From Bacteroidales bacterium (GTDB taxonomy: Bacteria; Bacteroidota; Bacteroidia; Bacteroidales; Salinivirgaceae), in contig JAAYQU010000005.1 of assembly GCA_012519055.1 (NCBI GenBank), positions 1 through 64,000 of the forward strand: a stretch of DNA of 64,000 nt, written 5' to 3'. Position 1 is the first letter of the stretch; each line of letters starts with the position of its first letter. The notes beneath the pieces are model-generated. The model did no database searches, was not told the DNA's origin, and saw nothing but the letters and a program-made list of their open reading frames with translations. Position numbers and translations under genes: made by a program. Positions 1 through 64,000 of this stretch are shown one piece after another.

Positions 1-572
1 TATGAGTTTTCCAAATAATAGTCTTTAACACTGCCCGTAGCTCCACCAGTAGTGTATCCCACCTCATTGAATAGAGCATTAAATTCAGCTTGAGTTTTTA
101 CAAAAGGTCTATCGGTATATCCAATTAGTATGCATATTAATTTACGGTCTCCAGTCGTTGGGAATGCTCTACTTGACTTTTCCTCTTCGGCTTTTCTAAT
201 TGCAATTGCCTGTTGTACGATTGACATTTGGCTTTCGCTATAGAACATTTTTGTTTCTAAAGTCGATAAAAACAGTTGTTCAGCTTGCGATCTTAATTCG
301 GGGTTGTGTGCAATCACTTCTGATAAAACTAAATCGCCATAGGAATCTTTTACCATATAAACGTAGTCTCCAATAGCATTGCGTTTTATTGTATAGTCAT
401 CTGTAGTTCTTGCCCAGCTAAAATACTCATCTCCATACAGATAATAATTTAAAGTTGTGCCATCTGACTGAGTTTGCTGTATTATACCCGGATATGCAGG
501 CACAGCCTTTAGTGTACTGAGAGTCGATACTCCAACAAATGTCAAGAGTAACAGTTTAATTAATCGTTGCAT
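1..572 (-). CDS. M6-family secreted metalloprotease, N-terminal part (3' end outside window)
   Basis: The reading frame opens at an ATG (complement of 570-572) and runs off the left edge, giving about 190 visible residues. Residues 1 to about 23 form a signal peptide with a hydrophobic core and end in Lys-Ala-Val-Pro-Ala. The segment that follows, with a DGTTLNYYLYGDEYFSW-like stretch, is typical of the propeptide region of M6 (immune inhibitor A-like) metalloproteases. The part nearest the edge combines an LICILIGYTDRPF-like strand with GSVKDYYLENS, which matches the start of the M6 catalytic domain. The HExxH zinc motif would lie outside the window, so catalytic competence cannot be judged. 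By family it should be an exported peptidase; a T9SS sorting domain at the missing C-terminus is plausible but unseen. Confidence 0.8.
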   Translation of the reverse strand, partial: MQRLIKLLLLTFVGVSTLSTLKAVPAYPGIIQQTQSDGTTLNYYLYGDEYFSWARTTDDYTIKRNAIGDYVYMVKDSYGDLVLSEVIAHNPELRSQAEQLFLSTLETKMFYSESQMSIVQQAIAIRKAEEEKSSRAFPTTGDRKLICILIGYTDRPFVKTQAEFNALFNEVGYTTGGATGSVKDYYLENS

Positions 573-796
573 AATTATATTAGTTATTTGTTTTTATATT
601 TTTAAAATCGCTCGTAAATATACTTTAATTTTACATCTTTTCAATGTTGCTGCGTAAGATACCGCAATTTTTAAACCATATTGGAATTTGTCATGATTAA
701 AAAGCAGATAAGGTCAAAAATAGAGACAAAACACATTCTGTCCATAGCGTACAATATTTGCAAATCCGTTAAATAAGTGTTCTACAACAATATAGC

Positions 797-840
797 ACAA
801 AAAAAGGGGATCATATCGTTTTAAAATAACCCCCTTTATT
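797..840 (-). terminator. Rho-independent terminator after the 1,424-residue T9SS protein gene
   Basis: AAAGGGG (803-809) pairs with CCCCTTT (831-837) across a loop of about 21 bases. Read on the minus strand, the stem is followed by a run of T (799-805). It lies about 20 bases past the stop codon at 860. Confidence 0.7.
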
Positions 841-859
841 ATTTTCTCAATACATTTGG

Positions 860-3800
860 TTATTGCTTAATAAACTTGTGTGTAGTAGTGTTATTAACTC
901 CTATTATTCTTACAAAATAAGAACCTGAACTTAACATTTCAACATCCATATTAGTAGTAACATCCTCAGTTTTCATTGTACTGATTAATGCCCCACTACT
1001 GTTGTATAGTTCAATAACAACTTCGTTGCTATTGTTGCGCTCAATTGTCAATGTGTTTCCAACCGGATTAGGATAAAGTCGTACGTAACTATCAACAAAT
1101 CCGCCAATGCCTGGAATCATCGATAAATTAACTGTCTGATCGGCATTATCAACAACTAATGATCCTTCTACATCATTATATCCTGACTTAACAGCTTTGT
1201 AAGTGTAACTTCCGTTAACTAACTGTGCTATAGCATTACCTTGAGCATTAGTCGTCAATACTTTACCATCAACAAGAATTGTTACTCCTTGCAATGGTGC
1301 TCCATCGTGATCTACATGGAAAGTAATTGCAAATGGAGCTAGTTCCATACTAACAGCTTCATTAACCTCAGCATTAAATACCTCAAATGAACCTGTAACG
1401 TCAGCGTATCCTAATTTCGTTACTGTATAGGTGTACTCACCATTAGCCAAGTTAATTGTTGCTACTCCCGAAGCATCAGTTGTAATCTCTTGGCTATTAA
1501 CAGTTACTACAGCACCTTCAAGAGGTTGCTCGTCACATGTTACAGTAAATGTTACTGCAAAATCTGGTGGATAAACTGTAATAGGATTTGAATAAACTAT
1601 TGAAGATGAGCCTGCAGTATATACTGACTGAACACCTATAGTATGATCACCAACAGGTATATCGGTAACTGTGTATTGGTTTTCTGTTAAACCTGAAGCA
1701 ACTTCCTGATCATTTAGATATACTTTATACCCTACAAAATCTTTAGAGTCGTTAGATTTAGAACCTCCAATAAAGATGTCATCAATCATTAGAACGAACG
1801 AGTCATCTGATACGCAATTAATAGCTAGGTAAACATCCTGTCCTGCATATGCATCTAAATTATATGTGTATTGTGTCCATGCATCAGGTGGTGCAACATA
1901 GCCTGATCCTGTTATGAACGTAAAGTCAGCAGGTTCTGTACCTGTTGTCGAAACACCTATTTTAAAACGATCTGGTCCATAAGAAACTGTTAAGGATCTT
2001 GCCCAGAAAGAGAAGTTCATTCCAGGAAGGATTGACACCTGATGTGTAATTAACCAGTCGTTATTTGGACCCGATGTCGCAGCAAAACAGGCTAAATATT
2101 TACTTCCACTGTGTGGAGTCCAATTGTCTGATAATGCCGGAGTAGCACCGGATGGATTAAATACAATATATGAACCAGTATAACCACTGTTCGGGAATGT
2201 AACGTTTTGAATTCCATATGATGGTGAACCATCTACGTCAACAAGAGTATAATTACCAATATTTGCAATTATGAAATCTTCGTAACTTTCAATGCTGTCA
2301 ACAAAACTCTCTGGATAAGTGTTCCAAGTTACTAATGCTTGATTATTATTAACAACTGCAGCTGTTACGTTGAATGGAGGTTCAATTTCAAAATTAGCTG
2401 TTATAGTTTCAGTTGCTACAACAACATGTAAATATGTTGCTGATGTAGACAGAACTTCGTTTGCTTCATTTGTCCAGTTTACAAATGAATAATCAGCATT
2501 TGGAGTTGCCACTAACTCAATTTCTGTTCCCTGAAGATATTCTCCTCCTCCTGAAACAGTACCACCTTCAGTCGGATTAGCTACCAATGTAACTGTACTC
2601 TTTTGACCAATAATAATCTCGTCAACAAAAATGTTGGTTCCCCAGTCGCTTGTGGCTAAAAAAACAACGTAAGAGAGGTTTGAAACATATTCTGCTGGTA
2701 TTTCAAAATCATAATCGTACCAGCCTTGCTCAGTAACAACTGGTTCGTAATCTGTATATCTATAAATAGTACCTAACAGGGTTCCACCTGTTGTGTCTGG
2801 CGATGTATTTGCATAAACATCAACTCTGTCATGTGCATTAGAATATGTACTATAGTTGTCTCGAAACATTTTAAATCCAACACTATAATTTCCTGTGCCC
2901 ATATTTAAACGACGAGTTACAAGGGTACCTTGATTACCAGAACTTATACTAAAACAATTATATCTTATCATACCTACACCAAATGGATCACATGAGGGAT
3001 TTGTACCATTTGTAACTCTATCCCATGGACGAGTGCCTAAGCTTAGCCAACCTAGTGGTGGAAACAGATCCTCATCAAATGTTTCAATAAATGGGAATTG
3101 TGTAACTGTTAGATCAATTGCATTACCATTTATCGCTATAGTTTTAGAACCTGCAGTACTGTTAACATTTATTGTTGCTGTTTTTTCTCCAACTGTAGTT
3201 GGATTAAATACCACAGTAAAGGTTGCTGTTTCGCCAAGACCTAAAGTATCAGGATTTTCAATAGTTGTTAAAGTAAATAGATCTGCATTTGTTCCCGTAA
3301 TTGTAATATCCGATGGATTAACTATAAGTTCTCCTGCTCCGATATTTTGAATTGTAAAGGTTTGTGGAGCAGATGACATATCAATATGTGTATCCGGGAA
3401 AGTAAAAGTATCAGGTGTAACTTCTAAAATCGGTGGAGCAAGAGTCATCGTTACATCAACGGTCATATCTGTAGTTGTAACAACAAGTGACACGTCATTT
3501 TGTGGGTTGTAACCAACAGCAGTAACAGAGTAAGTGTAGTTACCGGCAGCTGTATATATTTCAGCTAACCCTGACGCATTACTTTCGGCTGTTCCAATAA
3601 CAGTTTCTCCCTGCTTAACTGTTACAGTAGCACCTTCAATAGGATTTGTTCCATCTGAAACATTAAAAGCAACAATAGTTTTTGGAGTTAAGTCCATTCT
3701 TAAGCTTATATGACCAAAACCTAATATCTTAGCACTAAATTTTGCAGGATTAGCTTCATTATTAGCTCTAAGAATATAGCCATGTTCTGCATTGTCATAT

Positions 3801-5134
3801 GCTATAGCAATATTAGTAGTAGTGGTCTGTTTCATAGCCAAAACATATAATCCTTGCTGAATGACAGTAGGACGAACCGGAATATTCATAGTTTGACCTG
3901 CTTGCGATTGATCACGCTGATATGTATCTGTTTGAAATATGGGAGGATTTTGAACATTCAAATCAGCAGTACTATCCACCCTATATAACGCTAACTGATA
4001 TGAAGCCGTTGCTTCGGAAAGTAAAGCTGGCCACACAAATTGAACTCCAGTTACAGTTGCTGCGCTTTCAATTGCGTATAGATTACCAAAAGTTATTCTT
4101 GAAGAAGATCCAACTCCATTTTCGGCAAACACACCTACATCACGTGCATAGATATAATCGTTTACCGAGAAATTAAAGCTATCGGTATTGTCGGTTGGAT
4201 CGGCATCTGCAGCATAATCAGCAGTATGCGTATATGAGTAATCACCAACTGGTAAGGTTGTTGCATCAAAAGGCGTAGCTGCCGAGACAGTTTGAGTTGC
4301 ACCATAGTTTAGCCCTGTCAAAACATCTGTCGTGGTAAACACCGTTTCGTTACTTGCATTTTTAACAGCTGCTATTACGTTAACATTTTCTGTAAGATCT
4401 ACACCTTTATTTGTAACAATTGTATTAAGAGTTAACGCGCTATTTAGCTGAGATAAAGGTATCAACCTATAATCTTTATTACCTCCTGTAACTGCAAGGT
4501 TTGTTGGAGGTATATAAACTTCTGGTCCAACAAAATCATCAACATACAGATAGTACGCATTTAATGAAGTTGCTTGAACAGCAAAATAGACCGTATCACC
4601 ATGATATGCACTCAAGCTGTACGCAAAAGTTTGAGCAGCTGATGTTGTAGAAATAGGACCAGCAAGCTGGGTAAAATCTTCCTTGTTATTACCTGTATTT
4701 GATACCCACACATAGAATTCTTCTGGGTAAGAGGATCTGTGCTTTGCACTAAATGAAATGCTGTCATTTCCTGCTACAGGCAATAAAGGAGGAGTAATTA
4801 GCCAGTCATCATGTGCAACACTACTATGGTACCTAATACCGGCACTGGCGGTACCTGATATAATATAAGAATCCGCAAATCTATCCCAGGTATAAGTATC
4901 GCCATCATTAATAACTTTCCATCCAATTGGAGGAAAATCAGTACCTTCAAAACCTTCGTTTAAAGCTCCTCTTACAGAAGAGTTTTCAACAATTTGGCTT
5001 GTGCTAAAGTCGGATAAATCAATAACCGTTTTTTCGTTAATATCCATAAAGAGCTCTTTTTCTGGAGCTTTTTGTCCCATTGACCATGTTACTGTCAATA
5101 TCGACAAAAGGACTAAAAGTAAATTTTTCTTCAT
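860..5134 (-). CDS. Giant T9SS-secreted mosaic protein (choice-of-anchor J/D, PEGA-like repeats)
   Basis: This 1,424-residue exported protein has a signal peptide (about 1-20). Its modules in order are: a choice-of-anchor J/cleaved-adhesin domain (about 60-205), a CARDB-like segment (about 215-325), an uncharacterised segment (about 330-480), a carboxypeptidase-regulatory-like domain (about 485-565), a choice-of-anchor D domain (about 570-672), a second anchor J (about 680-843), an InlB-type repeat containing GGTVSGGGEY (about 848-916), a third cleaved-adhesin domain (about 948-1124), an Fn3-like segment (about 1130-1190), two tandem PEGA-like repeats (about 1192-1340) and a T9SS type A sorting domain starting at YPNP (about 1350-1424). 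No catalytic domain is recognisable. Cleaved-adhesin domains are known from gingipains and related surface proteins, so surface adhesion or substrate binding is the likely role, by inference. The gene stands alone, with its own terminator. Confidence 0.85.
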   Translation of the reverse strand: MKKNLLLVLLSILTVTWSMGQKAPEKELFMDINEKTVIDLSDFSTSQIVENSSVRGALNEGFEGTDFPPIGWKVINDGDTYTWDRFADSYIISGTASAGIRYHSSVAHDDWLITPPLLPVAGNDSISFSAKHRSSYPEEFYVWVSNTGNNKEDFTQLAGPISTTSAAQTFAYSLSAYHGDTVYFAVQATSLNAYYLYVDDFVGPEVYIPPTNLAVTGGNKDYRLIPLSQLNSALTLNTIVTNKGVDLTENVNVIAAVKNASNETVFTTTDVLTGLNYGATQTVSAATPFDATTLPVGDYSYTHTADYAADADPTDNTDSFNFSVNDYIYARDVGVFAENGVGSSSRITFGNLYAIESAATVTGVQFVWPALLSEATASYQLALYRVDSTADLNVQNPPIFQTDTYQRDQSQAGQTMNIPVRPTVIQQGLYVLAMKQTTTTNIAIAYDNAEHGYILRANNEANPAKFSAKILGFGHISLRMDLTPKTIVAFNVSDGTNPIEGATVTVKQGETVIGTAESNASGLAEIYTAAGNYTYSVTAVGYNPQNDVSLVVTTTDMTVDVTMTLAPPILEVTPDTFTFPDTHIDMSSAPQTFTIQNIGAGELIVNPSDITITGTNADLFTLTTIENPDTLGLGETATFTVVFNPTTVGEKTATINVNSTAGSKTIAINGNAIDLTVTQFPFIETFDEDLFPPLGWLSLGTRPWDRVTNGTNPSCDPFGVGMIRYNCFSISSGNQGTLVTRRLNMGTGNYSVGFKMFRDNYSTYSNAHDRVDVYANTSPDTTGGTLLGTIYRYTDYEPVVTEQGWYDYDFEIPAEYVSNLSYVVFLATSDWGTNIFVDEIIIGQKSTVTLVANPTEGGTVSGGGEYLQGTEIELVATPNADYSFVNWTNEANEVLSTSATYLHVVVATETITANFEIEPPFNVTAAVVNNNQALVTWNTYPESFVDSIESYEDFIIANIGNYTLVDVDGSPSYGIQNVTFPNSGYTGSYIVFNPSGATPALSDNWTPHSGSKYLACFAATSGPNNDWLITHQVSILPGMNFSFWARSLTVSYGPDRFKIGVSTTGTEPADFTFITGSGYVAPPDAWTQYTYNLDAYAGQDVYLAINCVSDDSFVLMIDDIFIGGSKSNDSKDFVGYKVYLNDQEVASGLTENQYTVTDIPVGDHTIGVQSVYTAGSSSIVYSNPITVYPPDFAVTFTVTCDEQPLEGAVVTVNSQEITTDASGVATINLANGEYTYTVTKLGYADVTGSFEVFNAEVNEAVSMELAPFAITFHVDHDGAPLQGVTILVDGKVLTTNAQGNAIAQLVNGSYTYKAVKSGYNDVEGSLVVDNADQTVNLSMIPGIGGFVDSYVRLYPNPVGNTLTIERNNSNEVVIELYNSSGALISTMKTEDVTTNMDVEMLSSGSYFVRIIGVNNTTTHKFIKQ

Positions 5135-5308
5135 AAGTGTAAGTTTTAATTAAACAAAATATTATTTCTAAATTCTAATATCCAGCTAAGATAATGAAAT
5201 AAATTAGAATATTAAATATCTAACAAAATAAAAATTTGTAAAATAATTAGCAATTATTAACTAACTGACTAAAAATCAGTAAAAATACCACTTTATAATA
5301 TCTCTATT

Positions 5309-7171
5309 TTAAAATGGAAATAACAACGGTAGTACAAAAATCATAATTATCATTAAAATTGTTTGTAATGGAAGTCCCACTTTAACATAATCCATAAACT
5401 TATATCTACCTGCCGACATAACTAAGGCATTGGGTGGAGTGGAAAATGGACTTGCAAAACACATACTGGCGGCTACCGTTACCGCAAAAAGGAAAGGATA
5501 TGGGCTTACACCCAATGTTAGAGCTGTTTGCATGGCAATAGGTGCAAAAAGCACAGCTGTAGCTGTATTGCTAATAAACATAGTTAAAAACGATGTTGCT
5601 AAATATATTCCCGCCATAACCAACACAGGACCGTAGGGATTAAGAGCGCCCACAATCCCGCCCGAGATAGCCGCAGAGGCTCCTGTCTTTTCCATAGCAA
5701 TAGCAAGCGGAATCATAGCTGCAAAAAGAAAAATACTCTCCCAATTAATAGTGCGGTAAGCTGCTTCTACGTTTCTGAAACATCCTGTAAGAATCATAGC
5801 CAACGCAGCCAACAGAGTTGCAATAACGGGTTCGAGGATGTTAAAAGACATAGTTATTACCATCAAAATCATTATTGTAGCAGCTATAGGTGCTTTGTGG
5901 TCAAGCAGAACTTTAGACGCTTCCGTTTCGGGCTGTCCAACTACAACAATATCAGATTCCTCGCGATTCAGTCTGGCTATATCTCTCCAGTCGCCTTGTA
6001 CAAGCAACACGTCGCCGGATTGTATAACCACATCTTTGATATTTTTATAAATAAAGCTGTCTCTGCGTCTGATACTTAGTACGTTTACATAGTAGTTTTT
6101 CCTAAATCCAGTCTCTCTTACACTTTTGTTAACATGCTTTGAGTTGGACATAACAACTACTTCGGCAATTCCAATTTCACTAAATTTAAATTTCCCCGAG
6201 AAAATGGGACGCTGTTTTTCTCGTGCATCTACAAAGCGAAGATTGTAGTCGAGAACGAATTTTTGGACATTCTCAAAATTACCGAAAATATACAGATAAT
6301 CACCATCTTCAATAATACTTTCAGGCCTAGCCATTTTTTGCTCATCTATATGATTAAATGGTCTTCTTTTGTTATAAGAAGGCAACTTTCTTATTTCAAT
6401 GACAGATATATCATACTCTTGAGTTACAGTAAGTTCGTTGAGTTTTTTATTAAGTATAGATGTGTCTTTTAACACCTCTACGCGAAAAAGATTTTCAGCT
6501 ATCTGATATTCGTTTATAAGTTGCTGCGGTGATTTTACTCCGCTTTCGTCATCTCCTCTTTTATTTTTTCTATCTGTTTTATCAAGAACTTTGGTTAGAA
6601 ACCACATGGAACCAACTCCTACGACTACCGTAATAATTCCCACCGGAGTAAATGAAAAGAAAGATAATGGTTCAAAACCGTTTTCTGCTAATGTGTTGCT
6701 AATAATCATGTTGGGAGGTGTACCTATCAGTGTCATCATTCCTCCCATGCTGCTGGCAAAAGCCATAGGCATTAGCAAACGACGAGAGTTCACCTCAGCC
6801 ATTTTTGCCATGCTGATAACAACTGGCATTAGCAACGCCACGGTACCAGTATTGCTTACAAATGACCCAAAAAGAGCCGTGACAAGCATAATAAGAAAAA
6901 ATATTTTTATTTTGCTTTTACCTGCAAATTGCAGTAGGTACGTGCTCACTGATTTAGCCAATCCTGTCTGAAAAATGGCTCCACCGACTATAAACAGAGC
7001 CACCATCATGATAACAATAGGATTTGAAAAACCTGTAAGCGCCTCAGATGGCGTGAGAATCCCCAGCAATACGAGTGATACCAGGGAACATAGCGCAACA
7101 ATATCGGATCGAATTTTCCCCCAGACGAATAGTGCGGCTGTAATAAAGAGGACGATAAAAACTGTGGACAT
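5309..7171 (-). CDS. SLC13/DASS-family permease with two TrkA_C (RCK_C) domains
   Basis: This 620-residue polytopic inner-membrane protein carries the SLC13 signature repeats. SNTGT (106-110) and GTPPN (150-154) lie in the first half and SNT-A-T around residue 530 in the second, matching the paired helical hairpins of divalent-anion/Na+ symporters. Between the halves, residues about 225-420 form two soluble TrkA_C domains, each with an xxxxGDxLxxxG-type turn (EDGDYLYIFG; QSGDVLLVQG). That layout is the prokaryotic SLC13 form with cytoplasmic regulatory domains. Substrates in the family include dicarboxylates and sulfate; the sequence does not settle which. The gene is monocistronic and has a good Bacteroidota promoter about 35 bases upstream of its ATG. 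Confidence 0.85.
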   Translation of the reverse strand: MSTVFIVLFITAALFVWGKIRSDIVALCSLVSLVLLGILTPSEALTGFSNPIVIMMVALFIVGGAIFQTGLAKSVSTYLLQFAGKSKIKIFFLIMLVTALFGSFVSNTGTVALLMPVVISMAKMAEVNSRRLLMPMAFASSMGGMMTLIGTPPNMIISNTLAENGFEPLSFFSFTPVGIITVVVGVGSMWFLTKVLDKTDRKNKRGDDESGVKSPQQLINEYQIAENLFRVEVLKDTSILNKKLNELTVTQEYDISVIEIRKLPSYNKRRPFNHIDEQKMARPESIIEDGDYLYIFGNFENVQKFVLDYNLRFVDAREKQRPIFSGKFKFSEIGIAEVVVMSNSKHVNKSVRETGFRKNYYVNVLSIRRRDSFIYKNIKDVVIQSGDVLLVQGDWRDIARLNREESDIVVVGQPETEASKVLLDHKAPIAATIMILMVITMSFNILEPVIATLLAALAMILTGCFRNVEAAYRTINWESIFLFAAMIPLAIAMEKTGASAAISGGIVGALNPYGPVLVMAGIYLATSFLTMFISNTATAVLFAPIAMQTALTLGVSPYPFLFAVTVAASMCFASPFSTPPNALVMSAGRYKFMDYVKVGLPLQTILMIIMIFVLPLLFPF

Positions 7172-7205
7172 AATAGTAACGTAGGTGTGTTTAAAAATTC
7201 TTATA

Positions 7206-7236
7206 CAAACTTAAGGGTTTATTTTCAATTAACAAT
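7206..7236 (-). promoter_or_regulatory. Bacteroidota-type promoter for the SLC13 permease
   Basis: On the minus strand the sequence reads ATTG-N19-TAAGTTTG, an exact -7 box (TAnnTTTG) with a near-consensus -33 box at the usual spacing. Transcription would start near 7199, about 28 bases before the ATG. The -33 box lies inside a CAATTA-type dispersed repeat. Confidence 0.55.
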
Positions 7237-7260
7237 TAGCAATTATTAATAAACAATTAG
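7226..7260. repeat. Dispersed CAATTAGCAAT-type intergenic repeat, copy 1
   Basis: This is a run of CAATTAACAATTAGCAATT units with small changes. Related runs sit in spacers at 22121, 45221, 50631 and 58527 of this window. Confidence 0.55.
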
Positions 7261-7342
7261 AACACGGATAACACTGATGTGACGGATTAAATATATATTT
7301 TTTTATCTGTGAAAATCTGTTTAATCCCTTTTTTCTGTGTGC
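7261..7342. repeat. ACGGATTAAA-type dispersed inverted repeat
   Basis: AACACGGATAACACTGATGT leads into GGATTAAA (7284-7291), which is mirrored by TTTAATCC (7320-7327) and then CTGTGT. Sequences of the form ACACGGATTAAACGGATTT with their complements are familiar as short intergenic repeats in Bacteroidota and other bacteria. A fragment (AACTCAGATTAAACAGATT) recurs near 50730-50750. Confidence 0.5.
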
Positions 7343-7629
7343 TATTGTGCAATAAATTAAAATAAAATTACTATATTTAACTGCCGTTCAGTGCAAAAAA
7401 GGATATTTTATTCTTAAAACAAACTGTTATATAACATATATTTATATAAACATTTATGTATCTGTGCATTATGATTTATATTTATGAATATATACGGCAC
7501 TGTTTTTGTTATTTGTCCAATTCAAAATAATAAAATGAACATTTACCTTTATTTTTTGCCAAAAAAATCTTAAATTCGCTGTGAATTTTTAAAACATATT
7601 AATTAACAATAACATAAAAATTAAAAGAC

Positions 7630-8706
7630 ATGAGAAAACACATTTTCAATGCAGGACCTTGCAAATTGCCAGATGTAACATTAAAGAACACTTCAAAAGC
7701 TATTCTTGAGCTAGAAAGCTGTGGTCAATCAATTATGGAAGTATCACATAGAAGCAAAGACTTCCAAGCAGTAATGGACGAAACTGTTGCTTTATTCAAA
7801 GAGGTTTTGAACATTCCTGAAAATTACCATGTTCTGTTTTTAGGCGGTGGCGCAAGCACTCAATTTGCAATGATACCATTCAACTTCCTGAAAAAGAAAG
7901 CTGCTTATGTTAACAGCGGTGTTTGGTCAACAACAGCCATTAAAGAGGCTAAATTATTTGGAGAGGTTGAAATAATTGCTTCATCAGAAGACAAAAATCA
8001 CACCTACTATCCAAAAGGATTCAAAATTCCTAAAGATGTAGATTACTTGCATATTACAAGCAATAACACTATATATGGTACTGAAATTTTCGAAGATCTC
8101 GACAGCCCGGTACCCCTTATTGCAGATATGTCATCAGATATTTTGAGCCGTCCATTAAACGTTTCAAAATACTCTCTAATTTATGGTGGAGCACAGAAAA
8201 ACCTTGGACCCGCAGGCGTGACATTTGTTATTATAAAAGACGAATTGATGCAGAAAGTTGTTGCTGACAGACCAATTCCTACAATGCTTAAATATGAAAC
8301 ACACATCAAAAAAGGTTCAATGCACAACACACCTCCTTGCGTTAACATCTTTGCACTACGCGAAACATTGAAATGGATTAAAGCTAACGGTGGCGTAAAA
8401 GCAATGGAAAAACTTGCAAAAGAGCGCGCTGATTTGCTTTATGCTGAAATTGACAGAAATAAAATGTTTACAGCTCCGGTTGAAAAAGGTTCTCGTTCAA
8501 GAATGAACATTGTTTTCACAATCAAACCTGAATACAAAGAGTTTGAAGAAGAGTTTTTAAAATTATGTGCAAGCAAAAACATTGTAGGTGTTAAAGGACA
8601 CCGCAACGTTGGAGGATTCCGAGCATCAACCTATAATGCATGTACAATTGAAGATGTAAAAGCTTTAATTGCTGCAATGCAAGAGTTTGAAAAACAAAAA
8701 GCATAA
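7630..8706 (+). CDS. serC: Phosphoserine aminotransferase
   Basis: This 358-residue protein is a class-V aminotransferase that converts 3-phosphohydroxypyruvate and glutamate to phosphoserine and 2-oxoglutarate in the cytoplasm; SerC enzymes in this family can also act in pyridoxal phosphate synthesis. It begins with the SerC-typical [22 protein letters not shown] forms the phosphate-binding loop, and the PLP lysine is K190 in [21 protein letters not shown]-equivalent stretch ([13 protein letters not shown]) and the C-terminal RASTYNAC complete the signature. Length is normal for the family. It heads a co-directional block with serA and a DUF1015 gene, but a strong hairpin follows its stop, so downstream expression may be partly uncoupled. 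Confidence 0.95.
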
Positions 8707-8715
8707 CATAATTAT

Positions 8716-8748
8716 TTAAGGGTTGGATATGTATTGTCCAACCCTTAA
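8716..8748 (+). terminator. Hairpin between serC and serA (terminator or attenuator-like)
   Basis: TTAAGGGTTGGA (8716-8727) pairs perfectly with TCCAACCCTTAA (8737-8748) across a 9-base loop. The base of the stem is followed by TATTAAAAC, not a clean T run, so partial termination or 3'-end protection of serC mRNA is as likely as full termination. Confidence 0.55.
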
Positions 8749-8879
8749 TATTAAAACAAACCACAATGCTCAGGAAGATTTGCCAAAAACCATGTTGGCA
8801 TTTTTTGTGATTATGAGCAGGTAACTTAACATGGTACTTTTTATTAAAAATCAATCATTAACTATTAATTCAAAATATT

Positions 8880-9800
8880 ATGACTAAAGTATTAGTAGCA
8901 ACTGAAAAACCATTTGCAAAAGTTGCAGTTGACGGAATTAGAAAAATTGTCGAAGATGCTGGATTTACCCTTGCTCTTCTTGAAAACTATAAAAGCCAAG
9001 ACGACTTAATTAAAGCTGTAGCTGACGCTGACGCTTTAATAGTTCGTAGCGATAAAGTTACAAAAGAGGTTGTTGATGCAGCCAAAAAACTTAAAATTGT
9101 TGTACGCGCAGGTGCAGGATATGACAACTTAGACCTAGCTGCATGTACAGCAAAAGGAGTTGTAGCAATGAACACTCCCGGACAAAACTCAAATGCTGTT
9201 GCCGAACTTGCTTTTCAAATGATGCTTTTCCACGCACGTAAAGGTTTCGCAGGAGCTTCCGGCACAGAACTTAGAGGTAAAACTCTTGGTATTCAAGCAT
9301 ATGGTAATATCGGAAGATATATGGCAAAAATAGCTCAAGGTTTTGGCATGAATATTATATCATTCTCACGTAGCGTATCAGCCGAACAAATGAAAGCAGA
9401 CGGCGTTACAAAAGTTAATACTCTTGAAGAGTTGTACAAAAAAGCCCAATATGTGTCAACTCATATACCTGCAAACGATCAAACCAAAAAATCAATTAAT
9501 TATGGTCTATTATCGTTAATGCCTAAAAATGCTGTTTTAATCAACACTGCACGTAAAGAGATTATCAACGAAGAGGATTTGTTGAAACTTATGAATGAGC
9601 GTTCAGACTTTTCTTACCTAACTGACGTAGCACCTGATGCACACGATAAGTTTAAAAAATTCGAAGGAAGATATATCGCTACAGAAAAGAAAATGGGAGC
9701 GCAAACAGCAGAAGCAAATATTAATGCAGGATTAGCAGCTGCAAATCAAATTGTTAACTTTATTAAAAAAGGAGACAAAACTTTCCAAGTAAACAAATAA
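8880..9800 (+). CDS. serA: D-3-phosphoglycerate dehydrogenase, short form with Lys at the catalytic His position
   Basis: This 306-residue 2-hydroxyacid dehydrogenase oxidises 3-phosphoglycerate to 3-phosphohydroxypyruvate, the first step of serine synthesis. Visible marks are VVRAGAGYDNLDL in the substrate domain, a Rossmann loop AYGNIG (about 141-146) and NTARKE with the anion-binding R225. The canonical TPHIGAxT motif is replaced by TEKKMGAQTAEA, placing K271 where the catalytic histidine normally sits. There is no C-terminal ACT or ASB domain, so serine feedback of the E. coli kind is not expected. Lysine-type PGDHs of this form are known from Bacteroidota and from the protist Entamoeba. 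It follows serC by 173 bases and precedes the DUF1015 gene by 40. Confidence 0.92.
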   Translation: MTKVLVATEKPFAKVAVDGIRKIVEDAGFTLALLENYKSQDDLIKAVADADALIVRSDKVTKEVVDAAKKLKIVVRAGAGYDNLDLAACTAKGVVAMNTPGQNSNAVAELAFQMMLFHARKGFAGASGTELRGKTLGIQAYGNIGRYMAKIAQGFGMNIISFSRSVSAEQMKADGVTKVNTLEELYKKAQYVSTHIPANDQTKKSINYGLLSLMPKNAVLINTARKEIINEEDLLKLMNERSDFSYLTDVAPDAHDKFKKFEGRYIATEKKMGAQTAEANINAGLAAANQIVNFIKKGDKTFQVNK

Positions 9801-9840
9801 TTTTGTAAAGTTAAACAACTAATAACGAAGGATTTAAATT

Positions 9841-11079
9841 ATGAGAATAAAACCATTCCAAGGAGTACGCCCTCCAAAAGAATTAGCTAAAGAGGTTGCA
9901 GCACGTCCATACGACGTAATGAACTCTAAAGAAGCCAAAAAGGAAGCTGGCGAAAAATCATTATTACATATTACCAGACCCGAAATTGATTTTGACCCCT
10001 TTATTGATGAACACTCACAAGAAGCTTATGATAAGGCTGTTGAAAACTATAAAAAGTGGAAGAAAAATGGTTGGTTAGTAAAAGATAGTAAAGAGAAATA
10101 CTATATCTACGCTCAAACCATGGACGGAAGAACACAGTACGGTTTAGTTGCAGCTTGCCATTTCGAAGATTATATGGACGGCAAAATATTGAAACACGAG
10201 CTTACACGAGTTGACAAAGAGGAAGACAGAATGATTCACGTTCGTAACCAAAATGCCAATATCGAACCTGTTTTCTTCTCGTACCGTGCTGTAAAAGAGA
10301 TGGACGATCTTGTAAGCAATTTTGTTAAAAACAACAAGCCTGTTTACGATTTTGTTGCAGAAGACGGTTTTGGACATATTTTCTGGGTAGTTGACGATAC
10401 AGCAACAATTAATAAAATTACCGAAATATTTTCAAAAATACCTGCTCTTTACGTAGCAGACGGACATCACAGAACTGCGGCTGCTGCACGTGTTGGTCAA
10501 GAGAAAAAGAAAAATAATCCAAAACACACTGGAAAAGAAGAGTACAACTACTTTTTGGCAGTTATTTTCCCTGATAATCAGCTGAAAATTATCGACTATA
10601 ACCGTGTTGTAAAAGATTTAAACGGCTTGACAACTCAACAGTTTATCGAGAAACTAAAAGTTGATTTTGAAGTTAAAGAGATGGGTACAGAAATTTACAA
10701 ACCAAACAAACTTCACAACTTTAGTATGTATATTGATGGGAAATGGTACTCGTTAACAGCTAAGCCCGGTACTTATAACGATAACGATCCTATTGGAGTT
10801 TTAGACGTTACCGTTTTATCTAATTTAATATTAGACAAAATATTAGGTATCAAAGATTTAAGAACATCAAATAGAGTTGATTTTGTAGGTGGTATCCGCG
10901 GTTTAGGTGAGCTTAAAAAACGTGTTGATAGTGGCGAAATGAAAGCTGCTTTTGCTCTATACGCAGTGACAATGAAACAGTTAATTGACATTGCTGATAC
11001 AGGCAACATTATGCCTCCAAAAACTACATGGTTTGAACCTAAACTACGTAGTGGCTTAGTAATACACGAATTAGAATAA
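9841..11079 (+). CDS. DUF1015 family protein, candidate serine kinase/phosphoserine-processing enzyme
   Basis: This 412-residue cytoplasmic protein spans the whole DUF1015 (COG4198) family length. It starts with IKPFQGVRPPKELA and RPYDVMNS, the usual N-terminal signature. A central ADGHHRTAAAAR segment (D207-G-H-H-R211) resembles the DGHHR motif of ParB-fold serine kinases such as archaeal SerK. It ends with a PPKTTWFEPKLRSGLVIHEL signature. The gene lies 40 bases after serA and is co-directional with serC and serA, and no serB (phosphoserine phosphatase) is seen in the window. Membership of DUF1015 is seen directly; a role in interconverting phosphoserine and serine is inferred from motif and context. 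A bidirectional terminator ends the block. Confidence 0.85.
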   Translation: MRIKPFQGVRPPKELAKEVAARPYDVMNSKEAKKEAGEKSLLHITRPEIDFDPFIDEHSQEAYDKAVENYKKWKKNGWLVKDSKEKYYIYAQTMDGRTQYGLVAACHFEDYMDGKILKHELTRVDKEEDRMIHVRNQNANIEPVFFSYRAVKEMDDLVSNFVKNNKPVYDFVAEDGFGHIFWVVDDTATINKITEIFSKIPALYVADGHHRTAAAARVGQEKKKNNPKHTGKEEYNYFLAVIFPDNQLKIIDYNRVVKDLNGLTTQQFIEKLKVDFEVKEMGTEIYKPNKLHNFSMYIDGKWYSLTAKPGTYNDNDPIGVLDVTVLSNLILDKILGIKDLRTSNRVDFVGGIRGLGELKKRVDSGEMKAAFALYAVTMKQLIDIADTGNIMPPKTTWFEPKLRSGLVIHELE

Positions 11080-11089
11080 ACTTTTTCAT

Positions 11090-11130
11090 AAAAAAGGGCG
11101 ATAACAGAAAACTGATTATCGCCCTTTTTT
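11090..11130. terminator. Strong bidirectional terminator between DUF1015 and M28 genes
   Basis: GGGCGATAACAG (11096-11107) pairs with CTG-A-TTATCGCCC (11112-11124), with one bulged A and an AAAA loop. It is flanked by A6 on the left and T6 on the right, so it can serve both convergent genes. Confidence 0.88.
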
Positions 11131-11152
11131 CTGTGTCGTAAACAGGCTCACT

Positions 11153-12544
11153 TTACATTGCCTCAATTGACTTGGTCAACCAAATAACAATATTTTCCAG
11201 ATTATCATACTCTATTTTGTCTGGTGTATCCTTGGAGGTGTGATAATCATCATGCAGACCTGTGTATAAGACAACTGCTGGTATATCTTTTTTATAAAAA
11301 TTGAAGTGATCGGAAGAGAAAAAATAGATAATTCTTGAAACCAAAGGCACTCTCTTTACTGTTCGCAAACCTTCAACTTTCTGCGATTTCATCGGTTTTT
11401 TCATAAACTTGGTGCCGCTGCCCATAAACTGCACATATACATATTTACCATTAAATTTATTTGGATTTGGTCGCCCAATCATATCCATATTTATCATGCC
11501 TTTTACATTTTTTGGCATCTCTTTACTATCAGCAAAGTAGTTAGAACCCAACAAGCCAAGCTCCTCTGCACTAAAAGCGACAAACATTAGATTATAATCT
11601 AACTTTTCATCTAAATTGGCAATATTTTTTGCTAAAACCATAAGTGCCGCAGTACCTGAAGCATTATCGTCCGCACCATGATTAATATTTTTTCCTCTTA
11701 TCCCAAGGTGATCGTAATGTGCACCGACAATCAACCAAGGACTGTCAGCACTTTTCCCTTGAACAACAGATATAACGTTCTCTGTCTCTTTTACATTTCT
11801 TTCTAATTGACCCGAAACTGATAGTCTTAAGCTATTGACAAAGTTTAACTCTTTTTTGCCTTTTTGGATTTCTGGTTCGACTGCTATATTACGTTCTAAA
11901 ATTTCATTATATGAAAGCAGTAGAAATTCTCTGGAATCTGCGTGGGAGAATCGTTCTGTCAACAGATTAACTGTTTGTAAATACGGTCGAATTGTTTTAA
12001 TAAACATTGCATCTAACGTTGAGTCTTTCAATACATAATTATCATTGTTAAGTACTGATTGGTAGCTGTAGTATAAATCATCTGGTAACAAAACTAATAT
12101 AGGATTGCCCTTTGGTGATAAGGTGTCAGCAAAATTTCTTAGTTTTCTATCGCTTTCTGTAATAACAACTGTCGCGGAATTGAAATAAAACTCTCTTGTC
12201 TGATTTACAGATTTGAAAGCATATGCCTTATTAACTTTTAAAGAATCTTCACCTATAATTGTATATACTACTGTATTCTGTTTAAATTCAATTAAACTAA
12301 AATGTTGCATATAGTCAATGGAGTCATAATTGCGATTAAAATTTTGCACCCCATTGTTTTTAAAATAGTTAGCTATATATCCTGCTGCATGTTTTTGTCC
12401 TATATCACAAGTACCCCTGCCTCTTAATTCGGGTGAAGAAAGATGATAGACTATCTCTTTTAACTCCTCTTTATATTGACAACTTGCTCTGAATGGCAAC
12501 AGAGCCGCAATCAACACTGCATAATAAAGTAACGTTGTCTTCAT
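11153..12544 (-). CDS. Exported M28-family zinc aminopeptidase
   Basis: This 463-residue protein has a signal peptide (about 1-22, ending SCQ). The first half is a propeptide-like region, and the C-terminal half carries the M28 di-zinc peptidase fold. Ligand motifs visible in order are GAHYDHLG (H276), GADDNASGTAAL, AFSAEELGLLGS with the Glu-Glu pair, NMDMIGR and GLHDDYHTSKDTPD with the last His. Members cleave N-terminal residues from peptides in the periplasm or outside the cell. It probably serves peptide scavenging in a protein-fermenting or saprophytic lifestyle, an inference from the exported peptidases nearby (M6, M23, S41). It is transcribed alone, convergent with the serine block. 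Confidence 0.9.
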   Translation of the reverse strand: MKTTLLYYAVLIAALLPFRASCQYKEELKEIVYHLSSPELRGRGTCDIGQKHAAGYIANYFKNNGVQNFNRNYDSIDYMQHFSLIEFKQNTVVYTIIGEDSLKVNKAYAFKSVNQTREFYFNSATVVITESDRKLRNFADTLSPKGNPILVLLPDDLYYSYQSVLNNDNYVLKDSTLDAMFIKTIRPYLQTVNLLTERFSHADSREFLLLSYNEILERNIAVEPEIQKGKKELNFVNSLRLSVSGQLERNVKETENVISVVQGKSADSPWLIVGAHYDHLGIRGKNINHGADDNASGTAALMVLAKNIANLDEKLDYNLMFVAFSAEELGLLGSNYFADSKEMPKNVKGMINMDMIGRPNPNKFNGKYVYVQFMGSGTKFMKKPMKSQKVEGLRTVKRVPLVSRIIYFFSSDHFNFYKKDIPAVVLYTGLHDDYHTSKDTPDKIEYDNLENIVIWLTKSIEAM

Positions 12545-12702
12545 TTATGTTTTTTTATAAAAAATTAATACTGGTTTGCTGTTTAATCCTTCGTAAATAA
12601 ATGCTGTATGACAATCATTATGCATTTATATCTCAATAAACTTTAAGTCGATATCATCTATGACGATAACAACTCAAATTTGTTACATTTTACGCAAAAT
12701 TA

Positions 12703-14385
12703 TTATATATCTGCCATTAATTTTCTATACCTGAAGCGCTCTTCGGCTTTGTCTCCAAGACGTTGTCTCTTATTTTCGATATACTCAGAGTAACTGCCCT
12801 CAAAAAAGTACCAATTTGCCGGGCTTTCCCATGCCAAAATATGTGTGGCAACTCTATCAAGAAACCAACGGTCATGTGATATTACTACTGCACATCCTGC
12901 AAAATTCTCTAAGCCCTCCTCTAATGCTCTTAAAGTATTAATATCTAAGTCGTTAGTAGGCTCGTCCAACAAAAGTACATTTCCTTCAGATTTTAACGCC
13001 AACGCTAATTGTAGGCGATTTCTTTCGCCTCCTGACAGTGTTCCGCACTTTTTTTGCTGGTCTGCACCTGTAAAATTAAATCGTGAAATGTAGGCTCTTG
13101 CATTTATTTCACGTCCGCCCAACGTCATTAGCTCATCACCGCCACTTATTATTTCATAGATAGTTTTTTCCGGGTCTAACACTTCATGCAACTGATCGAC
13201 ATACGCCAGTTTTACCGTTTCGCCAACATCAAATGTGCCTGAGTCCGGTTTTTCCAATCCCATAATCATTCTGAAGAGAGTGGTTTTTCCTGCACCATTT
13301 GGTCCTATTATTCCTACAATACCTGCCGGTGGTAGCTGAAAACTCAATCCATCGAACAGCTTATTGTTTCCGTATGCTTTTACTAAGTTGTTGGAATATA
13401 TCACTTTATCCCCTAAACGTGGACCGTTGGGGATCATGATTTCGAGTTTGTCGATTTTCTCTTTAACGTCCTCATTAAGCATTTTATCGTATGCCGAAAG
13501 TCGTGCTTTGCTTTTTGCATGGCGAGCCTTTGGCGACATACGTACCCACTCCAACTCCCTTTCCAGTGTTTTACGACGTTTGCTGTCCGATTTCTCTTCT
13601 TGCTCTAAACGTTTTGTTTTTTGTTCAAGCCACGAGCTGTAATTGCCTTTCCATGGTATTCCCTCTCCCCTATCAAGTTCTAAAATCCAACCTGCTACAT
13701 TATCAAGAAAATATCTATCGTGAGTAATTGCTATTACAGTTCCTTTATATTGCTGTAAATGAGCTTCAATCCATTGAACTGTTTGAGCATCAAGGTGGTT
13801 TGTAGGTTCATCGAGCAATAAAATATCGGGGTTCTGCAACAGCAATCTACAAAGCGCAACCCTGCGCCGCTCGCCTCCTGAAAGATGTTTTATAAGAGCA
13901 TCTTCGGGCGGACATTGCAATGCATCCATTGCACGTTCGAGCATACTGTCGATTTCCCAACCACCTGCGGCATCAATAAGGTCAGTCAATTCACCTTGTC
14001 GTGCGATTAGTGCATTCATTTGGTCATCATCCATGGGTTCCATAAACTTATTGTTTACCTCCTCATACTCTTTCAAGATGTCAACTATCGACTGAACACC
14101 CTCCTCAACTATCTGACGGACAGTTTTTTCATCATCTAACACAGGATCTTGCGGCAAATAACCAACTGAATATCCCGGAGAAAAAACCACATTACCATCA
14201 TAGTTTTTATCCTCGCCTGCGATAATGCGAAGTAGTGTTGACTTTCCCGAACCGTTAAGCCCAATAATTCCAATTTTTGCTCCGTAAAAGAATGAGAGAT
14301 ATATATTGTTTAATATTCGTTTTTGGGGAGGCACTGTTTTGCCTACTCCTACCATTGAAAAGATTATTTTTTTGTCGTCGCTCAT
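12703..14385 (-). CDS. ettA: Energy-dependent translational throttle protein EttA (ABC-F)
   Basis: This 560-residue soluble protein has two ABC ATPase domains and no membrane segments. Walker A sites are GLNGSGKST (42-50) and GPNGAGKTT; signature motifs are LSGGERRRVAL and LSGGERNRLQL; Walker B runs are ILLLDEPTNHLD and VLLLDEPTNDLD. An arm-like insertion in domain 1 and a charged linker with KARHAKSKAR between the domains are hallmarks of EttA, and the length matches (about 555). EttA binds the ribosomal E site and gates the first elongation step according to the ADP/ATP ratio. No partner gene is adjacent. Other ABC-F types (Uup, antibiotic-resistance proteins) differ in linker and length and fit less well. 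Confidence 0.93.
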   Translation of the reverse strand: MSDDKKIIFSMVGVGKTVPPQKRILNNIYLSFFYGAKIGIIGLNGSGKSTLLRIIAGEDKNYDGNVVFSPGYSVGYLPQDPVLDDEKTVRQIVEEGVQSIVDILKEYEEVNNKFMEPMDDDQMNALIARQGELTDLIDAAGGWEIDSMLERAMDALQCPPEDALIKHLSGGERRRVALCRLLLQNPDILLLDEPTNHLDAQTVQWIEAHLQQYKGTVIAITHDRYFLDNVAGWILELDRGEGIPWKGNYSSWLEQKTKRLEQEEKSDSKRRKTLERELEWVRMSPKARHAKSKARLSAYDKMLNEDVKEKIDKLEIMIPNGPRLGDKVIYSNNLVKAYGNNKLFDGLSFQLPPAGIVGIIGPNGAGKTTLFRMIMGLEKPDSGTFDVGETVKLAYVDQLHEVLDPEKTIYEIISGGDELMTLGGREINARAYISRFNFTGADQQKKCGTLSGGERNRLQLALALKSEGNVLLLDEPTNDLDINTLRALEEGLENFAGCAVVISHDRWFLDRVATHILAWESPANWYFFEGSYSEYIENKRQRLGDKAEERFRYRKLMADI

Positions 14386-14440
14386 CTGTTTTATTTTTAT
14401 AAATCAAATCCATTAATAAAAATGGGTTCTATATTTTTGC

Positions 14441-14481
14441 AAATAGGCTATTCCCTCAATTACTGAGGAAATAGCCTATTT
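14441..14481 (-). terminator. Long-stem terminator after the secreted unknown gene
   Basis: AAATAGGCTATTCCCTCA (14441-14458) pairs with TGAGGAAATAGCCTATTT (14464-14481), 18 bp with one mismatch and a 5-base loop. It lies just past the stop at 14501; the T tract on the minus strand is weak (TTTGC). Confidence 0.65.
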
Positions 14482-14500
14482 AATTTAATGTTTTGAGGTT

Positions 14501-15358
14501 TTATTTTGCTAATTTTTTAAAATCTTTAGCCGTTATACCTTGTGGTCTTTTACCTTTTTTGATGTAAAACCAGTTAAAATAGTATAATGCTGCATCGTCT
14601 GCTCCTAAGATAGTATTCCAACATCTTGCTTTTTTATGGTCTTTGCCGGGTGCTACCTGATGTAGAATAACAGCATTTGGATCCTTATTATCTATTATTT
14701 GTTCAATCTCTTCAGCTGTTGATATTTTTACATTATAGGGATATATCTTTTTTATCTTTGCTTCAGTGTTTACGTCCGGAGCAAGCTCTTCCTTCATTAA
14801 GTAAAGAGTTTTATTGTGAATTTGCTTCATATTATCAGCATAAAACCTCGCGGCTTTGCGTGATGAATTAATATTCGGATTTGCAAGTAGATTGTGAACG
14901 TGTTGCTCAATAAAACGTAAAATTAATCCTAACTTGTAATCATACGTACCCTCGTCCATATCGGCATAAGAGATTGGCATTCCTGAAATTATTGGCATTT
15001 CTCTTGCAGATTTATAATCGCCACCAAGAGTTACGTTAAGAAACTGGTAATAAGCAATTTCACGGTCTTTTTTATAATGCGACAAATCTAATGTAAGAAA
15101 CGATAAGTTTGGGTCCGTTCTTAAAGAATCAAGTAACTCTTTACTGTACGTTCTAAATTCGTATGGAGTTATTGTCCAATGTTTTTTTGCTGTTTCTTGC
15201 ATTTGCTCATTATAAGCCAAAAGCACGTTTGGTTCTAAAAAAATGATTGTTTTAGTTTTTGTAAACTGTTTTAACTGTTCTTGAGTAGGCACAACAATTT
15301 GTGCCTTTACAAAAGAGACGCAAAGAAAAAGTCCAATTAAAAATAGTGTTCTTTTCAT
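14501..15358 (-). CDS. Exported protein of unknown function
   Basis: This 285-residue protein has a clear signal peptide (about 1-20, ending VKA before Gln). The mature part is soluble, rich in Lys, Asp and Tyr, and has no transmembrane helix, lipobox or T9SS tail, so it should stay in the periplasm. It contains HxxxNLLAN and YNWF-like aromatic patches (YYFNWFYIKKGKRP near the C-terminus), but I recognise no family or active site. It is monocistronic, between ettA and ung, with a long-stem terminator. It may be a Bacteroidota-specific conserved hypothetical; I would not assign a function. Confidence 0.75.
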   Translation of the reverse strand: MKRTLFLIGLFLCVSFVKAQIVVPTQEQLKQFTKTKTIIFLEPNVLLAYNEQMQETAKKHWTITPYEFRTYSKELLDSLRTDPNLSFLTLDLSHYKKDREIAYYQFLNVTLGGDYKSAREMPIISGMPISYADMDEGTYDYKLGLILRFIEQHVHNLLANPNINSSRKAARFYADNMKQIHNKTLYLMKEELAPDVNTEAKIKKIYPYNVKISTAEEIEQIIDNKDPNAVILHQVAPGKDHKKARCWNTILGADDAALYYFNWFYIKKGKRPQGITAKDFKKLAK

Positions 15359-15633
15359 AATAGTAATTGTTTTATTTTACTTTAATGGTTTATAATCATG
15401 GCATTACTTGAGGTTGTTAGCCCTAAATCATTGAAAGCAAATATAACATTATTTTAGATTAATTTCTACATGATTAAAATAAAAACACATTAGTTTTTTA
15501 CGTTTATGAGTTGAGATGTATATAATTAGAAATATAAACATGTTTATATTTTCTAAAATATTAGTAATATACTTTGGATTATTCAGTAACTTTACGATCT
15601 AATATCATAGCCAAATTTTTAAGATTTTTTATA

Positions 15634-16317
15634 ATGTCAAACAGAATTAATCCACAAATTGATGAGAGTTGGAAAACGGCTTTAGAAGATGAATTTAACA
15701 AGCCATATTTTCAAGAATTAAAGAGTTTCTTAGTTGCAGAAAAATCAAAATACACTGTATATCCGCCGGGTAGCAGAATATTCGCCGCTTTTGACGTGAC
15801 TCCCTTTGACAGTGTCAAAGTTGTGATATTGGGACAAGATCCATATCACGGGGCGGGACAAGCACATGGTTTATGCTTTTCGGTGCCAAAAGGGATTCAG
15901 AAGCCACCCTCGCTACTAAATATTTGCAAGGAGCTGAATACAGATTTAGGAATACCAATTGCATCGCACGGAAATCTTGAAAAATGGGCAAAACAGGGGG
16001 TACTATTGCTAAACGCCACGCTTACTGTTAGAGCAAATATGGCAGGCTCACACCAAAACAGAGGTTGGGAAACTTTTACTAATGCGGCTATTGAAAAACT
16101 TTCTGAACAAAAATCGGGTCTGATTTTTATTCTTTGGGGTGCATATGCCCAAGCAAAGGAGCAAATAATTGACACATCGAAACACCATATACTAAAGGCA
16201 CCACACCCCTCGCCTCTTTCAGTACATCGCGGATTTTTTGGGTGTAAGCATTTTTCTAAAACGAATGAACTATTGGTTAAGCAAGGAAAAACACCTATTG
16301 ACTGGAACTTTGAGTGA
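15634..16317 (+). CDS. ung: Uracil-DNA glycosylase, family 1
   Basis: This 227-residue enzyme removes uracil from DNA to start base excision repair. The water-activating loop GQDPYHG (catalytic D69), LLLNATLTV with the uracil-binding Asn, and HPSPLS (H191) are all intact. The frame is open from a TTG at 15574, but the ATG at 15634 gives the standard N-terminus (MSNRINPQIDESWK) and normal family length, so I prefer it. It is divergent from the upstream exported protein gene and not clearly in an operon. A T/A-rich repeat (16321 on) directly follows the stop. Confidence 0.95.
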   Translation: MSNRINPQIDESWKTALEDEFNKPYFQELKSFLVAEKSKYTVYPPGSRIFAAFDVTPFDSVKVVILGQDPYHGAGQAHGLCFSVPKGIQKPPSLLNICKELNTDLGIPIASHGNLEKWAKQGVLLLNATLTVRANMAGSHQNRGWETFTNAAIEKLSEQKSGLIFILWGAYAQAKEQIIDTSKHHILKAPHPSPLSVHRGFFGCKHFSKTNELLVKQGKTPIDWNFE

Positions 16318-16320
16318 TTG

Positions 16321-16370
16321 GATTTCGGATGTCTGATTTTTGATTTTTGATTTCTAATTTCTAATTTTAC
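16321..16370. repeat. TTTTGATTTCTAATTTCTAATTT-type short repeat
   Basis: Directly after the ung stop come near-tandem units TGATTTTTGATTTTTGATTTCTAATTTCTAATTTT. The same TTTCTAATTTCTA wording, partly as its complement, recurs at 24736-24800. Confidence 0.45.
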
Positions 16371-16380
16371 TATATATTTG
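16346..16380 (+). promoter_or_regulatory. Possible Bacteroidota promoter for the TraB/GumN gene
   Basis: TATATTTG (16373-16380) is an exact -7 box, 17 bases before the ATG at 16398. The nearest TTTG (16346-16349) is 23 bases upstream, slightly long for the -33 box. Its position within a T-rich repeat weakens the call. Confidence 0.35.
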
Positions 16381-16397
16381 TAAAAAATTAAACTATT

Positions 16398-17303
16398 ATG
16401 ACTCGCATTATTATTATTCTAAACTTTTTTGGTTTTGTTTTTGTTTTAAACTCTTGCAAAAATGCAAGTACAGGTCAACAAACAGATAAAAATAATCCTA
16501 ACAACTCAATACTTTGGGAAATATCAGGCAATGGATTAGAGCATAAATCTCACCTATACGGGACTATCCATATTCAGGATAAACGGGTTTTTCAATATGG
16601 AAAAACTGTCGAAGATATATTAAAAAACACATCAATAATAGCAGTTGAGATTGAACTTGACAACATTGAACCTATGGCAGCAATACAAGCTACCATGATG
16701 AAAGACAGCACTTTAGATCAACTTCTTTCTCCTGAAGAGTATGCTTTATTGGAAGAAAAATATACTGAGATTACTGGCGTATCATTAGCTACTGCACAAC
16801 AATTGAAACCGTTTTTTTTAAGTGCTAATATTGTTCAAGCATTAGTGCCAAAAGATTTTCCTGTTCCCCTTGATATGCATTTTATACAATATGGAAGAAA
16901 GGAAAACAAGCGAGTGGTTGGTTTGGAGACATTTACCGAGCAAATGAATTTAGTTGACATGCTGTCCTATTCTGAACAGGCACGAATGTTACTGGAAAGT
17001 TTAACCGACACGGTGGACATTGCCGATATGTTTGACAAGTTGGTAAGTTCATATCTGAACATGGAAACAGACAGTTTAGTAGAACTAACAAAAGATCCAT
17101 CTATCCCCGAAAAATTTATGGAAGTATTACTTAACAAACGCAATCATATAATGGCAGAGAGGGTAGAGCCTTTATTGAGAGAGGGTAGCGTATTTTGTGC
17201 TGTCGGTGCAGCTCACCTGTTTGGCGAAGAGGGGTTAATAGATTTACTTGAAGCTAAAGGATATACTCTAAAACCCGTTTTATTCAGTTTCGAAAATAAA
17301 TAA
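16398..17303 (+). CDS. TraB/GumN family lipoprotein
   Basis: This 301-residue protein has a lipoprotein signal peptide ending LNSC (lipobox cysteine C20), so it should be anchored to a membrane on the periplasmic side or at the surface. The mature domain is TraB/GumN-like: the first signature GTIH (55-58) follows a SHLY strand and the second, GAAHLFGEEGLIDLL, lies near the C-terminus. The conserved Glu of VGLETFTEQ is present between them. The two GxxH motifs place it in the erythromycin-esterase/TIKI-like superfamily, whose TIKI members are metalloproteases; activity of bacterial GumN proteins is not settled. It converges on the MORN-like gene with only 18 bases between the stops. Confidence 0.85.
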   Translation: MTRIIIILNFFGFVFVLNSCKNASTGQQTDKNNPNNSILWEISGNGLEHKSHLYGTIHIQDKRVFQYGKTVEDILKNTSIIAVEIELDNIEPMAAIQATMMKDSTLDQLLSPEEYALLEEKYTEITGVSLATAQQLKPFFLSANIVQALVPKDFPVPLDMHFIQYGRKENKRVVGLETFTEQMNLVDMLSYSEQARMLLESLTDTVDIADMFDKLVSSYLNMETDSLVELTKDPSIPEKFMEVLLNKRNHIMAERVEPLLREGSVFCAVGAAHLFGEEGLIDLLEAKGYTLKPVLFSFENK

Positions 17304-17321
17304 TTCTGGCTCAATAATGGG

Positions 17322-18452
17322 CTAATTTAGAAGTGATTGTTGTAGGATTATTTCGTCATTGACAAATAATGCTCTGCTTTTCACTTCGCCCTGTTCTGAA
17401 AATTCTGTCCAGATACCTTGACGGCGGTCGTTTACATATTTGCCCGACATTGAAGCATCTCCCGATGGGTAATAAAAAAACCATTCACCACGAGCTTTGC
17501 CGTTTTTATAATCACCTGACTGTTTAACTATTCCATTAGGGTGGTAAACAATCCAATTGCCGTGATACTCACCGTTATCGTACTGTCCCACAACGTATTT
17601 ATTCCCATTCTCGTGAAAAACTTCCGCCGCTCCTTGTCGAACACCGTTTTTGTACTCAACTAATTCTCTTACATTTCCATTTTCATAATATGTAACCATC
17701 ATGCCGTTTTCTTTGTCATCTGCGAAGTTTACTACAGATAAAGTATCTTTGCCGTTGGGGTGAAAAACTACCAAATCGCCATGAAGCTTACAATCGCGAT
17801 AAAATCCAACTCTTTGCAGATTTCCCTCCTTGTTATACACCTCCAACTTATCGTGCCAGCAGTGATCGTACCGTTTCCCTTTGTAGTTTAACACTCCATT
17901 TTCATGATAATATTCACAAAATCCTTTTATTATGTCATTCTCGCGATAAGAAATTTCTCTCAAATTTCCGTTTATATAGTAGTATCTGCAATAGCCAAAA
18001 ACCATATTGTTTTTGTATTGTTCAACCTTGTTTAAACTTCCGTCGCTATTGTAAACCAACAAACTATCTGATAGTTGACCAAAACTGTACGTTCCCGATT
18101 GGTATATTTGTTTGTTATCGTAGTAATGAGAGAAAGAACCATTTAAAACACCCATAAAGTATGTGTATTTTGATTTTATCTGACCATTCGGATAGTTTAT
18201 GTCCCAAACAGAATCTAACTGATTGTTTTTAAAATTACCTGTTTGATATGGAATCCCATTTTGATAAAAAAAAGTATAATGTCCTGATTTAATGGTGTCT
18301 TTACCAACAATATTTACTGCGTAAACCTCCTTTATTCTACCATTTGGATAATAGTTGCGAACTGTATCCTGAGCAGCAGTAAAATTAGCACCACAAAAAA
18401 ATATCAACAATAAAATTAAAATACGCACTCTATGGTATCTCAGAACTATCAT
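17322..18452 (-). CDS. Exported MORN-like repeat protein (YwqK-antitoxin-like family)
   Basis: This 376-residue protein has a signal peptide (about 1-27, ending TAAQ). Almost all of the rest is tandem repeats of about 22-24 residues with the pattern YY-x-NG-x(5)-G-x-Y-x-NG-x-x-xG-xW, about a dozen copies. These are MORN-variant repeats of the type named after the YwqK antitoxin. Export argues against a cytoplasmic antitoxin role here. MORN repeats form elongated beta-sheets that can act as scaffolds or bind lipids, so an envelope scaffold is a reasonable guess only. It follows the PapD-like gene by 26 bases and is probably co-transcribed with it. Confidence 0.8.
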   Translation of the reverse strand: MIVLRYHRVRILILLLIFFCGANFTAAQDTVRNYYPNGRIKEVYAVNIVGKDTIKSGHYTFFYQNGIPYQTGNFKNNQLDSVWDINYPNGQIKSKYTYFMGVLNGSFSHYYDNKQIYQSGTYSFGQLSDSLLVYNSDGSLNKVEQYKNNMVFGYCRYYYINGNLREISYRENDIIKGFCEYYHENGVLNYKGKRYDHCWHDKLEVYNKEGNLQRVGFYRDCKLHGDLVVFHPNGKDTLSVVNFADDKENGMMVTYYENGNVRELVEYKNGVRQGAAEVFHENGNKYVVGQYDNGEYHGNWIVYHPNGIVKQSGDYKNGKARGEWFFYYPSGDASMSGKYVNDRRQGIWTEFSEQGEVKSRALFVNDEIILQQSLLN

Positions 18453-18478
18453 TCGTTATTAAAAAACAACACAATCTT

Positions 18479-19273
18479 CTAATATTCAATTACAATTTGA
18501 GTGCCTTCAAGTGTTGATGTGCTTCCATAATCTAAAATTGCAGCTAGCGCATAAGTGCCTTTTTCAATGTTGGCAGGCAAATCAAACGAAACTCTTAGTG
18601 TGTGTTTGGGGTATGATTCAAATGTTTTCGCAGGATAGATTGTCTCTTGTCCTGTTAACATATTCGAGAGAATTAAATATGATTTACATTGAACTATAAC
18701 ATCGCTGTTGTTTGTTACCAAAGCAGTGAAAGTACGCTTAGTAGAATCATCAGATTCAATTTCTCTTAATTGGTCTATTTTTGCATTTAACTGACCTACT
18801 CCCTGCGATGTTTGAAATACGTCAACAAGAATTCTTGGACTAACTGTCATTCCGGCAGCCAAAGACTTATCTGCTTCGAATGTCATCTTCTCTACAGCTG
18901 TGCGAACATTAATAGTTCCCCAGCGAGAACCAAACTCATCGACAGGAGGCTGTATCGAAACACTTATTTGCTGTTCTCCATTGGGTGCTATCTCAAAAAA
19001 GGTTGGTGATATAGTCATCCAATTGCTTATACTGCGTTTATGTGAATTTGCAGGAGCGTATTCTCGTTGGCCTTCGCTATTTAAAGCAAAGTCACTTACA
19101 CTTAACAAAAACGAATTTGTACTATTACTGTGATTCTTTACAACAATAGTTTTTACCTGAGACGAACCAGGTTCAGCGTTAAAAAAAAGCCTTACAGGAG
19201 AGACTTCAAAATCCTGTGAATAGGCCATAAACGAAATGAGCTGTATAGCTAGTATTGCAATAATTATTCTCAT
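18479..19273 (-). CDS. Periplasmic PapD-like Ig-fold chaperone-type protein
   Basis: This 264-residue protein has a signal peptide (about 1-19, ending AYSQ). The mature start DFEVSPVRLFFNAEPGSSQ is typical of the first strand of pilus-chaperone/DUF916-like Ig domains, where SPxRxxF is followed by a NxS-rich strand. A second Ig-like region begins about residue 150. It lacks a C-terminal membrane helix, unlike Gram-positive DUF916 proteins. The role is probably binding or assembling an envelope protein, perhaps the MORN-like protein encoded 26 bases downstream in the same transcript. No fimbrial usher or subunit genes are nearby, so a pilus function is not supported. Confidence 0.7.
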   Translation of the reverse strand: MRIIIAILAIQLISFMAYSQDFEVSPVRLFFNAEPGSSQVKTIVVKNHSNSTNSFLLSVSDFALNSEGQREYAPANSHKRSISNWMTISPTFFEIAPNGEQQISVSIQPPVDEFGSRWGTINVRTAVEKMTFEADKSLAAGMTVSPRILVDVFQTSQGVGQLNAKIDQLREIESDDSTKRTFTALVTNNSDVIVQCKSYLILSNMLTGQETIYPAKTFESYPKHTLRVSFDLPANIEKGTYALAAILDYGSTSTLEGTQIVIEY

Positions 19274-19343
19274 GTTGTTATTTATTCAATTTGTAATATA
19301 ATGATAAATACTTTTGATTAAATTTTCAAATCTAAAGTCTTCA

Positions 19344-19374
19344 CAAAAGTAACACTTTAAAGTTAATACGCAAT
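19344..19374 (-). promoter_or_regulatory. Bacteroidota promoter for the PapD-like/MORN-like pair
   Basis: On the minus strand it reads ATTG-N19-TACTTTTG, an exact -7 box with a TTG -33 box. A second exact -7 box (complement 19327-19334) has no partner at the right distance. The leader would be about 65 bases. Confidence 0.5.
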
Positions 19375-19468
19375 AGATGAGCATAAAATTAACTTAATAA
19401 AGTATTTACTTAATATAATTCCAAATAACATACCAAAGTTTTCATCTTTTCAATTTATTTTATTCATA

Positions 19469-19499
19469 TTTGCTATTAGAATAAAAGTAACTAACTTTG
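19469..19499 (+). promoter_or_regulatory. Consensus Bacteroidota promoter for the hydratase-ketosynthase operon
   Basis: TTTG (19469-19472), a 19-base spacer and TAACTTTG (19492-19499) match the primary sigma factor consensus exactly. The start of transcription falls near 19506, about 19 bases before the ATG. Confidence 0.75.
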
Positions 19500-19524
19500 A
19501 TACTAATATTTAAAAATACTACAA

Positions 19525-20286
19525 ATGCAATTTAAAACTCTTAAATACTATCAATCTGACAATTACGGGATTTTAAGTCTTAATGTTCCCGAGCAAATGA
19601 ACGCTATGTCGCCACAAATGCTTGGCGATTTATATTCATTTTTCAGTAGTAAACCACCTAAAAACGCAAGGTTTATTATTATTTCAGGTAATGGAGAATG
19701 CTTTGGCTCAGGTGGCAACCTGAAGTCTATGTTTAAAATGTGTGCAAAAGAGTCCGAAAAAATTTCAAAACTTACTCATAAGGCTTTTTCTCTGATAGAG
19801 AAATATCCTGTTCCTGTTGTTGCTGTTGTACACAAGTATGCCATTGGAGGTGGATTTGAATTAGCTTTGGCTTGCGATATGATTTTTGCAACATCTGACG
19901 CACAATTTTCCTTACCCGAACTGAAATTTAACATGCTTCCCGGTGGTGGCGGATCAGTCCGATTGCCTTTGGTTATAGGTAAACGCGAAGCTTTTTGGAA
20001 CATTCTAACTGGCAATAAAATAACCGCAGAAAAAGCACAGCAAATGGGTATTGTGCAAAATATTGTAAATAACGAAAATTATATTGAAGAGAGTGTCAGT
20101 ATACTAGAAAAAACTATATTACCAATTGAAAAGGAGGCAATAAAGGCATTAAAAGAGGTATTCTCATCTATAACAATGGAGACAAAAGACGCGTTTGGCA
20201 AAGAGGCTGAAGGATTTTCATATCTACTTGAAACATATGCCAAACAAAAAATCAAAGATTTTATTAAAAAAAATAAGGATGAGTAA
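19525..20286 (+). CDS. Enoyl-CoA hydratase/isomerase (crotonase) family protein
   Basis: This 253-residue crotonase-fold enzyme retains the oxyanion-hole strand (GECFGSGGNL) and the second loop GGGFELALACD. Both hydratase glutamates are in place: E112 and E132 (in LPEL), spaced 20 apart as in rat crotonase E144/E164. It should therefore be able to hydrate an enoyl thioester or dehydrate a 3-hydroxyacyl thioester. Its last 8 bases overlap the start of the ketosynthase-reductase gene, implying translational coupling and a shared pathway. Substrate (CoA or ACP, chain length) cannot be read from sequence. A consensus promoter lies just upstream, so this is the first gene of the pair. Confidence 0.88.
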   Translation: MQFKTLKYYQSDNYGILSLNVPEQMNAMSPQMLGDLYSFFSSKPPKNARFIIISGNGECFGSGGNLKSMFKMCAKESEKISKLTHKAFSLIEKYPVPVVAVVHKYAIGGGFELALACDMIFATSDAQFSLPELKFNMLPGGGGSVRLPLVIGKREAFWNILTGNKITAEKAQQMGIVQNIVNNENYIEESVSILEKTILPIEKEAIKALKEVFSSITMETKDAFGKEAEGFSYLLETYAKQKIKDFIKKNKDE

Positions 20287-22120
20287 AGCAATATTTTTCA
20301 GTGGTTTCGGTATCGCACACGGTAAGTACGGTATTAGCAACTCTGAAATTGAAAAGCATATAAATATCGGATTTATCGGCGATTTCGATGCCAATAGAGT
20401 CAAAAACAGTGATGATTACAAAAGCTACATAAAAAACGGCGGCAGCAAGAGCCCTTTTGATTTTTTTGCTACCGAAAAAATGGGATTTGAAACACGATAT
20501 CATGTAGTTCCTTTTCCTCCTACAAAAGCGCGGTATAACCATGCGCAAAATTCGCTCGACTTGGGAGTAGCTTCAATGAAAATGGCTCTTGAAAATAGCA
20601 ATATTGACCCCGAAGATATTGACTTGTGGCTTGCTGGTTGCGCCACACCACATGAACATGCTCCGGGCATTGCTGCAACAATAAAATGCCATTTCGTGGG
20701 ATTTGAAAATCAGGCACCTGCAGCTACCATAAATTCGGCATGTGTTGGATTCAATATTAATTTAGAGCGTGCAATAGATTATTTTAACAATCATGCTGAG
20801 GCAAAGCACGTTGCTATTGTTCACACCGAAGTTATGAGTCGTTTGCTGACTAATGAAAAATCGTTTGTTCCGCACGTTACGTTTGCCGATGCCGCAGCAT
20901 CAGTCATCCTTACGCGCGATGAAGTGCTTTCAGGTCAAGGAATAAGTTTCGTTCTCAACAACGAAGATATGCAGATGATAGATTTCCTTGGTGCCGACAA
21001 ACACGGAGATTTATACATGAATCCAACAAAAGTAAGAATTCGGGCTACAAATAATATTGTAAATACAGTTAACAAACTGCTTGAGTTTACTAAATGGAAA
21101 ATGGCTGACATTGACATGGTTGTACCTCATCAAACAGGAAATGCAATTGTAAAAGAGGCTGCAAAAATCCTTAACATCCCCGACAACAAACTGTATCAAG
21201 ATGTTCAGTATCAATATGGTAATCTATCTGGCGCAAGTGTTCCATTTGGATTAGCACTAATGCATAGTGAAGGAAAGTTGCTGCCAAACAACAAAATAGT
21301 TACAGCCGTTTGCGGTTTAGGTGGTGAGTATGGCGGTTTTACATACGAAGTTCCAAAACTGAAGCAAAATAAACCTAAACCTATTAAACCTTTAAAAGGA
21401 AAAACTGCTTTAATAACAGGCGCAACAGGTGGCCTAGGAAGTCAAATAAGCCACAATTTAGCAGAAAAAGGGTGTAATCTGATTTTACAATATAACAGCA
21501 ACCAAGCCAAAGCAGAGCAATTAAAAGCAGAATTAGCGAAATTTGATGTAGAGGTAACTCTAATACAAGCAAATTTTGAAAGTGTCTCGGCAATAGAGCT
21601 GATACACAATGAAGTAACAGAAGATATTGATTTCTTTGTTCACGCATCGGCAATTACAGGGAATCTGCTACGGGCAAGCGAAGTAACTCCAGAAGAGATG
21701 AAGTTAGCCGACAAAGTTAACTTCAATAACCCTATGGATTTAGCTGTTAAATTGTACAACAAAATCAAAGATTGTGTAATATTTATCGGCTCGGTTGCCG
21801 AAGATGCAATGTTTAGCGGGTCATCGACGTATGTCTCGAGCAAAAGAAAGCTTCATGCAAGTGCAGTAAGTTTTGCAAATATGGCAAACAAAAAAGGTAT
21901 CCGTACTATTTACTATATGATTGGGCTTTTAGACAAAGGGATGGTCGATAAACTTAATAAAAAACAGCAGGTTGCTGCAATGAACAGCATTGGGCAAAAA
22001 TCGTTGCTAAACACGGCGGATGTTGCCGATAGGATTGTTCGGTCACTGTATCTACCTAAGGTAATTGGGGTAAAACACTCGCGCGAGGGAGAGTTGATTG
22101 TGAGACGAGACGGGTTTTAG
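20279..22120 (+). CDS. Fused ketoacyl-ACP synthase III and SDR ketoreductase
   Basis: This 613-residue protein combines two enzymes. Residues 1 to about 360 are a KAS III/thiolase-fold domain with the full Cys-His-Asn triad: C155 (NSACVGFN), H284 (VPHQTGN) and N315 (YGNLSGAS). Residues about 370-613 are a short-chain dehydrogenase with TGATGGLG (about 380-387), S505, Y518 and K522 (YVSSK), with the S-Y-K spacing of FabG. A Pro/Lys-rich linker (KQNKPKPIKPLKG) joins them. Together they could condense two acyl units and reduce the 3-keto product; the overlapping crotonase could then dehydrate it. The ATG at 20279 gives the FabH-like N-terminus; a longer frame opens at 20195 but overlaps the upstream gene by 92 bases. 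No acyl carrier protein gene is adjacent. Confidence 0.88.
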   Translation: MSKAIFFSGFGIAHGKYGISNSEIEKHINIGFIGDFDANRVKNSDDYKSYIKNGGSKSPFDFFATEKMGFETRYHVVPFPPTKARYNHAQNSLDLGVASMKMALENSNIDPEDIDLWLAGCATPHEHAPGIAATIKCHFVGFENQAPAATINSACVGFNINLERAIDYFNNHAEAKHVAIVHTEVMSRLLTNEKSFVPHVTFADAAASVILTRDEVLSGQGISFVLNNEDMQMIDFLGADKHGDLYMNPTKVRIRATNNIVNTVNKLLEFTKWKMADIDMVVPHQTGNAIVKEAAKILNIPDNKLYQDVQYQYGNLSGASVPFGLALMHSEGKLLPNNKIVTAVCGLGGEYGGFTYEVPKLKQNKPKPIKPLKGKTALITGATGGLGSQISHNLAEKGCNLILQYNSNQAKAEQLKAELAKFDVEVTLIQANFESVSAIELIHNEVTEDIDFFVHASAITGNLLRASEVTPEEMKLADKVNFNNPMDLAVKLYNKIKDCVIFIGSVAEDAMFSGSSTYVSSKRKLHASAVSFANMANKKGIRTIYYMIGLLDKGMVDKLNKKQQVAAMNSIGQKSLLNTADVADRIVRSLYLPKVIGVKHSREGELIVRRDGF

Positions 22121-22164
22121 GCAATGTGCAATTAGCAATGTGCAATGAACAATTATCAATTAAT
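22121..22164. repeat. CAATTAGCAATGTGCAATG-type dispersed repeat, copy 2
   Basis: GCAATGTGCAATTAGCAATGTGCAATGAACAATTATCAATTAAT fills the 35-base gap between the ketosynthase stop and the xerD stop and supplies the last codons of xerD. Confidence 0.6.
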
Positions 22165-23091
22165 GAGGTTATGTTTTCCTCGTTTGCCCCAAGGGTGAAA
22201 GTCGATTATTGATTGTCGGAGGTATTGATTATCAATGTGTGTGTAGATTTCGGTGGTTAGAATGGATTTGTGTCCCAACATCTCTTGTACTACACGCAAG
22301 TTGGCTCCGTTTTCAACTAAATGTGTAGCAAAGGTGTGTCTGAAAGTGTGTGGACTAATCTCTTTTTTTATGCCAGCGGCAGAAGCTAACTGTTTGATAA
22401 TAATAAAAACCATTTCGCGTGTTAGATGTGCACCACGGCTATTTAGGAAAACGTAATCCTCCTCACCTTTTTTTATCGATAACTGCTTACGGTCGTAATT
22501 GACGTAAAGTAAAACCTGCCTTATCGACTCGGTACTTGCGGGAACTAATCTTTCAGTGTTGCCTTTCCCGATAATCCGCACATACTCTTGCTCGAAATAG
22601 AAATTTGAGAGTTTAAGATTAACTAACTCGCTTACCCTTAATCCCGAACCGTAAAGCATCTCGATAATAGCTCTATTGCGTTGCCCTGTTTTGGTCGATA
22701 GGTCAATTTGTGCAATCATGCTGTTTATCTCCTCGACTGATAGAACCACAGGGAGTTTTCGGGTTAATCGCGGTGTTTCAAGCAACTCTGCGGGATTTGT
22801 TTCAAGAATATCACTGTAGTTAAAAAACTTAAACCATGCCTTTATGCCACTTAATATCCTTGCTTGCGATGTTGACGACAAGCCAAGCTCGGCCACATAA
22901 ACCAAAAAATCTAACAACTGTTTGGTTGTTATCTTTTCAATTGAATAACCGCCATACTCGGACATCAAATATGAGTGCAATTTGCCCACATCTAACAAAT
23001 ATGCCTCTATTGAGTTCTCTGAGAGCCCTTTGTCTAACGACAGAAATGCAGCAAATTCGCGCTTATATGGAAAATTGTCGTCTATTGTCAT
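22156..23091 (-). CDS. xerD: Site-specific tyrosine recombinase XerD
   Basis: This 311-residue protein has an N-terminal SAM-like core-binding domain (about 5-95) and a C-terminal catalytic domain. All catalytic residues are visible: R152 (GSGLRVSEL), K176, H248 and R251 (HTFRHTFATHL), H274 (LGHKS) and Y283 (EIYTH). XerC/XerD recombinases resolve chromosome dimers at dif. The length and LGHKSILTTEIYTH ending are of the chromosomal Xer type, not of integrases from mobile elements. Its ATG overlaps the stop of the NadR-type kinase gene by one base (TAATG), so the two are coupled. The C-terminal tail after WGKRGK is encoded by a dispersed repeat. Confidence 0.92.
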   Translation of the reverse strand: MTIDDNFPYKREFAAFLSLDKGLSENSIEAYLLDVGKLHSYLMSEYGGYSIEKITTKQLLDFLVYVAELGLSSTSQARILSGIKAWFKFFNYSDILETNPAELLETPRLTRKLPVVLSVEEINSMIAQIDLSTKTGQRNRAIIEMLYGSGLRVSELVNLKLSNFYFEQEYVRIIGKGNTERLVPASTESIRQVLLYVNYDRKQLSIKKGEEDYVFLNSRGAHLTREMVFIIIKQLASAAGIKKEISPHTFRHTFATHLVENGANLRVVQEMLGHKSILTTEIYTHIDNQYLRQSIIDFHPWGKRGKHNLIN

Positions 23092-23633
23092 TATCTACAA
23101 TCTTTTATAAATAGTTTTATGATATTTAATGCCTTTTGACGCCGTTCATTATTCAATCCTGAAACAATTCCGTATGTATATCCAAAATATTCAAGCTCAG
23201 ACTTATAAATATCGAATAGTTGATTGCGTGCTTCGCCTCCATTCTCTCTAACCAAATCAGGGAACCATGGGATATCGGGGAAACAGAGCAAATATAAATC
23301 AAACTGCATATAGTACATACGTTTTATAAAATCGATGGGTAAGAGTTTATAAACCCATTCGTACCAAATTTTTGTAATAATAAGCTCTGTATCAAATACA
23401 TGTATTCTGTTTTTCGATTTAAGCATAGTGTCGTACTGCTCGACTTGAAGTTGAGTGATTATATCTAAGTCAGATTTTTCATACTCTCTGCCCAAGTTTT
23501 CTATATAATCGCGGGCAAGCTCAGGATAATAATCTCCTTTGAGTTCATTGGCAAGCCAGAGTGACAATTCCGTTTTTCCTGTCGACTCTGGACCTATTAC
23601 TGCTATCTTGAATTTATTGTCTGCTGTTCTCAT
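23091..23633 (-). CDS. NadR-type P-loop kinase (ribosylnicotinamide kinase domain)
   Basis: This 180-residue P-loop protein has Walker A GPESTGKTE (K20) followed by LSxWLANEL and PELARDYIE, the signature of the C-terminal ribosylnicotinamide kinase domain of NadR. The adenylyltransferase half of NadR is absent, so this is a stand-alone kinase. By family it phosphorylates nicotinamide riboside to NMN. A PnuC-type transporter gene 3.5 kb away fits that pathway, although it is not in the same operon. The xerD gene follows with a TAATG overlap. The specificity is inferred; related stand-alone proteins are often annotated simply as AAA ATPases. Confidence 0.8.
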   Translation of the reverse strand: MRTADNKFKIAVIGPESTGKTELSLWLANELKGDYYPELARDYIENLGREYEKSDLDIITQLQVEQYDTMLKSKNRIHVFDTELIITKIWYEWVYKLLPIDFIKRMYYMQFDLYLLCFPDIPWFPDLVRENGGEARNQLFDIYKSELEYFGYTYGIVSGLNNERRQKALNIIKLFIKDCR

Positions 23634-23850
23634 TGTTTTTTTATTGCAGGCATAAAAGTAGTGACTTTTATTTATTCTATGCCTTTATTTCCCATTGTTT
23701 TATAGCTTTTAGAATAACAAGTTACTTTACATCAAAAGTCAGCTTTGATTTTTAACCTATTTGCACAAAAAAGAAAATAAAATGACTTTTGTCGCTTTTA
23801 GTAATCTTGATACTACGTAATTTTGCATAAAAAACAGAAGTATAAATATT

Positions 23851-24747
23851 ATGGGAAAATTTATATCATACGAAAAACCTTTTACAAAGCGTTGGTTCGC
23901 TGCATACGGCAATATCCTTATTGGAACGTTTATTCTATCGTTGGGGTATGTCTTTTTTATCACGCCTCATAAAATTGTGCCTGGTGGTGTATATGGTATT
24001 TCCATAGTCTTACACCATACTCTGAATTTGCCTGTGGGTATGACTGCACTCTTTTTTAACATTCCTTTGGTGATAATTGGAACAAGACTTTTAGGTCCTC
24101 GCTTTGGCACTAAAACGATTGTTGGGTTTGTTTTAACTGCTGCTTTTGTTGATATTTTAGGATATTTATCTGAATATAAACCACTTATTGAAGGCGATGA
24201 TCTTCTTGCATCAATTTTTGGAGGATTGCTTATGGGAATAGGTGTGGGCTTTATTTTCAGAGCACGCGCTTCAAGTGGAGGAACAGATGTTATTGCCATG
24301 ATTATTGGCAAATATACACGTATGCCGTTGGGACAACTTATGATAATTGTCGATTCGTGCATTGTTATAATTGGTTTGGTTGCTTTCGGCGATTGGAAAG
24401 TACCTCTGTATTCATGGATTACCATTTTTATTATGGGCAAAGTTATTGACGTAGTCCTGCAAGGTATGAGCTACGATCGTACTCTGTTTATTATCAGCAA
24501 TAAGCACGAAGAGATAAGGCGTAAAATTATAGAAGATTTAAACCGCGGTGGAACATTTATCACAGGCGAAGGCATGTATAATGGTGAGCAGAAAAAAATA
24601 ATTTTCACATCGGTTAGCCGTCGCGAAGTTGCTCTATTAGAAGACTTTATTCACTCTGTTGACCCTGACGCTTTTATGACGGTTATTGAGGCGAATGAGA
24701 TTCTTGGGAAAGGGTTTAAAAGCCTAACAGATAAAGTTAGAAATTAG
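23851..24747 (+). CDS. YitT family membrane protein (DUF161/DUF2179)
   Basis: This 298-residue inner-membrane protein has about five or six hydrophobic segments (about 20-45, 60-85, 95-120, 125-150, 155-190) and a soluble C-terminal DUF2179 domain (about 215-285). Family signatures visible are FITPHKIVPGGVYGIS, GFIFRARASSGGTD and RGGTFITGEGMY. YitT proteins are widespread and poorly understood; some are linked to efflux or stress. An exact -7 box TAATTTTG (23818-23825) precedes it, with the nearest TTTG 26 bases further up. It is convergent with the RhuM gene across a repeat-derived hairpin. Confidence 0.88.
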   Translation: MGKFISYEKPFTKRWFAAYGNILIGTFILSLGYVFFITPHKIVPGGVYGISIVLHHTLNLPVGMTALFFNIPLVIIGTRLLGPRFGTKTIVGFVLTAAFVDILGYLSEYKPLIEGDDLLASIFGGLLMGIGVGFIFRARASSGGTDVIAMIIGKYTRMPLGQLMIIVDSCIVIIGLVAFGDWKVPLYSWITIFIMGKVIDVVLQGMSYDRTLFIISNKHEEIRRKIIEDLNRGGTFITGEGMYNGEQKKIIFTSVSRREVALLEDFIHSVDPDAFMTVIEANEILGKGFKSLTDKVRN

Positions 24748-24800
24748 AAATTATAAGATAGAATTAAAAGGTAGATTTCTAATTTCTACCTTCTAATTTC
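24736..24800. repeat. TTTCTAATTTCTA-type repeat forming a convergent hairpin
   Basis: TTAGAAATTAGAAATT is followed by AAGGTAGA (24768-24775) and its complement TCTACCTT (24785-24792) and TCTAATTTCTTTT. The hairpin (8-bp stem, 9-base loop) sits between convergent genes and supplies the last codons of the RhuM gene. It may act as a weak terminator. Confidence 0.5.
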
Positions 24801-25780
24801 TTTTGGGCTTGCTCAATACTTGCAATGAACTGTTTTTCAACTTCTGATAACTCATCTGCTGATTTGCTTTTATAGGTTTCGTATTCTGCTAATGCTTTAC
24901 TTTGGGCTATTTCTGCCGAAATTTTTCCTGCATGTGTCAAAACATCTTGACGACTCATTTTGATAAAACCGTCCAACACTTCAATCCACTCCTTCATGTA
25001 CATTGGCTTACGTTGCATGGCGTTGATTTCTGCAATATCTAAGTATGCTGATACCAAGCGATTTAATACCGACAATTCCTCTTCGGTAAGGTAATTTTTA
25101 GCTACACTAACTTCCTGTTTTGTAGGTTTTCTTCCTTTAAAAGCTGTTAAGCCCATAAATGGCAACTGTGCATTGGCTCTTTGAAAAATAATTTCGGCAG
25201 CTGTGTGTCCGTGAGTTGCCCAATGTAGTTTGTTTTGAACTGTTTGGAAAAAGCGTTGAGTAATACTCGCTCTTGGGTCGTAGTCTATACTTGTGGCGTA
25301 TATCTCAAGAACCTTTCTATAAAAAACTTTTTCTGATGAGCGAATATCTCGGATACGTTCGAGTAGCTCCTCAAAGTAGCCCCCACCACGCTTTAGTAAA
25401 TCATCGTTCATTGTGAATCCTTTTATCAGGTACTCTCGTAAGCGTTCGGTTGCCCAAATGCGAAATTGGGTACCACGAAGGGACTTTACTCTGTAACCGA
25501 CTGATATTATGACATCTAAATTGTAATGCTTTATACGGTAGTTTTTTCCATCAGTAGCAGTTGTCAAGTATTCCTTGACAACTGAATTTTCATCTAACTC
25601 TCCTTCGTCAAATATATTCTTAATGTGCAGACTTACATTTTGTTTTGAGGTTTGAAACAGCTCGACCATATCCGCTTGGGTAAGCCACACGGTTTCATTC
25701 TCTAAACGAACCTGAATTTTTAACTGTCCGTCTTCTGTTTGGTATAGTAAAATTTCACTGTTTGATTTCTCGGGTAACAT
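24779..25780 (-). CDS. RhuM family protein
   Basis: This 333-residue protein matches the virulence-RhuM family end to end. It opens with a Bro-N/KilA-like winged-helix segment (VWLTQADMVELFQTSKQNVSLHI), followed by FRIWATERLREYLIKGF, a long helical middle, and HGHTAAEIIFQRA with a PFMGLTAF stretch resembling the motif of Fic/DOC-like neighbours. RhuM was named from a Salmonella pathogenicity island, and homologues are scattered on genomic islands and near restriction genes; a biochemical role is not established. It lies beside another accessory-type gene on the same strand, separated by about 195 bases. The name virulence protein should not be read as evidence of pathogenicity. Confidence 0.88.
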   Translation of the reverse strand: MLPEKSNSEILLYQTEDGQLKIQVRLENETVWLTQADMVELFQTSKQNVSLHIKNIFDEGELDENSVVKEYLTTATDGKNYRIKHYNLDVIISVGYRVKSLRGTQFRIWATERLREYLIKGFTMNDDLLKRGGGYFEELLERIRDIRSSEKVFYRKVLEIYATSIDYDPRASITQRFFQTVQNKLHWATHGHTAAEIIFQRANAQLPFMGLTAFKGRKPTKQEVSVAKNYLTEEELSVLNRLVSAYLDIAEINAMQRKPMYMKEWIEVLDGFIKMSRQDVLTHAGKISAEIAQSKALAEYETYKSKSADELSEVEKQFIASIEQAQKKLEGRN

Positions 25781-25975
25781 TGTTTACTTCTTTATTAGGA
25801 ATTATCGTTGCATTATTTGCGGCGAATAGGTGGCTTATTCGTTGCATGAAGATTTTTGTGCTTGCGAATGGTTTTTTGGGTGACATTTTTATTTTATTAT
25901 TCACTGGGATTTACACAAAATTACTATCCGTTTCTATTATGTTTCTTAGTATACAATGCTAGAGACTGAAGTTGA

Positions 25976-27004
25976 TTATTTTTGTATTTCTATAAGCAAA
26001 TTAATTATCTCATCAAGGTTTTTATCATTCTCAACTTCAATTCGTGCACAAGGTCCATTATAAAATTTCTGAACGCTTTCAGTTAAGGATGATATTTCAT
26101 GTTTCTTAATTTTCTCTCTTATTTTTTCCTCTTTCAACATTGCAACTATTCCAATTTTCTTTTTCCTTATTTTTAAGAAGGCAAAATTTCTTTTCTTTCG
26201 CAGAGAAATATAGTATCTCTGCGAATTAAATTGCAGCGTAGGTATTTTATCAATTAATGCTTCTTTAATCCTTATATAGATAGCTATCACCTTGTCGTCA
26301 ACGCCTTCTAAATGAAAGCTTTCAGAATAAACTGATTTTGATTTCTCTTCATCTTTCTTCTCAGTAACAATATCGATGTTTTCAATATTCTCAAAGTCTG
26401 GAGATAATGTGAATATCGAATTACTATAATTTTCCATTGGAGAATATTCTTTTAATATAGCAACCTTCACCATTTTTCCCCATGTATCTGTATATGTTTC
26501 TATTATCTCAGGTAATTCTTTTTTCTCACCGTCAATAATTAAAAGAATATTCTGACTGTTTTCAATCGTATCTTTTACAAATTTAAATATTTCTTTACTA
26601 CCGATTTTTGTTTTTAATTCTTTGCGTAATGGCTCGTCACTTTCAAATATCGTATATAACTTTTCAATCAACTTTCCTTGACTGGCAGGATTTTTGAAAA
26701 AAGCAAAAAACTTTGTTATTTGAGGAAATATATGATTAAAGAAGCTATGTTTAACTAATTCTACCTCAACTAAATAAAACTCTGGATTGTTTTTATCAGA
26801 AAAATCTATCAAAAAACCATCTGGAATTACACCACCCAAAGAGTCGTTGTCAATTTTCTTTTTCACATCAACAAATATTGTGTCTTCACCAAAAAATGTC
26901 TTAGAATTTTCAACAACCAACCTTTCAAAATCCGATTCAGTATTATATTGTTTTTCAACGTATCTAATTCCGTTTTGATAAATTACTGTTTCCATGTTCT
27001 CCAT
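25976..27004 (-). CDS. PD-(D/E)xK-like nuclease-fold protein with C-terminal DUF5655-like domain
   Basis: This 342-residue soluble protein has two parts. Residues about 20-130 look like a restriction-endonuclease-like fold: VIPDGFLIDF (D62), then strand FYLVEVEL with E80 and E82, then a helix. The usual E-x-K is E-V-E here, so a lysine would have to come from elsewhere (K85 is close) or the site is altered. Residues about 235-340 are basic and match the DUF5655 pattern (RYYISLRKKRNFAFLKIRKKKIGI then ESVQKFYNGPCARIEV). Similar combinations occur in islands and defence neighbourhoods. It is preceded by no obvious operon partner and is followed by the RhuM gene. Function is unknown; nucleic-acid binding or cleavage is inferred. 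Confidence 0.65.
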   Translation of the reverse strand: MENMETVIYQNGIRYVEKQYNTESDFERLVVENSKTFFGEDTIFVDVKKKIDNDSLGGVIPDGFLIDFSDKNNPEFYLVEVELVKHSFFNHIFPQITKFFAFFKNPASQGKLIEKLYTIFESDEPLRKELKTKIGSKEIFKFVKDTIENSQNILLIIDGEKKELPEIIETYTDTWGKMVKVAILKEYSPMENYSNSIFTLSPDFENIENIDIVTEKKDEEKSKSVYSESFHLEGVDDKVIAIYIRIKEALIDKIPTLQFNSQRYYISLRKKRNFAFLKIRKKKIGIVAMLKEEKIREKIKKHEISSLTESVQKFYNGPCARIEVENDKNLDEIINLLIEIQK

Positions 27005-27168
27005 TCTTATATTACTAATCCCTTTTTAACCTTGACCATAACATACAACCTATTAAACAAAGATACAACATTCCTTAATAAAATACTAATAGAAATTTTT
27101 ATCATACTAAGCTATTTAAAAACCTAATCTATTCCTGACTCATCCTCAGAATTATTATCAGAAATTAG

Positions 27169-27756
27169 TTATTCTGTATTTCTCATCATATCACGTCTCC
27201 AACTAAAATAGCCGATTACTGCAACAATTGTGTAAACTACATATAGTACCGTTGTAGCCCACAGCCCTTTATATACATAGAGAATAACGCTAACAGAATC
27301 TATTACTATCCAAAATAGCCAGTTTTCCAATAGTTTGCGTGCCAACATCCAGGTAGCTACAATTGCGGCAGCTGTAGTAAAAGCATCTCCTACAGGCACA
27401 TCGGAATTGGTTAGTTTTAATATCTTGTAGATAACAAACCACAGAATAAACGAGGCTAATACGGTTCCAATAAGTACTTTGCCTGATGCTCTTGTGACTT
27501 TAACGCTCTTTTGGTCGCCACTCCCTTTGTTCCAGTGTACCCACCCGTAAATACTTATAACAACATAATAGGCTTGTAGCGACATATCGGCGTAAAAAAG
27601 TGATTTGTAATAGATATAGATATATAGTGCCGATGAAATAAGCCCAAATAGCCACAATAGAATGTTTTGGCGCACGGATAGATACATATAAATAAAGGAG
27701 AGTAGAACTGCGGCAACCTCAATCCAATTTTCAACAACCCATTGTAACACTACCAT
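27169..27756 (-). CDS. pnuC: PnuC family nicotinamide riboside transporter
   Basis: This 195-residue membrane protein has about seven hydrophobic segments and the PnuC pattern: an early ENWIEVAAVLLSF helix, YYKSLFYADMSLQAYYV, IYGWVHW with paired tryptophans, and the later NWLFWIVIDSVSVILYVYKGL. PnuC members carry unphosphorylated vitamins by facilitated diffusion, with intracellular phosphorylation trapping the substrate. The stand-alone NadR-type kinase nearby makes nicotinamide riboside the likeliest substrate. PnuT (thiamine) versions in Bacteroidota usually lie beside a thiamine pyrophosphokinase gene, which is absent here. The gene starts just after a terminator-like hairpin that ends the S41 protease gene. 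Confidence 0.87.
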   Translation of the reverse strand: MVVLQWVVENWIEVAAVLLSFIYMYLSVRQNILLWLFGLISSALYIYIYYKSLFYADMSLQAYYVVISIYGWVHWNKGSGDQKSVKVTRASGKVLIGTVLASFILWFVIYKILKLTNSDVPVGDAFTTAAAIVATWMLARKLLENWLFWIVIDSVSVILYVYKGLWATTVLYVVYTIVAVIGYFSWRRDMMRNTE

Positions 27757-27770
27757 AATGACATAAATAA

Positions 27771-27808
27771 AGGCAAATCAAAACCAATAAAAAATTTTCG
27801 ATTTGCCT
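27771..27808 (-). terminator. Terminator-like hairpin between S41 protease and pnuC genes
   Basis: AGGCAAATC (27771-27779) pairs with GATTTGCCT (27800-27808), a 9-bp stem with a 20-base loop. On the minus strand it is followed by TTATTTATG. It overlaps the pnuC promoter area. Confidence 0.5.
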
Positions 27809-27830
27809 ACATAAAACTAATATTTTTTAC

Positions 27831-29432
27831 CTATTTTTTATTAAGTATCTGATTATAAAGATTATCATTAGTAATAATCTCTACAGCAGCGTTGTATATA
27901 GGGTCAATTTCATTTATGATTTGATAAAAATGGTCCTGTTCAAACAAGTTTCGAGCAAACAGGGCTTTCAGTTGTAGTTCAATAGCTCGACCACTTATCT
28001 CTATATCTCCATCTTTTGGTTTAATATTACTTTTTTCGGCATGCTCAATCAACTCTTTCATAATGTTTTCATCGACTTTAAAGTCGGTCAAAAAATGTGA
28101 AAAATCGCTATACTTATTGGTAAGTTCTTCTCGATTTCTATCGATATAGTTTAATACAAATTGACTTTGAATGCCTCTTCTGTTCATTGCTTTCAAAAAA
28201 TCTGAAGAGTATGATGTATCAATAGCCACGAACATATCGGGCATAATGCCACCACCGCCATAAACTGTGCGTTTTAACCTTAGAGTGCTATATTTAAGTG
28301 AATCGGGAAAATTTATGCTATCTGCCGAGAACATCTCTCCTCTTTGATATCTTTTTGAAAGGTCTTTATGATACTCTTTGTCGTTTTTGCCGTAAGGTCG
28401 CTGTATAACCCTTCCTGTTGGCGTATGATAACGTGCTACAGTCAAGCGGATTGCAGAGCCATCGTTAAGCGGATACTGTTTTTGAACCAATCCTTTGCCA
28501 AAAGTTCTTCGTCCTACGATTACACCTCGATCCCAATCTTGAATTGCCCCGGAAACGATTTCAGAAGCCGAAGCCGAGCCCTCGTCAACCATTACAACAA
28601 TTTTACCTGTCTCCATGCTACCGCGAGAAGTTGAGTTCATTACCTCTTTTGGCGACTTTTCTCCCTCGGTATAAACAATTAGCTTGTCTTTGTCCAAATA
28701 CTCATCAACTAATTGTGTTGACATATCTAAAAACCCACCGCCATTGTTAGTTAAATCGAGAATTAAATGCTTTGCACCTTGTTTCGTTAACTTCGACATT
28801 GCTTCTCGGTACTCTTTCATGGTGGTTGCAGAAAAACGGTTAAGCTTAACGTAGGCAGTGTTTTCGTTAATCATGTATGCAGCGTCGAGACTGTTAATAG
28901 GGATTTTATCACGTATAACAGTATAGGTTTCAACGCCTTGCACGCCTTTACGTTTGATTCCCAAATCCACTTTCGTGCCTTTTGGACCGCGCAGTAACTT
29001 AAAGACTTTATCGTTGTTAATACCAACTCCTGCAATGTTTTCCGAATCAACAGTTACAATTCTGTCTCCTGCCAAAATCCCAACTTTTTCAGAAGGTCCT
29101 CCGGTGATTGCTGATACAACCATCAAAGTGTCGTCCATTATATTAAACTGAACGCCAACACCTTCGAATGCTCCCGACATATCTTCGTTGACCTTCTGCA
29201 ACTCCTCTTTTGTGATGTAAAAAGAGTGTGGGTCAAGCTCTTTTAACATTCCCACTACTGCAGCTTCGGTTATTTTATACTTGTTAACCGTATCGACGTA
29301 ATTATTTTCGACTAAATTTAAAACACGCATAAGTTTTAAAATTTCTTCGGAGAGAAATTGGCTATGCGAAGCCATTGGAAATAAAATCAATAAGGAAATT
29401 ATTAGTGCTAAAGTTTTGAAAAAATACCGCAT
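27831..29432 (-). CDS. C-terminal processing peptidase, S41 family (CtpA-like)
   Basis: This 533-residue exported protease has a signal sequence (about 1-24). Its PDZ domain (about 90-175) carries GVGVQF and GPSEKVGILAGDRI, and the S41 catalytic domain follows. LDLTNNGGGFLD leads to the catalytic Ser-Lys dyad: S288 in DEGSASASE and K313 in RRTFGKGLVQ, 25 residues apart as in Prc. A helical C-terminal extension (about 420-533) follows. Such proteases trim or degrade periplasmic proteins from their C-termini. The gene is not in an operon; an exact -7 box (complement 29473-29480) lies upstream but its -33 partner is poor. Confidence 0.92.
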   Translation of the reverse strand: MRYFFKTLALIISLLILFPMASHSQFLSEEILKLMRVLNLVENNYVDTVNKYKITEAAVVGMLKELDPHSFYITKEELQKVNEDMSGAFEGVGVQFNIMDDTLMVVSAITGGPSEKVGILAGDRIVTVDSENIAGVGINNDKVFKLLRGPKGTKVDLGIKRKGVQGVETYTVIRDKIPINSLDAAYMINENTAYVKLNRFSATTMKEYREAMSKLTKQGAKHLILDLTNNGGGFLDMSTQLVDEYLDKDKLIVYTEGEKSPKEVMNSTSRGSMETGKIVVMVDEGSASASEIVSGAIQDWDRGVIVGRRTFGKGLVQKQYPLNDGSAIRLTVARYHTPTGRVIQRPYGKNDKEYHKDLSKRYQRGEMFSADSINFPDSLKYSTLRLKRTVYGGGGIMPDMFVAIDTSYSSDFLKAMNRRGIQSQFVLNYIDRNREELTNKYSDFSHFLTDFKVDENIMKELIEHAEKSNIKPKDGDIEISGRAIELQLKALFARNLFEQDHFYQIINEIDPIYNAAVEIITNDNLYNQILNKK

Positions 29433-29641
29433 AATTATAAAATTTTGATAATAGCTTAAAATTTAACAACGTCAAAGATAAGTTTTATTGACTTCAAAAA
29501 GTCGGTCTGACATCATATTTTATGAAAACATTAACATATCGCTAGTTAAAAGCACTTTCTTATAGCTCCTTTTAACTTTTACCTTTACAAAATTTACTTT
29601 ACCTTGTAAAAAATTGCCACCTTTGTAGGTCAGTTGAAAAA

Positions 29642-30661
29642 ATGAAACGCATAAAAACGATTATACTTTTTTTGCTATTGGTTGCGACATTTGTTCTAAA
29701 CCTATCAGTTGGGTCGTCAAATATTGGATTTAGCAAGATTTGGCAAGCTATTTTTTCCGGCGACACGCAAGATATAGTTTATATTACTCTTTTCCAATAT
29801 CGGTTACCAAAGGCACTAACCGCAATACTTGTTGGTATAGCCCTATCAGTCAGCGGGTTGATAATGCAAACTGTTTTTCGTAATCCTCTGGCAGGTCCAT
29901 ATATATTGGGTGTTAGTAGTGGTGCGAGCCTTGGAGTGGCATTGGTTATGCTTGGTGCTGGCTCATTTGGATTGGCATCTGCAGTCAATCAGCTAGGAAA
30001 CGGCACGATAATAATATCAGCGGTGGCTGGAGCTATGGCAGTATTAATGCTTTTACTTGTGGTTTCATTCCGCATTAGAGATATTATGACGGTGCTTATT
30101 CTCGGCATTTTGTTTAGTAGCGGAATTTCGGCTTTTATTGGGATAATGCAATATTTTAGCCCCGACTCCATGCTAAAGGCTTATGTAATATGGACAATGG
30201 GTAGCTTAGGGGCGGTTGATATGCAGCAACTTGTGTGGCTTGCAGTTTCAGTTTTTGCAGGTGTTTTACTAAGCCTATTAAGCTCTAAACAGCTAAACGT
30301 AATGCTTTTAGGCGAAGATTATGCACGTACATCCGGTATGAATATTTTAAGGTTTCGTGTGTTGGTGTTTACCGCCACCGGACTTTTAGCAGGAAGCGTG
30401 ACGGCATATTGCGGACCAATTGGTTTTATTGGGATTATGGTTCCACATTTAGCACGATTATTAACAAAAACCACTAACCATCAGACACTTATATTTTACT
30501 CATCTATTATAGGTGCTATTTTAATGCTTTTGTCCGATACAGTTTCTCAAATGCCGGGTTACACAGGAGTGTTGCCTATAAACAGCGTTACTGCATTTTT
30601 GGGTATTCCTGTAGTGATATGGATAGTTTTGAAAAACCATAAATTCAGTTCTTCATTTTAA
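29642..30661 (+). CDS. FecCD-family ABC importer permease (iron complex/cobalamin type)
   Basis: This 339-residue permease has about nine or ten membrane helices and the BtuC/FecCD signatures: QYRLPKALTAILVGIALSVSG near residue 50, VFRNPLAGPYILGVSSGASLG (about 78-98) and GPIGFIGIMVPHLARLL (about 257-273), the coupling-helix region that contacts the ATPase. Family members import siderophores, haem or cobalamin from the periplasm. The ATPase gene follows after 12 bases. No periplasmic binding protein gene or TonB receptor is adjacent, so the substrate is not decided. No riboswitch-like structure was noticed in the 209-base upstream spacer. Confidence 0.92.
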   Translation: MKRIKTIILFLLLVATFVLNLSVGSSNIGFSKIWQAIFSGDTQDIVYITLFQYRLPKALTAILVGIALSVSGLIMQTVFRNPLAGPYILGVSSGASLGVALVMLGAGSFGLASAVNQLGNGTIIISAVAGAMAVLMLLLVVSFRIRDIMTVLILGILFSSGISAFIGIMQYFSPDSMLKAYVIWTMGSLGAVDMQQLVWLAVSVFAGVLLSLLSSKQLNVMLLGEDYARTSGMNILRFRVLVFTATGLLAGSVTAYCGPIGFIGIMVPHLARLLTKTTNHQTLIFYSSIIGAILMLLSDTVSQMPGYTGVLPINSVTAFLGIPVVIWIVLKNHKFSSSF

Positions 30662-30673
30662 TTATTTTGGGAG

Positions 30674-31681
30674 ATGGAAAATAAGTTACAATTAAGAATT
30701 GAAAACCTAACTATAGGATACGGAAAAGGCAAAACACGCAAGCCTGTATTAACAGACCTTAATATAACAACTGAATGCGGTTCGCTGATTGCACTTGTTG
30801 GCTCTAACGGTAAAGGGAAAAGCACTCTACTTAAAACCATAGCAGGATTGCTAAATCCACTGAAGGGCAACATCTATATCAACAACAGAGAGCTTTCAAC
30901 CATTGACAGATTAAGTCGTGCAAAATTGATAAGCTACGTTGGGACATCTTATGAAATTAACAAAAGCCTTAAAGTCCGTGATTTAGTTGCTCTTGGTCGA
31001 TATCCATACAGCAATATTTTTGGTCAACTCTCTGACGATGACTTGAAAATTATACATCGCGCAATGGTCGATACCAAAATTTTACATTTGAGGGATTCGC
31101 TCATAAGTGAAATTTCTGATGGTGAGCGACAACGTACCTTAATTGCCCGAAGTCTTGCGCAAAACACTCCCATTATCCTTTTAGACGAGCCTACGGCTTT
31201 CCTTGATATTGTAAACAAATTCGAGATGGTTAACCTTATGAGACAGCTGTCGCGACAGTTAGACAAAATCATTATATTTTCGTCACACGACTTGCCAACG
31301 GTATTGGGCAACGCCGACTATATGTGGTTAATTTTTGGACGCTCAATAATTGACTCTATCCCCGAAGAGCTTGTTATGACAAGGTTTCTTAACTCGATAT
31401 TTGAAAATTCAGACGTTGTTTTCGATATAGAACAAAACGAATTTAGAATTGACACCAAGCCTACCAAATTTGTAAAGCTGTGTGGCGAGCCTTACCTCTG
31501 CAAATGGACAGAAAAAGCTCTAATGCGTTACGGCATAGGCTCTGACGATTATTCTAACAGCTTGATAATTAAAATAAAAACCGCCAACGAATCCCTGTTT
31601 TGGGAAGTTGTTGACGGTTCTGAAACAGAGACTTTCGAATCTTTAGAAGACCTACTTACTCATATTACTTCTATCTATTAA
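30674..31681 (+). CDS. FecE-type ABC importer ATPase with a C-terminal extension
   Basis: This 335-residue ATPase partners the FecCD permease 12 bases upstream. Walker A is GSNGKGKST (43-51, K49), the signature is ISDGERQRTLIARSL and Walker B is IILLDEPTAFLD, followed by the switch His in SSHDLP. Family ATPases end near residue 260; this one has about 75 extra residues (TKFVKLCGEPYLCKW and onward). Extensions of this sort occur in Bacteroidota members of the family, but I do not recognise a named domain. Two cysteines (in KLCGEPYLCKW) are suggestive of metal or redox sensing, which is only a guess. It converges on clpB with 6 bases between stops. Confidence 0.9.
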   Translation: MENKLQLRIENLTIGYGKGKTRKPVLTDLNITTECGSLIALVGSNGKGKSTLLKTIAGLLNPLKGNIYINNRELSTIDRLSRAKLISYVGTSYEINKSLKVRDLVALGRYPYSNIFGQLSDDDLKIIHRAMVDTKILHLRDSLISEISDGERQRTLIARSLAQNTPIILLDEPTAFLDIVNKFEMVNLMRQLSRQLDKIIIFSSHDLPTVLGNADYMWLIFGRSIIDSIPEELVMTRFLNSIFENSDVVFDIEQNEFRIDTKPTKFVKLCGEPYLCKWTEKALMRYGIGSDDYSNSLIIKIKTANESLFWEVVDGSETETFESLEDLLTHITSIY

Positions 31682-31687
31682 TCTGTA

Positions 31688-34279
31688 TTACAGATTGTTG
31701 AAAACAATTTTTTCTCCATCAAAGTCGATTTCAATTTCCGATGAACCTGTAATATTTCCCGATATAATCTCTTTTGCCATATCGTTCATTACCAATCTTT
31801 GAAGATTTCGTTTTACGGGCCTTGCTCCAAATACAGGATCGTAACTTATTGTTGCTATGTGATTTACAGCACTATCTGTAATTGATATGCTAATATTATT
31901 TTTTTCTAATGAACGTGCAAGCCTTCCAAACTGAATTCTTACAACCTCTTTTATAACCTCTGGCATTAACGGAGTAAAGACAATTATCTCATCAACGCGG
32001 TTAACAAACTCAGGTCTAATTGTTTGCAACAAAAGTTGCAATAATTCCGGTTGTAGCTCTTCACGCAATTCGTGCTGATTTGTAACGTTTAAGTTTTTGT
32101 ATTTTTCTTGTATCAAATGGCTTCCCAGATTTGAAGTCATAATAATAATTGTATTTCTGAAATCGACTGTTCTGCCTCTGTTGTCGGTTAATCTACCATC
32201 ATCTAAAACTTGCAAAAGTATATTAAATACGTCGGGGTGCGCCTTTTCTATTTCGTCTAACAAGATTACCGAATATGGCTTGCGTCTGACGGCTTCGGTA
32301 AGCTGTCCCCCCTCGTCGTAACCAACATATCCGGGAGGTGCACCAATCAAACGTGAAACAGAGTGGCGTTCCTGATATTCGCTCATATCGATTCTTGTCA
32401 TACGGTCTTCATTATCAAAAAGTTGCTCAGCGAGAGCCTTTGCAAGCTCAGTTTTACCAACACCGCTCGGACCCATAAAAATAAATGAGCCTATTGGTCG
32501 GTTTGTATCTTGAAGCCCTGCCCTACTCCTGCGCACTGCATCGGCAACGGCAACGATTGCTTCATCTTGCCCTACTACACGCTTATGTAGTTCATCTTCA
32601 AGCTGTAGTAGTTTGTCACGCTCGGCACTAAGCATTCTTGCAACAGGAATTCCAGTCCACCTTGAGACCACTTCGGCTATATCGGCAGCATCGACCTCCT
32701 CTTTAATCATCGGGTTGTCTGATTGAGCCTCTTGCAACTTTTGTTGCAGCTGAACAATTTTGTCCTCAGCCTCTTTTATCCTACCGTAGCGGATTTCGGC
32801 AACTTTTCCAAAATCGCCTTCGCGCTCAGCTTTCTCCGACTCAAAGCGCAGTTGCTCAATGCTTTGCTTGCATGACTGTAGCTCCTCAATAATCTGCTTT
32901 TCGTGCTGCCAACGGCTTTTATGCTCTTTAAGCTCCTCGTTTAAGTTGGCGAGTCTGCCCTCAATCTCCTTTTGTTTATCCTTAATTCCCTCACGCTTAA
33001 TAGCTTCTCGTTCAATCTCTAACTGCAATATTTGTCGCTCTAAATTGTCAATCTCCTCTGGCACGCTGTTTATCTCAATTCTAAGTTTCGATGCTGCTTC
33101 GTCCATCAAGTCAATTGCTTTATCGGGCAAAAAACGGTCGCTGATATATCTGTGGCTAAACTCTACGGCAGCCACAACAGCCTCGTCTTTAATCCTGACT
33201 TTATGGTGATTTTCGTATCTCTCTTTAAGTCCTCGTAAAATTGCCACAGCACTTGTAACATCGGGTTCATCGACCATAACGGTTTGAAAACGGCGTTCTA
33301 GAGCCTTATCTTTTTCAAAATATTTCTGATATTCGTCTAAGGTTGTCGCTCCAACGGCTCTAAGCTCGCCACGCGCCAAAGCTGGTTTTAAAATGTTGGC
33401 TGCATCCATTGCACCCTCGCTTTTTCCTGCGCCAACGAGAGTGTGTATTTCGTCTATAAACAAAATAATTGCTCCATCAGACTCAACCACCTCTTTTATA
33501 ACGGCTTTTAAACGCTCCTCAAATTCCCCTTTGTACTTGGCTCCTGCAATAAGAGCTCCCATATCAAGCGAATAGACTTGTTTCGAGCGTAAGTTTTCGG
33601 GCACATCGCCTTTAACAATTCTTTGCGCTAAACCCTCAGCTATTGCGGTTTTACCAACACCGGGCTCACCTATTAGAATTGGGTTGTTTTTAGTTCTGCG
33701 GCTTAAAATCTGTAATATTCGGCGTATCTCCTCATCGCGCCCAATTACTGGATCGAGTTTTCCGTTGAGCGCAAGCTGATTAAGGTTTATTGCGTATTGA
33801 TTTAAAGCATCATAAGTCTCCTCAGCTGTCTGAGAGGTAACTTTTGATCCTCTGCGCAAATCTTCTATAGCTTTTTCTAACGACTTTTCGTCAACTCCGT
33901 AATCAGACAACATCTTTGCAGCCTGACTCTTACCTTTTACTATTGCAAGCAAAATATGCTCAACCGATGTATATGTGTCCTGGTTTTTCTGAGCAATATT
34001 GGTTGCATTCAATAAAGTTTGCTGTGCTTCATTCGATAAATAGGGCTCAGCACCTGTTACTTTCGGGTAGCTTCTAACCATTGACTCAACAATCGGTAAT
34101 ATTTGTTGGCTATTAGCTCCTGATTTATCAATAAGTCTTGCGGCTACGCTATTTTCAATAGTCAATAGTCCATATAAAAGGTGAACAACCTCAATAGATT
34201 GCTGACCAAGTTCACGAACCTTAAACAAGGATTTCTCAACAGCCTCTTGTGCTTTTATTGTAAATTGATTTAAATTCAT
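31688..34279 (-). CDS. clpB: ATP-dependent disaggregase ClpB
   Basis: This is about 863 residues. The N-terminal Clp_N repeats (about 1-145) open with [18 protein letters not shown]+ domain 1 has Walker [10 protein letters not shown] and Walker [14 protein letters not shown]. The coiled-coil M domain (about 390-520) distinguishes ClpB from ClpA/C. AAA+ domain 2 has GPSGVGKTE and [14 protein letters not shown]. There is no ClpP-binding loop of the IGF type. It works with DnaK to rescue aggregated proteins. The frame is open to 34351, but the ATG at 34279 (or the one at 34282, encoding Met-Met) gives the normal N-terminus. No CIRCE element was seen upstream. Confidence 0.95.
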
Positions 34280-34282
34280 CAT

Positions 34283-34690
34283 ATAATTTTTTAATTTTTT
34301 TTTCAACAAATATTTCACATTATATTTCAAACTTTTTGCCGAAAAAATCACCTACACATTATCTGATAAAGGCATAGAACAATTAGCTTTTTATTAACAT
34401 ATGTATAACAATGAGAATCAGCATCTTAGAAACATGCTTTATTGTCTTAATAATAGATAATTCTTATTAAGATCTTATTTTACTAGTGTCAAATTGGCGT
34501 TTATTTTATTATTTATCTGTGTCATTTTGTCATGATTTTGTACACCTTTATACAAAATAACAACGGTTACTTATATTAAAAATGAGCACTTTCGTCAAAA
34601 AATAATTCAAAAGTTTGTATTGTATATTTTTAATATTATTTTTGTAACCGTAAAATATGTTGTGCTTCGTATCAACATAAAGTTTATTGC
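34283..34690. other. Gene-free spacer between divergent clpB and M23 peptidase genes
   Basis: This spacer of 408 AT-rich bases contains the M23 gene promoter (34614-34644) and an inverted repeat, CTTAATAA (34446-34453) with TTATTAAG (34464-34471). The repeat could be a regulator-binding site for either gene. No sigma32-like or CIRCE heat-shock element and no RNA gene was recognised. Confidence 0.55.
34614..34644 (+). promoter_or_regulatory. Consensus Bacteroidota promoter for the M23 peptidase gene
   Basis: TTTG (34614-34617), a 19-base spacer and TATTTTTG (34637-34644) match the -33/-7 consensus exactly. The transcript would begin near 34651, about 40 bases before the ATG. Confidence 0.72.
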
Positions 34691-35629
34691 ATGGGTAAAA
34701 GGTACATTTTAGATCCAGATACACTAACTTTCAAAGAGCATAAAACGACAAAGAAGCAGCTCTTTCGTAAAATTGGTCTCTTTACAGCTATAGGTGTAGT
34801 TTTAGGAGTACTGTTCTACATTGGAGCTATTTTTCTACATCATACCCCAACTGGTGTCTTTCTTAAATTTCAAAACAACAGATTGGTTTCTGGTCTTTTG
34901 AAGATGGAGTCAAGACTAGACAAAAAAGCAGAGATTCTATCTTCCATTGAAGAAAAGGATGACTATCTATATCGCAATTATGCCGAGTTAACTCCACTTC
35001 CTTCAACCATTAGACAAGCTGGTTTTGGTGGTGTTGACAGATACAAAAAGTTTGATGTGTTTAATCAAGGAAAACTTCTTGCACGAGTATTTAAAAAAGC
35101 CGATATTCTTGAAAATCAAATAAAAATACAGGAAAAATCTTTTGAAGAGGTGAGTCAACTAAGTCTTGAAAAGAAAAGGTTTTTTGCTTGCAAACCTGGT
35201 ATAAGTCCACTATTAAAAAGTGACTACTTTAGAATTTCAGACTATTTTGGAAGAAGATACCACCCTGTTTTCAGACAGTGGAAAGAGCACACTGGTGTTG
35301 ATTATGCGGCGATGTATGGCACACCTGTTTATGCTACAGGCGATGGTATTGTCGTAGCAACAGGTTGGGACAGTGGTTACGGAAATCGCGTAATAGTTAA
35401 CCATGGATTTGGATACAAAACTGTATATGCTCACCTACAAAAATGTAGTGTGAAAGTTGGTGACAAGGTTAAAAGAGGAAAGCTTGTTGGGTTAGTTGGC
35501 AATACTGGAGTTTCCACAGGTCCACACCTACATTATGAGGTAAGAAAAAACAACAATCCTGTTAATCCTCTATATTACTACATTGACGATCTAACTGATG
35601 AACAATATAAAGCTATTGTTCATAAATAA
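34691..35629 (+). CDS. M23-family (LytM-type) cell-wall metallopeptidase
   Basis: This 312-residue protein has one N-terminal membrane helix (about 30-52), then a helical region with a short coiled coil, then the LytM domain (about 180-300). Zinc-site motifs are complete: H in RRYHPVF, then the H-x-G-x-D motif HTGVDYAA with its aspartate, and HLH in STGPHLHYEV. Such enzymes cut peptidoglycan cross-links, or, if inactive, activate amidases; the intact ligands suggest activity. The N-terminal form (MGKRYILDPDTL) is common in Bacteroidota homologues. It precedes the PqiA-like gene on the same strand with a 101-base gap. Confidence 0.92.
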   Translation: MGKRYILDPDTLTFKEHKTTKKQLFRKIGLFTAIGVVLGVLFYIGAIFLHHTPTGVFLKFQNNRLVSGLLKMESRLDKKAEILSSIEEKDDYLYRNYAELTPLPSTIRQAGFGGVDRYKKFDVFNQGKLLARVFKKADILENQIKIQEKSFEEVSQLSLEKKRFFACKPGISPLLKSDYFRISDYFGRRYHPVFRQWKEHTGVDYAAMYGTPVYATGDGIVVATGWDSGYGNRVIVNHGFGYKTVYAHLQKCSVKVGDKVKRGKLVGLVGNTGVSTGPHLHYEVRKNNNPVNPLYYYIDDLTDEQYKAIVHK

Positions 35630-35730
35630 TTTCCTTATTAAACAATATTTATATCTCTTTAATTTTAAGCTATTTGGCTTAAGGCAATGTTGTGTAACAA
35701 TTATAGCACACTTTACACAAAATCTTTAAA

Positions 35731-37029
35731 ATGAAAAAGATACTCATAAAAACTGCTATTACACTCGCTTCCTTGTTTTTATTAGGAATCTCTATTTATG
35801 AGTTAAACAAACTTTATTATAATTCTAGAGAGCGACAGCAGTATGTTTCAGATTTAGCTTACTCAAATAACATCCGATTTGGTTTTTTAAATGTTGATAA
35901 ATGGAAATCTACACTATCTGACATTATTATTAAAAAGGTCGATGAGCTTGAGTTTGACGACAACCTTAAACAGACAATGCATACCCAAATTGAAAAGGCA
36001 TTGTATGAGCTTATTAATCAAATTGAGATATACTTAAATCAGGATAAACGGCAAGGGAACTGGCTCACACAAGCATTTAAGACTGTTGCATACGAGATTG
36101 TATTTGATTCCGAAAAGTTTAAAAAACAGGTTCCACAGTGGTCCGACGAAATTGTCAAATCTATTATTAGTGAGTCAAATAAGGTGGAGCTAAAAGACGC
36201 TATATTGCAAAAATTCAATGAGTTCATGGATCAAACCAACTCAACTGATAATGTAAATATTCAAGAAATTTTAGCGACAAAGTATGAATTTGACAATTAC
36301 GATGATTGTGTAACGTGGTTAAATGAGCAAAACATTGAACTGACAACAATATCATGGCGTAGGACCTGGATTATATTAATTTGCATTACAGTTGTTTTTG
36401 TTTTCTATTTTCTTACTCCACAAAATTATAGAAACGGGTGTCAATATTATATTGGATTGCTTGGCGTTCTTACGTTACTCTTAGGGGGATTGCTAACGCC
36501 AATGATTGAAATTGATGCGCGAATTTCAGAAGTTAATTTTGAATTATTAGGCGAGAGCATCGTTTTTTATGATCAGGTACTATTTTTTGAAAGCAAAAGT
36601 GTTATTGACTTAGTGAAGATACTTATAGAACATGGCGACGTTCAAACAGCAGCTATCGGCGCATTAGTATTTACTTTCAGCATTATATTTCCTACATTAA
36701 AACTGATTGTATCGGTATTTGCTTATCCGTTTCCAGAACGAATATATAGAAATAAAATCACCCGCTTTTTTGCTTTGAAATCAGGAAAATGGTCAATGGC
36801 TGATGTTATGGTTGTTGCAATATTTATGTCTTATATTGGATTTAGAAGTTTGATTGGCAGTCAATTAGATCACTTAAGCAATATTAAAGAGCTAAATATG
36901 GTTTCAACACATGAACACACAGTATTACAAATAGGATTCTTTTTGTTTGCTGCTTTCTGCTTTAGCGGGATTGTGTTCGCTTATTACGTAAGCAAACACT
37001 TAAAACAGAACGGAATAGAATCAGAATAG
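35731..37029 (+). CDS. PqiA-domain membrane protein with a large N-terminal periplasmic region
   Basis: This 432-residue protein has a first membrane helix (about 5-25), a charged helical extracytoplasmic region (about 30-205) and then four or five membrane segments (about 207-225, 235-258, 305-330, 350-370, 393-418). The C-terminal part matches the paraquat-inducible protein A domain: TFSIIFPTLKLIV and KSGKWSMADVMVVAIFMSYIGF. PqiA proteins work with MCE-domain proteins in lipid transport between membranes in other bacteria. No MCE gene is adjacent here. It lies downstream of the M23 gene and converges with the LTA-synthase-like gene, 3 bases between stops. Confidence 0.8.
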   Translation: MKKILIKTAITLASLFLLGISIYELNKLYYNSRERQQYVSDLAYSNNIRFGFLNVDKWKSTLSDIIIKKVDELEFDDNLKQTMHTQIEKALYELINQIEIYLNQDKRQGNWLTQAFKTVAYEIVFDSEKFKKQVPQWSDEIVKSIISESNKVELKDAILQKFNEFMDQTNSTDNVNIQEILATKYEFDNYDDCVTWLNEQNIELTTISWRRTWIILICITVVFVFYFLTPQNYRNGCQYYIGLLGVLTLLLGGLLTPMIEIDARISEVNFELLGESIVFYDQVLFFESKSVIDLVKILIEHGDVQTAAIGALVFTFSIIFPTLKLIVSVFAYPFPERIYRNKITRFFALKSGKWSMADVMVVAIFMSYIGFRSLIGSQLDHLSNIKELNMVSTHEHTVLQIGFFLFAAFCFSGIVFAYYVSKHLKQNGIESE

Positions 37030-37032
37030 ATT

Positions 37033-38889
37033 TTATTTCTCTTTTGAGTAAATCTGCATTTTATATCTAAACCAGGCATCTGAGGCATCTATAAATATGG
37101 TATCTTGACAAGTATATTTTATCAAATGGCCGGCATCGGCATTGTAAACAATTGTGTCTTGGTTGGGAGTAATAACGCCATATCCGAAATTAAAAATAAA
37201 GCCAACTGGTGCTGAAAAATCTTTGCAAAAGAAATTGTTTCCTCGTTCCAACAGAGAGTCTCTCATTTTGAATTGTCGCAAAATGGAGTTTGGAATATCG
37301 GTTTGAGAAACATTTGAAAGATTTATCATATTTCTATACTTAGGGTAGAGTGCTCCTCCTGTAAATATCAATGGTATCCGATAATGGGCAGGCTCGTCCT
37401 GTGACACATTTACAGGCAAATAGTGTCCGTGATCCGAAACTATTATTAGCAGTGAATTTTTCCATAACTTTGTGTTTTTTAACTGATCGTAAAATGAACC
37501 TAAAACACTGTCAGTAAATGCTATACTGTTTAAATATTTACCTAATGTTGTTTCATCATCAAAACTGGAAGTATATGGCACCTCAAATGGCTCGTGAGAA
37601 CTTAGTGTGAAGACACAGTAAAAAAATGGCTCGGTCGCAACAACAACATCATTAAAAAATCTCTCTAGAACAAGGTCATCCTGTACTCCCCACTTTGATG
37701 TACGCATATTGTAAGGAAAATTAGACTGTTCAATAATCTTCTCAAAACCATTGTTTATTAAAAAACCCTTAAAGTTGGCAAAATCTGAATTGCCTCCATA
37801 ATAAAACTTAGTGCTATAACCCGCTTTTGTAAAATGACTCACTAAACGCCCGATATTTGAAAATTTCTCAGGAAACTGCATTATTGAACCTTGAGGGTGG
37901 GCTGTGACACCCGAAAAAATAGCTGATAATCCCTTATCACTTCTATTGCCTGTTGCATAACAGTTTGGAAAAAAATATCCCTCAGATGCTATTCTTTTTA
38001 AATTAGGAATAGCACTTTGACTATCAACTTCATAATCAAACAAATTAGCTGTAAAACTCTCTAATATTACAAGTATTACATTTGTTTTATTGGTTTTAAA
38101 TACTTTTTCAACCGAATTACAATCGTACTCAAATCTATCTAAATGATGAATCAATGAATCATTCCACTCTACCGCTTTTTTGTTTTCAGGGAAAAAAAGT
38201 GTACTCATAAAATTCCATGAAGCATTGATAGCTGCATGGTTAAGCTCCTGTTTTTGAGAAAAATATGCACTACTTACATTAACTCCCGATACGTCAATGC
38301 TTCCCCTTGCAAACAGAAAGTAAACAGGCAGTATCAAAATAGCATTTAGTTGCCAAAAGTGATTTATTCTCAACTTAATACGTGGCATAATTTTTTTGAC
38401 TATAACAACTACTGCCCAAACTAATAGCGCAATTAACAGAATAAATCCTATCAACTTTAATGTTGATAAAGATGCTACTGCTTCTTTTGGTGTTTTTAAA
38501 TATTTAAGTACAGAAGAGTCTATTTTAAATCCCCAATAAGTATAAAGTTCGGCATCAATAATAGTTATTAACAATAATATAACTACTACTATGCTGTAAA
38601 TTATACGGTAAATTAAAAAGCAGGTTTTATTTCCGAAAAGGAAAAGAGAAAATATTACTAGAACAATGCTCGTATAAGCCGTTATAGATAAATCTAAACG
38701 AAAACCGTAATAAAATGTCGACAGAACTTCGACTAGTGAATATTCAGAAAAATTAAAATTTCTTAAAATGAAAACCAGTCTGCATAAGGCAAAGAAAACG
38801 ATGAATAACAACAAATTAATAAATTGATGTTTCCACCATTCAGCTGAGCCTAGAGTTATGTTTTTCGGATAGAAGGGTTTTTTGGACAT
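37033..38889 (-). CDS. LTA-synthase-like membrane sulfatase-superfamily enzyme with Ser nucleophile
   Basis: This 618-residue protein has five membrane helices in the first about 215 residues and an extracytoplasmic alkaline-phosphatase-superfamily domain. The metal-binding start VILVILESF is followed by the nucleophile region TGNRSDKGLS, where the residue is S317 instead of the Thr usual in LtaS and OpgB-type enzymes; later IVSDHGHY supplies metal ligands. Family members transfer phosphoglycerol or phosphoethanolamine-like groups at the outer face of the membrane. In Gram-negative Bacteroidota the product is not teichoic acid and is unknown. It is 23 bases downstream of the TlpA-like gene and probably co-transcribed. 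Confidence 0.87.
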   Translation of the reverse strand: MSKKPFYPKNITLGSAEWWKHQFINLLLFIVFFALCRLVFILRNFNFSEYSLVEVLSTFYYGFRLDLSITAYTSIVLVIFSLFLFGNKTCFLIYRIIYSIVVVILLLITIIDAELYTYWGFKIDSSVLKYLKTPKEAVASLSTLKLIGFILLIALLVWAVVVIVKKIMPRIKLRINHFWQLNAILILPVYFLFARGSIDVSGVNVSSAYFSQKQELNHAAINASWNFMSTLFFPENKKAVEWNDSLIHHLDRFEYDCNSVEKVFKTNKTNVILVILESFTANLFDYEVDSQSAIPNLKRIASEGYFFPNCYATGNRSDKGLSAIFSGVTAHPQGSIMQFPEKFSNIGRLVSHFTKAGYSTKFYYGGNSDFANFKGFLINNGFEKIIEQSNFPYNMRTSKWGVQDDLVLERFFNDVVVATEPFFYCVFTLSSHEPFEVPYTSSFDDETTLGKYLNSIAFTDSVLGSFYDQLKNTKLWKNSLLIIVSDHGHYLPVNVSQDEPAHYRIPLIFTGGALYPKYRNMINLSNVSQTDIPNSILRQFKMRDSLLERGNNFFCKDFSAPVGFIFNFGYGVITPNQDTIVYNADAGHLIKYTCQDTIFIDASDAWFRYKMQIYSKEK

Positions 38890-38912
38890 TTAACAAGCCT
38901 TACAGTCTCTTT

Positions 38913-40067
38913 TTATTGTTTATATATTTCGTCAATGTGAGTATAAAACTGTGGGTCATCTCCGATAAATATACCTGTAACTTTACCTTCTGGATCAACA
39001 ACTATTTTAGTTGGAAATGCTCGAATGCTGTACAATCTTAGAACATCTATTGGCTGCTCATTCAATGCGTTAACGTTTATCCAGTCTAAATTATCCTCTT
39101 CAATAGCACTTAACCATTCGTCATTATCCTTATCAGCTGCAATTCCTATTATCTGCAAGCCATTAGCCTTATATTTGTTCACTATCTCAACCAATTTAGG
39201 ATTGCTTATACGACAAGGTTTGCACCAGCTTCCCCAGAAATCAATAATCAGACAATTTCCTTTAAAATCAGATAGTTGTACTCTTTTATTATCTTTGTCA
39301 ATCAATGCAAAATCGGGGGCGTATTCGCCAATTGAAAGTTCTGGGGTCTCGTAAAAATCACCCGCTAAAAATTTGCCGTATGTTGTGTTTTTAACTCTGT
39401 CGGTTAACTGATTGTACAACTCTCTAACCTGACTGTTTTCATAAAACTGTGATATATACATTTTTATAATAAAAGGAGCAATATCAAAATCGTTGTTTTT
39501 TCTCACAAAATCAGCATAAATATCTATTAGCTTCATATATTCGATTTTGATCTGTTCGTTTAATTCAGGAGTATCTAATCCACCCATTTGCACATTGCGT
39601 TTTAAATCAATAACAGAATCGACTAATATTTGTTGTTGTTCAGCTGCACGTAACAAACTGTTTAACTGATCGTTCATTAAAGTGCCTTTCAGTTGACTTA
39701 AATGCATACGTTTAACATCTCCTTTGATTTTGATATCTCCTTTAGGCTCAATAAAAAACTGAACTGGCATTGCAGGAATAGGTCCTTCACTACTCATTTT
39801 CATATGCCTTGGATCGTCAACGGTAATCAATGCTATCCTTACAGTATCTATAGTTCCTGTAAATTTGATTTTGTCGGACGAAGCCTTAAGAGTATCTATT
39901 CTAAATCCTTGCGGAGAGGAAGGGTCTTCAATCATCATAACTACATCACTTCCACTTATCCCTTCTATTTCTGCATGCACCGTATAACCACCATTTTTTT
40001 GCGATTTGCAAGAAAAGAGCATTGAAGCAGTAATTGCCATTATAGCAACAAAAAAAACATTTCTCAT
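38913..40067 (-). CDS. TlpA-family thioredoxin-like lipoprotein with DUF4369
   Basis: This 384-residue protein has a lipoprotein signal (MLFSC, C20). Residues about 25-130 are DUF4369, an Ig-like domain common in Bacteroidota, followed by a helical linker and a C-terminal thioredoxin-fold domain (about 245-384) with the redox motif WGSWCKPCR (C282, C285) and a cis-Pro segment AFPTKIV. TlpA-type proteins keep periplasmic cysteines reduced, for example in cytochrome maturation. The C-K-P-C motif is a standard TlpA/ResA-like variant. An exact -7 box (complement 40092-40099) lies 25 bases upstream of the ATG. The LTA-synthase-like gene follows in the same orientation. Confidence 0.9.
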   Translation of the reverse strand: MRNVFFVAIMAITASMLFSCKSQKNGGYTVHAEIEGISGSDVVMMIEDPSSPQGFRIDTLKASSDKIKFTGTIDTVRIALITVDDPRHMKMSSEGPIPAMPVQFFIEPKGDIKIKGDVKRMHLSQLKGTLMNDQLNSLLRAAEQQQILVDSVIDLKRNVQMGGLDTPELNEQIKIEYMKLIDIYADFVRKNNDFDIAPFIIKMYISQFYENSQVRELYNQLTDRVKNTTYGKFLAGDFYETPELSIGEYAPDFALIDKDNKRVQLSDFKGNCLIIDFWGSWCKPCRISNPKLVEIVNKYKANGLQIIGIAADKDNDEWLSAIEEDNLDWINVNALNEQPIDVLRLYSIRAFPTKIVVDPEGKVTGIFIGDDPQFYTHIDEIYKQ

Positions 40068-40237
40068 AAGTTAATAATTTAAGATTGAATTCAAACTTAC
40101 ATGTCTTATTATATGATACTTACGTATCAAGTTAAATTAACACGTTCATTTCTATTGTTAAAATTGACAACAAAGATAATATTTTAGGCTGTCATTAAAA
40201 ATTGAGATTGATTAATTATTATCTCTTATTTTTTTTA

Positions 40238-40245
40238 TAACTTTG
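40238..40245 (+). promoter_or_regulatory. Exact -7 box before the 344-residue T9SS protein gene
   Basis: TAACTTTG matches TAnnTTTG, 39 bases before the ATG. No TTTG stands 19-21 bases upstream; the nearest TTG is 27 away. The promoter is therefore only probable. Confidence 0.35.
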
Positions 40246-40284
40246 TTCAGATATTAGCGTTTACAATCAAATTGACATATTACC

Positions 40285-41319
40285 ATGAAACCAACATTAT
40301 TACTAACTATAGCTTTTATTTTCGCAAATTTTGCGATATATGCCCAAACACCATACACCGAAAGTGACTTTATCCAATGTGGTTCCTACTCGATTTATCA
40401 ACAAACAAGTTTTATTGATAACCCACAGCCTATTGATAGTTTGACAAATAACGGTTGGAACTACAATTACCCCGAAACCTATACAATTGATACAACCTAT
40501 GCATTATCAATTGAAGAACTTGGCTTAGAAAGCACTTTCCCCTATGCAAATTTATGTTTAAGAGAGTCTGATTATTATTTGGTTTTACAACATTTCAATA
40601 GTAAACTTTGGGTATTAGGCTTGGTCGCAACAATCTCAGAAAATATGGTACCAGTACCATTTCAGCAACCCATGGATATTATGCATTTTCCATTAAGTGT
40701 GGGCACTAATATTTCGCGACAACAATCTATACCACTGACATTTACACCAGAACAGCTAGGTTTAACGGCTGCCGATTTTGGAATTCCGGTAGAACCCGAT
40801 AGTGTAAGAATAACTATTAGCATTACCGTTGAATCGTCTATTGCAGACTATAACATGTTTGGTAAATTCAACGAAGCGTATCTTGAAAATAGTAAATACA
40901 TTATTGGATACACAGTAGCGGTTCTTTATTGGGGTTTTTGGAATGATATCAATTTTTTGGGAGATTCCAGAACATTTATCTTGAAAAGCTACTGGATGCC
41001 CGGATATGGTTTACCTGTCTGCAAAATTGGACTAAACAATGAAAACCAAGTTATTGATTTTAAGATACAACCCGATGTTATTGTTAGTATCGAACCTGTG
41101 GCAAACAAACAGGTAAAATGCTACCCAATACCGTTTTCCAACATACTTTACGTTGAAAGTAATATGCCTCAAAATATCCAACTGTACGATTATACAGGGA
41201 GATTGGTAGCAAACTACATATCTAAATGTGGAATAACTGAAATTTCAACCGAGCATCTTCAATCCGGCTTATATTTTATAAAAGTCGATGATGAGGTTGT
41301 AAAAATATTGAAACAATAG
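40285..41319 (+). CDS. T9SS-secreted protein of unknown function
   Basis: This 344-residue protein has a signal peptide (about 1-20, ending IYAQ). The central part (about 22-270) is rich in beta-strand-type sequence and has no recognised catalytic motif. The C-terminal about 70 residues form a T9SS type A sorting domain: CYPIPFSN at its start, IQLYDYTGRLV in the middle and LQSGLYFIKV near the end. By family the tail directs outer-membrane passage and attachment or release. It ends 4 bases before ispE, so the two genes may share a transcript by proximity, not by function. Confidence 0.8.
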   Translation: MKPTLLLTIAFIFANFAIYAQTPYTESDFIQCGSYSIYQQTSFIDNPQPIDSLTNNGWNYNYPETYTIDTTYALSIEELGLESTFPYANLCLRESDYYLVLQHFNSKLWVLGLVATISENMVPVPFQQPMDIMHFPLSVGTNISRQQSIPLTFTPEQLGLTAADFGIPVEPDSVRITISITVESSIADYNMFGKFNEAYLENSKYIIGYTVAVLYWGFWNDINFLGDSRTFILKSYWMPGYGLPVCKIGLNNENQVIDFKIQPDVIVSIEPVANKQVKCYPIPFSNILYVESNMPQNIQLYDYTGRLVANYISKCGITEISTEHLQSGLYFIKVDDEVVKILKQ

Positions 41320-41323
41320 CCTG

Positions 41324-42133
41324 ATGATTGTTTTTCCAAATTGCAAGATTAATCTTGGGCTACATGTTTTGCGAAAACGCACGGACGGTTACCACGATAT
41401 AGAAACCGTAATGTATCCCGTGGAATTAAATGACGCTCTTGAGTTTATTCCCAACGAAAAAGACTCTTTAACGGTTACAGGTATTACTTTTGAGCAGAAA
41501 AATATAACTGACAATCTGGTTTACAAAGCGTTAGCAGTTATTAGAAGATACAGAGAGGTTCCTCCATTAAAGATTCACTTGCATAAAGCTATCCCTTCGG
41601 GTTTCGGACTTGGAGGAGGCTCGTCCAATGCCTCGTTTATGTTAACTGCTTTAAATAAGGAGTTTAACTTAGGTTTTTCAGTAGAAGAGTTGAAGCAATT
41701 TGCTTTAGAGATAGGCTCCGATTGTCCTTTCTTTATTTCAAATACTCCATCGCTATCCCAAGGGCGTGGCGAAGTGCTTACAGCTTTAAATGTCAATATT
41801 TCAAACTACTATATAATGATTGTATCTCCACAAATTCATATAAGCACCGCCGAAGCCTACTCGTTAATTAAACCTAACAACAGCAGAGATTCACTATCTC
41901 AAATAATTGAAAAACCAATTACCGAATGGTCAAAACTATTGGTAAACGACTTTGAGGAGCCGATTTTCAAAAAGCACCCAATATTAAAAGATATCAAAAG
42001 CCAATTGTACGAAAAAGGAGCTTTGTATTCCTCTATGAGCGGCTCAGGGTCAGCTATTTATGGAATATTTGAGACTAAACCCAATATTTCTGATTTAAGC
42101 GATAAGTATCGGGTAAATGTTATTGAGCCTTGA
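41324..42133 (+). CDS. ispE: 4-diphosphocytidyl-2-C-methyl-D-erythritol kinase
   Basis: This 269-residue GHMP kinase phosphorylates CDP-methylerythritol in the MEP isoprenoid pathway. The motifs are NCKINLGLHV (K8), the ATP loop PSGFGLGGGSSNAS (about 90-103), IGSDCPFF with the catalytic D133, and SMSGSGSAIYG near the C-terminus. Length fits the lower end of the family. It follows the T9SS gene by 4 bases. A CAAGG-type repeat directly follows its stop. The presence of ispE shows that the organism makes isoprenoids by the MEP route. Confidence 0.94.
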   Translation: MIVFPNCKINLGLHVLRKRTDGYHDIETVMYPVELNDALEFIPNEKDSLTVTGITFEQKNITDNLVYKALAVIRRYREVPPLKIHLHKAIPSGFGLGGGSSNASFMLTALNKEFNLGFSVEELKQFALEIGSDCPFFISNTPSLSQGRGEVLTALNVNISNYYIMIVSPQIHISTAEAYSLIKPNNSRDSLSQIIEKPITEWSKLLVNDFEEPIFKKHPILKDIKSQLYEKGALYSSMSGSGSAIYGIFETKPNISDLSDKYRVNVIEP

Positions 42134-42137
42134 CAGT

Positions 42138-42173
42138 GGCAAGGGGCAAGGAGCAAGGTAAAAGGAACAAGGG
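42138..42173. repeat. GGCAAGGGGCAAGGAGCAAGG short tandem repeat
   Basis: Three 7-base units GGCAAGG/GGCAAGG/AGCAAGG run on into degenerate TAAAAGGAACAAGGG. A related stretch in the other orientation stands at 45484-45510. Confidence 0.5.
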
Positions 42174-42232
42174 TATTGGGTATCGTCCTAAAAAAAGTTG
42201 ACACATTTGTTATACATATTTTCCTTTTTCTG

Positions 42233-43660
42233 TTATAACAAAACCACTTTCTCCGCAAACACCTGCTCACCTGTTTGAATAACCACAAAATAAATTCCTG
42301 TAGGGGCAACATTACCTTTAGTACACTCTCTATTCCATTGAAAATCAAATGTACCCATGTTAGAGTTTTTAACGGTAGTTGAGAAAATTTGTTTGCCTTG
42401 TAGGTCTATTATTTTTATTGTTGCCTGCCCTTCTGGAGAAACGAAGTTTATATTTACTGTTTCGTTTGCAGGATTAGGATATATATTAATTTTCTTATCT
42501 ACTAATTGTGGCTGTTCTTGAATGCCTACCTGGTTTTCAATAGCCAATTTTCTAATTTCTAAATATGAAAACTTATCGAAGATCTCAATGTTGCTAAGCA
42601 AATATAACAATGAGTCCTTTGCAATAAGTTTATTGAATATTGAATGTTTTGATTCTAAAATGGTATCTGTCCAATTATCGTTACTTTTTCTATAATATAG
42701 CAACATACTATTCTCGTTCCAAAAATTACCAACAATATGTTTTGTACCATTCTGCTCGACAAACAGAGATAGAAATCTACTAGCTCCATTGAAAAACTCC
42801 TCGAAATACCATTCATTATTCAAATAATAGCCATACTTCGTTGAACCATTGTGTAAACCAAAACTAACAACAAAGTGTGGAATAGACTCTTTATCTAACA
42901 TAAAATCGTGACAGTAAAGACTGCCATTAATTAGATTAAAGGGTAGCCATTGTCCGTCAGTATAATAACAATAGCCAACCGTTTTATCACAGTAACCCGA
43001 ATAATGTAAAACATCATTTTTATCAAATAAGGCTTTTTGAATATTAAATCTTTTAGTATAGTCTGTTGGACTTTGGATTACATTGAATTGATTATCAAAA
43101 TAAGTAACAATCAAGGTGTTACTTAAGTTTGCATTGGGCCACAAAATATATGCTTTATCGTTACTGTCTATTGCTAATGAGTGTGTGTAAAACTGATAAG
43201 TATAATCATGCGAGCCGTTTACTGCAATCGAATCGCTCCATGTATCTCCTTCTAATTTTTTTAAAAATATTCTGGATTGTTCGACCTCTGCTTTTAGCGA
43301 AAAATATGACAATAAAACTGTATTATCGCTATACAACGCAAGTACAGGGTTATAAATCAGATACCCAAGTCCAAATATAACTTCTACAGGTTCTGTCCAA
43401 TCCTGCCCTTGGTTTGTTGATTTAGTATATACCAATATGGAATTTGTTGTATTCTCAAAACGCTCAACCCACACAATATGCAACACTCCATTATTATCGA
43501 TTATCATATCTGCTTGGTTGATATATTTTACATAACCCTGAGAAGTTATGTTAATCGGCTCGCTCCACTCTTGTGCTTTTGCTTTTTGGGGAATTATTAG
43601 AATAGCGAACAGTAGTAAACTGTAAAAGGCAAGGGGTAAATTAAATATCCTATAGCACAT
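42233..43660 (-). CDS. T9SS-secreted sialidase-like propeller protein, paralog A
   Basis: This 475-residue protein has a signal peptide (about 1-29, ending AKAQ). The mature part begins EWSEPINIT and has repeated blades with the patterns HIVWVE, YTKSTNQGQDWTEPV and AYILW, the BNR/Asp-box style of six-bladed sialidase-like propellers. The catalytic Arg triad and Tyr/Glu of true sialidases could not be traced, so a binding or structural role is equally likely. A T9SS type A tail begins with IYPNPANETV (about residue 398). The gene is 16 bases downstream of its paralog, a tandem duplication in one operon. Confidence 0.8.
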   Translation of the reverse strand: MCYRIFNLPLAFYSLLLFAILIIPQKAKAQEWSEPINITSQGYVKYINQADMIIDNNGVLHIVWVERFENTTNSILVYTKSTNQGQDWTEPVEVIFGLGYLIYNPVLALYSDNTVLLSYFSLKAEVEQSRIFLKKLEGDTWSDSIAVNGSHDYTYQFYTHSLAIDSNDKAYILWPNANLSNTLIVTYFDNQFNVIQSPTDYTKRFNIQKALFDKNDVLHYSGYCDKTVGYCYYTDGQWLPFNLINGSLYCHDFMLDKESIPHFVVSFGLHNGSTKYGYYLNNEWYFEEFFNGASRFLSLFVEQNGTKHIVGNFWNENSMLLYYRKSNDNWTDTILESKHSIFNKLIAKDSLLYLLSNIEIFDKFSYLEIRKLAIENQVGIQEQPQLVDKKINIYPNPANETVNINFVSPEGQATIKIIDLQGKQIFSTTVKNSNMGTFDFQWNRECTKGNVAPTGIYFVVIQTGEQVFAEKVVLL

Positions 43661-43676
43661 GGTGTTTGTTTTTTAT

Positions 43677-45116
43677 CTATTCTGTTATTACTATTGTTTC
43701 TGTTTTCATCTGTTTATCTGACACTGCTTTAACTAAATATATTCCTGGCGGTACTTTTTTATAGTTTGATGTTTCCTTGTTCCATTCTATTGTATTTTGT
43801 GATGGATGAACAGTTGTCTTAAAAACTAAAAAACCACTTATATTATAAATCTGCACTTGAACAGCACTTGTTGATTTTGTTTCAATTTTTATTCCTTGAC
43901 TAATTGTAGAAGGATTTGGAAAAACACGTAAATGAAAATCATTTAATTTTGCTGTTTGTTCTATGCTGTTTTGATTTTCAATTTTAAGTTTTCTTATCGA
44001 AACACGAGATTCTTTATAGTATAGGAGAGGGTAATGCAAGAATATAAGGTACAATGATGTATCTTTAGCAATAAGTTTATGATCATTAAAACCTTTCTCT
44101 TCAAATTCAATTATTTGAGATGTCCAGGTACCATTTTTAAGTACATAATGCATCTGATTGTGTCCTGTTTCAGTTTTCTCGCTTTGTACAATATGCACAG
44201 TGCCATTTTTCTCAATAATCATTGAATGCTCGGTACTATATTTAGGTGTAAGTATAGATGTTTGCCACTGATCGTTAATTTGTGTTGTGTAATATGTTGT
44301 ATCTATATAATTTGTCCTTGAAACCCAAACAATATGTGGTTCATTGCTTTTTCCGATAGCCATACTCATGCTAGCCCAAAATGGTTTACATACGGAATCA
44401 GGATTTGTCCAATCATTATCTACTTTTTTTAAATAAGTCATGTATGTTGTAGATTGCGTTGTTTCATATGCCGTCATATGTATATTATTTTGTTCGCTTA
44501 ACTGAATGCAACAAATAGTAACACTGTTATTGTTAGGATATGGATTAGAAATAGGACTAAAACTACCATTCGAATAAGTTCTGTATCGGAGTCTCCTTTC
44601 TTGAAAATTATGCCAAAATATGTGTAGTATCCCACTTTTATCCATTATTAAATTGCTGTGAATAAATATACCTACATTTTCGCTTACTAATACCGGCTCG
44701 CTCCATGTCTCTCCATCAAATATTTGCATATGTATTAAAGCTGCAACTTGTGAATTTGTATTATAGTCATACGTAACATATAGCTTATTATCGGGTCCAG
44801 TAACTATCTTAGGATTGCACATCCAAAGAGCGGGATTCTTAACGATATCATAAGGCTCACTCCATGTCTCTCCTTGATCGGTAGATTTTGAATAAAGTAT
44901 TTTCCAAAAATTATCTCCTACTTTGTATTCCCATACAACATGTATGTGATTATTATTGTCAATTGTGATATCCACATCTCTGCTGGTAGAAGTTCCTTGA
45001 AATATGGTTATGGGTTCACTCCACTCTTGCGCCTTTGTGGTTTTTGGAGCTATTAAAATAGCAAATAACAGTAGGCAGTATAAGGTTAGTGATATGTTGG
45101 GTATTCTGCTTTTCAT
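43677..45116 (-). CDS. T9SS-secreted sialidase-like propeller protein, paralog B
   Basis: This 479-residue protein is similar to its downstream neighbour: signal peptide ending TKAQ (about 1-29), the same EWSEPI start, blades with HVVWEY, YSKSTDQGETWSEPY and HIFWHN, and a T9SS type A tail beginning VFPNPSTISQ (about residue 403). The Asp-box-like S-x-D-x-G-x-x-W appears at STDQGETW. Both proteins end with a fibronectin-poor, GIYLVK-type sorting strand. It is the first gene of the pair. Function is unknown; secretion to the surface or medium is well supported. Confidence 0.8.
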   Translation of the reverse strand: MKSRIPNISLTLYCLLLFAILIAPKTTKAQEWSEPITIFQGTSTSRDVDITIDNNNHIHVVWEYKVGDNFWKILYSKSTDQGETWSEPYDIVKNPALWMCNPKIVTGPDNKLYVTYDYNTNSQVAALIHMQIFDGETWSEPVLVSENVGIFIHSNLIMDKSGILHIFWHNFQERRLRYRTYSNGSFSPISNPYPNNNSVTICCIQLSEQNNIHMTAYETTQSTTYMTYLKKVDNDWTNPDSVCKPFWASMSMAIGKSNEPHIVWVSRTNYIDTTYYTTQINDQWQTSILTPKYSTEHSMIIEKNGTVHIVQSEKTETGHNQMHYVLKNGTWTSQIIEFEEKGFNDHKLIAKDTSLYLIFLHYPLLYYKESRVSIRKLKIENQNSIEQTAKLNDFHLRVFPNPSTISQGIKIETKSTSAVQVQIYNISGFLVFKTTVHPSQNTIEWNKETSNYKKVPPGIYLVKAVSDKQMKTETIVITE

Positions 45117-45220
45117 ATACTCTCAAAAAATGAAGTTATAATATTCCCTTTCTTGCGAATATAACAAATAAAAATTCATTTATCAAGTGATTCATTAAAA
45201 AAAGAATGCAAGAGGTTTAT

Positions 45221-45272
45221 AATGTGCAATTAGCAATGCGATGCACTGAGCGAAGCCGAAGTGTGCAATGAA
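45221..45272. repeat. Composite repeat: CACTGAGCGAAGCCGAAGTG nested in a CAATTAGCAATG repeat
   Basis: AATGTGCAATTAGCAATG is interrupted by CGATG-CACTGAGCGAAGCCGAAGTG (45244-45263) and resumes with TGCAATGAAC. CACTGAGCGAAG(T/C)CGAAGTG is a familiar short interspersed sequence in Bacteroidota. Confidence 0.6.
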
Positions 45273-45291
45273 CAAAGTGTAAAAGTGGAAA

Positions 45292-45314
45292 GTTGCGGAA
45301 GATTTTTCCGCAAC
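45292..45314 (-). terminator. Perfect 9-bp hairpin, probable terminator of the Hdr-like operon
   Basis: GTTGCGGAA (45292-45300) pairs with TTCCGCAAC (45306-45314) around a GATTT loop. On the minus strand it is followed by TTTCCACTTTTAC. It lies about 200 bases beyond the operon's last stop. Confidence 0.5.
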
Positions 45315-45347
45315 TTGCGGAGTATTTATACCGATTGGACAGCTACT

Positions 45348-45381
45348 ATAGTCCAAACTTCACTACGTTTGTTTGGACTAT
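45348..45381. repeat. Inverted repeat with 11-bp arms
   Basis: ATAGTCCAAAC (45348-45358) and GTTTGGACTAT (45371-45381) form a perfect stem with a 12-base loop. It lies between two copies of GATTGGACAG, and no T run flanks it, so it is not a plain terminator. Confidence 0.5.
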
Positions 45382-45483
45382 GCATCTGTAACATCAGTAT
45401 TTACAATTGTAATTTAAAAAGATTGGACAGTTTTTTAATTACAATTGGTATTAAAAGTCTGTAAACTACACTGCTCTATTCCC

Positions 45484-45510
45484 CACTTGTACCTTGCTCC
45501 TTGTACCTTA
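45484..45510. repeat. CAAGG-type repeat, inverted copy
   Basis: CACTTGTACCTTGCTCCTTGTACCTTA is the reverse complement of TAAGGTACAAGGAGCAAGGTACAAGTG, the same wording as the repeat at 42138. Confidence 0.45.
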
Positions 45511-45511
45511 C

Positions 45512-47338
45512 TTATTCACTAACAGCCTCTAACATGCTCTGTTTCTGCAACTTCTGAGTTCCTTTGCCGTCCGTCAGAATATTTTCGGCAACCAACTCTG
45601 CAATATCTTTAACATCTGCCATGCGGGTTTGTGCAAAGGTTTTCTTACACAATGGGCAACTTGTTACTAACGTATTTGTTTCCCCGTTTGTGATTTGCTG
45701 GATTGCGTCGTAGGCTATAGATAGTTTTTGTTGCGAGTTTAGGGAGACTCCAGCTAAACCTCCTCCGCAACACAACCCTTGTGACTTAGTATCAGGGTTT
45801 TCGTATAGCACGGCTGCCGAGTTTATTACATCTCTCGGAGCTTGTTTTATTCCTAATCCATGCGCTAAATCGCATGGGTCGTGATATGCAACTACGGCTT
45901 CTGAGTTGTTAACCACAAGCTTTTTGCTCACAATTAGACGTTCAATATATTCGGAGTGGTGGATAACTTCGATTTTTAGATTATAATCATTTTTAAACGT
46001 TCTCAAACAAATGGGACAAGAGGTAACAAGGGTTTGTATTCCTAATGATTCTATTCTCTGCTTGTTTTTCTCTATAATATTTTCAGATTGTTTTAGTTGA
46101 CCTGCTAAAAGAAGTGGTCTTCCACAACATATTCCTTTCTCCTCGTCTAAATGAAACAGGGTGTCGCCAGCTGCACTGCTTATTTGTTTCATTGAGTCGA
46201 TAACGGTTGGGGTAAGTTTTCCCATACAGCCCGAAAAATATCCTATTGCACTGTTTGCAACAACGTTTATAGTTTCAATCTTATGATTTAACCCAAACTC
46301 TTTTGTATTTTCGTATCGGTTGCCTATTCTAAGGTCAACGGTTTTTACACCAACGGGGCAAGCATCTTCACACCTACCACATGCGAGACAGCTAAATAGG
46401 GCAAAATCGTTTTCGTGTCCTGCCCTGACATCGTAAATATAGTGTGCTGTAACTGTCTCATTCCTACCTCTATAAACAATATTCATTTGACAGCTATCAA
46501 TACAAATTCCGCAACGTGAGCAGGAGTATAAATCAAACATTGTATAACCTGTTGGTTTACTGCATGATCTATATCCCAAACGACGAAGATAAATCAGAAC
46601 CATTTCGGTTGGGATATGCGAATAGCGCGACCATGGTAGAGCTATAAAAAATACGCCTAACGAAAGGCTGTATGCCCACCACATAGAATATTCTAAATTA
46701 GCTACAGGTAAAAAGCTTCCGAAAAATTGCCCTACTGGTCCTGTTAAAAAGCTACCACTATCGTGAACGTACGCATTAAATGACTCTGCTATAAGTCTTA
46801 AAGGGAAAATTGACCAAAGTGAGTAAAGTGCGATTTTGTCTATTCCGCGCATTTTAGATGTTCGTTTCATTCCAAACAAACGCTTAGTAAGACGTTTGAG
46901 ATACGCCAAAAAAACGCCCGACAATATTAACGCAAGGATAAACTCCATACCAAAAGAGAAAAAAGCATGACCTTTATACATGGAGCGTTCTGGAACGAAG
47001 AAATACAAAAATATAGAGAAATATGGTGGATTAAACGCATTGTCACTCACTGATTTAGCTTCAAAATGACCTAAAACTATAAGCAAAAACCAACCAAAAG
47101 CAATACTTGAGTGCATGAAACCCAACATTACGTTTTGTTTGAATATCTTTCTATGAAGCAGGCTTTCCATAAAAACTTCAACTGTTGCATCCCAAAGAGC
47201 TTTTATCCTTTGAAAACCTTTCAAGGGGGTTTGAGGTTTTGGCATTTGTCTAATCCATGAGACATATTTATATCCCATCACGACAAGGACAAACAGAAGA
47301 CCAACACTAAAGGGTATTACAAAAGGATCGAATGGCAT
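45512..47338 (-). CDS. Membrane-bound HdrDE-like iron-sulfur protein
   Basis: This 608-residue protein fuses a membrane part with a heterodisulfide-reductase-D-like part. Five or six hydrophobic helices fill residues about 8-245 and contain H76 and H91, possible haem ligands as in HdrE/NarI. Two [4Fe-4S] motifs follow (C273/276/279/283 and C317/320/323/327). Then come two complete CCG domains: C371, C404-C405, C441, C444 and C489, C523-C524, C561, C564. By family such proteins exchange electrons between the quinone pool and a soluble partner. It is the last gene of the five-gene operon, 34 bases after the small ferredoxin-like gene. A role in thiol/disulfide chemistry is not shown. Confidence 0.87.
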   Translation of the reverse strand: MPFDPFVIPFSVGLLFVLVVMGYKYVSWIRQMPKPQTPLKGFQRIKALWDATVEVFMESLLHRKIFKQNVMLGFMHSSIAFGWFLLIVLGHFEAKSVSDNAFNPPYFSIFLYFFVPERSMYKGHAFFSFGMEFILALILSGVFLAYLKRLTKRLFGMKRTSKMRGIDKIALYSLWSIFPLRLIAESFNAYVHDSGSFLTGPVGQFFGSFLPVANLEYSMWWAYSLSLGVFFIALPWSRYSHIPTEMVLIYLRRLGYRSCSKPTGYTMFDLYSCSRCGICIDSCQMNIVYRGRNETVTAHYIYDVRAGHENDFALFSCLACGRCEDACPVGVKTVDLRIGNRYENTKEFGLNHKIETINVVANSAIGYFSGCMGKLTPTVIDSMKQISSAAGDTLFHLDEEKGICCGRPLLLAGQLKQSENIIEKNKQRIESLGIQTLVTSCPICLRTFKNDYNLKIEVIHHSEYIERLIVSKKLVVNNSEAVVAYHDPCDLAHGLGIKQAPRDVINSAAVLYENPDTKSQGLCCGGGLAGVSLNSQQKLSIAYDAIQQITNGETNTLVTSCPLCKKTFAQTRMADVKDIAELVAENILTDGKGTQKLQKQSMLEAVSE

Positions 47339-47372
47339 ACTGCTTTACTTTATAAGTGATTAACAAATCATA

Positions 47373-47693
47373 CTAAATATTTTCCCATAACAACCTAATA
47401 ATATTGCGATTGTTAACACCTCTGGGACAAACCAACTGACATTTTCCACAAAACATACAGTTTTGCAACTCCTCTCTTATTTTGTCAGTCAAATTACGTT
47501 TTACATACAGATGTATATAGTGCATTCTTAGTTTTGCAAACTCTCCGCCTGTACAAGTTGCCGAACATGAACCACAAGAAATACACAGCCTGCTTGTTGG
47601 TTCATTTTCTTCAATAATATTCGCCAAATGGAACTCTTCCGGCTTATATTCGATTGTTGACGACTTAGATATACTAAAACCAAAACCTGACAT
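47373..47693 (-). CDS. Small HdrC-like double [4Fe-4S] protein
   Basis: This 106-residue protein has two cysteine motifs of the HdrC kind: C37/40/43/47 (CISCGSCSATC, followed by Thr-Gly-Gly instead of Pro) and C79/82/85/89 (CMFCGKCQLVCP). Helical segments surround them. It is about half the size of the other HdrC-like protein of the operon and probably wires the FAD subunit to the membrane HdrDE-like subunit. The gene is 4 bases downstream of the HdrA-like gene and 34 upstream of the membrane subunit. Confidence 0.85.
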   Translation of the reverse strand: MSGFGFSISKSSTIEYKPEEFHLANIIEENEPTSRLCISCGSCSATCTGGEFAKLRMHYIHLYVKRNLTDKIREELQNCMFCGKCQLVCPRGVNNRNIIRLLWENI

Positions 47694-47697
47694 AATA

Positions 47698-48720
47698 CTA
47701 TTTTCTGTTTAAATAATCGATAATCGACATTGCTGCTGCTTTCGCGTCTGCTGCACTCTCATGGATAGTTTTTGGTCCTGAGACGGTTCCACAACAAAAA
47801 ATTCCAGGCTGTGATGTTTGATTTGGATTGTAAAATATATTTTCCGGTGCTACAAAACGGTTTGGCGCGAGTTTCAAATCAATAGATTTATCAAGATTGG
47901 GCAATTTAGCCGCCTCTTTCCCAACCATTAAAACCAACCAGTCAACGCTTACGTTCATTGGCAATCCCGTTAAAGTATCTTGCACTTTTAAAACTAAAGA
48001 GCCGTCTATATTTTCAGAACACTCTGACAATCTGCCTCTTATAAACTTAATTCCATGTTCTACCTGAGCTTCCATATACAACTCTTCGAAACCATTGTCG
48101 AACATTCTTAAATCAATGTAAAAACAGATTACTTCAGCGTCAGGAAATCTCTCTTTCAACTCTATTGACTGTTTGACTGCCGATACGCAACAAAGCTTAC
48201 TGCAATGCAAGTTTCCAGCTTTTTCATCACGCGAACCGACACAATGAATTAAGCCTATACGTTTGGGTATAGTGATATTTGAATGCTCTTTTAATATTTT
48301 CTCAACCTCAACACTTGTTTTTACATTTGAGTATAAACCATAGCCATACTCCTCTTTTTTTGTGGGATCGAACGTGTTAAAACCTTGAGCTAACAGAACA
48401 CTCTCCGCTTCGAAAGAGTGACCAGAACTAGTCTTTACAATATAATTATCATATATAGAGTCTATTGAGATAACCTCATCACTAGTAATGTTGTGTATTC
48501 TTTTATCATTTATTTCCGAAACGATATTTGATACAACTTCATCAGCATTTACAAACCCAGGGAATAGTTTATACCATTTATTTAAATGCCCACCCAAATT
48601 ATCCTCTTTCTCGATAATTAAAACTCTTATTCCAAACTTATAGAGTTGTAGAGCGGCGGTCATTCCTGCGATACCACCACCTATTATAATTGTTTGATAT
48701 TTAGTGTCGTATGCTCTCAT
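47698..48720 (-). CDS. HdrA/QmoA-like FAD oxidoreductase subunit
   Basis: This 340-residue flavoprotein begins with the dinucleotide-binding GGGIAGM (14-20) and an EKEDNLGGHLNK segment typical of HdrA. The cluster-binding region HCVGSRDEK...HCSKLCC provides C160, C173, C177 and C178. A C-terminal CCGTVSGPKTIHES motif closes the FAD site. It lacks the N-terminal [4Fe-4S] domain and C-terminal ferredoxin domains of methanogen HdrA (about 650 residues), so it resembles compact QmoA-type proteins. Electron bifurcation is not implied. Its ATG overlaps the stop of the HdrB-like gene by 4 bases. Confidence 0.87.
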   Translation of the reverse strand: MRAYDTKYQTIIIGGGIAGMTAALQLYKFGIRVLIIEKEDNLGGHLNKWYKLFPGFVNADEVVSNIVSEINDKRIHNITSDEVISIDSIYDNYIVKTSSGHSFEAESVLLAQGFNTFDPTKKEEYGYGLYSNVKTSVEVEKILKEHSNITIPKRIGLIHCVGSRDEKAGNLHCSKLCCVSAVKQSIELKERFPDAEVICFYIDLRMFDNGFEELYMEAQVEHGIKFIRGRLSECSENIDGSLVLKVQDTLTGLPMNVSVDWLVLMVGKEAAKLPNLDKSIDLKLAPNRFVAPENIFYNPNQTSQPGIFCCGTVSGPKTIHESAADAKAAAMSIIDYLNRK

Positions 48721-49778
48721 AAAATATATTCGGGCTGTTTTGGAATTGAGAAAATTTTTCCTGATTTATCGGCAAACTTCTTGTCTTTATCATATTTGAT
48801 TCCCATTTTATCTAATAGTGGTTCGGCACTTACCTGGTGCATCTGCAATCCCAAGTCCCAAGGGTCGTAGCCTAAAACAAGCCCAGCCAACTCCTCATAC
48901 GTCAGAACGGGAATGCCCGTTTTGTCGGGACCAAATGTTTTGTGTTCCATCTCACTTATGGTGTATTGCCACTTGTCGATAAACATCGTACATCCGGGGC
49001 AATTCGCTATAATCATATCGGGCTTATAAGGCTCCATACTCTGAAGCTTTTTGTATGTGTTTGAAACTGAGTAACCTCTATTTGCTTGAACCAAATATTG
49101 ACGGAAACCAAATCCGCAACAATGTCTCCGTTCTGGATAATCGACTGTTTGACCGCCCCATGACTCAATCATTCCTGTTAGAACTTGTGGAAATTCGGCT
49201 CCGCCCTCGCCATATTCTGGAAAGATTTTAGCATAATGACAGCCAATATGATCGACTATTTTAAGAGGTTCGCCTGTCTCTGCGTTAACAAGTCTATTTT
49301 TCCCCTTGTTTTTTATTTCTTCTCTGAATTTGTAAATTATATCTGAACAGTGAGCAATATTTTCGGGGATTTCAAACTCTCTTTTTGTTGCTTTATATAG
49401 GTTTTCTCTTGTTTTTTCAAGTTCTGAGGGGAACTCTTTCCAAGTTTCTAGTACTTCAGAGTATAACCCAAATGAAGTAACACACGATATTGCCACGTTT
49501 TTTAGTTTTGCTTCGGTCATCAATGCAAAATGCCTTGCAATAATAGTTTGTAAAGTATCAAAATTTACAACATCGCTGTGATATCCAATTCCCGAGCAAG
49601 TAGTATGTCGCGCATCTTCAACTACGTTTTTTCCAAGCTCGTTTCTTAAAATATGTAGAAACGCCTGCTCCGATGCAGGGAAAAAGTTTTGACGAATGCA
49701 ACTTCTTACAAAAAAGAAATTATCGTCTCCAATGCTCTTCTGGTACTTCCGCCATATGTCTCTCTTCTCTTTACTCAT
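48717..49778 (-). CDS. HdrB-like CCG-domain protein with a degenerate N-terminal site
   Basis: This 353-residue protein has two CCG regions. The second is complete (C180, C220-C221, C260, C263), able to hold the noncubane cluster known from HdrB. The first retains C27, C61 and C99, but the paired cysteine is Thr60 and the final one is Ser102, so that site probably lacks a cluster. Extra length (HdrB is about 300) lies in the region between the two. It overlaps its neighbours by 4 bases on each side, placing it in the centre of a tightly coupled operon. It would be the catalytic or electron-exit subunit. Confidence 0.85.
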   Translation of the reverse strand: MSKEKRDIWRKYQKSIGDDNFFFVRSCIRQNFFPASEQAFLHILRNELGKNVVEDARHTTCSGIGYHSDVVNFDTLQTIIARHFALMTEAKLKNVAISCVTSFGLYSEVLETWKEFPSELEKTRENLYKATKREFEIPENIAHCSDIIYKFREEIKNKGKNRLVNAETGEPLKIVDHIGCHYAKIFPEYGEGGAEFPQVLTGMIESWGGQTVDYPERRHCCGFGFRQYLVQANRGYSVSNTYKKLQSMEPYKPDMIIANCPGCTMFIDKWQYTISEMEHKTFGPDKTGIPVLTYEELAGLVLGYDPWDLGLQMHQVSAEPLLDKMGIKYDKDKKFADKSGKIFSIPKQPEYIL

Positions 49779-50482
49779 CGTTGATGTTTTTTTTCGTTAA
49801 CTGTAGTAATGTGCTTCATATATTCGCAATCATGGCTATCGTCAAACCCAAGTCCCATTTTTTCCGCTTGTTTCTCTGAATAGTTCTCAATTGTTTCAAA
49901 AAAATCGTTATTTCCAGTAATTTCAAATATTGCATCTAGTTCTTTAAGTGTCTCATTATCAATTTGTCGCAAAGCCCCTTCTCCAAGTTTATCTAAATTA
50001 GCTCCTAACCTATCATAAACTGCTTGACTGTTTTTATGAACCCACTCCCACACAGGACCTTGTTCGGGATGTTTCGATGGTGTAAGTTCTGCCGGATATA
50101 TACAGTATCCATATTTTAACACATTATCTCCAACTGTTCGTTTTAGTGCCAGCTGTTGTCTTCCCTTTTCAGACTCGGTAAAATAGCCCATCTCTTGCGA
50201 TAATTTTCTTAAAGCCATTATAACATATGCAGGGGTATTGTTACGCGGACACCGTGTTCGACACGACAAACATTGTCCACAATACCAAATTGTTTCGCTT
50301 TTCAACAAATCTATAATAGTTTCATCATCAGCCGTTTGTACTATGCTTACAATTCGTCGCGGATCGTAATCATAAAACTCTGCAGCAGGACATATTGCAG
50401 TACAGACACCGCAATTCATACATGCTTTAAGCCCCTCCTCAAATCTAACATCCTCAAACAATTTATCACGTAATTTCCCCAT
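49775..50482 (-). CDS. HdrC-like double [4Fe-4S] protein, first gene of the operon
   Basis: This 235-residue protein has two classical cluster motifs in the N-terminal third: C21/24/27/31 (CMNCGVCTAICP) and C68/71/74/78 (CGQCLSCRTRCP), both with the HdrC spacing. The rest is helical, longer than in standard HdrC (about 190), with a charged tail. It should pass electrons between the HdrA-like and HdrB-like subunits. A Bacteroidota promoter lies about 60 bases upstream, and its stop overlaps the HdrB-like start (4 bases). Confidence 0.87.
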   Translation of the reverse strand: MGKLRDKLFEDVRFEEGLKACMNCGVCTAICPAAEFYDYDPRRIVSIVQTADDETIIDLLKSETIWYCGQCLSCRTRCPRNNTPAYVIMALRKLSQEMGYFTESEKGRQQLALKRTVGDNVLKYGYCIYPAELTPSKHPEQGPVWEWVHKNSQAVYDRLGANLDKLGEGALRQIDNETLKELDAIFEITGNNDFFETIENYSEKQAEKMGLGFDDSHDCEYMKHITTVNEKKHQR

Positions 50483-50540
50483 TGTTAATCAGATTAAACA
50501 TCGAACAAAATGAAACAACTTTCCTGCAAGTTATCAAAAA

Positions 50541-50572
50541 CAAAAGTAGCACTTCACATCAATTAAATCAAT
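50541..50572 (-). promoter_or_regulatory. Bacteroidota promoter for the Hdr-like operon
   Basis: On the minus strand the sequence is ATTG-N20-TACTTTTG, an exact -7 box with a TTG -33 box. The 5' leader would be about 50 bases. Confidence 0.55.
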
Positions 50573-50630
50573 CATAAAAGGAGTACTACTTTATACGCAC
50601 TTACACTAAGTATAAATACTACCCGAATAT

Positions 50631-50665
50631 CAATTAACAATGTGCAATTACGAGTTACGAATTAA
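50631..50665. repeat. CAATTAACAATGTGCAATTA-type dispersed repeat
   Basis: CAATTAACAATGTGCAATTACGAGTTACGAATTAA belongs to the same family as copies at 7226, 22121 and 45221, with a diverged second half. Confidence 0.5.
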
Positions 50666-50686
50666 TCAGGTTAATGTCAATGTGTT

Positions 50687-50715
50687 GTAGAGACGTCACA
50701 TTGTGGCGTCTCTAC
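50687..50715. repeat. GTAGAGACG...CGTCTCTAC palindromic dispersed repeat
   Basis: GTAGAGACGTCACA and TTGTGGCGTCTCTAC form a 14-bp inverted repeat with one G/T wobble. GTAGAGACG(N)CGTCTCTAC palindromes are widespread REP-like elements in Bacteroidota and cyanobacteria. Only this copy is in the window. Confidence 0.65.
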
Positions 50716-50982
50716 TGAAAGAAATTGGAACTCAGATTAAACAGATTGTCGAAAACAATTTGCATTCTGTAATTGATATAAAATTAAATTATCGAAAAAG
50801 CTTTTTTAATTTTTGGTCGATTTTTTGTGATATTACAGTGAAACAACAGAAACACAACCACTTTTAAAATTATTCTTATATTTATCGGTGATAATTTGAT
50901 TTAAAATAGTTGACTCAACTGCGTTTTGTGTATTCAAATTCAAAAAGATTTTATATTTTCGTTTTTTAAAAACACTACAATA

Positions 50983-53900
50983 ATGGTTAAAAAGGCTGTT
51001 TTATTATTACTAACGATTTGTACATTTACTGCACAAGGGCGTAATACTGGCAATCTTGGACTTCCTTTTACAAAACAATTCAAATCGTCTGACTATGGTG
51101 CATCGCACCAAAACTGGGCTATTGCTCAGGGTCAAAATGGATATATGTACTTTGGCAATAATGACGGTTTGCTTGAATTCAATGGTCAAGAGTGGAAAAC
51201 ATATAGTATGCCTAATAATTCTGCGGTTAGATACATACACGTTTCTACCGACGATAAAATATATGTCGGAGCTTTCAATGAATTTGGATATTTTGAACGT
51301 GACGAATATGGCTCACTTATATACACCAGCCTTTCAAATGAGATAAAAGAGACTGACATCAAAACGGTTTGGAAAATAATTCCATATGAAGATGCAATAT
51401 ATTTTATTGCTGAACGACAAAATATATTCAAATATGACTTTATAAAAGTTAGTAAAATATATATCCCATCAGTAGTCTCTGAGTTTAGAGCCTTTTTAGT
51501 AAATAATGTTTTTTACATATTCGACAGTTATGCGGGCTTGGCTGTTCTAAAAAACGACACTGTATATCGTTATCAAAACGAAATTTTTGATAAAAAAATT
51601 GCTGTTTATTCTATTCTGCCGATTGAAGATGATTACATTCTGATAGGAACCAACACAAATGGATTTTTTAAAGTAGACACAAAAAAACTGTCGCCTATAC
51701 CAAATGAACAAACTATTAATCTTGATAAAACTAAAAGAATAGTCATTAATAGTAAAACCTCACTCAAAGGACTCCTATTTTATGAAGAATTTAAGTCAGC
51801 TGTTAGCGAAGAGATCAAAAAGGGTAGAATCTATTATGGGATAAAGAATGATAACGACGAGTTCGTTTACGCCACACTCAAAGGAGGCATATTTATATTA
51901 AATAAAAAAGGCGATTTGATTGACCGTTACTTCGCAAACAAAGGTATCCCTGACAACAACGTATTCTGTGTTTATGAAGATATGGAATTTAACCTGTGGG
52001 CTACAACAGAAAAAGGAATAACTTTACTAGAACCTTATAGCGGATACAGAGTTTTTGATACACACTCCGCAATAAAAGGTAATATATTATCACTGTCATC
52101 CATAAACAGCAACATTTATATTGGAACTACCTCAGGGTTATATGCTATAGAGAGAGAACAAGACGCCGTTATATCGTTGCCAAGCAGGTACAATACCATT
52201 ACTGATGACTATATTTATATAATGTCATTTCTAAAGAACCCATCTGATAATCAAAGTTTTTTATTTAGCTCTTTGTCAAATATACATGAATATAATATTC
52301 AAACTAAAGAGTTAAAAAACATTCACAGTGTTTATGCAGGTCAAAATATGATTTCTTACCCATTAGACAGTTCTGCTATTTTCATAGGTCATAGACCGGG
52401 TATTACTGTCATAAAAAGGGAAAACAACAAAAAATATAAGGTGATTGAAACATTTGAAGGTTTTACAGAACATGTGGGTAATATGACTTTCGACAAAGTG
52501 GGCAACTTATATATCTCCAATATTTCCGGTCTATTGATGATGAAATTCAATAGTCCAAATAATTTCAAGGACTACTCTATAGTGCGATACAATACTACTA
52601 ATGGCTTGCCAACAGATGAGAAAAACCAATGGTTAATTATTGGTGACTCTATTGTTGTGTTAACAACCAATGGTATTTATCTGCCTGACAAACAGGAAAA
52701 TATTGGCAAAACAGATCTTACTTTCAAAGAGTACAGCGAACTAAATCAGCAATTTGACAAAGAAGACTTACCTATTAGACAAATATTAGAGGCTAAAACC
52801 GGAGATTGGTTAATTAGAAGTGACAATGAAGTATCCTATTTCTTAACAGAACAAAAAAGACTCGTAAGGCAACCGTTTTTAAGGGATGGTGATTTAAAAA
52901 TCAGCGATATGTGTATTGGTGATAATCAAAGGGTATGGATGTCATCATATGACAATTTGTACTGCTTCGATTTTAAAACCATGAAAAGTATTTCTCACAA
53001 ACAAACATTATCTTTTACAAACATTACAATTGGACAAGATTCAACTATACCTATACGTATTAATAATAATGTAAAGGATATTGGAGATGTTAGTTTTAAA
53101 TATAATTCCCTGAAAGTTGAAGTTACATACCCGTCATATAGGGACTTGAAAAACATCAAATACTCGTTTTTTTTAGATGGAATTGATAAGTCGTGGACAC
53201 CTTGGACAAACATAGGGAGATACGCCATATCATACTTGCCCGTGGGTCAATATACGTTACACGCCAAAGCATTAGATAGTGATGGAAATGAAACAAATGA
53301 GATACAACTAATATTCTCAATCAAACCTCCATTCTATAGGACAATAACTGCTTTTATTATTTATACAATAGTTGTCATAGCTTTAGTATATGGCCTTATC
53401 AAGTTGAATACTCTTAGACTTAAACGTGAAAGGCAAAAACTTAGGGACACTATAAAAAAAGCTATTTCTACCGTAGAGAAACAAAAAGATGAATTAATAG
53501 AGCAAGCCAAAGAACTTGAAACAACCAATTTAGAACTTGATAAACTATCACTTGTTGCCCGATATACTGACAATGCGGTTGCAATAATGGACTCTAAAGG
53601 CAACTTTGAGTGGATAAATGAAGGGTTTACACGCATATATGGGTATGAACTTGAAGAGTTGTTAGATAGAACTTTAGATATAAAAATTGAAAAAAATTTC
53701 ACACATAATATTAACAAATTACTAGAGACATGGTACCATGACCAAAAGCCCATTGTGTATGAATCATTAAACATGCATAAAAACGGTTCGGAAATTTGGG
53801 TGCAAACTACTTTAACTCCCATTCTGAACGAAAACAACGAAGTAACAAAGCTAGTAGCAATAGATGCAAATATTAGTAAATTAAAAAAAGCCGAAGAAGA

Positions 53901-54774
53901 GATAAAACTGCAAACTGACGAAGTACAAATACAACGCGATATAGCAATATTACAACGTGATGAAATATTACGACAAAAAGATGAAATAACAGATTCAATA
54001 TTATACGCAGAAAGAATACAAGAAGCTATTCTGCACACTAATACTCATTTAAATAAGTTATACAGAGATAGTTTTGTGTTAAGTATTCCACGTAACATTG
54101 TAAGCGGCGATTTCTTCTGGTGTCACGCTAATGAAAACCACAAAGTAATAGCAGTTGCAGACTGCACTGGACACGGTGTTCCCGGAGCATTTATGAGCCT
54201 AATTGGAATTAGCTTTTTAAAAGAGATAGTTTCAACTCTTGGTTTTTACAAACCAGACGAAATACTAAAAATGCTACGTTACAACATAATATACGCATTA
54301 AATCAAAAATGTGATGATGGTTCTAATGGTTATAGTGGTAGTTTTAGCGAAAGCAAAGACAGCATGGATATGTCATTAGTTACTGTAGACATTCAAAATA
54401 ATATATTGTATTATGCAGGCGCAAACTGCCCAATTTATATAATAAATGAAAATCAAATAACAGAGTATAAACCGGACAAAATGCCAATAGGCACGCATAG
54501 AAACAATCACTTACATTTTACATTACACACAATACCTATAAAAAAAGGTGACAGAATATATATGTTTACCAATGGTCTTATTGATCAATTTGGTGGAAAA
54601 GATGGAAAAAAACTAAAAAGAAATGGATTTAAAGAAAAAATAGTTGAATTACAAGAGTTCGATTTTAATGAACAGTGCAGTCGTCTAAAAAACTTCTACA
54701 AAATGTGGAGTGCTGGTATAGAACAAGTTGACGACATTTTAATAGTTGGGTTTGACACTGATTCCGGCACCTAA
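50983..54774 (+). CDS. Propeller-Y_Y_Y-PAS-SpoIIE sensor phosphatase 1 (SiaA-role candidate)
   Basis: This is about 1,263 residues from the ATG at 50983, which gives a proper signal peptide (MVKKAVLLLLTICTFTAQG); the frame is open from 50926. The periplasmic part is a two-component-regulator-type beta-propeller (about 25-690; FGNNDGLLEFNGQEW, VYEDMEFNLWATTEKGI) with a Y_Y_Y domain (about 696-782). One membrane helix (about 786-807) leads to a coiled coil, a PAS domain (about 855-966), another coiled coil and a SpoIIE/PP2C phosphatase (about 1028-1263). Metal-binding aspartates D1043 (SGDFFW) and D1060 (ADCTGHGVPG) and the final VDDILIVG are intact. It lacks a histidine kinase domain. By analogy with SiaA it would dephosphorylate a SiaC-like protein in response to an external ligand. 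It is 26 bases from the second paralog. Confidence 0.88.
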   Translation: MVKKAVLLLLTICTFTAQGRNTGNLGLPFTKQFKSSDYGASHQNWAIAQGQNGYMYFGNNDGLLEFNGQEWKTYSMPNNSAVRYIHVSTDDKIYVGAFNEFGYFERDEYGSLIYTSLSNEIKETDIKTVWKIIPYEDAIYFIAERQNIFKYDFIKVSKIYIPSVVSEFRAFLVNNVFYIFDSYAGLAVLKNDTVYRYQNEIFDKKIAVYSILPIEDDYILIGTNTNGFFKVDTKKLSPIPNEQTINLDKTKRIVINSKTSLKGLLFYEEFKSAVSEEIKKGRIYYGIKNDNDEFVYATLKGGIFILNKKGDLIDRYFANKGIPDNNVFCVYEDMEFNLWATTEKGITLLEPYSGYRVFDTHSAIKGNILSLSSINSNIYIGTTSGLYAIEREQDAVISLPSRYNTITDDYIYIMSFLKNPSDNQSFLFSSLSNIHEYNIQTKELKNIHSVYAGQNMISYPLDSSAIFIGHRPGITVIKRENNKKYKVIETFEGFTEHVGNMTFDKVGNLYISNISGLLMMKFNSPNNFKDYSIVRYNTTNGLPTDEKNQWLIIGDSIVVLTTNGIYLPDKQENIGKTDLTFKEYSELNQQFDKEDLPIRQILEAKTGDWLIRSDNEVSYFLTEQKRLVRQPFLRDGDLKISDMCIGDNQRVWMSSYDNLYCFDFKTMKSISHKQTLSFTNITIGQDSTIPIRINNNVKDIGDVSFKYNSLKVEVTYPSYRDLKNIKYSFFLDGIDKSWTPWTNIGRYAISYLPVGQYTLHAKALDSDGNETNEIQLIFSIKPPFYRTITAFIIYTIVVIALVYGLIKLNTLRLKRERQKLRDTIKKAISTVEKQKDELIEQAKELETTNLELDKLSLVARYTDNAVAIMDSKGNFEWINEGFTRIYGYELEELLDRTLDIKIEKNFTHNINKLLETWYHDQKPIVYESLNMHKNGSEIWVQTTLTPILNENNEVTKLVAIDANISKLKKAEEEIKLQTDEVQIQRDIAILQRDEILRQKDEITDSILYAERIQEAILHTNTHLNKLYRDSFVLSIPRNIVSGDFFWCHANENHKVIAVADCTGHGVPGAFMSLIGISFLKEIVSTLGFYKPDEILKMLRYNIIYALNQKCDDGSNGYSGSFSESKDSMDMSLVTVDIQNNILYYAGANCPIYIINENQITEYKPDKMPIGTHRNNHLHFTLHTIPIKKGDRIYMFTNGLIDQFGGKDGKKLKRNGFKEKIVELQEFDFNEQCSRLKNFYKMWSAGIEQVDDILIVGFDTDSGT

Positions 54775-54800
54775 CTTTGTTTATTAGCTAAACACCTAAA

Positions 54801-57800
54801 ATGCATAAATTAAAACTCTATTTTATCTTACTTCTTCTGCTTCCATTAAGCACATTGGGACAGGGATTACCACTTATACAATCATACAAAGCCACCAAAT
54901 ACGGAGGAGGTGTTCAAAACTGGGATATATATATTGACAAGTCTAATATAGTATATTTTTCTCATAATGAAGGTGTAACCACATTCGACGGTAAAAAGTG
55001 GGAGCATTTTAGAAACTCAAACATTTCACACATTAGATGCATGTCAATGGGGGCAGGCAACAGATTGTACGCAGGAGGCTATTTTGAATTTGGATATTTT
55101 GAACCAAACATACTTGGAAAACTCGAATACACATCATTAATGGATAGATTTGTTGACACATCCCTACAATTTACTTATGTATGGAGCGTTGCAGCAACTT
55201 CTTCAAATACGGTTTTTACAATACGGGACCAAGTCTTACTGTATGATATGGATAGCATTAAAGTAATTAAATCAAATTGCAAACTATCAAGAGTATTTAA
55301 TATTTTCGACAACACTATATTATTCTCTCGAGGCGAAGGAATATTAAAGCTATCAGGAACCGAATTTACACCACTACCTGGATTAGACATGTTTAAAGAT
55401 GACACATATGTGCTAATTACAGAATTTTCTGATAACCAAATATTGTTATGTTCTGAGTTATCGGGTATATGGATATACAATTATGGCGCTGCATTAACCA
55501 ATCAAAAACAACCATATTTAAGAAGAATTGAAACAAATATTGAAGAAGAAATATCCAGCGAATTATTAAGCGATATTGAGTATGATTCTTTAAGAAACAC
55601 CATCCATATTTGCACAATGACAACATTATATTCAATTGATACTCTTGGGATTACAAAAAGTATTCTTGGTTTTGAACAAGGAATTGTTGGTAAATATGCA
55701 ATTTCAATAAAATGTGACAGACTCGGTAATGTATGGGTTGGAACTGGAAATGGTGTTTCGTATGTACATATGGCAAGCCCACTAAGATTTATCGACAACC
55801 GATTGGGTAACCCCGAACATCCCTATGATATACTCTTCAATAGTGATTACTCATATCTTTCAACCATGGGCGGTTTATCTATCATAAAAACAGAAGACCT
55901 GTTAAAGTCTCCTGCAAAGCCTTTAACAGAAATGATTTCAGATCAAATTGGCGGATGGGAAATACATAATTTAGATAATAGAATTATCACTTCCGTAGGT
56001 TATAAGATAATTGAAATAGTTGCTGATAAAGTCAAAACAAAACTTTCAAAAGTCGATGCTTATTCAATTACAAATTATTCAAAAAAGGATCAAATTCTTT
56101 TTCTTGGTGGAGTTGATAATTCATACTTGCTAGATATGAAAAACAAAAACAGGACAACAAAAATGGAAAATTTAGCAGGTTCTGTTAAAAGAGCCGTTGC
56201 TGTTGGAGAATATCATATTTTAGCAGAGTTTTTTTCTGAAAACACGTTTAATATATATAGAGATAGTGCTGGAAAAGACGTATTTCAAATATTCGATAAA
56301 AACCTGGGATTCAACGCAAAATATGGTGTGCCAATAATATTAGATTCAAACGCTTATTTATGTACATCGAACGGTCTTTATAAAGTTCTTTTCAATAAAG
56401 ACAAAAGTGTAGATACTGTGTTTTTAGATCGTGATTTCGAACAATTTAAAGAACTGAAAAACAATCTTTTATGGATTACGCTTGATACCGCTTCAGATGG
56501 TTACTGGGCAACAACAGAAAAAGATTTGATATTTATAAAAAAACATAAAAACAAACCTAATAAAGTTATAAAAAATCCTTTTAAAATAGTTCCAAGGACA
56601 GATGAAATATTCCTTTTTAAAAACTTTGTAGTAACCTTATACACCGAAGGAGTTTGTTTCTACGACAAAAACAAACCAACACTAGACACTACAATGTTTA
56701 ATACAATATTTAGAGAAATAAAATTTGATAAAGAATACCTATTCAATGGGTACTATCCGTTTGACAGCAACTCAAATAATCATATTAAAATCAAACAGCC
56801 GATTAAATATGATAAAAATAATTTAAAAGTAAGTTTTATTTCTCCTTACTATTTTTATCAAGACTCAATTAAATACGAATGCATATTAGAGAACTTCGAT
56901 AAAGAGTGGATCAATTTAGGTTCAAATACTGAAAAAGAGTACACAAATATTCCTCCTGGTAACTATTGCTTTAAAGTGCGAAGCATTAACGTGTTTGATA
57001 GCGTATCGGAAGTTGCTGAGTTACATTTTTCTATATCAACCCCTTGGTATCAAACAGCATGGATGATATCAATATACATTATTGTTGCAATTCTATTTGT
57101 GATATTAATAATAAAACTTAACACCCATAGGCTAAAAAAACAGAATGAACTCCTTGAACAGACTGTATTAAGCAGAACCAAAGAACTTCAACAAAAAGCA
57201 CTAAATATAAGTGAACAGAATGAGAAAATAAAAGAGCAAAACGAACAAATAAAAGAACAATCTAGAGAAATTGAGTTCGCAAATAAACAACTATCTCAAC
57301 TTTCAGTCGTAGCTCAACAAACTGACAACGGGGTTTTAATAATAAAATACCCTAATTCAATACGATACATAAATAACGGAATGTTGAAAATGCTTGAGAT
57401 TGAAAACTTTAAACAATCCGATAACCAACAAAACAGAGAGATTTTACTTAGACTACAAAATCTAACAAAGGTCCTACAAGAGACACTTGAAACATCTGAA
57501 CCTAACGTCTTTGAAGCAATAGTAACCACTTTTAAAAATCAAAAAAAATGGATGCAAATTACAGTGTCGCCTGTTTATGAGTTTGAATTACAAACAGAAA
57601 AGGTTGTGGTGGTATGCACCGACATATCAGATATTAAACTTGCAGAAGAGGAGATATCACAACAAAAAGAGGTATTGTATTCACAAAGTGTACTTCTTAG
57701 AAACACCAATACTGAATTGGCAAAAGCAAACCAATTAATGCGAGACTCAATTACCTGCGCTCAAAGAATCCAAAAATCAATGCTTCCCAACATAAAGGAA

Positions 57801-58496
57801 ATAAGAGCTGTTTTTACAGACACATTTATATTCTTTAAGCCAAAAGATATTGTTAGTGGTGACTTTTATTGGTTTAATAAAATTGATGACTCTTATATTA
57901 TAATTGTAGCTGATTGTGTTGGACACGGTGTTCCCGGAGCCTTTATGTCAATGATAGGAAATACACTGCTTAAAGATACTGTCAGTCACAAAATTCAAAA
58001 CCCTGCACAAATTCTCACTCATTTAAACGATGGCATAAAAACAATCCTACGTCAAAAAGGGAAAATTGACAATATCCAAAACGACGGCAGCATGGATATA
58101 ACTGTTTGCATATATAACCCTGAGTTAAAAGAAATACAAATTGCATTAGCTAATCACAGAGCATTGCTAATCAGAAAAGATGAAATCAATATTATCGAAG
58201 GTGATATTTTTGCAGTTGGAGACATCTTTACACATATGGTACCTGTAAAATACACTTACAAACAATATTCTATAGAAAAAGGCGATGTTCTGTATATGTA
58301 CACCGATGGTTTTCAAGACCAGTTGGGTGGAGCAGATTACTCCAAATATGGCAGTACCAGATTATTGAAACACTTAGAAACAATCTATAAAGAACCATTT
58401 AAAAACCAATTATCCAAACTTAAAAATGAGTTTGTAACGTGGAAAAAAAATAAAAAACAAACAGATGATATTTTAATATGGGGAATAAAGTTCTAA
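54801..58496 (+). CDS. Propeller-Y_Y_Y-PAS-SpoIIE sensor phosphatase 2
   Basis: This 1,231-residue paralog has a signal peptide (about 1-20, ending LGQ), a beta-propeller (about 25-640), a Y_Y_Y domain (about 655-748), a membrane helix (about 751-773), a coiled coil with two QNExIKE heptads (DNA 57216-57257), a PAS domain (about 832-951) and a SpoIIE/PP2C domain (about 1006-1231). Aspartates D1021 (SGDFYW) and D1038 (ADCVGHG) and the final TDDILIWG are present, so it should be active. It is much closer to paralog 3 than to paralog 1: both start with nearly the same signal sequence and GGGVQNWD motif and share the WINL/WICI-type Y_Y_Y end. It probably shares a transcript with paralog 1. Confidence 0.88.
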   Translation: MHKLKLYFILLLLLPLSTLGQGLPLIQSYKATKYGGGVQNWDIYIDKSNIVYFSHNEGVTTFDGKKWEHFRNSNISHIRCMSMGAGNRLYAGGYFEFGYFEPNILGKLEYTSLMDRFVDTSLQFTYVWSVAATSSNTVFTIRDQVLLYDMDSIKVIKSNCKLSRVFNIFDNTILFSRGEGILKLSGTEFTPLPGLDMFKDDTYVLITEFSDNQILLCSELSGIWIYNYGAALTNQKQPYLRRIETNIEEEISSELLSDIEYDSLRNTIHICTMTTLYSIDTLGITKSILGFEQGIVGKYAISIKCDRLGNVWVGTGNGVSYVHMASPLRFIDNRLGNPEHPYDILFNSDYSYLSTMGGLSIIKTEDLLKSPAKPLTEMISDQIGGWEIHNLDNRIITSVGYKIIEIVADKVKTKLSKVDAYSITNYSKKDQILFLGGVDNSYLLDMKNKNRTTKMENLAGSVKRAVAVGEYHILAEFFSENTFNIYRDSAGKDVFQIFDKNLGFNAKYGVPIILDSNAYLCTSNGLYKVLFNKDKSVDTVFLDRDFEQFKELKNNLLWITLDTASDGYWATTEKDLIFIKKHKNKPNKVIKNPFKIVPRTDEIFLFKNFVVTLYTEGVCFYDKNKPTLDTTMFNTIFREIKFDKEYLFNGYYPFDSNSNNHIKIKQPIKYDKNNLKVSFISPYYFYQDSIKYECILENFDKEWINLGSNTEKEYTNIPPGNYCFKVRSINVFDSVSEVAELHFSISTPWYQTAWMISIYIIVAILFVILIIKLNTHRLKKQNELLEQTVLSRTKELQQKALNISEQNEKIKEQNEQIKEQSREIEFANKQLSQLSVVAQQTDNGVLIIKYPNSIRYINNGMLKMLEIENFKQSDNQQNREILLRLQNLTKVLQETLETSEPNVFEAIVTTFKNQKKWMQITVSPVYEFELQTEKVVVVCTDISDIKLAEEEISQQKEVLYSQSVLLRNTNTELAKANQLMRDSITCAQRIQKSMLPNIKEIRAVFTDTFIFFKPKDIVSGDFYWFNKIDDSYIIIVADCVGHGVPGAFMSMIGNTLLKDTVSHKIQNPAQILTHLNDGIKTILRQKGKIDNIQNDGSMDITVCIYNPELKEIQIALANHRALLIRKDEINIIEGDIFAVGDIFTHMVPVKYTYKQYSIEKGDVLYMYTDGFQDQLGGADYSKYGSTRLLKHLETIYKEPFKNQLSKLKNEFVTWKKNKKQTDDILIWGIKF

Positions 58497-58644
58497 TTAA
58501 AGTTAAAAGTTTGTAAAGTACAAGTTGCTAATTATTAGTAATTAGTACAAATCTTGCTCAGAAAAACAATCAAAACATCCTTTCCCTTTACAAAGAATCA
58601 TCGAAACAGAATGAGTGCGTAAAACATGCTAAAAACACCTTATC

Positions 58645-61600
58645 ATGCATAACTTAAAACTATATTTTATCTTACTTCTCCTGCTTCCACTGCAAATATT
58701 GGGGCAAGGTTTACCATATATAAAATCATATAAGGCCTCTAAATATGGAGGAGGCGTTCAAAATTGGGATACATATATTGATAAATCTAATATAGTATAT
58801 TTTTCCAACAATGAAGGTATTACCACTTTCGACGGCAAAAATTGGGAAAATATAAGTGATTCTCGCCTTTCATACATTAGATGTATGTCAATGGGAGCTG
58901 ACAACAAATTGTACGTCGGAGGACTTTTTGAACTTGGATACTTTGAACCAAACCAGCTCGGCAAACTTGAATACACCTCATTAATGGACAGGATTGTTGA
59001 TAAAGAACTAGAGTTTACTTATGTATGGAACATCGCTGCTAATTCTTCAGCTATCGCTTTTACAATAAGGGGTGAGGTTCTGCTGTATGACATGGACAGC
59101 ATTAGAGTTATTAAATCAGATTGCAAACTAGTAAGAGTATACAGTGTTTTCGACAACATTTTACTATTTTCTTATGGTGAAGGAATATTTAAGCTTGAAG
59201 GAACCAAATTTATACCATTACCAGAATTAGATTTTTTTAAAGACGATACTTATGTAATAATCACTGAATTTGCTGATAATCAAATATTAATATGCTCTGA
59301 ATTATCAGGAATATGGATATACGACTTTGGTGCCAGGTTAAACAATAAAAAGCAACCATCTCTAAAAAAAATTGAAACATCTATTGATAAAAATTTTGGA
59401 AGTGAACTATTAAGCGATGTGGAGTACGACTCTTTTATGAATACTATTCATATATGCACAATGTCAACACTCTATTCGCTTGATACCCTCGGAAACACAA
59501 AAAACATTCTTGACTATAAACAGGGTATAGTTGACAAACATATTATTTCATTAAAATGTGACAGATTTGGTAATGTATGGGTTGGGGCTGGAAATGGAGT
59601 TTCACATGTTCACACATCAAGTCCTATTAGATATATTGATGACAGGTTGGGTGACCCCGAACACCCTTATGATGTTATATTCAATCACGATTATTCATAT
59701 TTTACAAATTTAAGTGGCTTATTCATTATAAAAACCGAGGACCTTTTTTGCGTCCCCCCAAAACCTTTAAAACAACTTATTGCCAGTGGCTACGGTGGAT
59801 GGGGAATGCATAGTATTGATAATAAGGTTTTTGCTTCCGTGGATAATAGTCTAAATGAAATAGTTGCAGGTAAAATAAAATCGAAGATTGTAACATCAGA
59901 TTCATATTCACTAACATATTATTCTCAAAAAGATCAAATTCTTATTGTTGGAGGAATTGACAACTCGTATCTGTTTGATATAAAAAATAAAAACAGTTTA
60001 ACCAAAATAGAAAATTTAACAGGTACTATTAGAAAAGTTATTGGAATCGGAGAATATCACGTTATTGCTAAGTTTTTTTCCGATAAAACGTTTAATATAT
60101 ATAGAGATAGCACTAATAATGACGTCTTTCAACTTATCGACAAAAAACTTGGTTTCGACGCCAGGTACAGTATGCCAGTACTAATAGATTCGAATGCATA
60201 CATATGTGCGTCAAACGGTCTTTATAAAATTGTTTTTAACAAAGATAAAAGTGTAGATACGGTGTTTTTAGATAAAAATTTTGAACAATTTGAAGAACTA
60301 AAAAACAATCTTTTAAATATTGTACGTGATACCGCTCTAGACGGTTATTGGGCAATAACAACTGAAGAGTTAATGTTTATAAAAAATCACAACAACAAAC
60401 CAAGTGAACTTATTAAAAATCCTTTTAGAATTGTTTTACCATCAGAAAAATTAACACTTATAAACAACTATATAGTAACCTTCCTTTACGACGGTATTTG
60501 TTTCTACGACAAAAGCAAACCAAGATTAGATACAATTAAGTTTAATACATTATTTCGAGAAATAGAATTTGGCGATGAGACTTTGTTTAAAGGATACTAT
60601 CCGTTTGATAATGAATCATACAATATTAAAATTGAACAGCCTATTAAATATGAAAATAATAGTTTAAAAGTATATTTTGCTTCCCCTTGTTATTTTTATC
60701 AAGACTCTATTAAACATGAGTGCATATTAGAGAATTTCGACAAAGAATGGATCTGCATAGGCTCTGATGGCGAGAAAGAGTACACAAACATTCCTCCCGG
60801 TAATTACTGCTTTAAAGTACGAGGCATTAATGTGTTCAACAACGTATCAGACATTGCTGAATTGCATTTTTCTATATCAAAACCTTGGTATCAAACAGCC
60901 TGGATGATAGCAATATACGTTATTGTTGCAATTATATTTGTGATGTTAACGATAAAGATTTACACCCATAGACTAAAGAAACAAAATGAACTTCTTGAAA
61001 AGTCTATATCAAACAGAACTGCAGAGCTTAGATTAAAAGCACAAGATATAAGTAAACAAAACGAACAAATTAAAGAGCAGAACAAACAAATAAAAACACA
61101 AAACGAACAAATTAAAGAACAAAATGAGCGAATAAAAGAGCAATCTAAAAACCTAGAAGTTGTAAATAAACAACTAACACAACTATCGGTTGTTGCTCAA
61201 CAAACAGATAATGGAGTTTTAATAATAAAAATCCCCGAAACAATACGATACATTAATGAAGGTATGTTAAAAATGCTTGATATTGAAAATTTTACACAAA
61301 TTAGCGACCGGCAAAGTAAAAGCATTTTGCTTAGGCTACATAATCTAACAAGCATTCTGCAAGAGACGTTTAATACATCTGAACATATCGTTTTTGAAGA
61401 AAAAATAACAACTTTTAAAAACCGAAAAAAATGGTTGCAATTTACCGTATCTCCTATTTATCAGTCTGGAATACAAACAGATAAAGCTGTGGTGTTATGC
61501 ACCGACATAACGGCTATTAAACTTGCTGAAGAGGAGATATCACAGAAAAAGGATGAGTTGTATTCACAAAGCGAACTCCTTAAAGACGCTAACCTCGAAT

Positions 61601-62376
61601 TGGAAAAAGCAAATCAATTAATGCGCAACTCCATGACATATGCACAAAGAATTCAAAAATCAATGCTTCCAAACCTAGCAGATATTAGAACTGTTTTTGA
61701 GGATACATTTATATTTTTTATGCCGAAAGACATTGTTAGTGGAGACTTTTACTGGTTTAACAAAATTGATGATTCTTATATTTTAATTGTTGCCGATTGT
61801 ACCGGACACGGTGTCCCGGGTGCCTTTATGTCGATGATAGGGAATACACTGCTAAAAGATACAGTAAGTAAAAAAATGGATAATCCTGCTGAAATTCTTT
61901 CCTATTTAAACGATGGCATAAGAACAACTCTACGCCAAAAAGATAACATTGACGATATGCAAAGTGACGGAATGGATATAACGGTGTGCATTTACAATCC
62001 TAAGTTGAGGGAAATACAAATTGCATTAGCTAATCACCGAGCGTTGCTAATAAAGAAAGATGAGATCATTATTGTTGATGGTGATATTTTTGCAGTCGGA
62101 GGTAGTTTTACAAATAGGATATCAATAGAATTCACTAACAAAAAATACTCTATAGAAAAAGGTGATATTTTATATATGTACACCGATGGATTCCAAGACC
62201 AATTGGGCGGAACCGACTACTCTAAATATGGAGGCTCAGAATTCTTAAAATATCTGGCGTCTATCTTTGGCGAGTCATTTAATATCCAATTTTCAAAACT
62301 TAAAAACGAATTTTTAACGTGGAAAAACGACAAAAATCAAACTGACGATGTTCTAATTTGGGGCATTAAATTCTAA
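58645..62376 (+). CDS. Propeller-Y_Y_Y-PAS-SpoIIE sensor phosphatase 3
   Basis: This 1,243-residue protein is a close copy of paralog 2 with the same domain order: signal peptide, propeller (about 25-640), Y_Y_Y (about 655-747), membrane helix (about 750-773), extended coiled coil, PAS (about 846-963) and SpoIIE/PP2C (about 1019-1243). D1034 and D1051 (ADCTGHG) and the final TDDVLIWG are intact. Its signalling helix has four full 21-base heptad units against two in paralog 2. The propellers of 2 and 3 differ most in exposed loops, consistent with different ligands, an inference. A 148-base gap with a short dispersed repeat (58527-58550) separates the two genes. A strong terminator follows. 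Confidence 0.88.
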   Translation: MHNLKLYFILLLLLPLQILGQGLPYIKSYKASKYGGGVQNWDTYIDKSNIVYFSNNEGITTFDGKNWENISDSRLSYIRCMSMGADNKLYVGGLFELGYFEPNQLGKLEYTSLMDRIVDKELEFTYVWNIAANSSAIAFTIRGEVLLYDMDSIRVIKSDCKLVRVYSVFDNILLFSYGEGIFKLEGTKFIPLPELDFFKDDTYVIITEFADNQILICSELSGIWIYDFGARLNNKKQPSLKKIETSIDKNFGSELLSDVEYDSFMNTIHICTMSTLYSLDTLGNTKNILDYKQGIVDKHIISLKCDRFGNVWVGAGNGVSHVHTSSPIRYIDDRLGDPEHPYDVIFNHDYSYFTNLSGLFIIKTEDLFCVPPKPLKQLIASGYGGWGMHSIDNKVFASVDNSLNEIVAGKIKSKIVTSDSYSLTYYSQKDQILIVGGIDNSYLFDIKNKNSLTKIENLTGTIRKVIGIGEYHVIAKFFSDKTFNIYRDSTNNDVFQLIDKKLGFDARYSMPVLIDSNAYICASNGLYKIVFNKDKSVDTVFLDKNFEQFEELKNNLLNIVRDTALDGYWAITTEELMFIKNHNNKPSELIKNPFRIVLPSEKLTLINNYIVTFLYDGICFYDKSKPRLDTIKFNTLFREIEFGDETLFKGYYPFDNESYNIKIEQPIKYENNSLKVYFASPCYFYQDSIKHECILENFDKEWICIGSDGEKEYTNIPPGNYCFKVRGINVFNNVSDIAELHFSISKPWYQTAWMIAIYVIVAIIFVMLTIKIYTHRLKKQNELLEKSISNRTAELRLKAQDISKQNEQIKEQNKQIKTQNEQIKEQNERIKEQSKNLEVVNKQLTQLSVVAQQTDNGVLIIKIPETIRYINEGMLKMLDIENFTQISDRQSKSILLRLHNLTSILQETFNTSEHIVFEEKITTFKNRKKWLQFTVSPIYQSGIQTDKAVVLCTDITAIKLAEEEISQKKDELYSQSELLKDANLELEKANQLMRNSMTYAQRIQKSMLPNLADIRTVFEDTFIFFMPKDIVSGDFYWFNKIDDSYILIVADCTGHGVPGAFMSMIGNTLLKDTVSKKMDNPAEILSYLNDGIRTTLRQKDNIDDMQSDGMDITVCIYNPKLREIQIALANHRALLIKKDEIIIVDGDIFAVGGSFTNRISIEFTNKKYSIEKGDILYMYTDGFQDQLGGTDYSKYGGSEFLKYLASIFGESFNIQFSKLKNEFLTWKNDKNQTDDVLIWGIKF
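61057..61140 (+). repeat. 21-base tandem repeat encoding QNEQIKE heptads in the signalling helix
   Basis: Four in-frame 21-base units (61057, 61078, 61099, 61120) encode QNEQIKE, QNKQIKT, QNEQIKE, QNERIKE, followed by a diverged fifth. Paralog 2 has only two full units (57216-57257). Confidence 0.8.
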
Positions 62377-62470
62377 ACATTTTTTTCATCTGCTTCAATA
62401 ACCACCAAAAATTAAGCTCTGTTTACACTAACAAAGAGATAAAATCTGTTGAAGCCAAATCAACCAAAAT

Positions 62471-62509
62471 ATTAAAGCCAACTATATCTGCAAAATAGTT
62501 GGCTTTAAT
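62471..62509. terminator. Bidirectional terminator between phosphatase 3 and SiaC-like genes
   Basis: ATTAAAGCCAACTAT (62471-62485) pairs perfectly with ATAGTTGGCTTTAAT (62495-62509), a 15-bp stem with a 9-base loop, between two convergent transcripts. Confidence 0.75.
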
Positions 62510-62537
62510 ATATTAACTTTTACTTATATCAAAGTTA

Positions 62538-62918
62538 TTATTCTGAATCCTGCACAACTTCAATATCTGCATCTATTAATTGTTTATATCGATTTCCAGC
62601 TGCCTCCATATCCATGTCACCTTCTTTAAAGTTCCATATTATCTTAACCTTGCTACGTTTACTCAACTTTTCTAATAAAAACATCAGTTTAGATATTTGT
62701 TTCGCCGTGCTGGTTGAATAGTACTCAAAATTAAATCTAAAAAGAGTCTCTTCATTAGGTTCATCAATATACATTTTGAACCATTCCAAAACGGTATCAT
62801 AAAACCTAACAGCATCCTCCGGTAAACTTTTTTTAGATATGGAAAATATTCCTTTCGCAGGATCAAACAATACTCGTGGAGAATCTTCTGTTTCTTCTAT
62901 AAACAATGGATAGATCAT
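62538..62918 (-). CDS. SiaC-family (DUF1987) regulatory phosphoprotein, copy 2
   Basis: This 126-residue protein has the SiaC/DUF1987 fold pattern, similar to STAS-type partner proteins: a short N-terminal strand with TEDSPRV, ISKKSLPEDAVRFYDTVLEWF and then FNFEYYSTSTAKQISK. Alignment to Pseudomonas SiaC puts T69 at the phosphorylated threonine (T68 there). The usual N-T-S-S context is S-T-S-T here. SiaC is phosphorylated by SiaB and dephosphorylated by SiaA, and the unphosphorylated form activates a partner. The gene is 5 bases downstream of its paralog and last in the operon; it converges with the third phosphatase gene. Confidence 0.85.
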   Translation of the reverse strand: MIYPLFIEETEDSPRVLFDPAKGIFSISKKSLPEDAVRFYDTVLEWFKMYIDEPNEETLFRFNFEYYSTSTAKQISKLMFLLEKLSKRSKVKIIWNFKEGDMDMEAAGNRYKQLIDADIEVVQDSE

Positions 62919-62923
62919 AATAC

Positions 62924-63328
62924 TTACTCTGTTATTATTCTAAAATCATCATCTTCTACCACAGGTAGAACTTCCATTTTAAAGTCAATATTGGTAAGTT
63001 TTTCAAATCTTTTACCACTATTTAACATATCTGTATCGTCATCATAATAACACCATATAACCTCTACCTCCTCTTTTATACTTTTCAAAAAGACAAAAAT
63101 TTTGGATAGTTGTTTAGCAGAAGAGGTATTAAAGTATTCCAATTCAAACCGAAAAACCGTTTTCTTCTTTGGATTCTTAGCATATTCTTCCAACCATCTA
63201 AAAATAGGTTTGTAAAACAGAAATGCATCCTCGGGCAAAGAGCGTTGAGATATTAAAAACTCATCGGCATCTACGTCCAAAACAACTTTAGGAGTATCCT
63301 CTGTTCCTTCATAAATTAATGGTGTCAT
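62924..63328 (-). CDS. SiaC-family (DUF1987) regulatory phosphoprotein, copy 1
   Basis: This 134-residue protein matches DUF1987 throughout: YEGTEDTPKVVLDV, ISQRSLPEDAFLFYKPIFRWLEEYA, FELEYFNTSSAKQLSK and VEVIWCYYDDDTDM. The phosphosite is T68 in the canonical N-T-S-S context, the same residue number as the known SiaC site. It differs from copy 2 over most surface positions while keeping the core. The gene lies 8 bases after the SiaB-like gene and 5 before copy 2, so all three should be co-transcribed. The downstream target of the unphosphorylated form is not in the window. Confidence 0.88.
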   Translation of the reverse strand: MTPLIYEGTEDTPKVVLDVDADEFLISQRSLPEDAFLFYKPIFRWLEEYAKNPKKKTVFRFELEYFNTSSAKQLSKIFVFLKSIKEEVEVIWCYYDDDTDMLNSGKRFEKLTNIDFKMEVLPVVEDDDFRIITE

Positions 63329-63336
63329 ACTGCATA

Positions 63337-64000
63337 TTATTCAATATAAACCTGAAGAATAAAAAACGATTTTTCATCATCAATATCTTGGAATTTATAT
63401 CTGAGTTTATCATTACTTTTCATTCTAAGCTCAATAAATCCCAACCCCGATTCCTTTGGTGTATCTATTTGAAAATCAAACAAACACTTGTTATAATAAT
63501 CTTCAAGTTCTTCACGATTCAAACTGTTAACATAGTCAATTTTATCCTTAACCTTATCAATATTTTCTTTCAAAATATAGTTACCTGTATTAAGAATATG
63601 CATATTATTTTTCTTGTTAATAAAAAATATTCCCGGATTTCCCTTTCTTTCCTCATCTCTAAGTGCATGTTTAACAATGTTTTGCAACATTTCAACCATC
63701 ATATTAAAGACAATTCTTCTTATATGCCCCATGCCCTCCATTTGGGTTTCTATGATATTCAACAAATTAATGAGGTTCTCCTGATTAAAAATACCATTGT
63801 AAATAAGCTGTACCTCTTTTTGTTGCAGAAGCTGATGTAATAAATAAATATTATCAATTCTTACGAGTTCTGTATCATCACTATCTCCTTCTTCTCTTGG
63901 GGTTATACATGTATGAAAATAAAAATATGAACAAACATCATCTATCTTATGAAAATGATGAGATATTTTATTATTAGATTTTTTTGCAATTTCTATTAAC
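63337..64000 (-). CDS. SiaB-like kinase (DUF6272), 5' end outside window
   Basis: The frame is open from the stop at 63337 to the right edge, 220 residues, with no in-frame stop. The C-terminal about 165 residues match SiaB-family (DUF6272) kinases: an EVQLIYNGIFNQE start, then FNMMVEMLQNIVKHA with the GHKL-like N-box (E and N), NAG-type GNPGIFFINKK, and GLGFIELRMKS. SiaB phosphorylates SiaC on threonine. A TTG at 63765 could start a short form, but it would cut into the conserved domain. About 55 further in-frame residues precede the domain without any ATG, so the protein extends beyond the window and may carry an extra N-terminal domain. Confidence 0.82.
   Translation of the reverse strand, partial: LIEIAKKSNNKISHHFHKIDDVCSYFYFHTCITPREEGDSDDTELVRIDNIYLLHQLLQQKEVQLIYNGIFNQENLINLLNIIETQMEGMGHIRRIVFNMMVEMLQNIVKHALRDEERKGNPGIFFINKKNNMHILNTGNYILKENIDKVKDKIDYVNSLNREELEDYYNKCLFDFQIDTPKESGLGFIELRMKSNDKLRYKFQDIDDEKSFFILQVYIE

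Follow-up and report, generated by a model that had tools for sequence, protein, structure and literature searches.

What does a Sia-type partner switch act upon in a genome that encodes no GGDEF protein? This question is raised by a cluster of six genes at the end of the analysed window, a stretch of 64,000 nucleotides of DNA from a member of the Salinivirgaceae (Bacteroidales), in which three putative sensor-phosphatases (P1 to P3) face a putative kinase (SiaB2) and two putative phosphoproteins (SiaC1 and SiaC2). All six genes are present at the positions given in a preliminary description of the locus. In the literature found, the SiaC switch has a diguanylate cyclase as its end point. Searches of the open literature, from which closed journals may differ, found nothing relevant on DUF1987 outside Pseudomonas, on SiaC-like or SiaB-like proteins, on SpoIIE phosphatases with propeller or Y_Y_Y domains, or on partner switching in Bacteroidetes. 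The reading preferred here, with a probability of roughly 0.77, is that the cluster is a Ser/Thr partner switch of the Sia type, with its sensor outside the cytoplasm and an effector other than a diguanylate cyclase.

Sensor-phosphatases and their input modules

P1 (50983..54774, + strand) is predicted to comprise a signal peptide, a propeller/Y_Y_Y sensor, a transmembrane (TM) segment, a coiled coil, a PAS domain, and a SiaA-type SpoIIE phosphatase. P2 (54801..58496, +) would carry a double-propeller sensor like those of hybrid two-component systems (HTCS), Y_Y_Y, a TM segment, a coiled coil, a weak PAS domain, and a SiaA-type SpoIIE domain, and P3 (58645..62376, +) is a duplicate of P2 that is 69% identical to it. 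The preliminary description had given all three a propeller-Y_Y_Y-PAS-SpoIIE architecture, and this stands for the SpoIIE domains (58.5, 75.8, and 67.8 bits in P1, P2, and P3, respectively) and the Y_Y_Y domains (38.6, 40.8, and 40.3 bits), all of which score above the Pfam cut-offs. The Reg_prop and PAS matches exceed the cut-off in P1 only and are sub-threshold in P2 and P3; for P2, the propeller is supported by a structural model. When an AlphaFold2 model of P2 residues 1-783 (pLDDT 85, pTM 0.80) was compared with the PDB using Foldseek, the top 10 matches were to the HTCS sensor of BT4663 (4a2l/4a2m; best E 9e-31, TM up to 0.72), followed by BT4673 and BT3049. BT4663 is a heparin-sensing hybrid two-component protein, and 4a2l/4a2m is its periplasmic domain. 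As modelled, the P2 input module is of the HTCS type, in line with the earlier proposal; a putative HTCS-like assignment follows for P3 from its identity to P2 and for P1 from Pfam matches and a weak alignment. Like the Bacteroides hybrid two-component sensors (BT4663, BT4673, and BT3049; PDB 4a2l, 3ott, and 3v9f), P2 in its model has periplasmic propellers, Y_Y_Y, and one TM helix, whereas the proteins of the cluster have a PP2C phosphatase in place of the histidine kinase, receiver, and AraC output. Pfam searches of P1 to P3 found no HisKA/HATPase, receiver, or AraC domains, and the C terminus of each is SpoIIE only. A sensor fold known from polysaccharide sensing via histidine kinases is here joined to protein phosphatases.

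SiaA is the best NCBIfam match of the PP2C parts of P1, P2, and P3 (E 1.9e-42, 3.5e-46, and 3e-44), at scores (146-158 bits) that miss the SiaA equivalog cut-off of 700 bits. Every PP2C metal-ligand motif is kept in P2 and P3. P1 reads FTNG where SiaA reads STDG, placing Asn1197 (54571-54573, +) at the metal-ligand Asp of TDG; the corresponding Asp (D600 by a motif count made here) coordinates metal in the published SiaA structure (PMC7647112). Among 91 SpoIIE domains of the fetched loci, Asp occupies this position in 83, the pattern is unreadable in 7, and Asn occurs in P1 alone; the remaining 15 SpoIIE proteins of the same genome were checked singly at this position. Because its metal-ligand Asp is replaced by Asn, the P1 phosphatase may be weak or dead. 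In the related locus L136, one gene is the closest match of both P2 and P3 (43 and 42%), and the second gene, which is partial, is that of P1 (55%); judged by sequence, P2 and P3 seem to have arisen by duplication within the lineage.

SiaC proteins and an asymmetric tandem kinase

SiaC1 (62924..63328, -) and SiaC2 (62538..62918, -) both fall in PF09345 (the two Pfam scores being 102.8 and 113 bits), and SiaB2 matches DUF6272/SiaB_fam_kinase with 117.9 bits (Pfam) and the NCBIfam SiaB_fam_kinase model with 135 bits against a cut-off of 85, bearing out the SiaC-like and SiaB-like identities first proposed. The NCBIfam equivalog cut-offs are missed by the SiaC proteins (49-60 versus 150 bits) and by SiaB2 (52.7 versus 225 bits). 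The predicted phosphosites, Thr68 in SiaC1 (63125-63127, -; F-N-T-S-S) and Thr69 in SiaC2 (62712-62714, -; Y-S-T-S-T), both align to T68 of P. aeruginosa SiaC, and this position is Thr in 7 and Ser in 4 of all 11 SiaC proteins encoded by the genome. The gene of SiaB2, a tandem SiaB-family kinase of 368 amino acids, spans 63337-64443 (-), and only 63337..64000 lies within the window; with its start beyond the window edge, the gene is incomplete in the window, which corrects the preliminary description. The intergenic gaps among the genes of SiaB2, SiaC1, and SiaC2 are 8 and 5 bp, and scans for promoters and terminators gave signals no higher than those in shuffles. Elsewhere in the genome, seven orphan SiaC genes without an adjoining kinase are found on contigs C1, C10, C13, C16, C47, and C49 (L020-L025), with neighbours that include genes for a sigma-54 response regulator and an FprA-like flavoprotein.

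The cluster resembles SiaABCD, a biofilm phospho-switch of Pseudomonas aeruginosa (PMC7647112, PMC8457831; PDB 6k4e, 6kko, 6k4f, 7e6g) in its PP2C phosphatase, its GHKL-fold SiaB kinase, the SiaC N-T-S phosphosite at a matching position, and the presence of SiaB and SiaC in one operon. It differs in its input, an HTCS-type periplasmic sensor instead of that of SiaA, and in its make-up: there are three phosphatases and two SiaC proteins, SiaB is tandem and asymmetric, and the GGDEF protein SiaD is missing from both cluster and genome. Because SiaD is absent and the equivalog cut-offs fail, the cluster is not SiaABCD; on the sequence evidence, it would operate in the manner of a Sia partner switch, and its parts are members of the SiaB and SiaC families.

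SiaB2 carries two DUF6272 domains. The ATP-lid motif GGAGLG is present in the N half, where the canonical G-box KGGAGLGL (63997-64020, -) lies partly inside and partly beyond the window, and is lost from the C half, where the degenerate G-box PKESGLGF (63436-63459, -) lies inside the window. All 23 tandem proteins compared across the order have a canonical N half, and 21 of them have a C half without GGAGLG, with the N-box E and QN kept in both halves. Tandem SiaB forms a single clade in the tree (support 100/98), within which SiaB2-SiaC fusions nest. The loss of the motif solely from the C half and the single clade make it somewhat probable that this half acts as a conserved pseudokinase, regulating the N half without itself phosphorylating SiaC, which fits the partner switch preferred here; against this, the GLG end of the lid persists in the C half, where weak ATP binding is possible, and two tandem proteins (L091 and L095) retain both lids. 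A conserved asymmetric double kinase is thereby brought to light. Of the fetched loci, 23 encode SiaB2 and SiaC as a single chain; these are not all independent, as some share a record. A model of a homologous SiaB2-SiaC fusion matches the SiaB and SiaC chains of 6kko with a target TM of ~0.88-0.89 (0.88 for 6kko_A). A 639-aa SiaB with a long N-terminal part (L047) was rejected as a Rosetta-stone fusion; that part is without a family match and resembles a reading-frame artefact. Polyphosphate kinase genes accompany the SiaB2-SiaC fusion genes of two loci (L041:6281-10100 and L045:6466-12133); in L045 the two are separated by a gene for an ion-channel-like protein.

Recurrence of the neighbourhood and a proposed mechanism

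The nearest relative of the locus, a Salinivirgaceae record (L136) whose SiaB2 is 72% identical, has the same layout of dapF, SiaB2, SiaC, and SiaC with facing sensor-phosphatases. This layout is also found, with variation, in L138, L139, L140, L157, L161, and L165, and the facing arrangement of the genes is retained in L136, L138, L139, L140, and L165. The absence of such conservation had been named beforehand as refuting the partner-switch reading, and the neighbourhood was found to recur: SiaC adjoins 73 of 81 unfused tandem-SiaB loci, and SpoIIE and Y_Y_Y-SpoIIE genes lie within five genes of 24 and 14 of them. These counts are given without a p-value, since many of the contigs are truncated and the records partly share ancestry. 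Because tandem SiaB-SiaC genes occur without these phosphatases adjoining in relatives such as L048 (of the same family) and L137, the pairing of P1 to P3 with SiaC1 and SiaC2 is by neighbourhood only. The phosphatases could have further substrates.

The genome (2.71 Mb, rated 100% complete) encodes 11 SiaC proteins, five DUF6272 domains, 16 SpoIIE proteins (seven with Y_Y_Y), three class III cyclases, and six cNMP-binding proteins. It encodes no GGDEF protein, so that what had been stated for the window holds for the whole genome. The switch had also been called complete, and its parts are indeed present; however, the cluster forms a single node in a network that spans the genome and has no output gene of its own, its kinase is tandem and asymmetric, and P1 has the D to N change at a metal ligand. 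The order was sampled with 118 genomes, most of them belonging to separate families (49 with and 69 without SiaC). SiaB was encoded by 49 of 49 SiaC-carrying genomes versus 1 of 69 others, and SiaA-type SpoIIE by 46 versus 0; Fisher tests of such co-occurrence are extreme but ignore phylogeny.

The reading of the cluster as a Sia-type partner switch with an output other than c-di-GMP is well supported by sequence and fold, and agrees with the HMM assignments, the phosphosites, the absence of GGDEF, and the recurring neighbourhood. We infer that the periplasmic HTCS-like double propeller and Y_Y_Y of P1 to P3 bind some ligand, and that the signal passes along the membrane helix and the coiled coil (and PAS) to set the activity of the cytoplasmic PP2C phosphatase. 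SiaB2 would phosphorylate SiaC1 and SiaC2 at Thr68 and Thr69, most likely via its N half, with the degenerate C half more likely shaping the dimer or docking SiaC. P2 and P3 would strip phosphate from SiaC, P1 perhaps doing so weakly or never, and unphosphorylated SiaC would bind and switch an effector other than a diguanylate cyclase.

Candidate outputs of the switch

GGDEF was found in 1 of 49 genomes with SiaC and 2 of 69 without. Because it occurs in only 3 of 118 genomes and is absent from the genome studied here, the switch cannot end in SiaD. The kinase, phosphatase, and adaptor families have multiplied in this order although GGDEF is lacking in 115 of the 118 genomes sampled, and SiaC must therefore have another target. 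Two concrete candidates can be named, class III cyclases and a TerB-ABC exporter. Solo SiaB clades with clear neighbours include SpoIIE-SiaB-SiaC-TerB-ABC and, in the present genome (G000), G108, and G015, a class III cyclase; the tandem SiaB clade has no constant effector neighbour in the loci examined.

Tentatively, the output may be a class III nucleotide cyclase, with unphosphorylated SiaC clamping its helical stalk and setting cAMP instead of c-di-GMP, a candidate suggested by analogy with the binding of SiaC to the SiaD stalk (PMC8457831). In this genome, without GGDEF but with its three class III cyclases and six cNMP-binding proteins (one a cNMP-binding SpoIIE), the target could be a soluble coiled-coil cyclase-HD protein (C1:97360-98757) or a propeller-Y_Y_Y-PAS-cyclase (C46). 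Soluble coiled-coil (stalked) cyclase-HD proteins occur in 32 of 49 genomes with SiaC versus 0 of 69 without, and any cyclase-HD in 41 versus 3, a co-occurrence uncorrected for phylogeny that may reflect lifestyle. A cyclase directly adjoins solo SiaB in G000, G108, and G015 (one clade), and a cyclase-HD adjoins SiaC in L124, but adjacency is rare (a few of ~120 cyclases listed, little above a rough chance estimate) and was dropped as statistical proof. The N-terminal coil of the cyclase-HD, LVKRIARLMDENKELSRQ, resembles, in part only, the SiaC-binding motif of SiaD, LERIARISDGFQSMARE; with the RIA[RK] motif in 6 of 22 coils and the Thr68-contacting residues (S82, Q86) lost in cyclase coils, this resemblance is a weak lead to the output. 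The protein at C1 97360-98757 (L021:17360-18760) combines a coiled coil, a class III cyclase, and an HD domain in a single chain of 466 aa. That on C46 (L026:5671-10288), a propeller-Y_Y_Y-PAS-PAS-class III cyclase, lies directly downstream of a solo SiaB, a pair also found in L038 and, in a shorter form, in L037. The SpoIIE phosphatase with an N-terminal cyclic-nucleotide-binding domain (L028:6930-8150; C21 74930-76150) may let cAMP feed back on the switch.

Slightly less probable as the output is the TerB-ABC-ABC2 membrane protein (C43 and C31 in this genome), in which case SiaC would gate either an exporter or the TerB domain of the protein. The genes SpoIIE-SiaB-SiaC-TerB-ABC form a conserved operon, TerB-ABC lies at most three genes away in 33 of 74 SiaB loci, and its gene occurs in 46 of 49 genomes with SiaC versus 4 of 69 without. 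However, those four genomes have TerB-ABC without SiaC, and TerB-ABC is never within three genes of the tandem-SiaB loci used for the tree; because the link is confined to other, solo SiaB clades, the window cluster does not necessarily have TerB-ABC as its output. The operon core is kept in ~30 genomes of the order. On C43 (L019, 52689-64111) it comprises CheR, CheR, CheB, TM-GAF, GAF-PAS-PAS-SpoIIE, SiaB, SiaC, and TerB-ABC-ABC2, along with two short proteins without a family match. A wider picture, still rather doubtful, is that a Sia network spans the lineage and operates in many Bacteroidales, where numerous environmental sensors, many with the HTCS-type fold of sugar sensors, would act on PP2C phosphatases, and these with few SiaB kinases (one with a pseudokinase half) and many SiaC proteins would control class III cyclases (cAMP) and the TerB-ABC exporter rather than c-di-GMP.

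The RsbU/RsbW/RsbV and SpoIIE/SpoIIAB/SpoIIAA systems share the switch logic, a PP2C phosphatase against a GHKL Ser/Thr kinase on a STAS-fold protein, whereas the small proteins of the cluster are SiaC (PF09345), its kinase is DUF6272, and a STAS antagonist and sigma factor gene are absent within it. That P1 to P3 serve a classical RsbU-RsbW-RsbV switch on a sigma factor via STAS proteins, with their SiaC and SiaB neighbours incidental, is very improbable: SiaB has a SpoIIAB/RsbW-type and SiaC a SpoIIAA-type fold, and a SpoIIE of another type is encoded elsewhere in the genome (L027), but SiaA is the best NCBIfam match of all three PP2C domains (E 1e-42 to 1e-46), no SiaC-less genome of the sample has a SiaA-type SpoIIE, and the facing gene layout is conserved.

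Upstream of the putative Sia-type switch, on the opposite strand, an Hdr/Qmo-like cluster (45512-50482, -) of two CCG proteins, Fe-S proteins, and an FAD oxidoreductase ends 500 bp from P1, and at 42233-45116 (-) the window encodes a pair of secreted BNR-like proteins with Por secretion tails.
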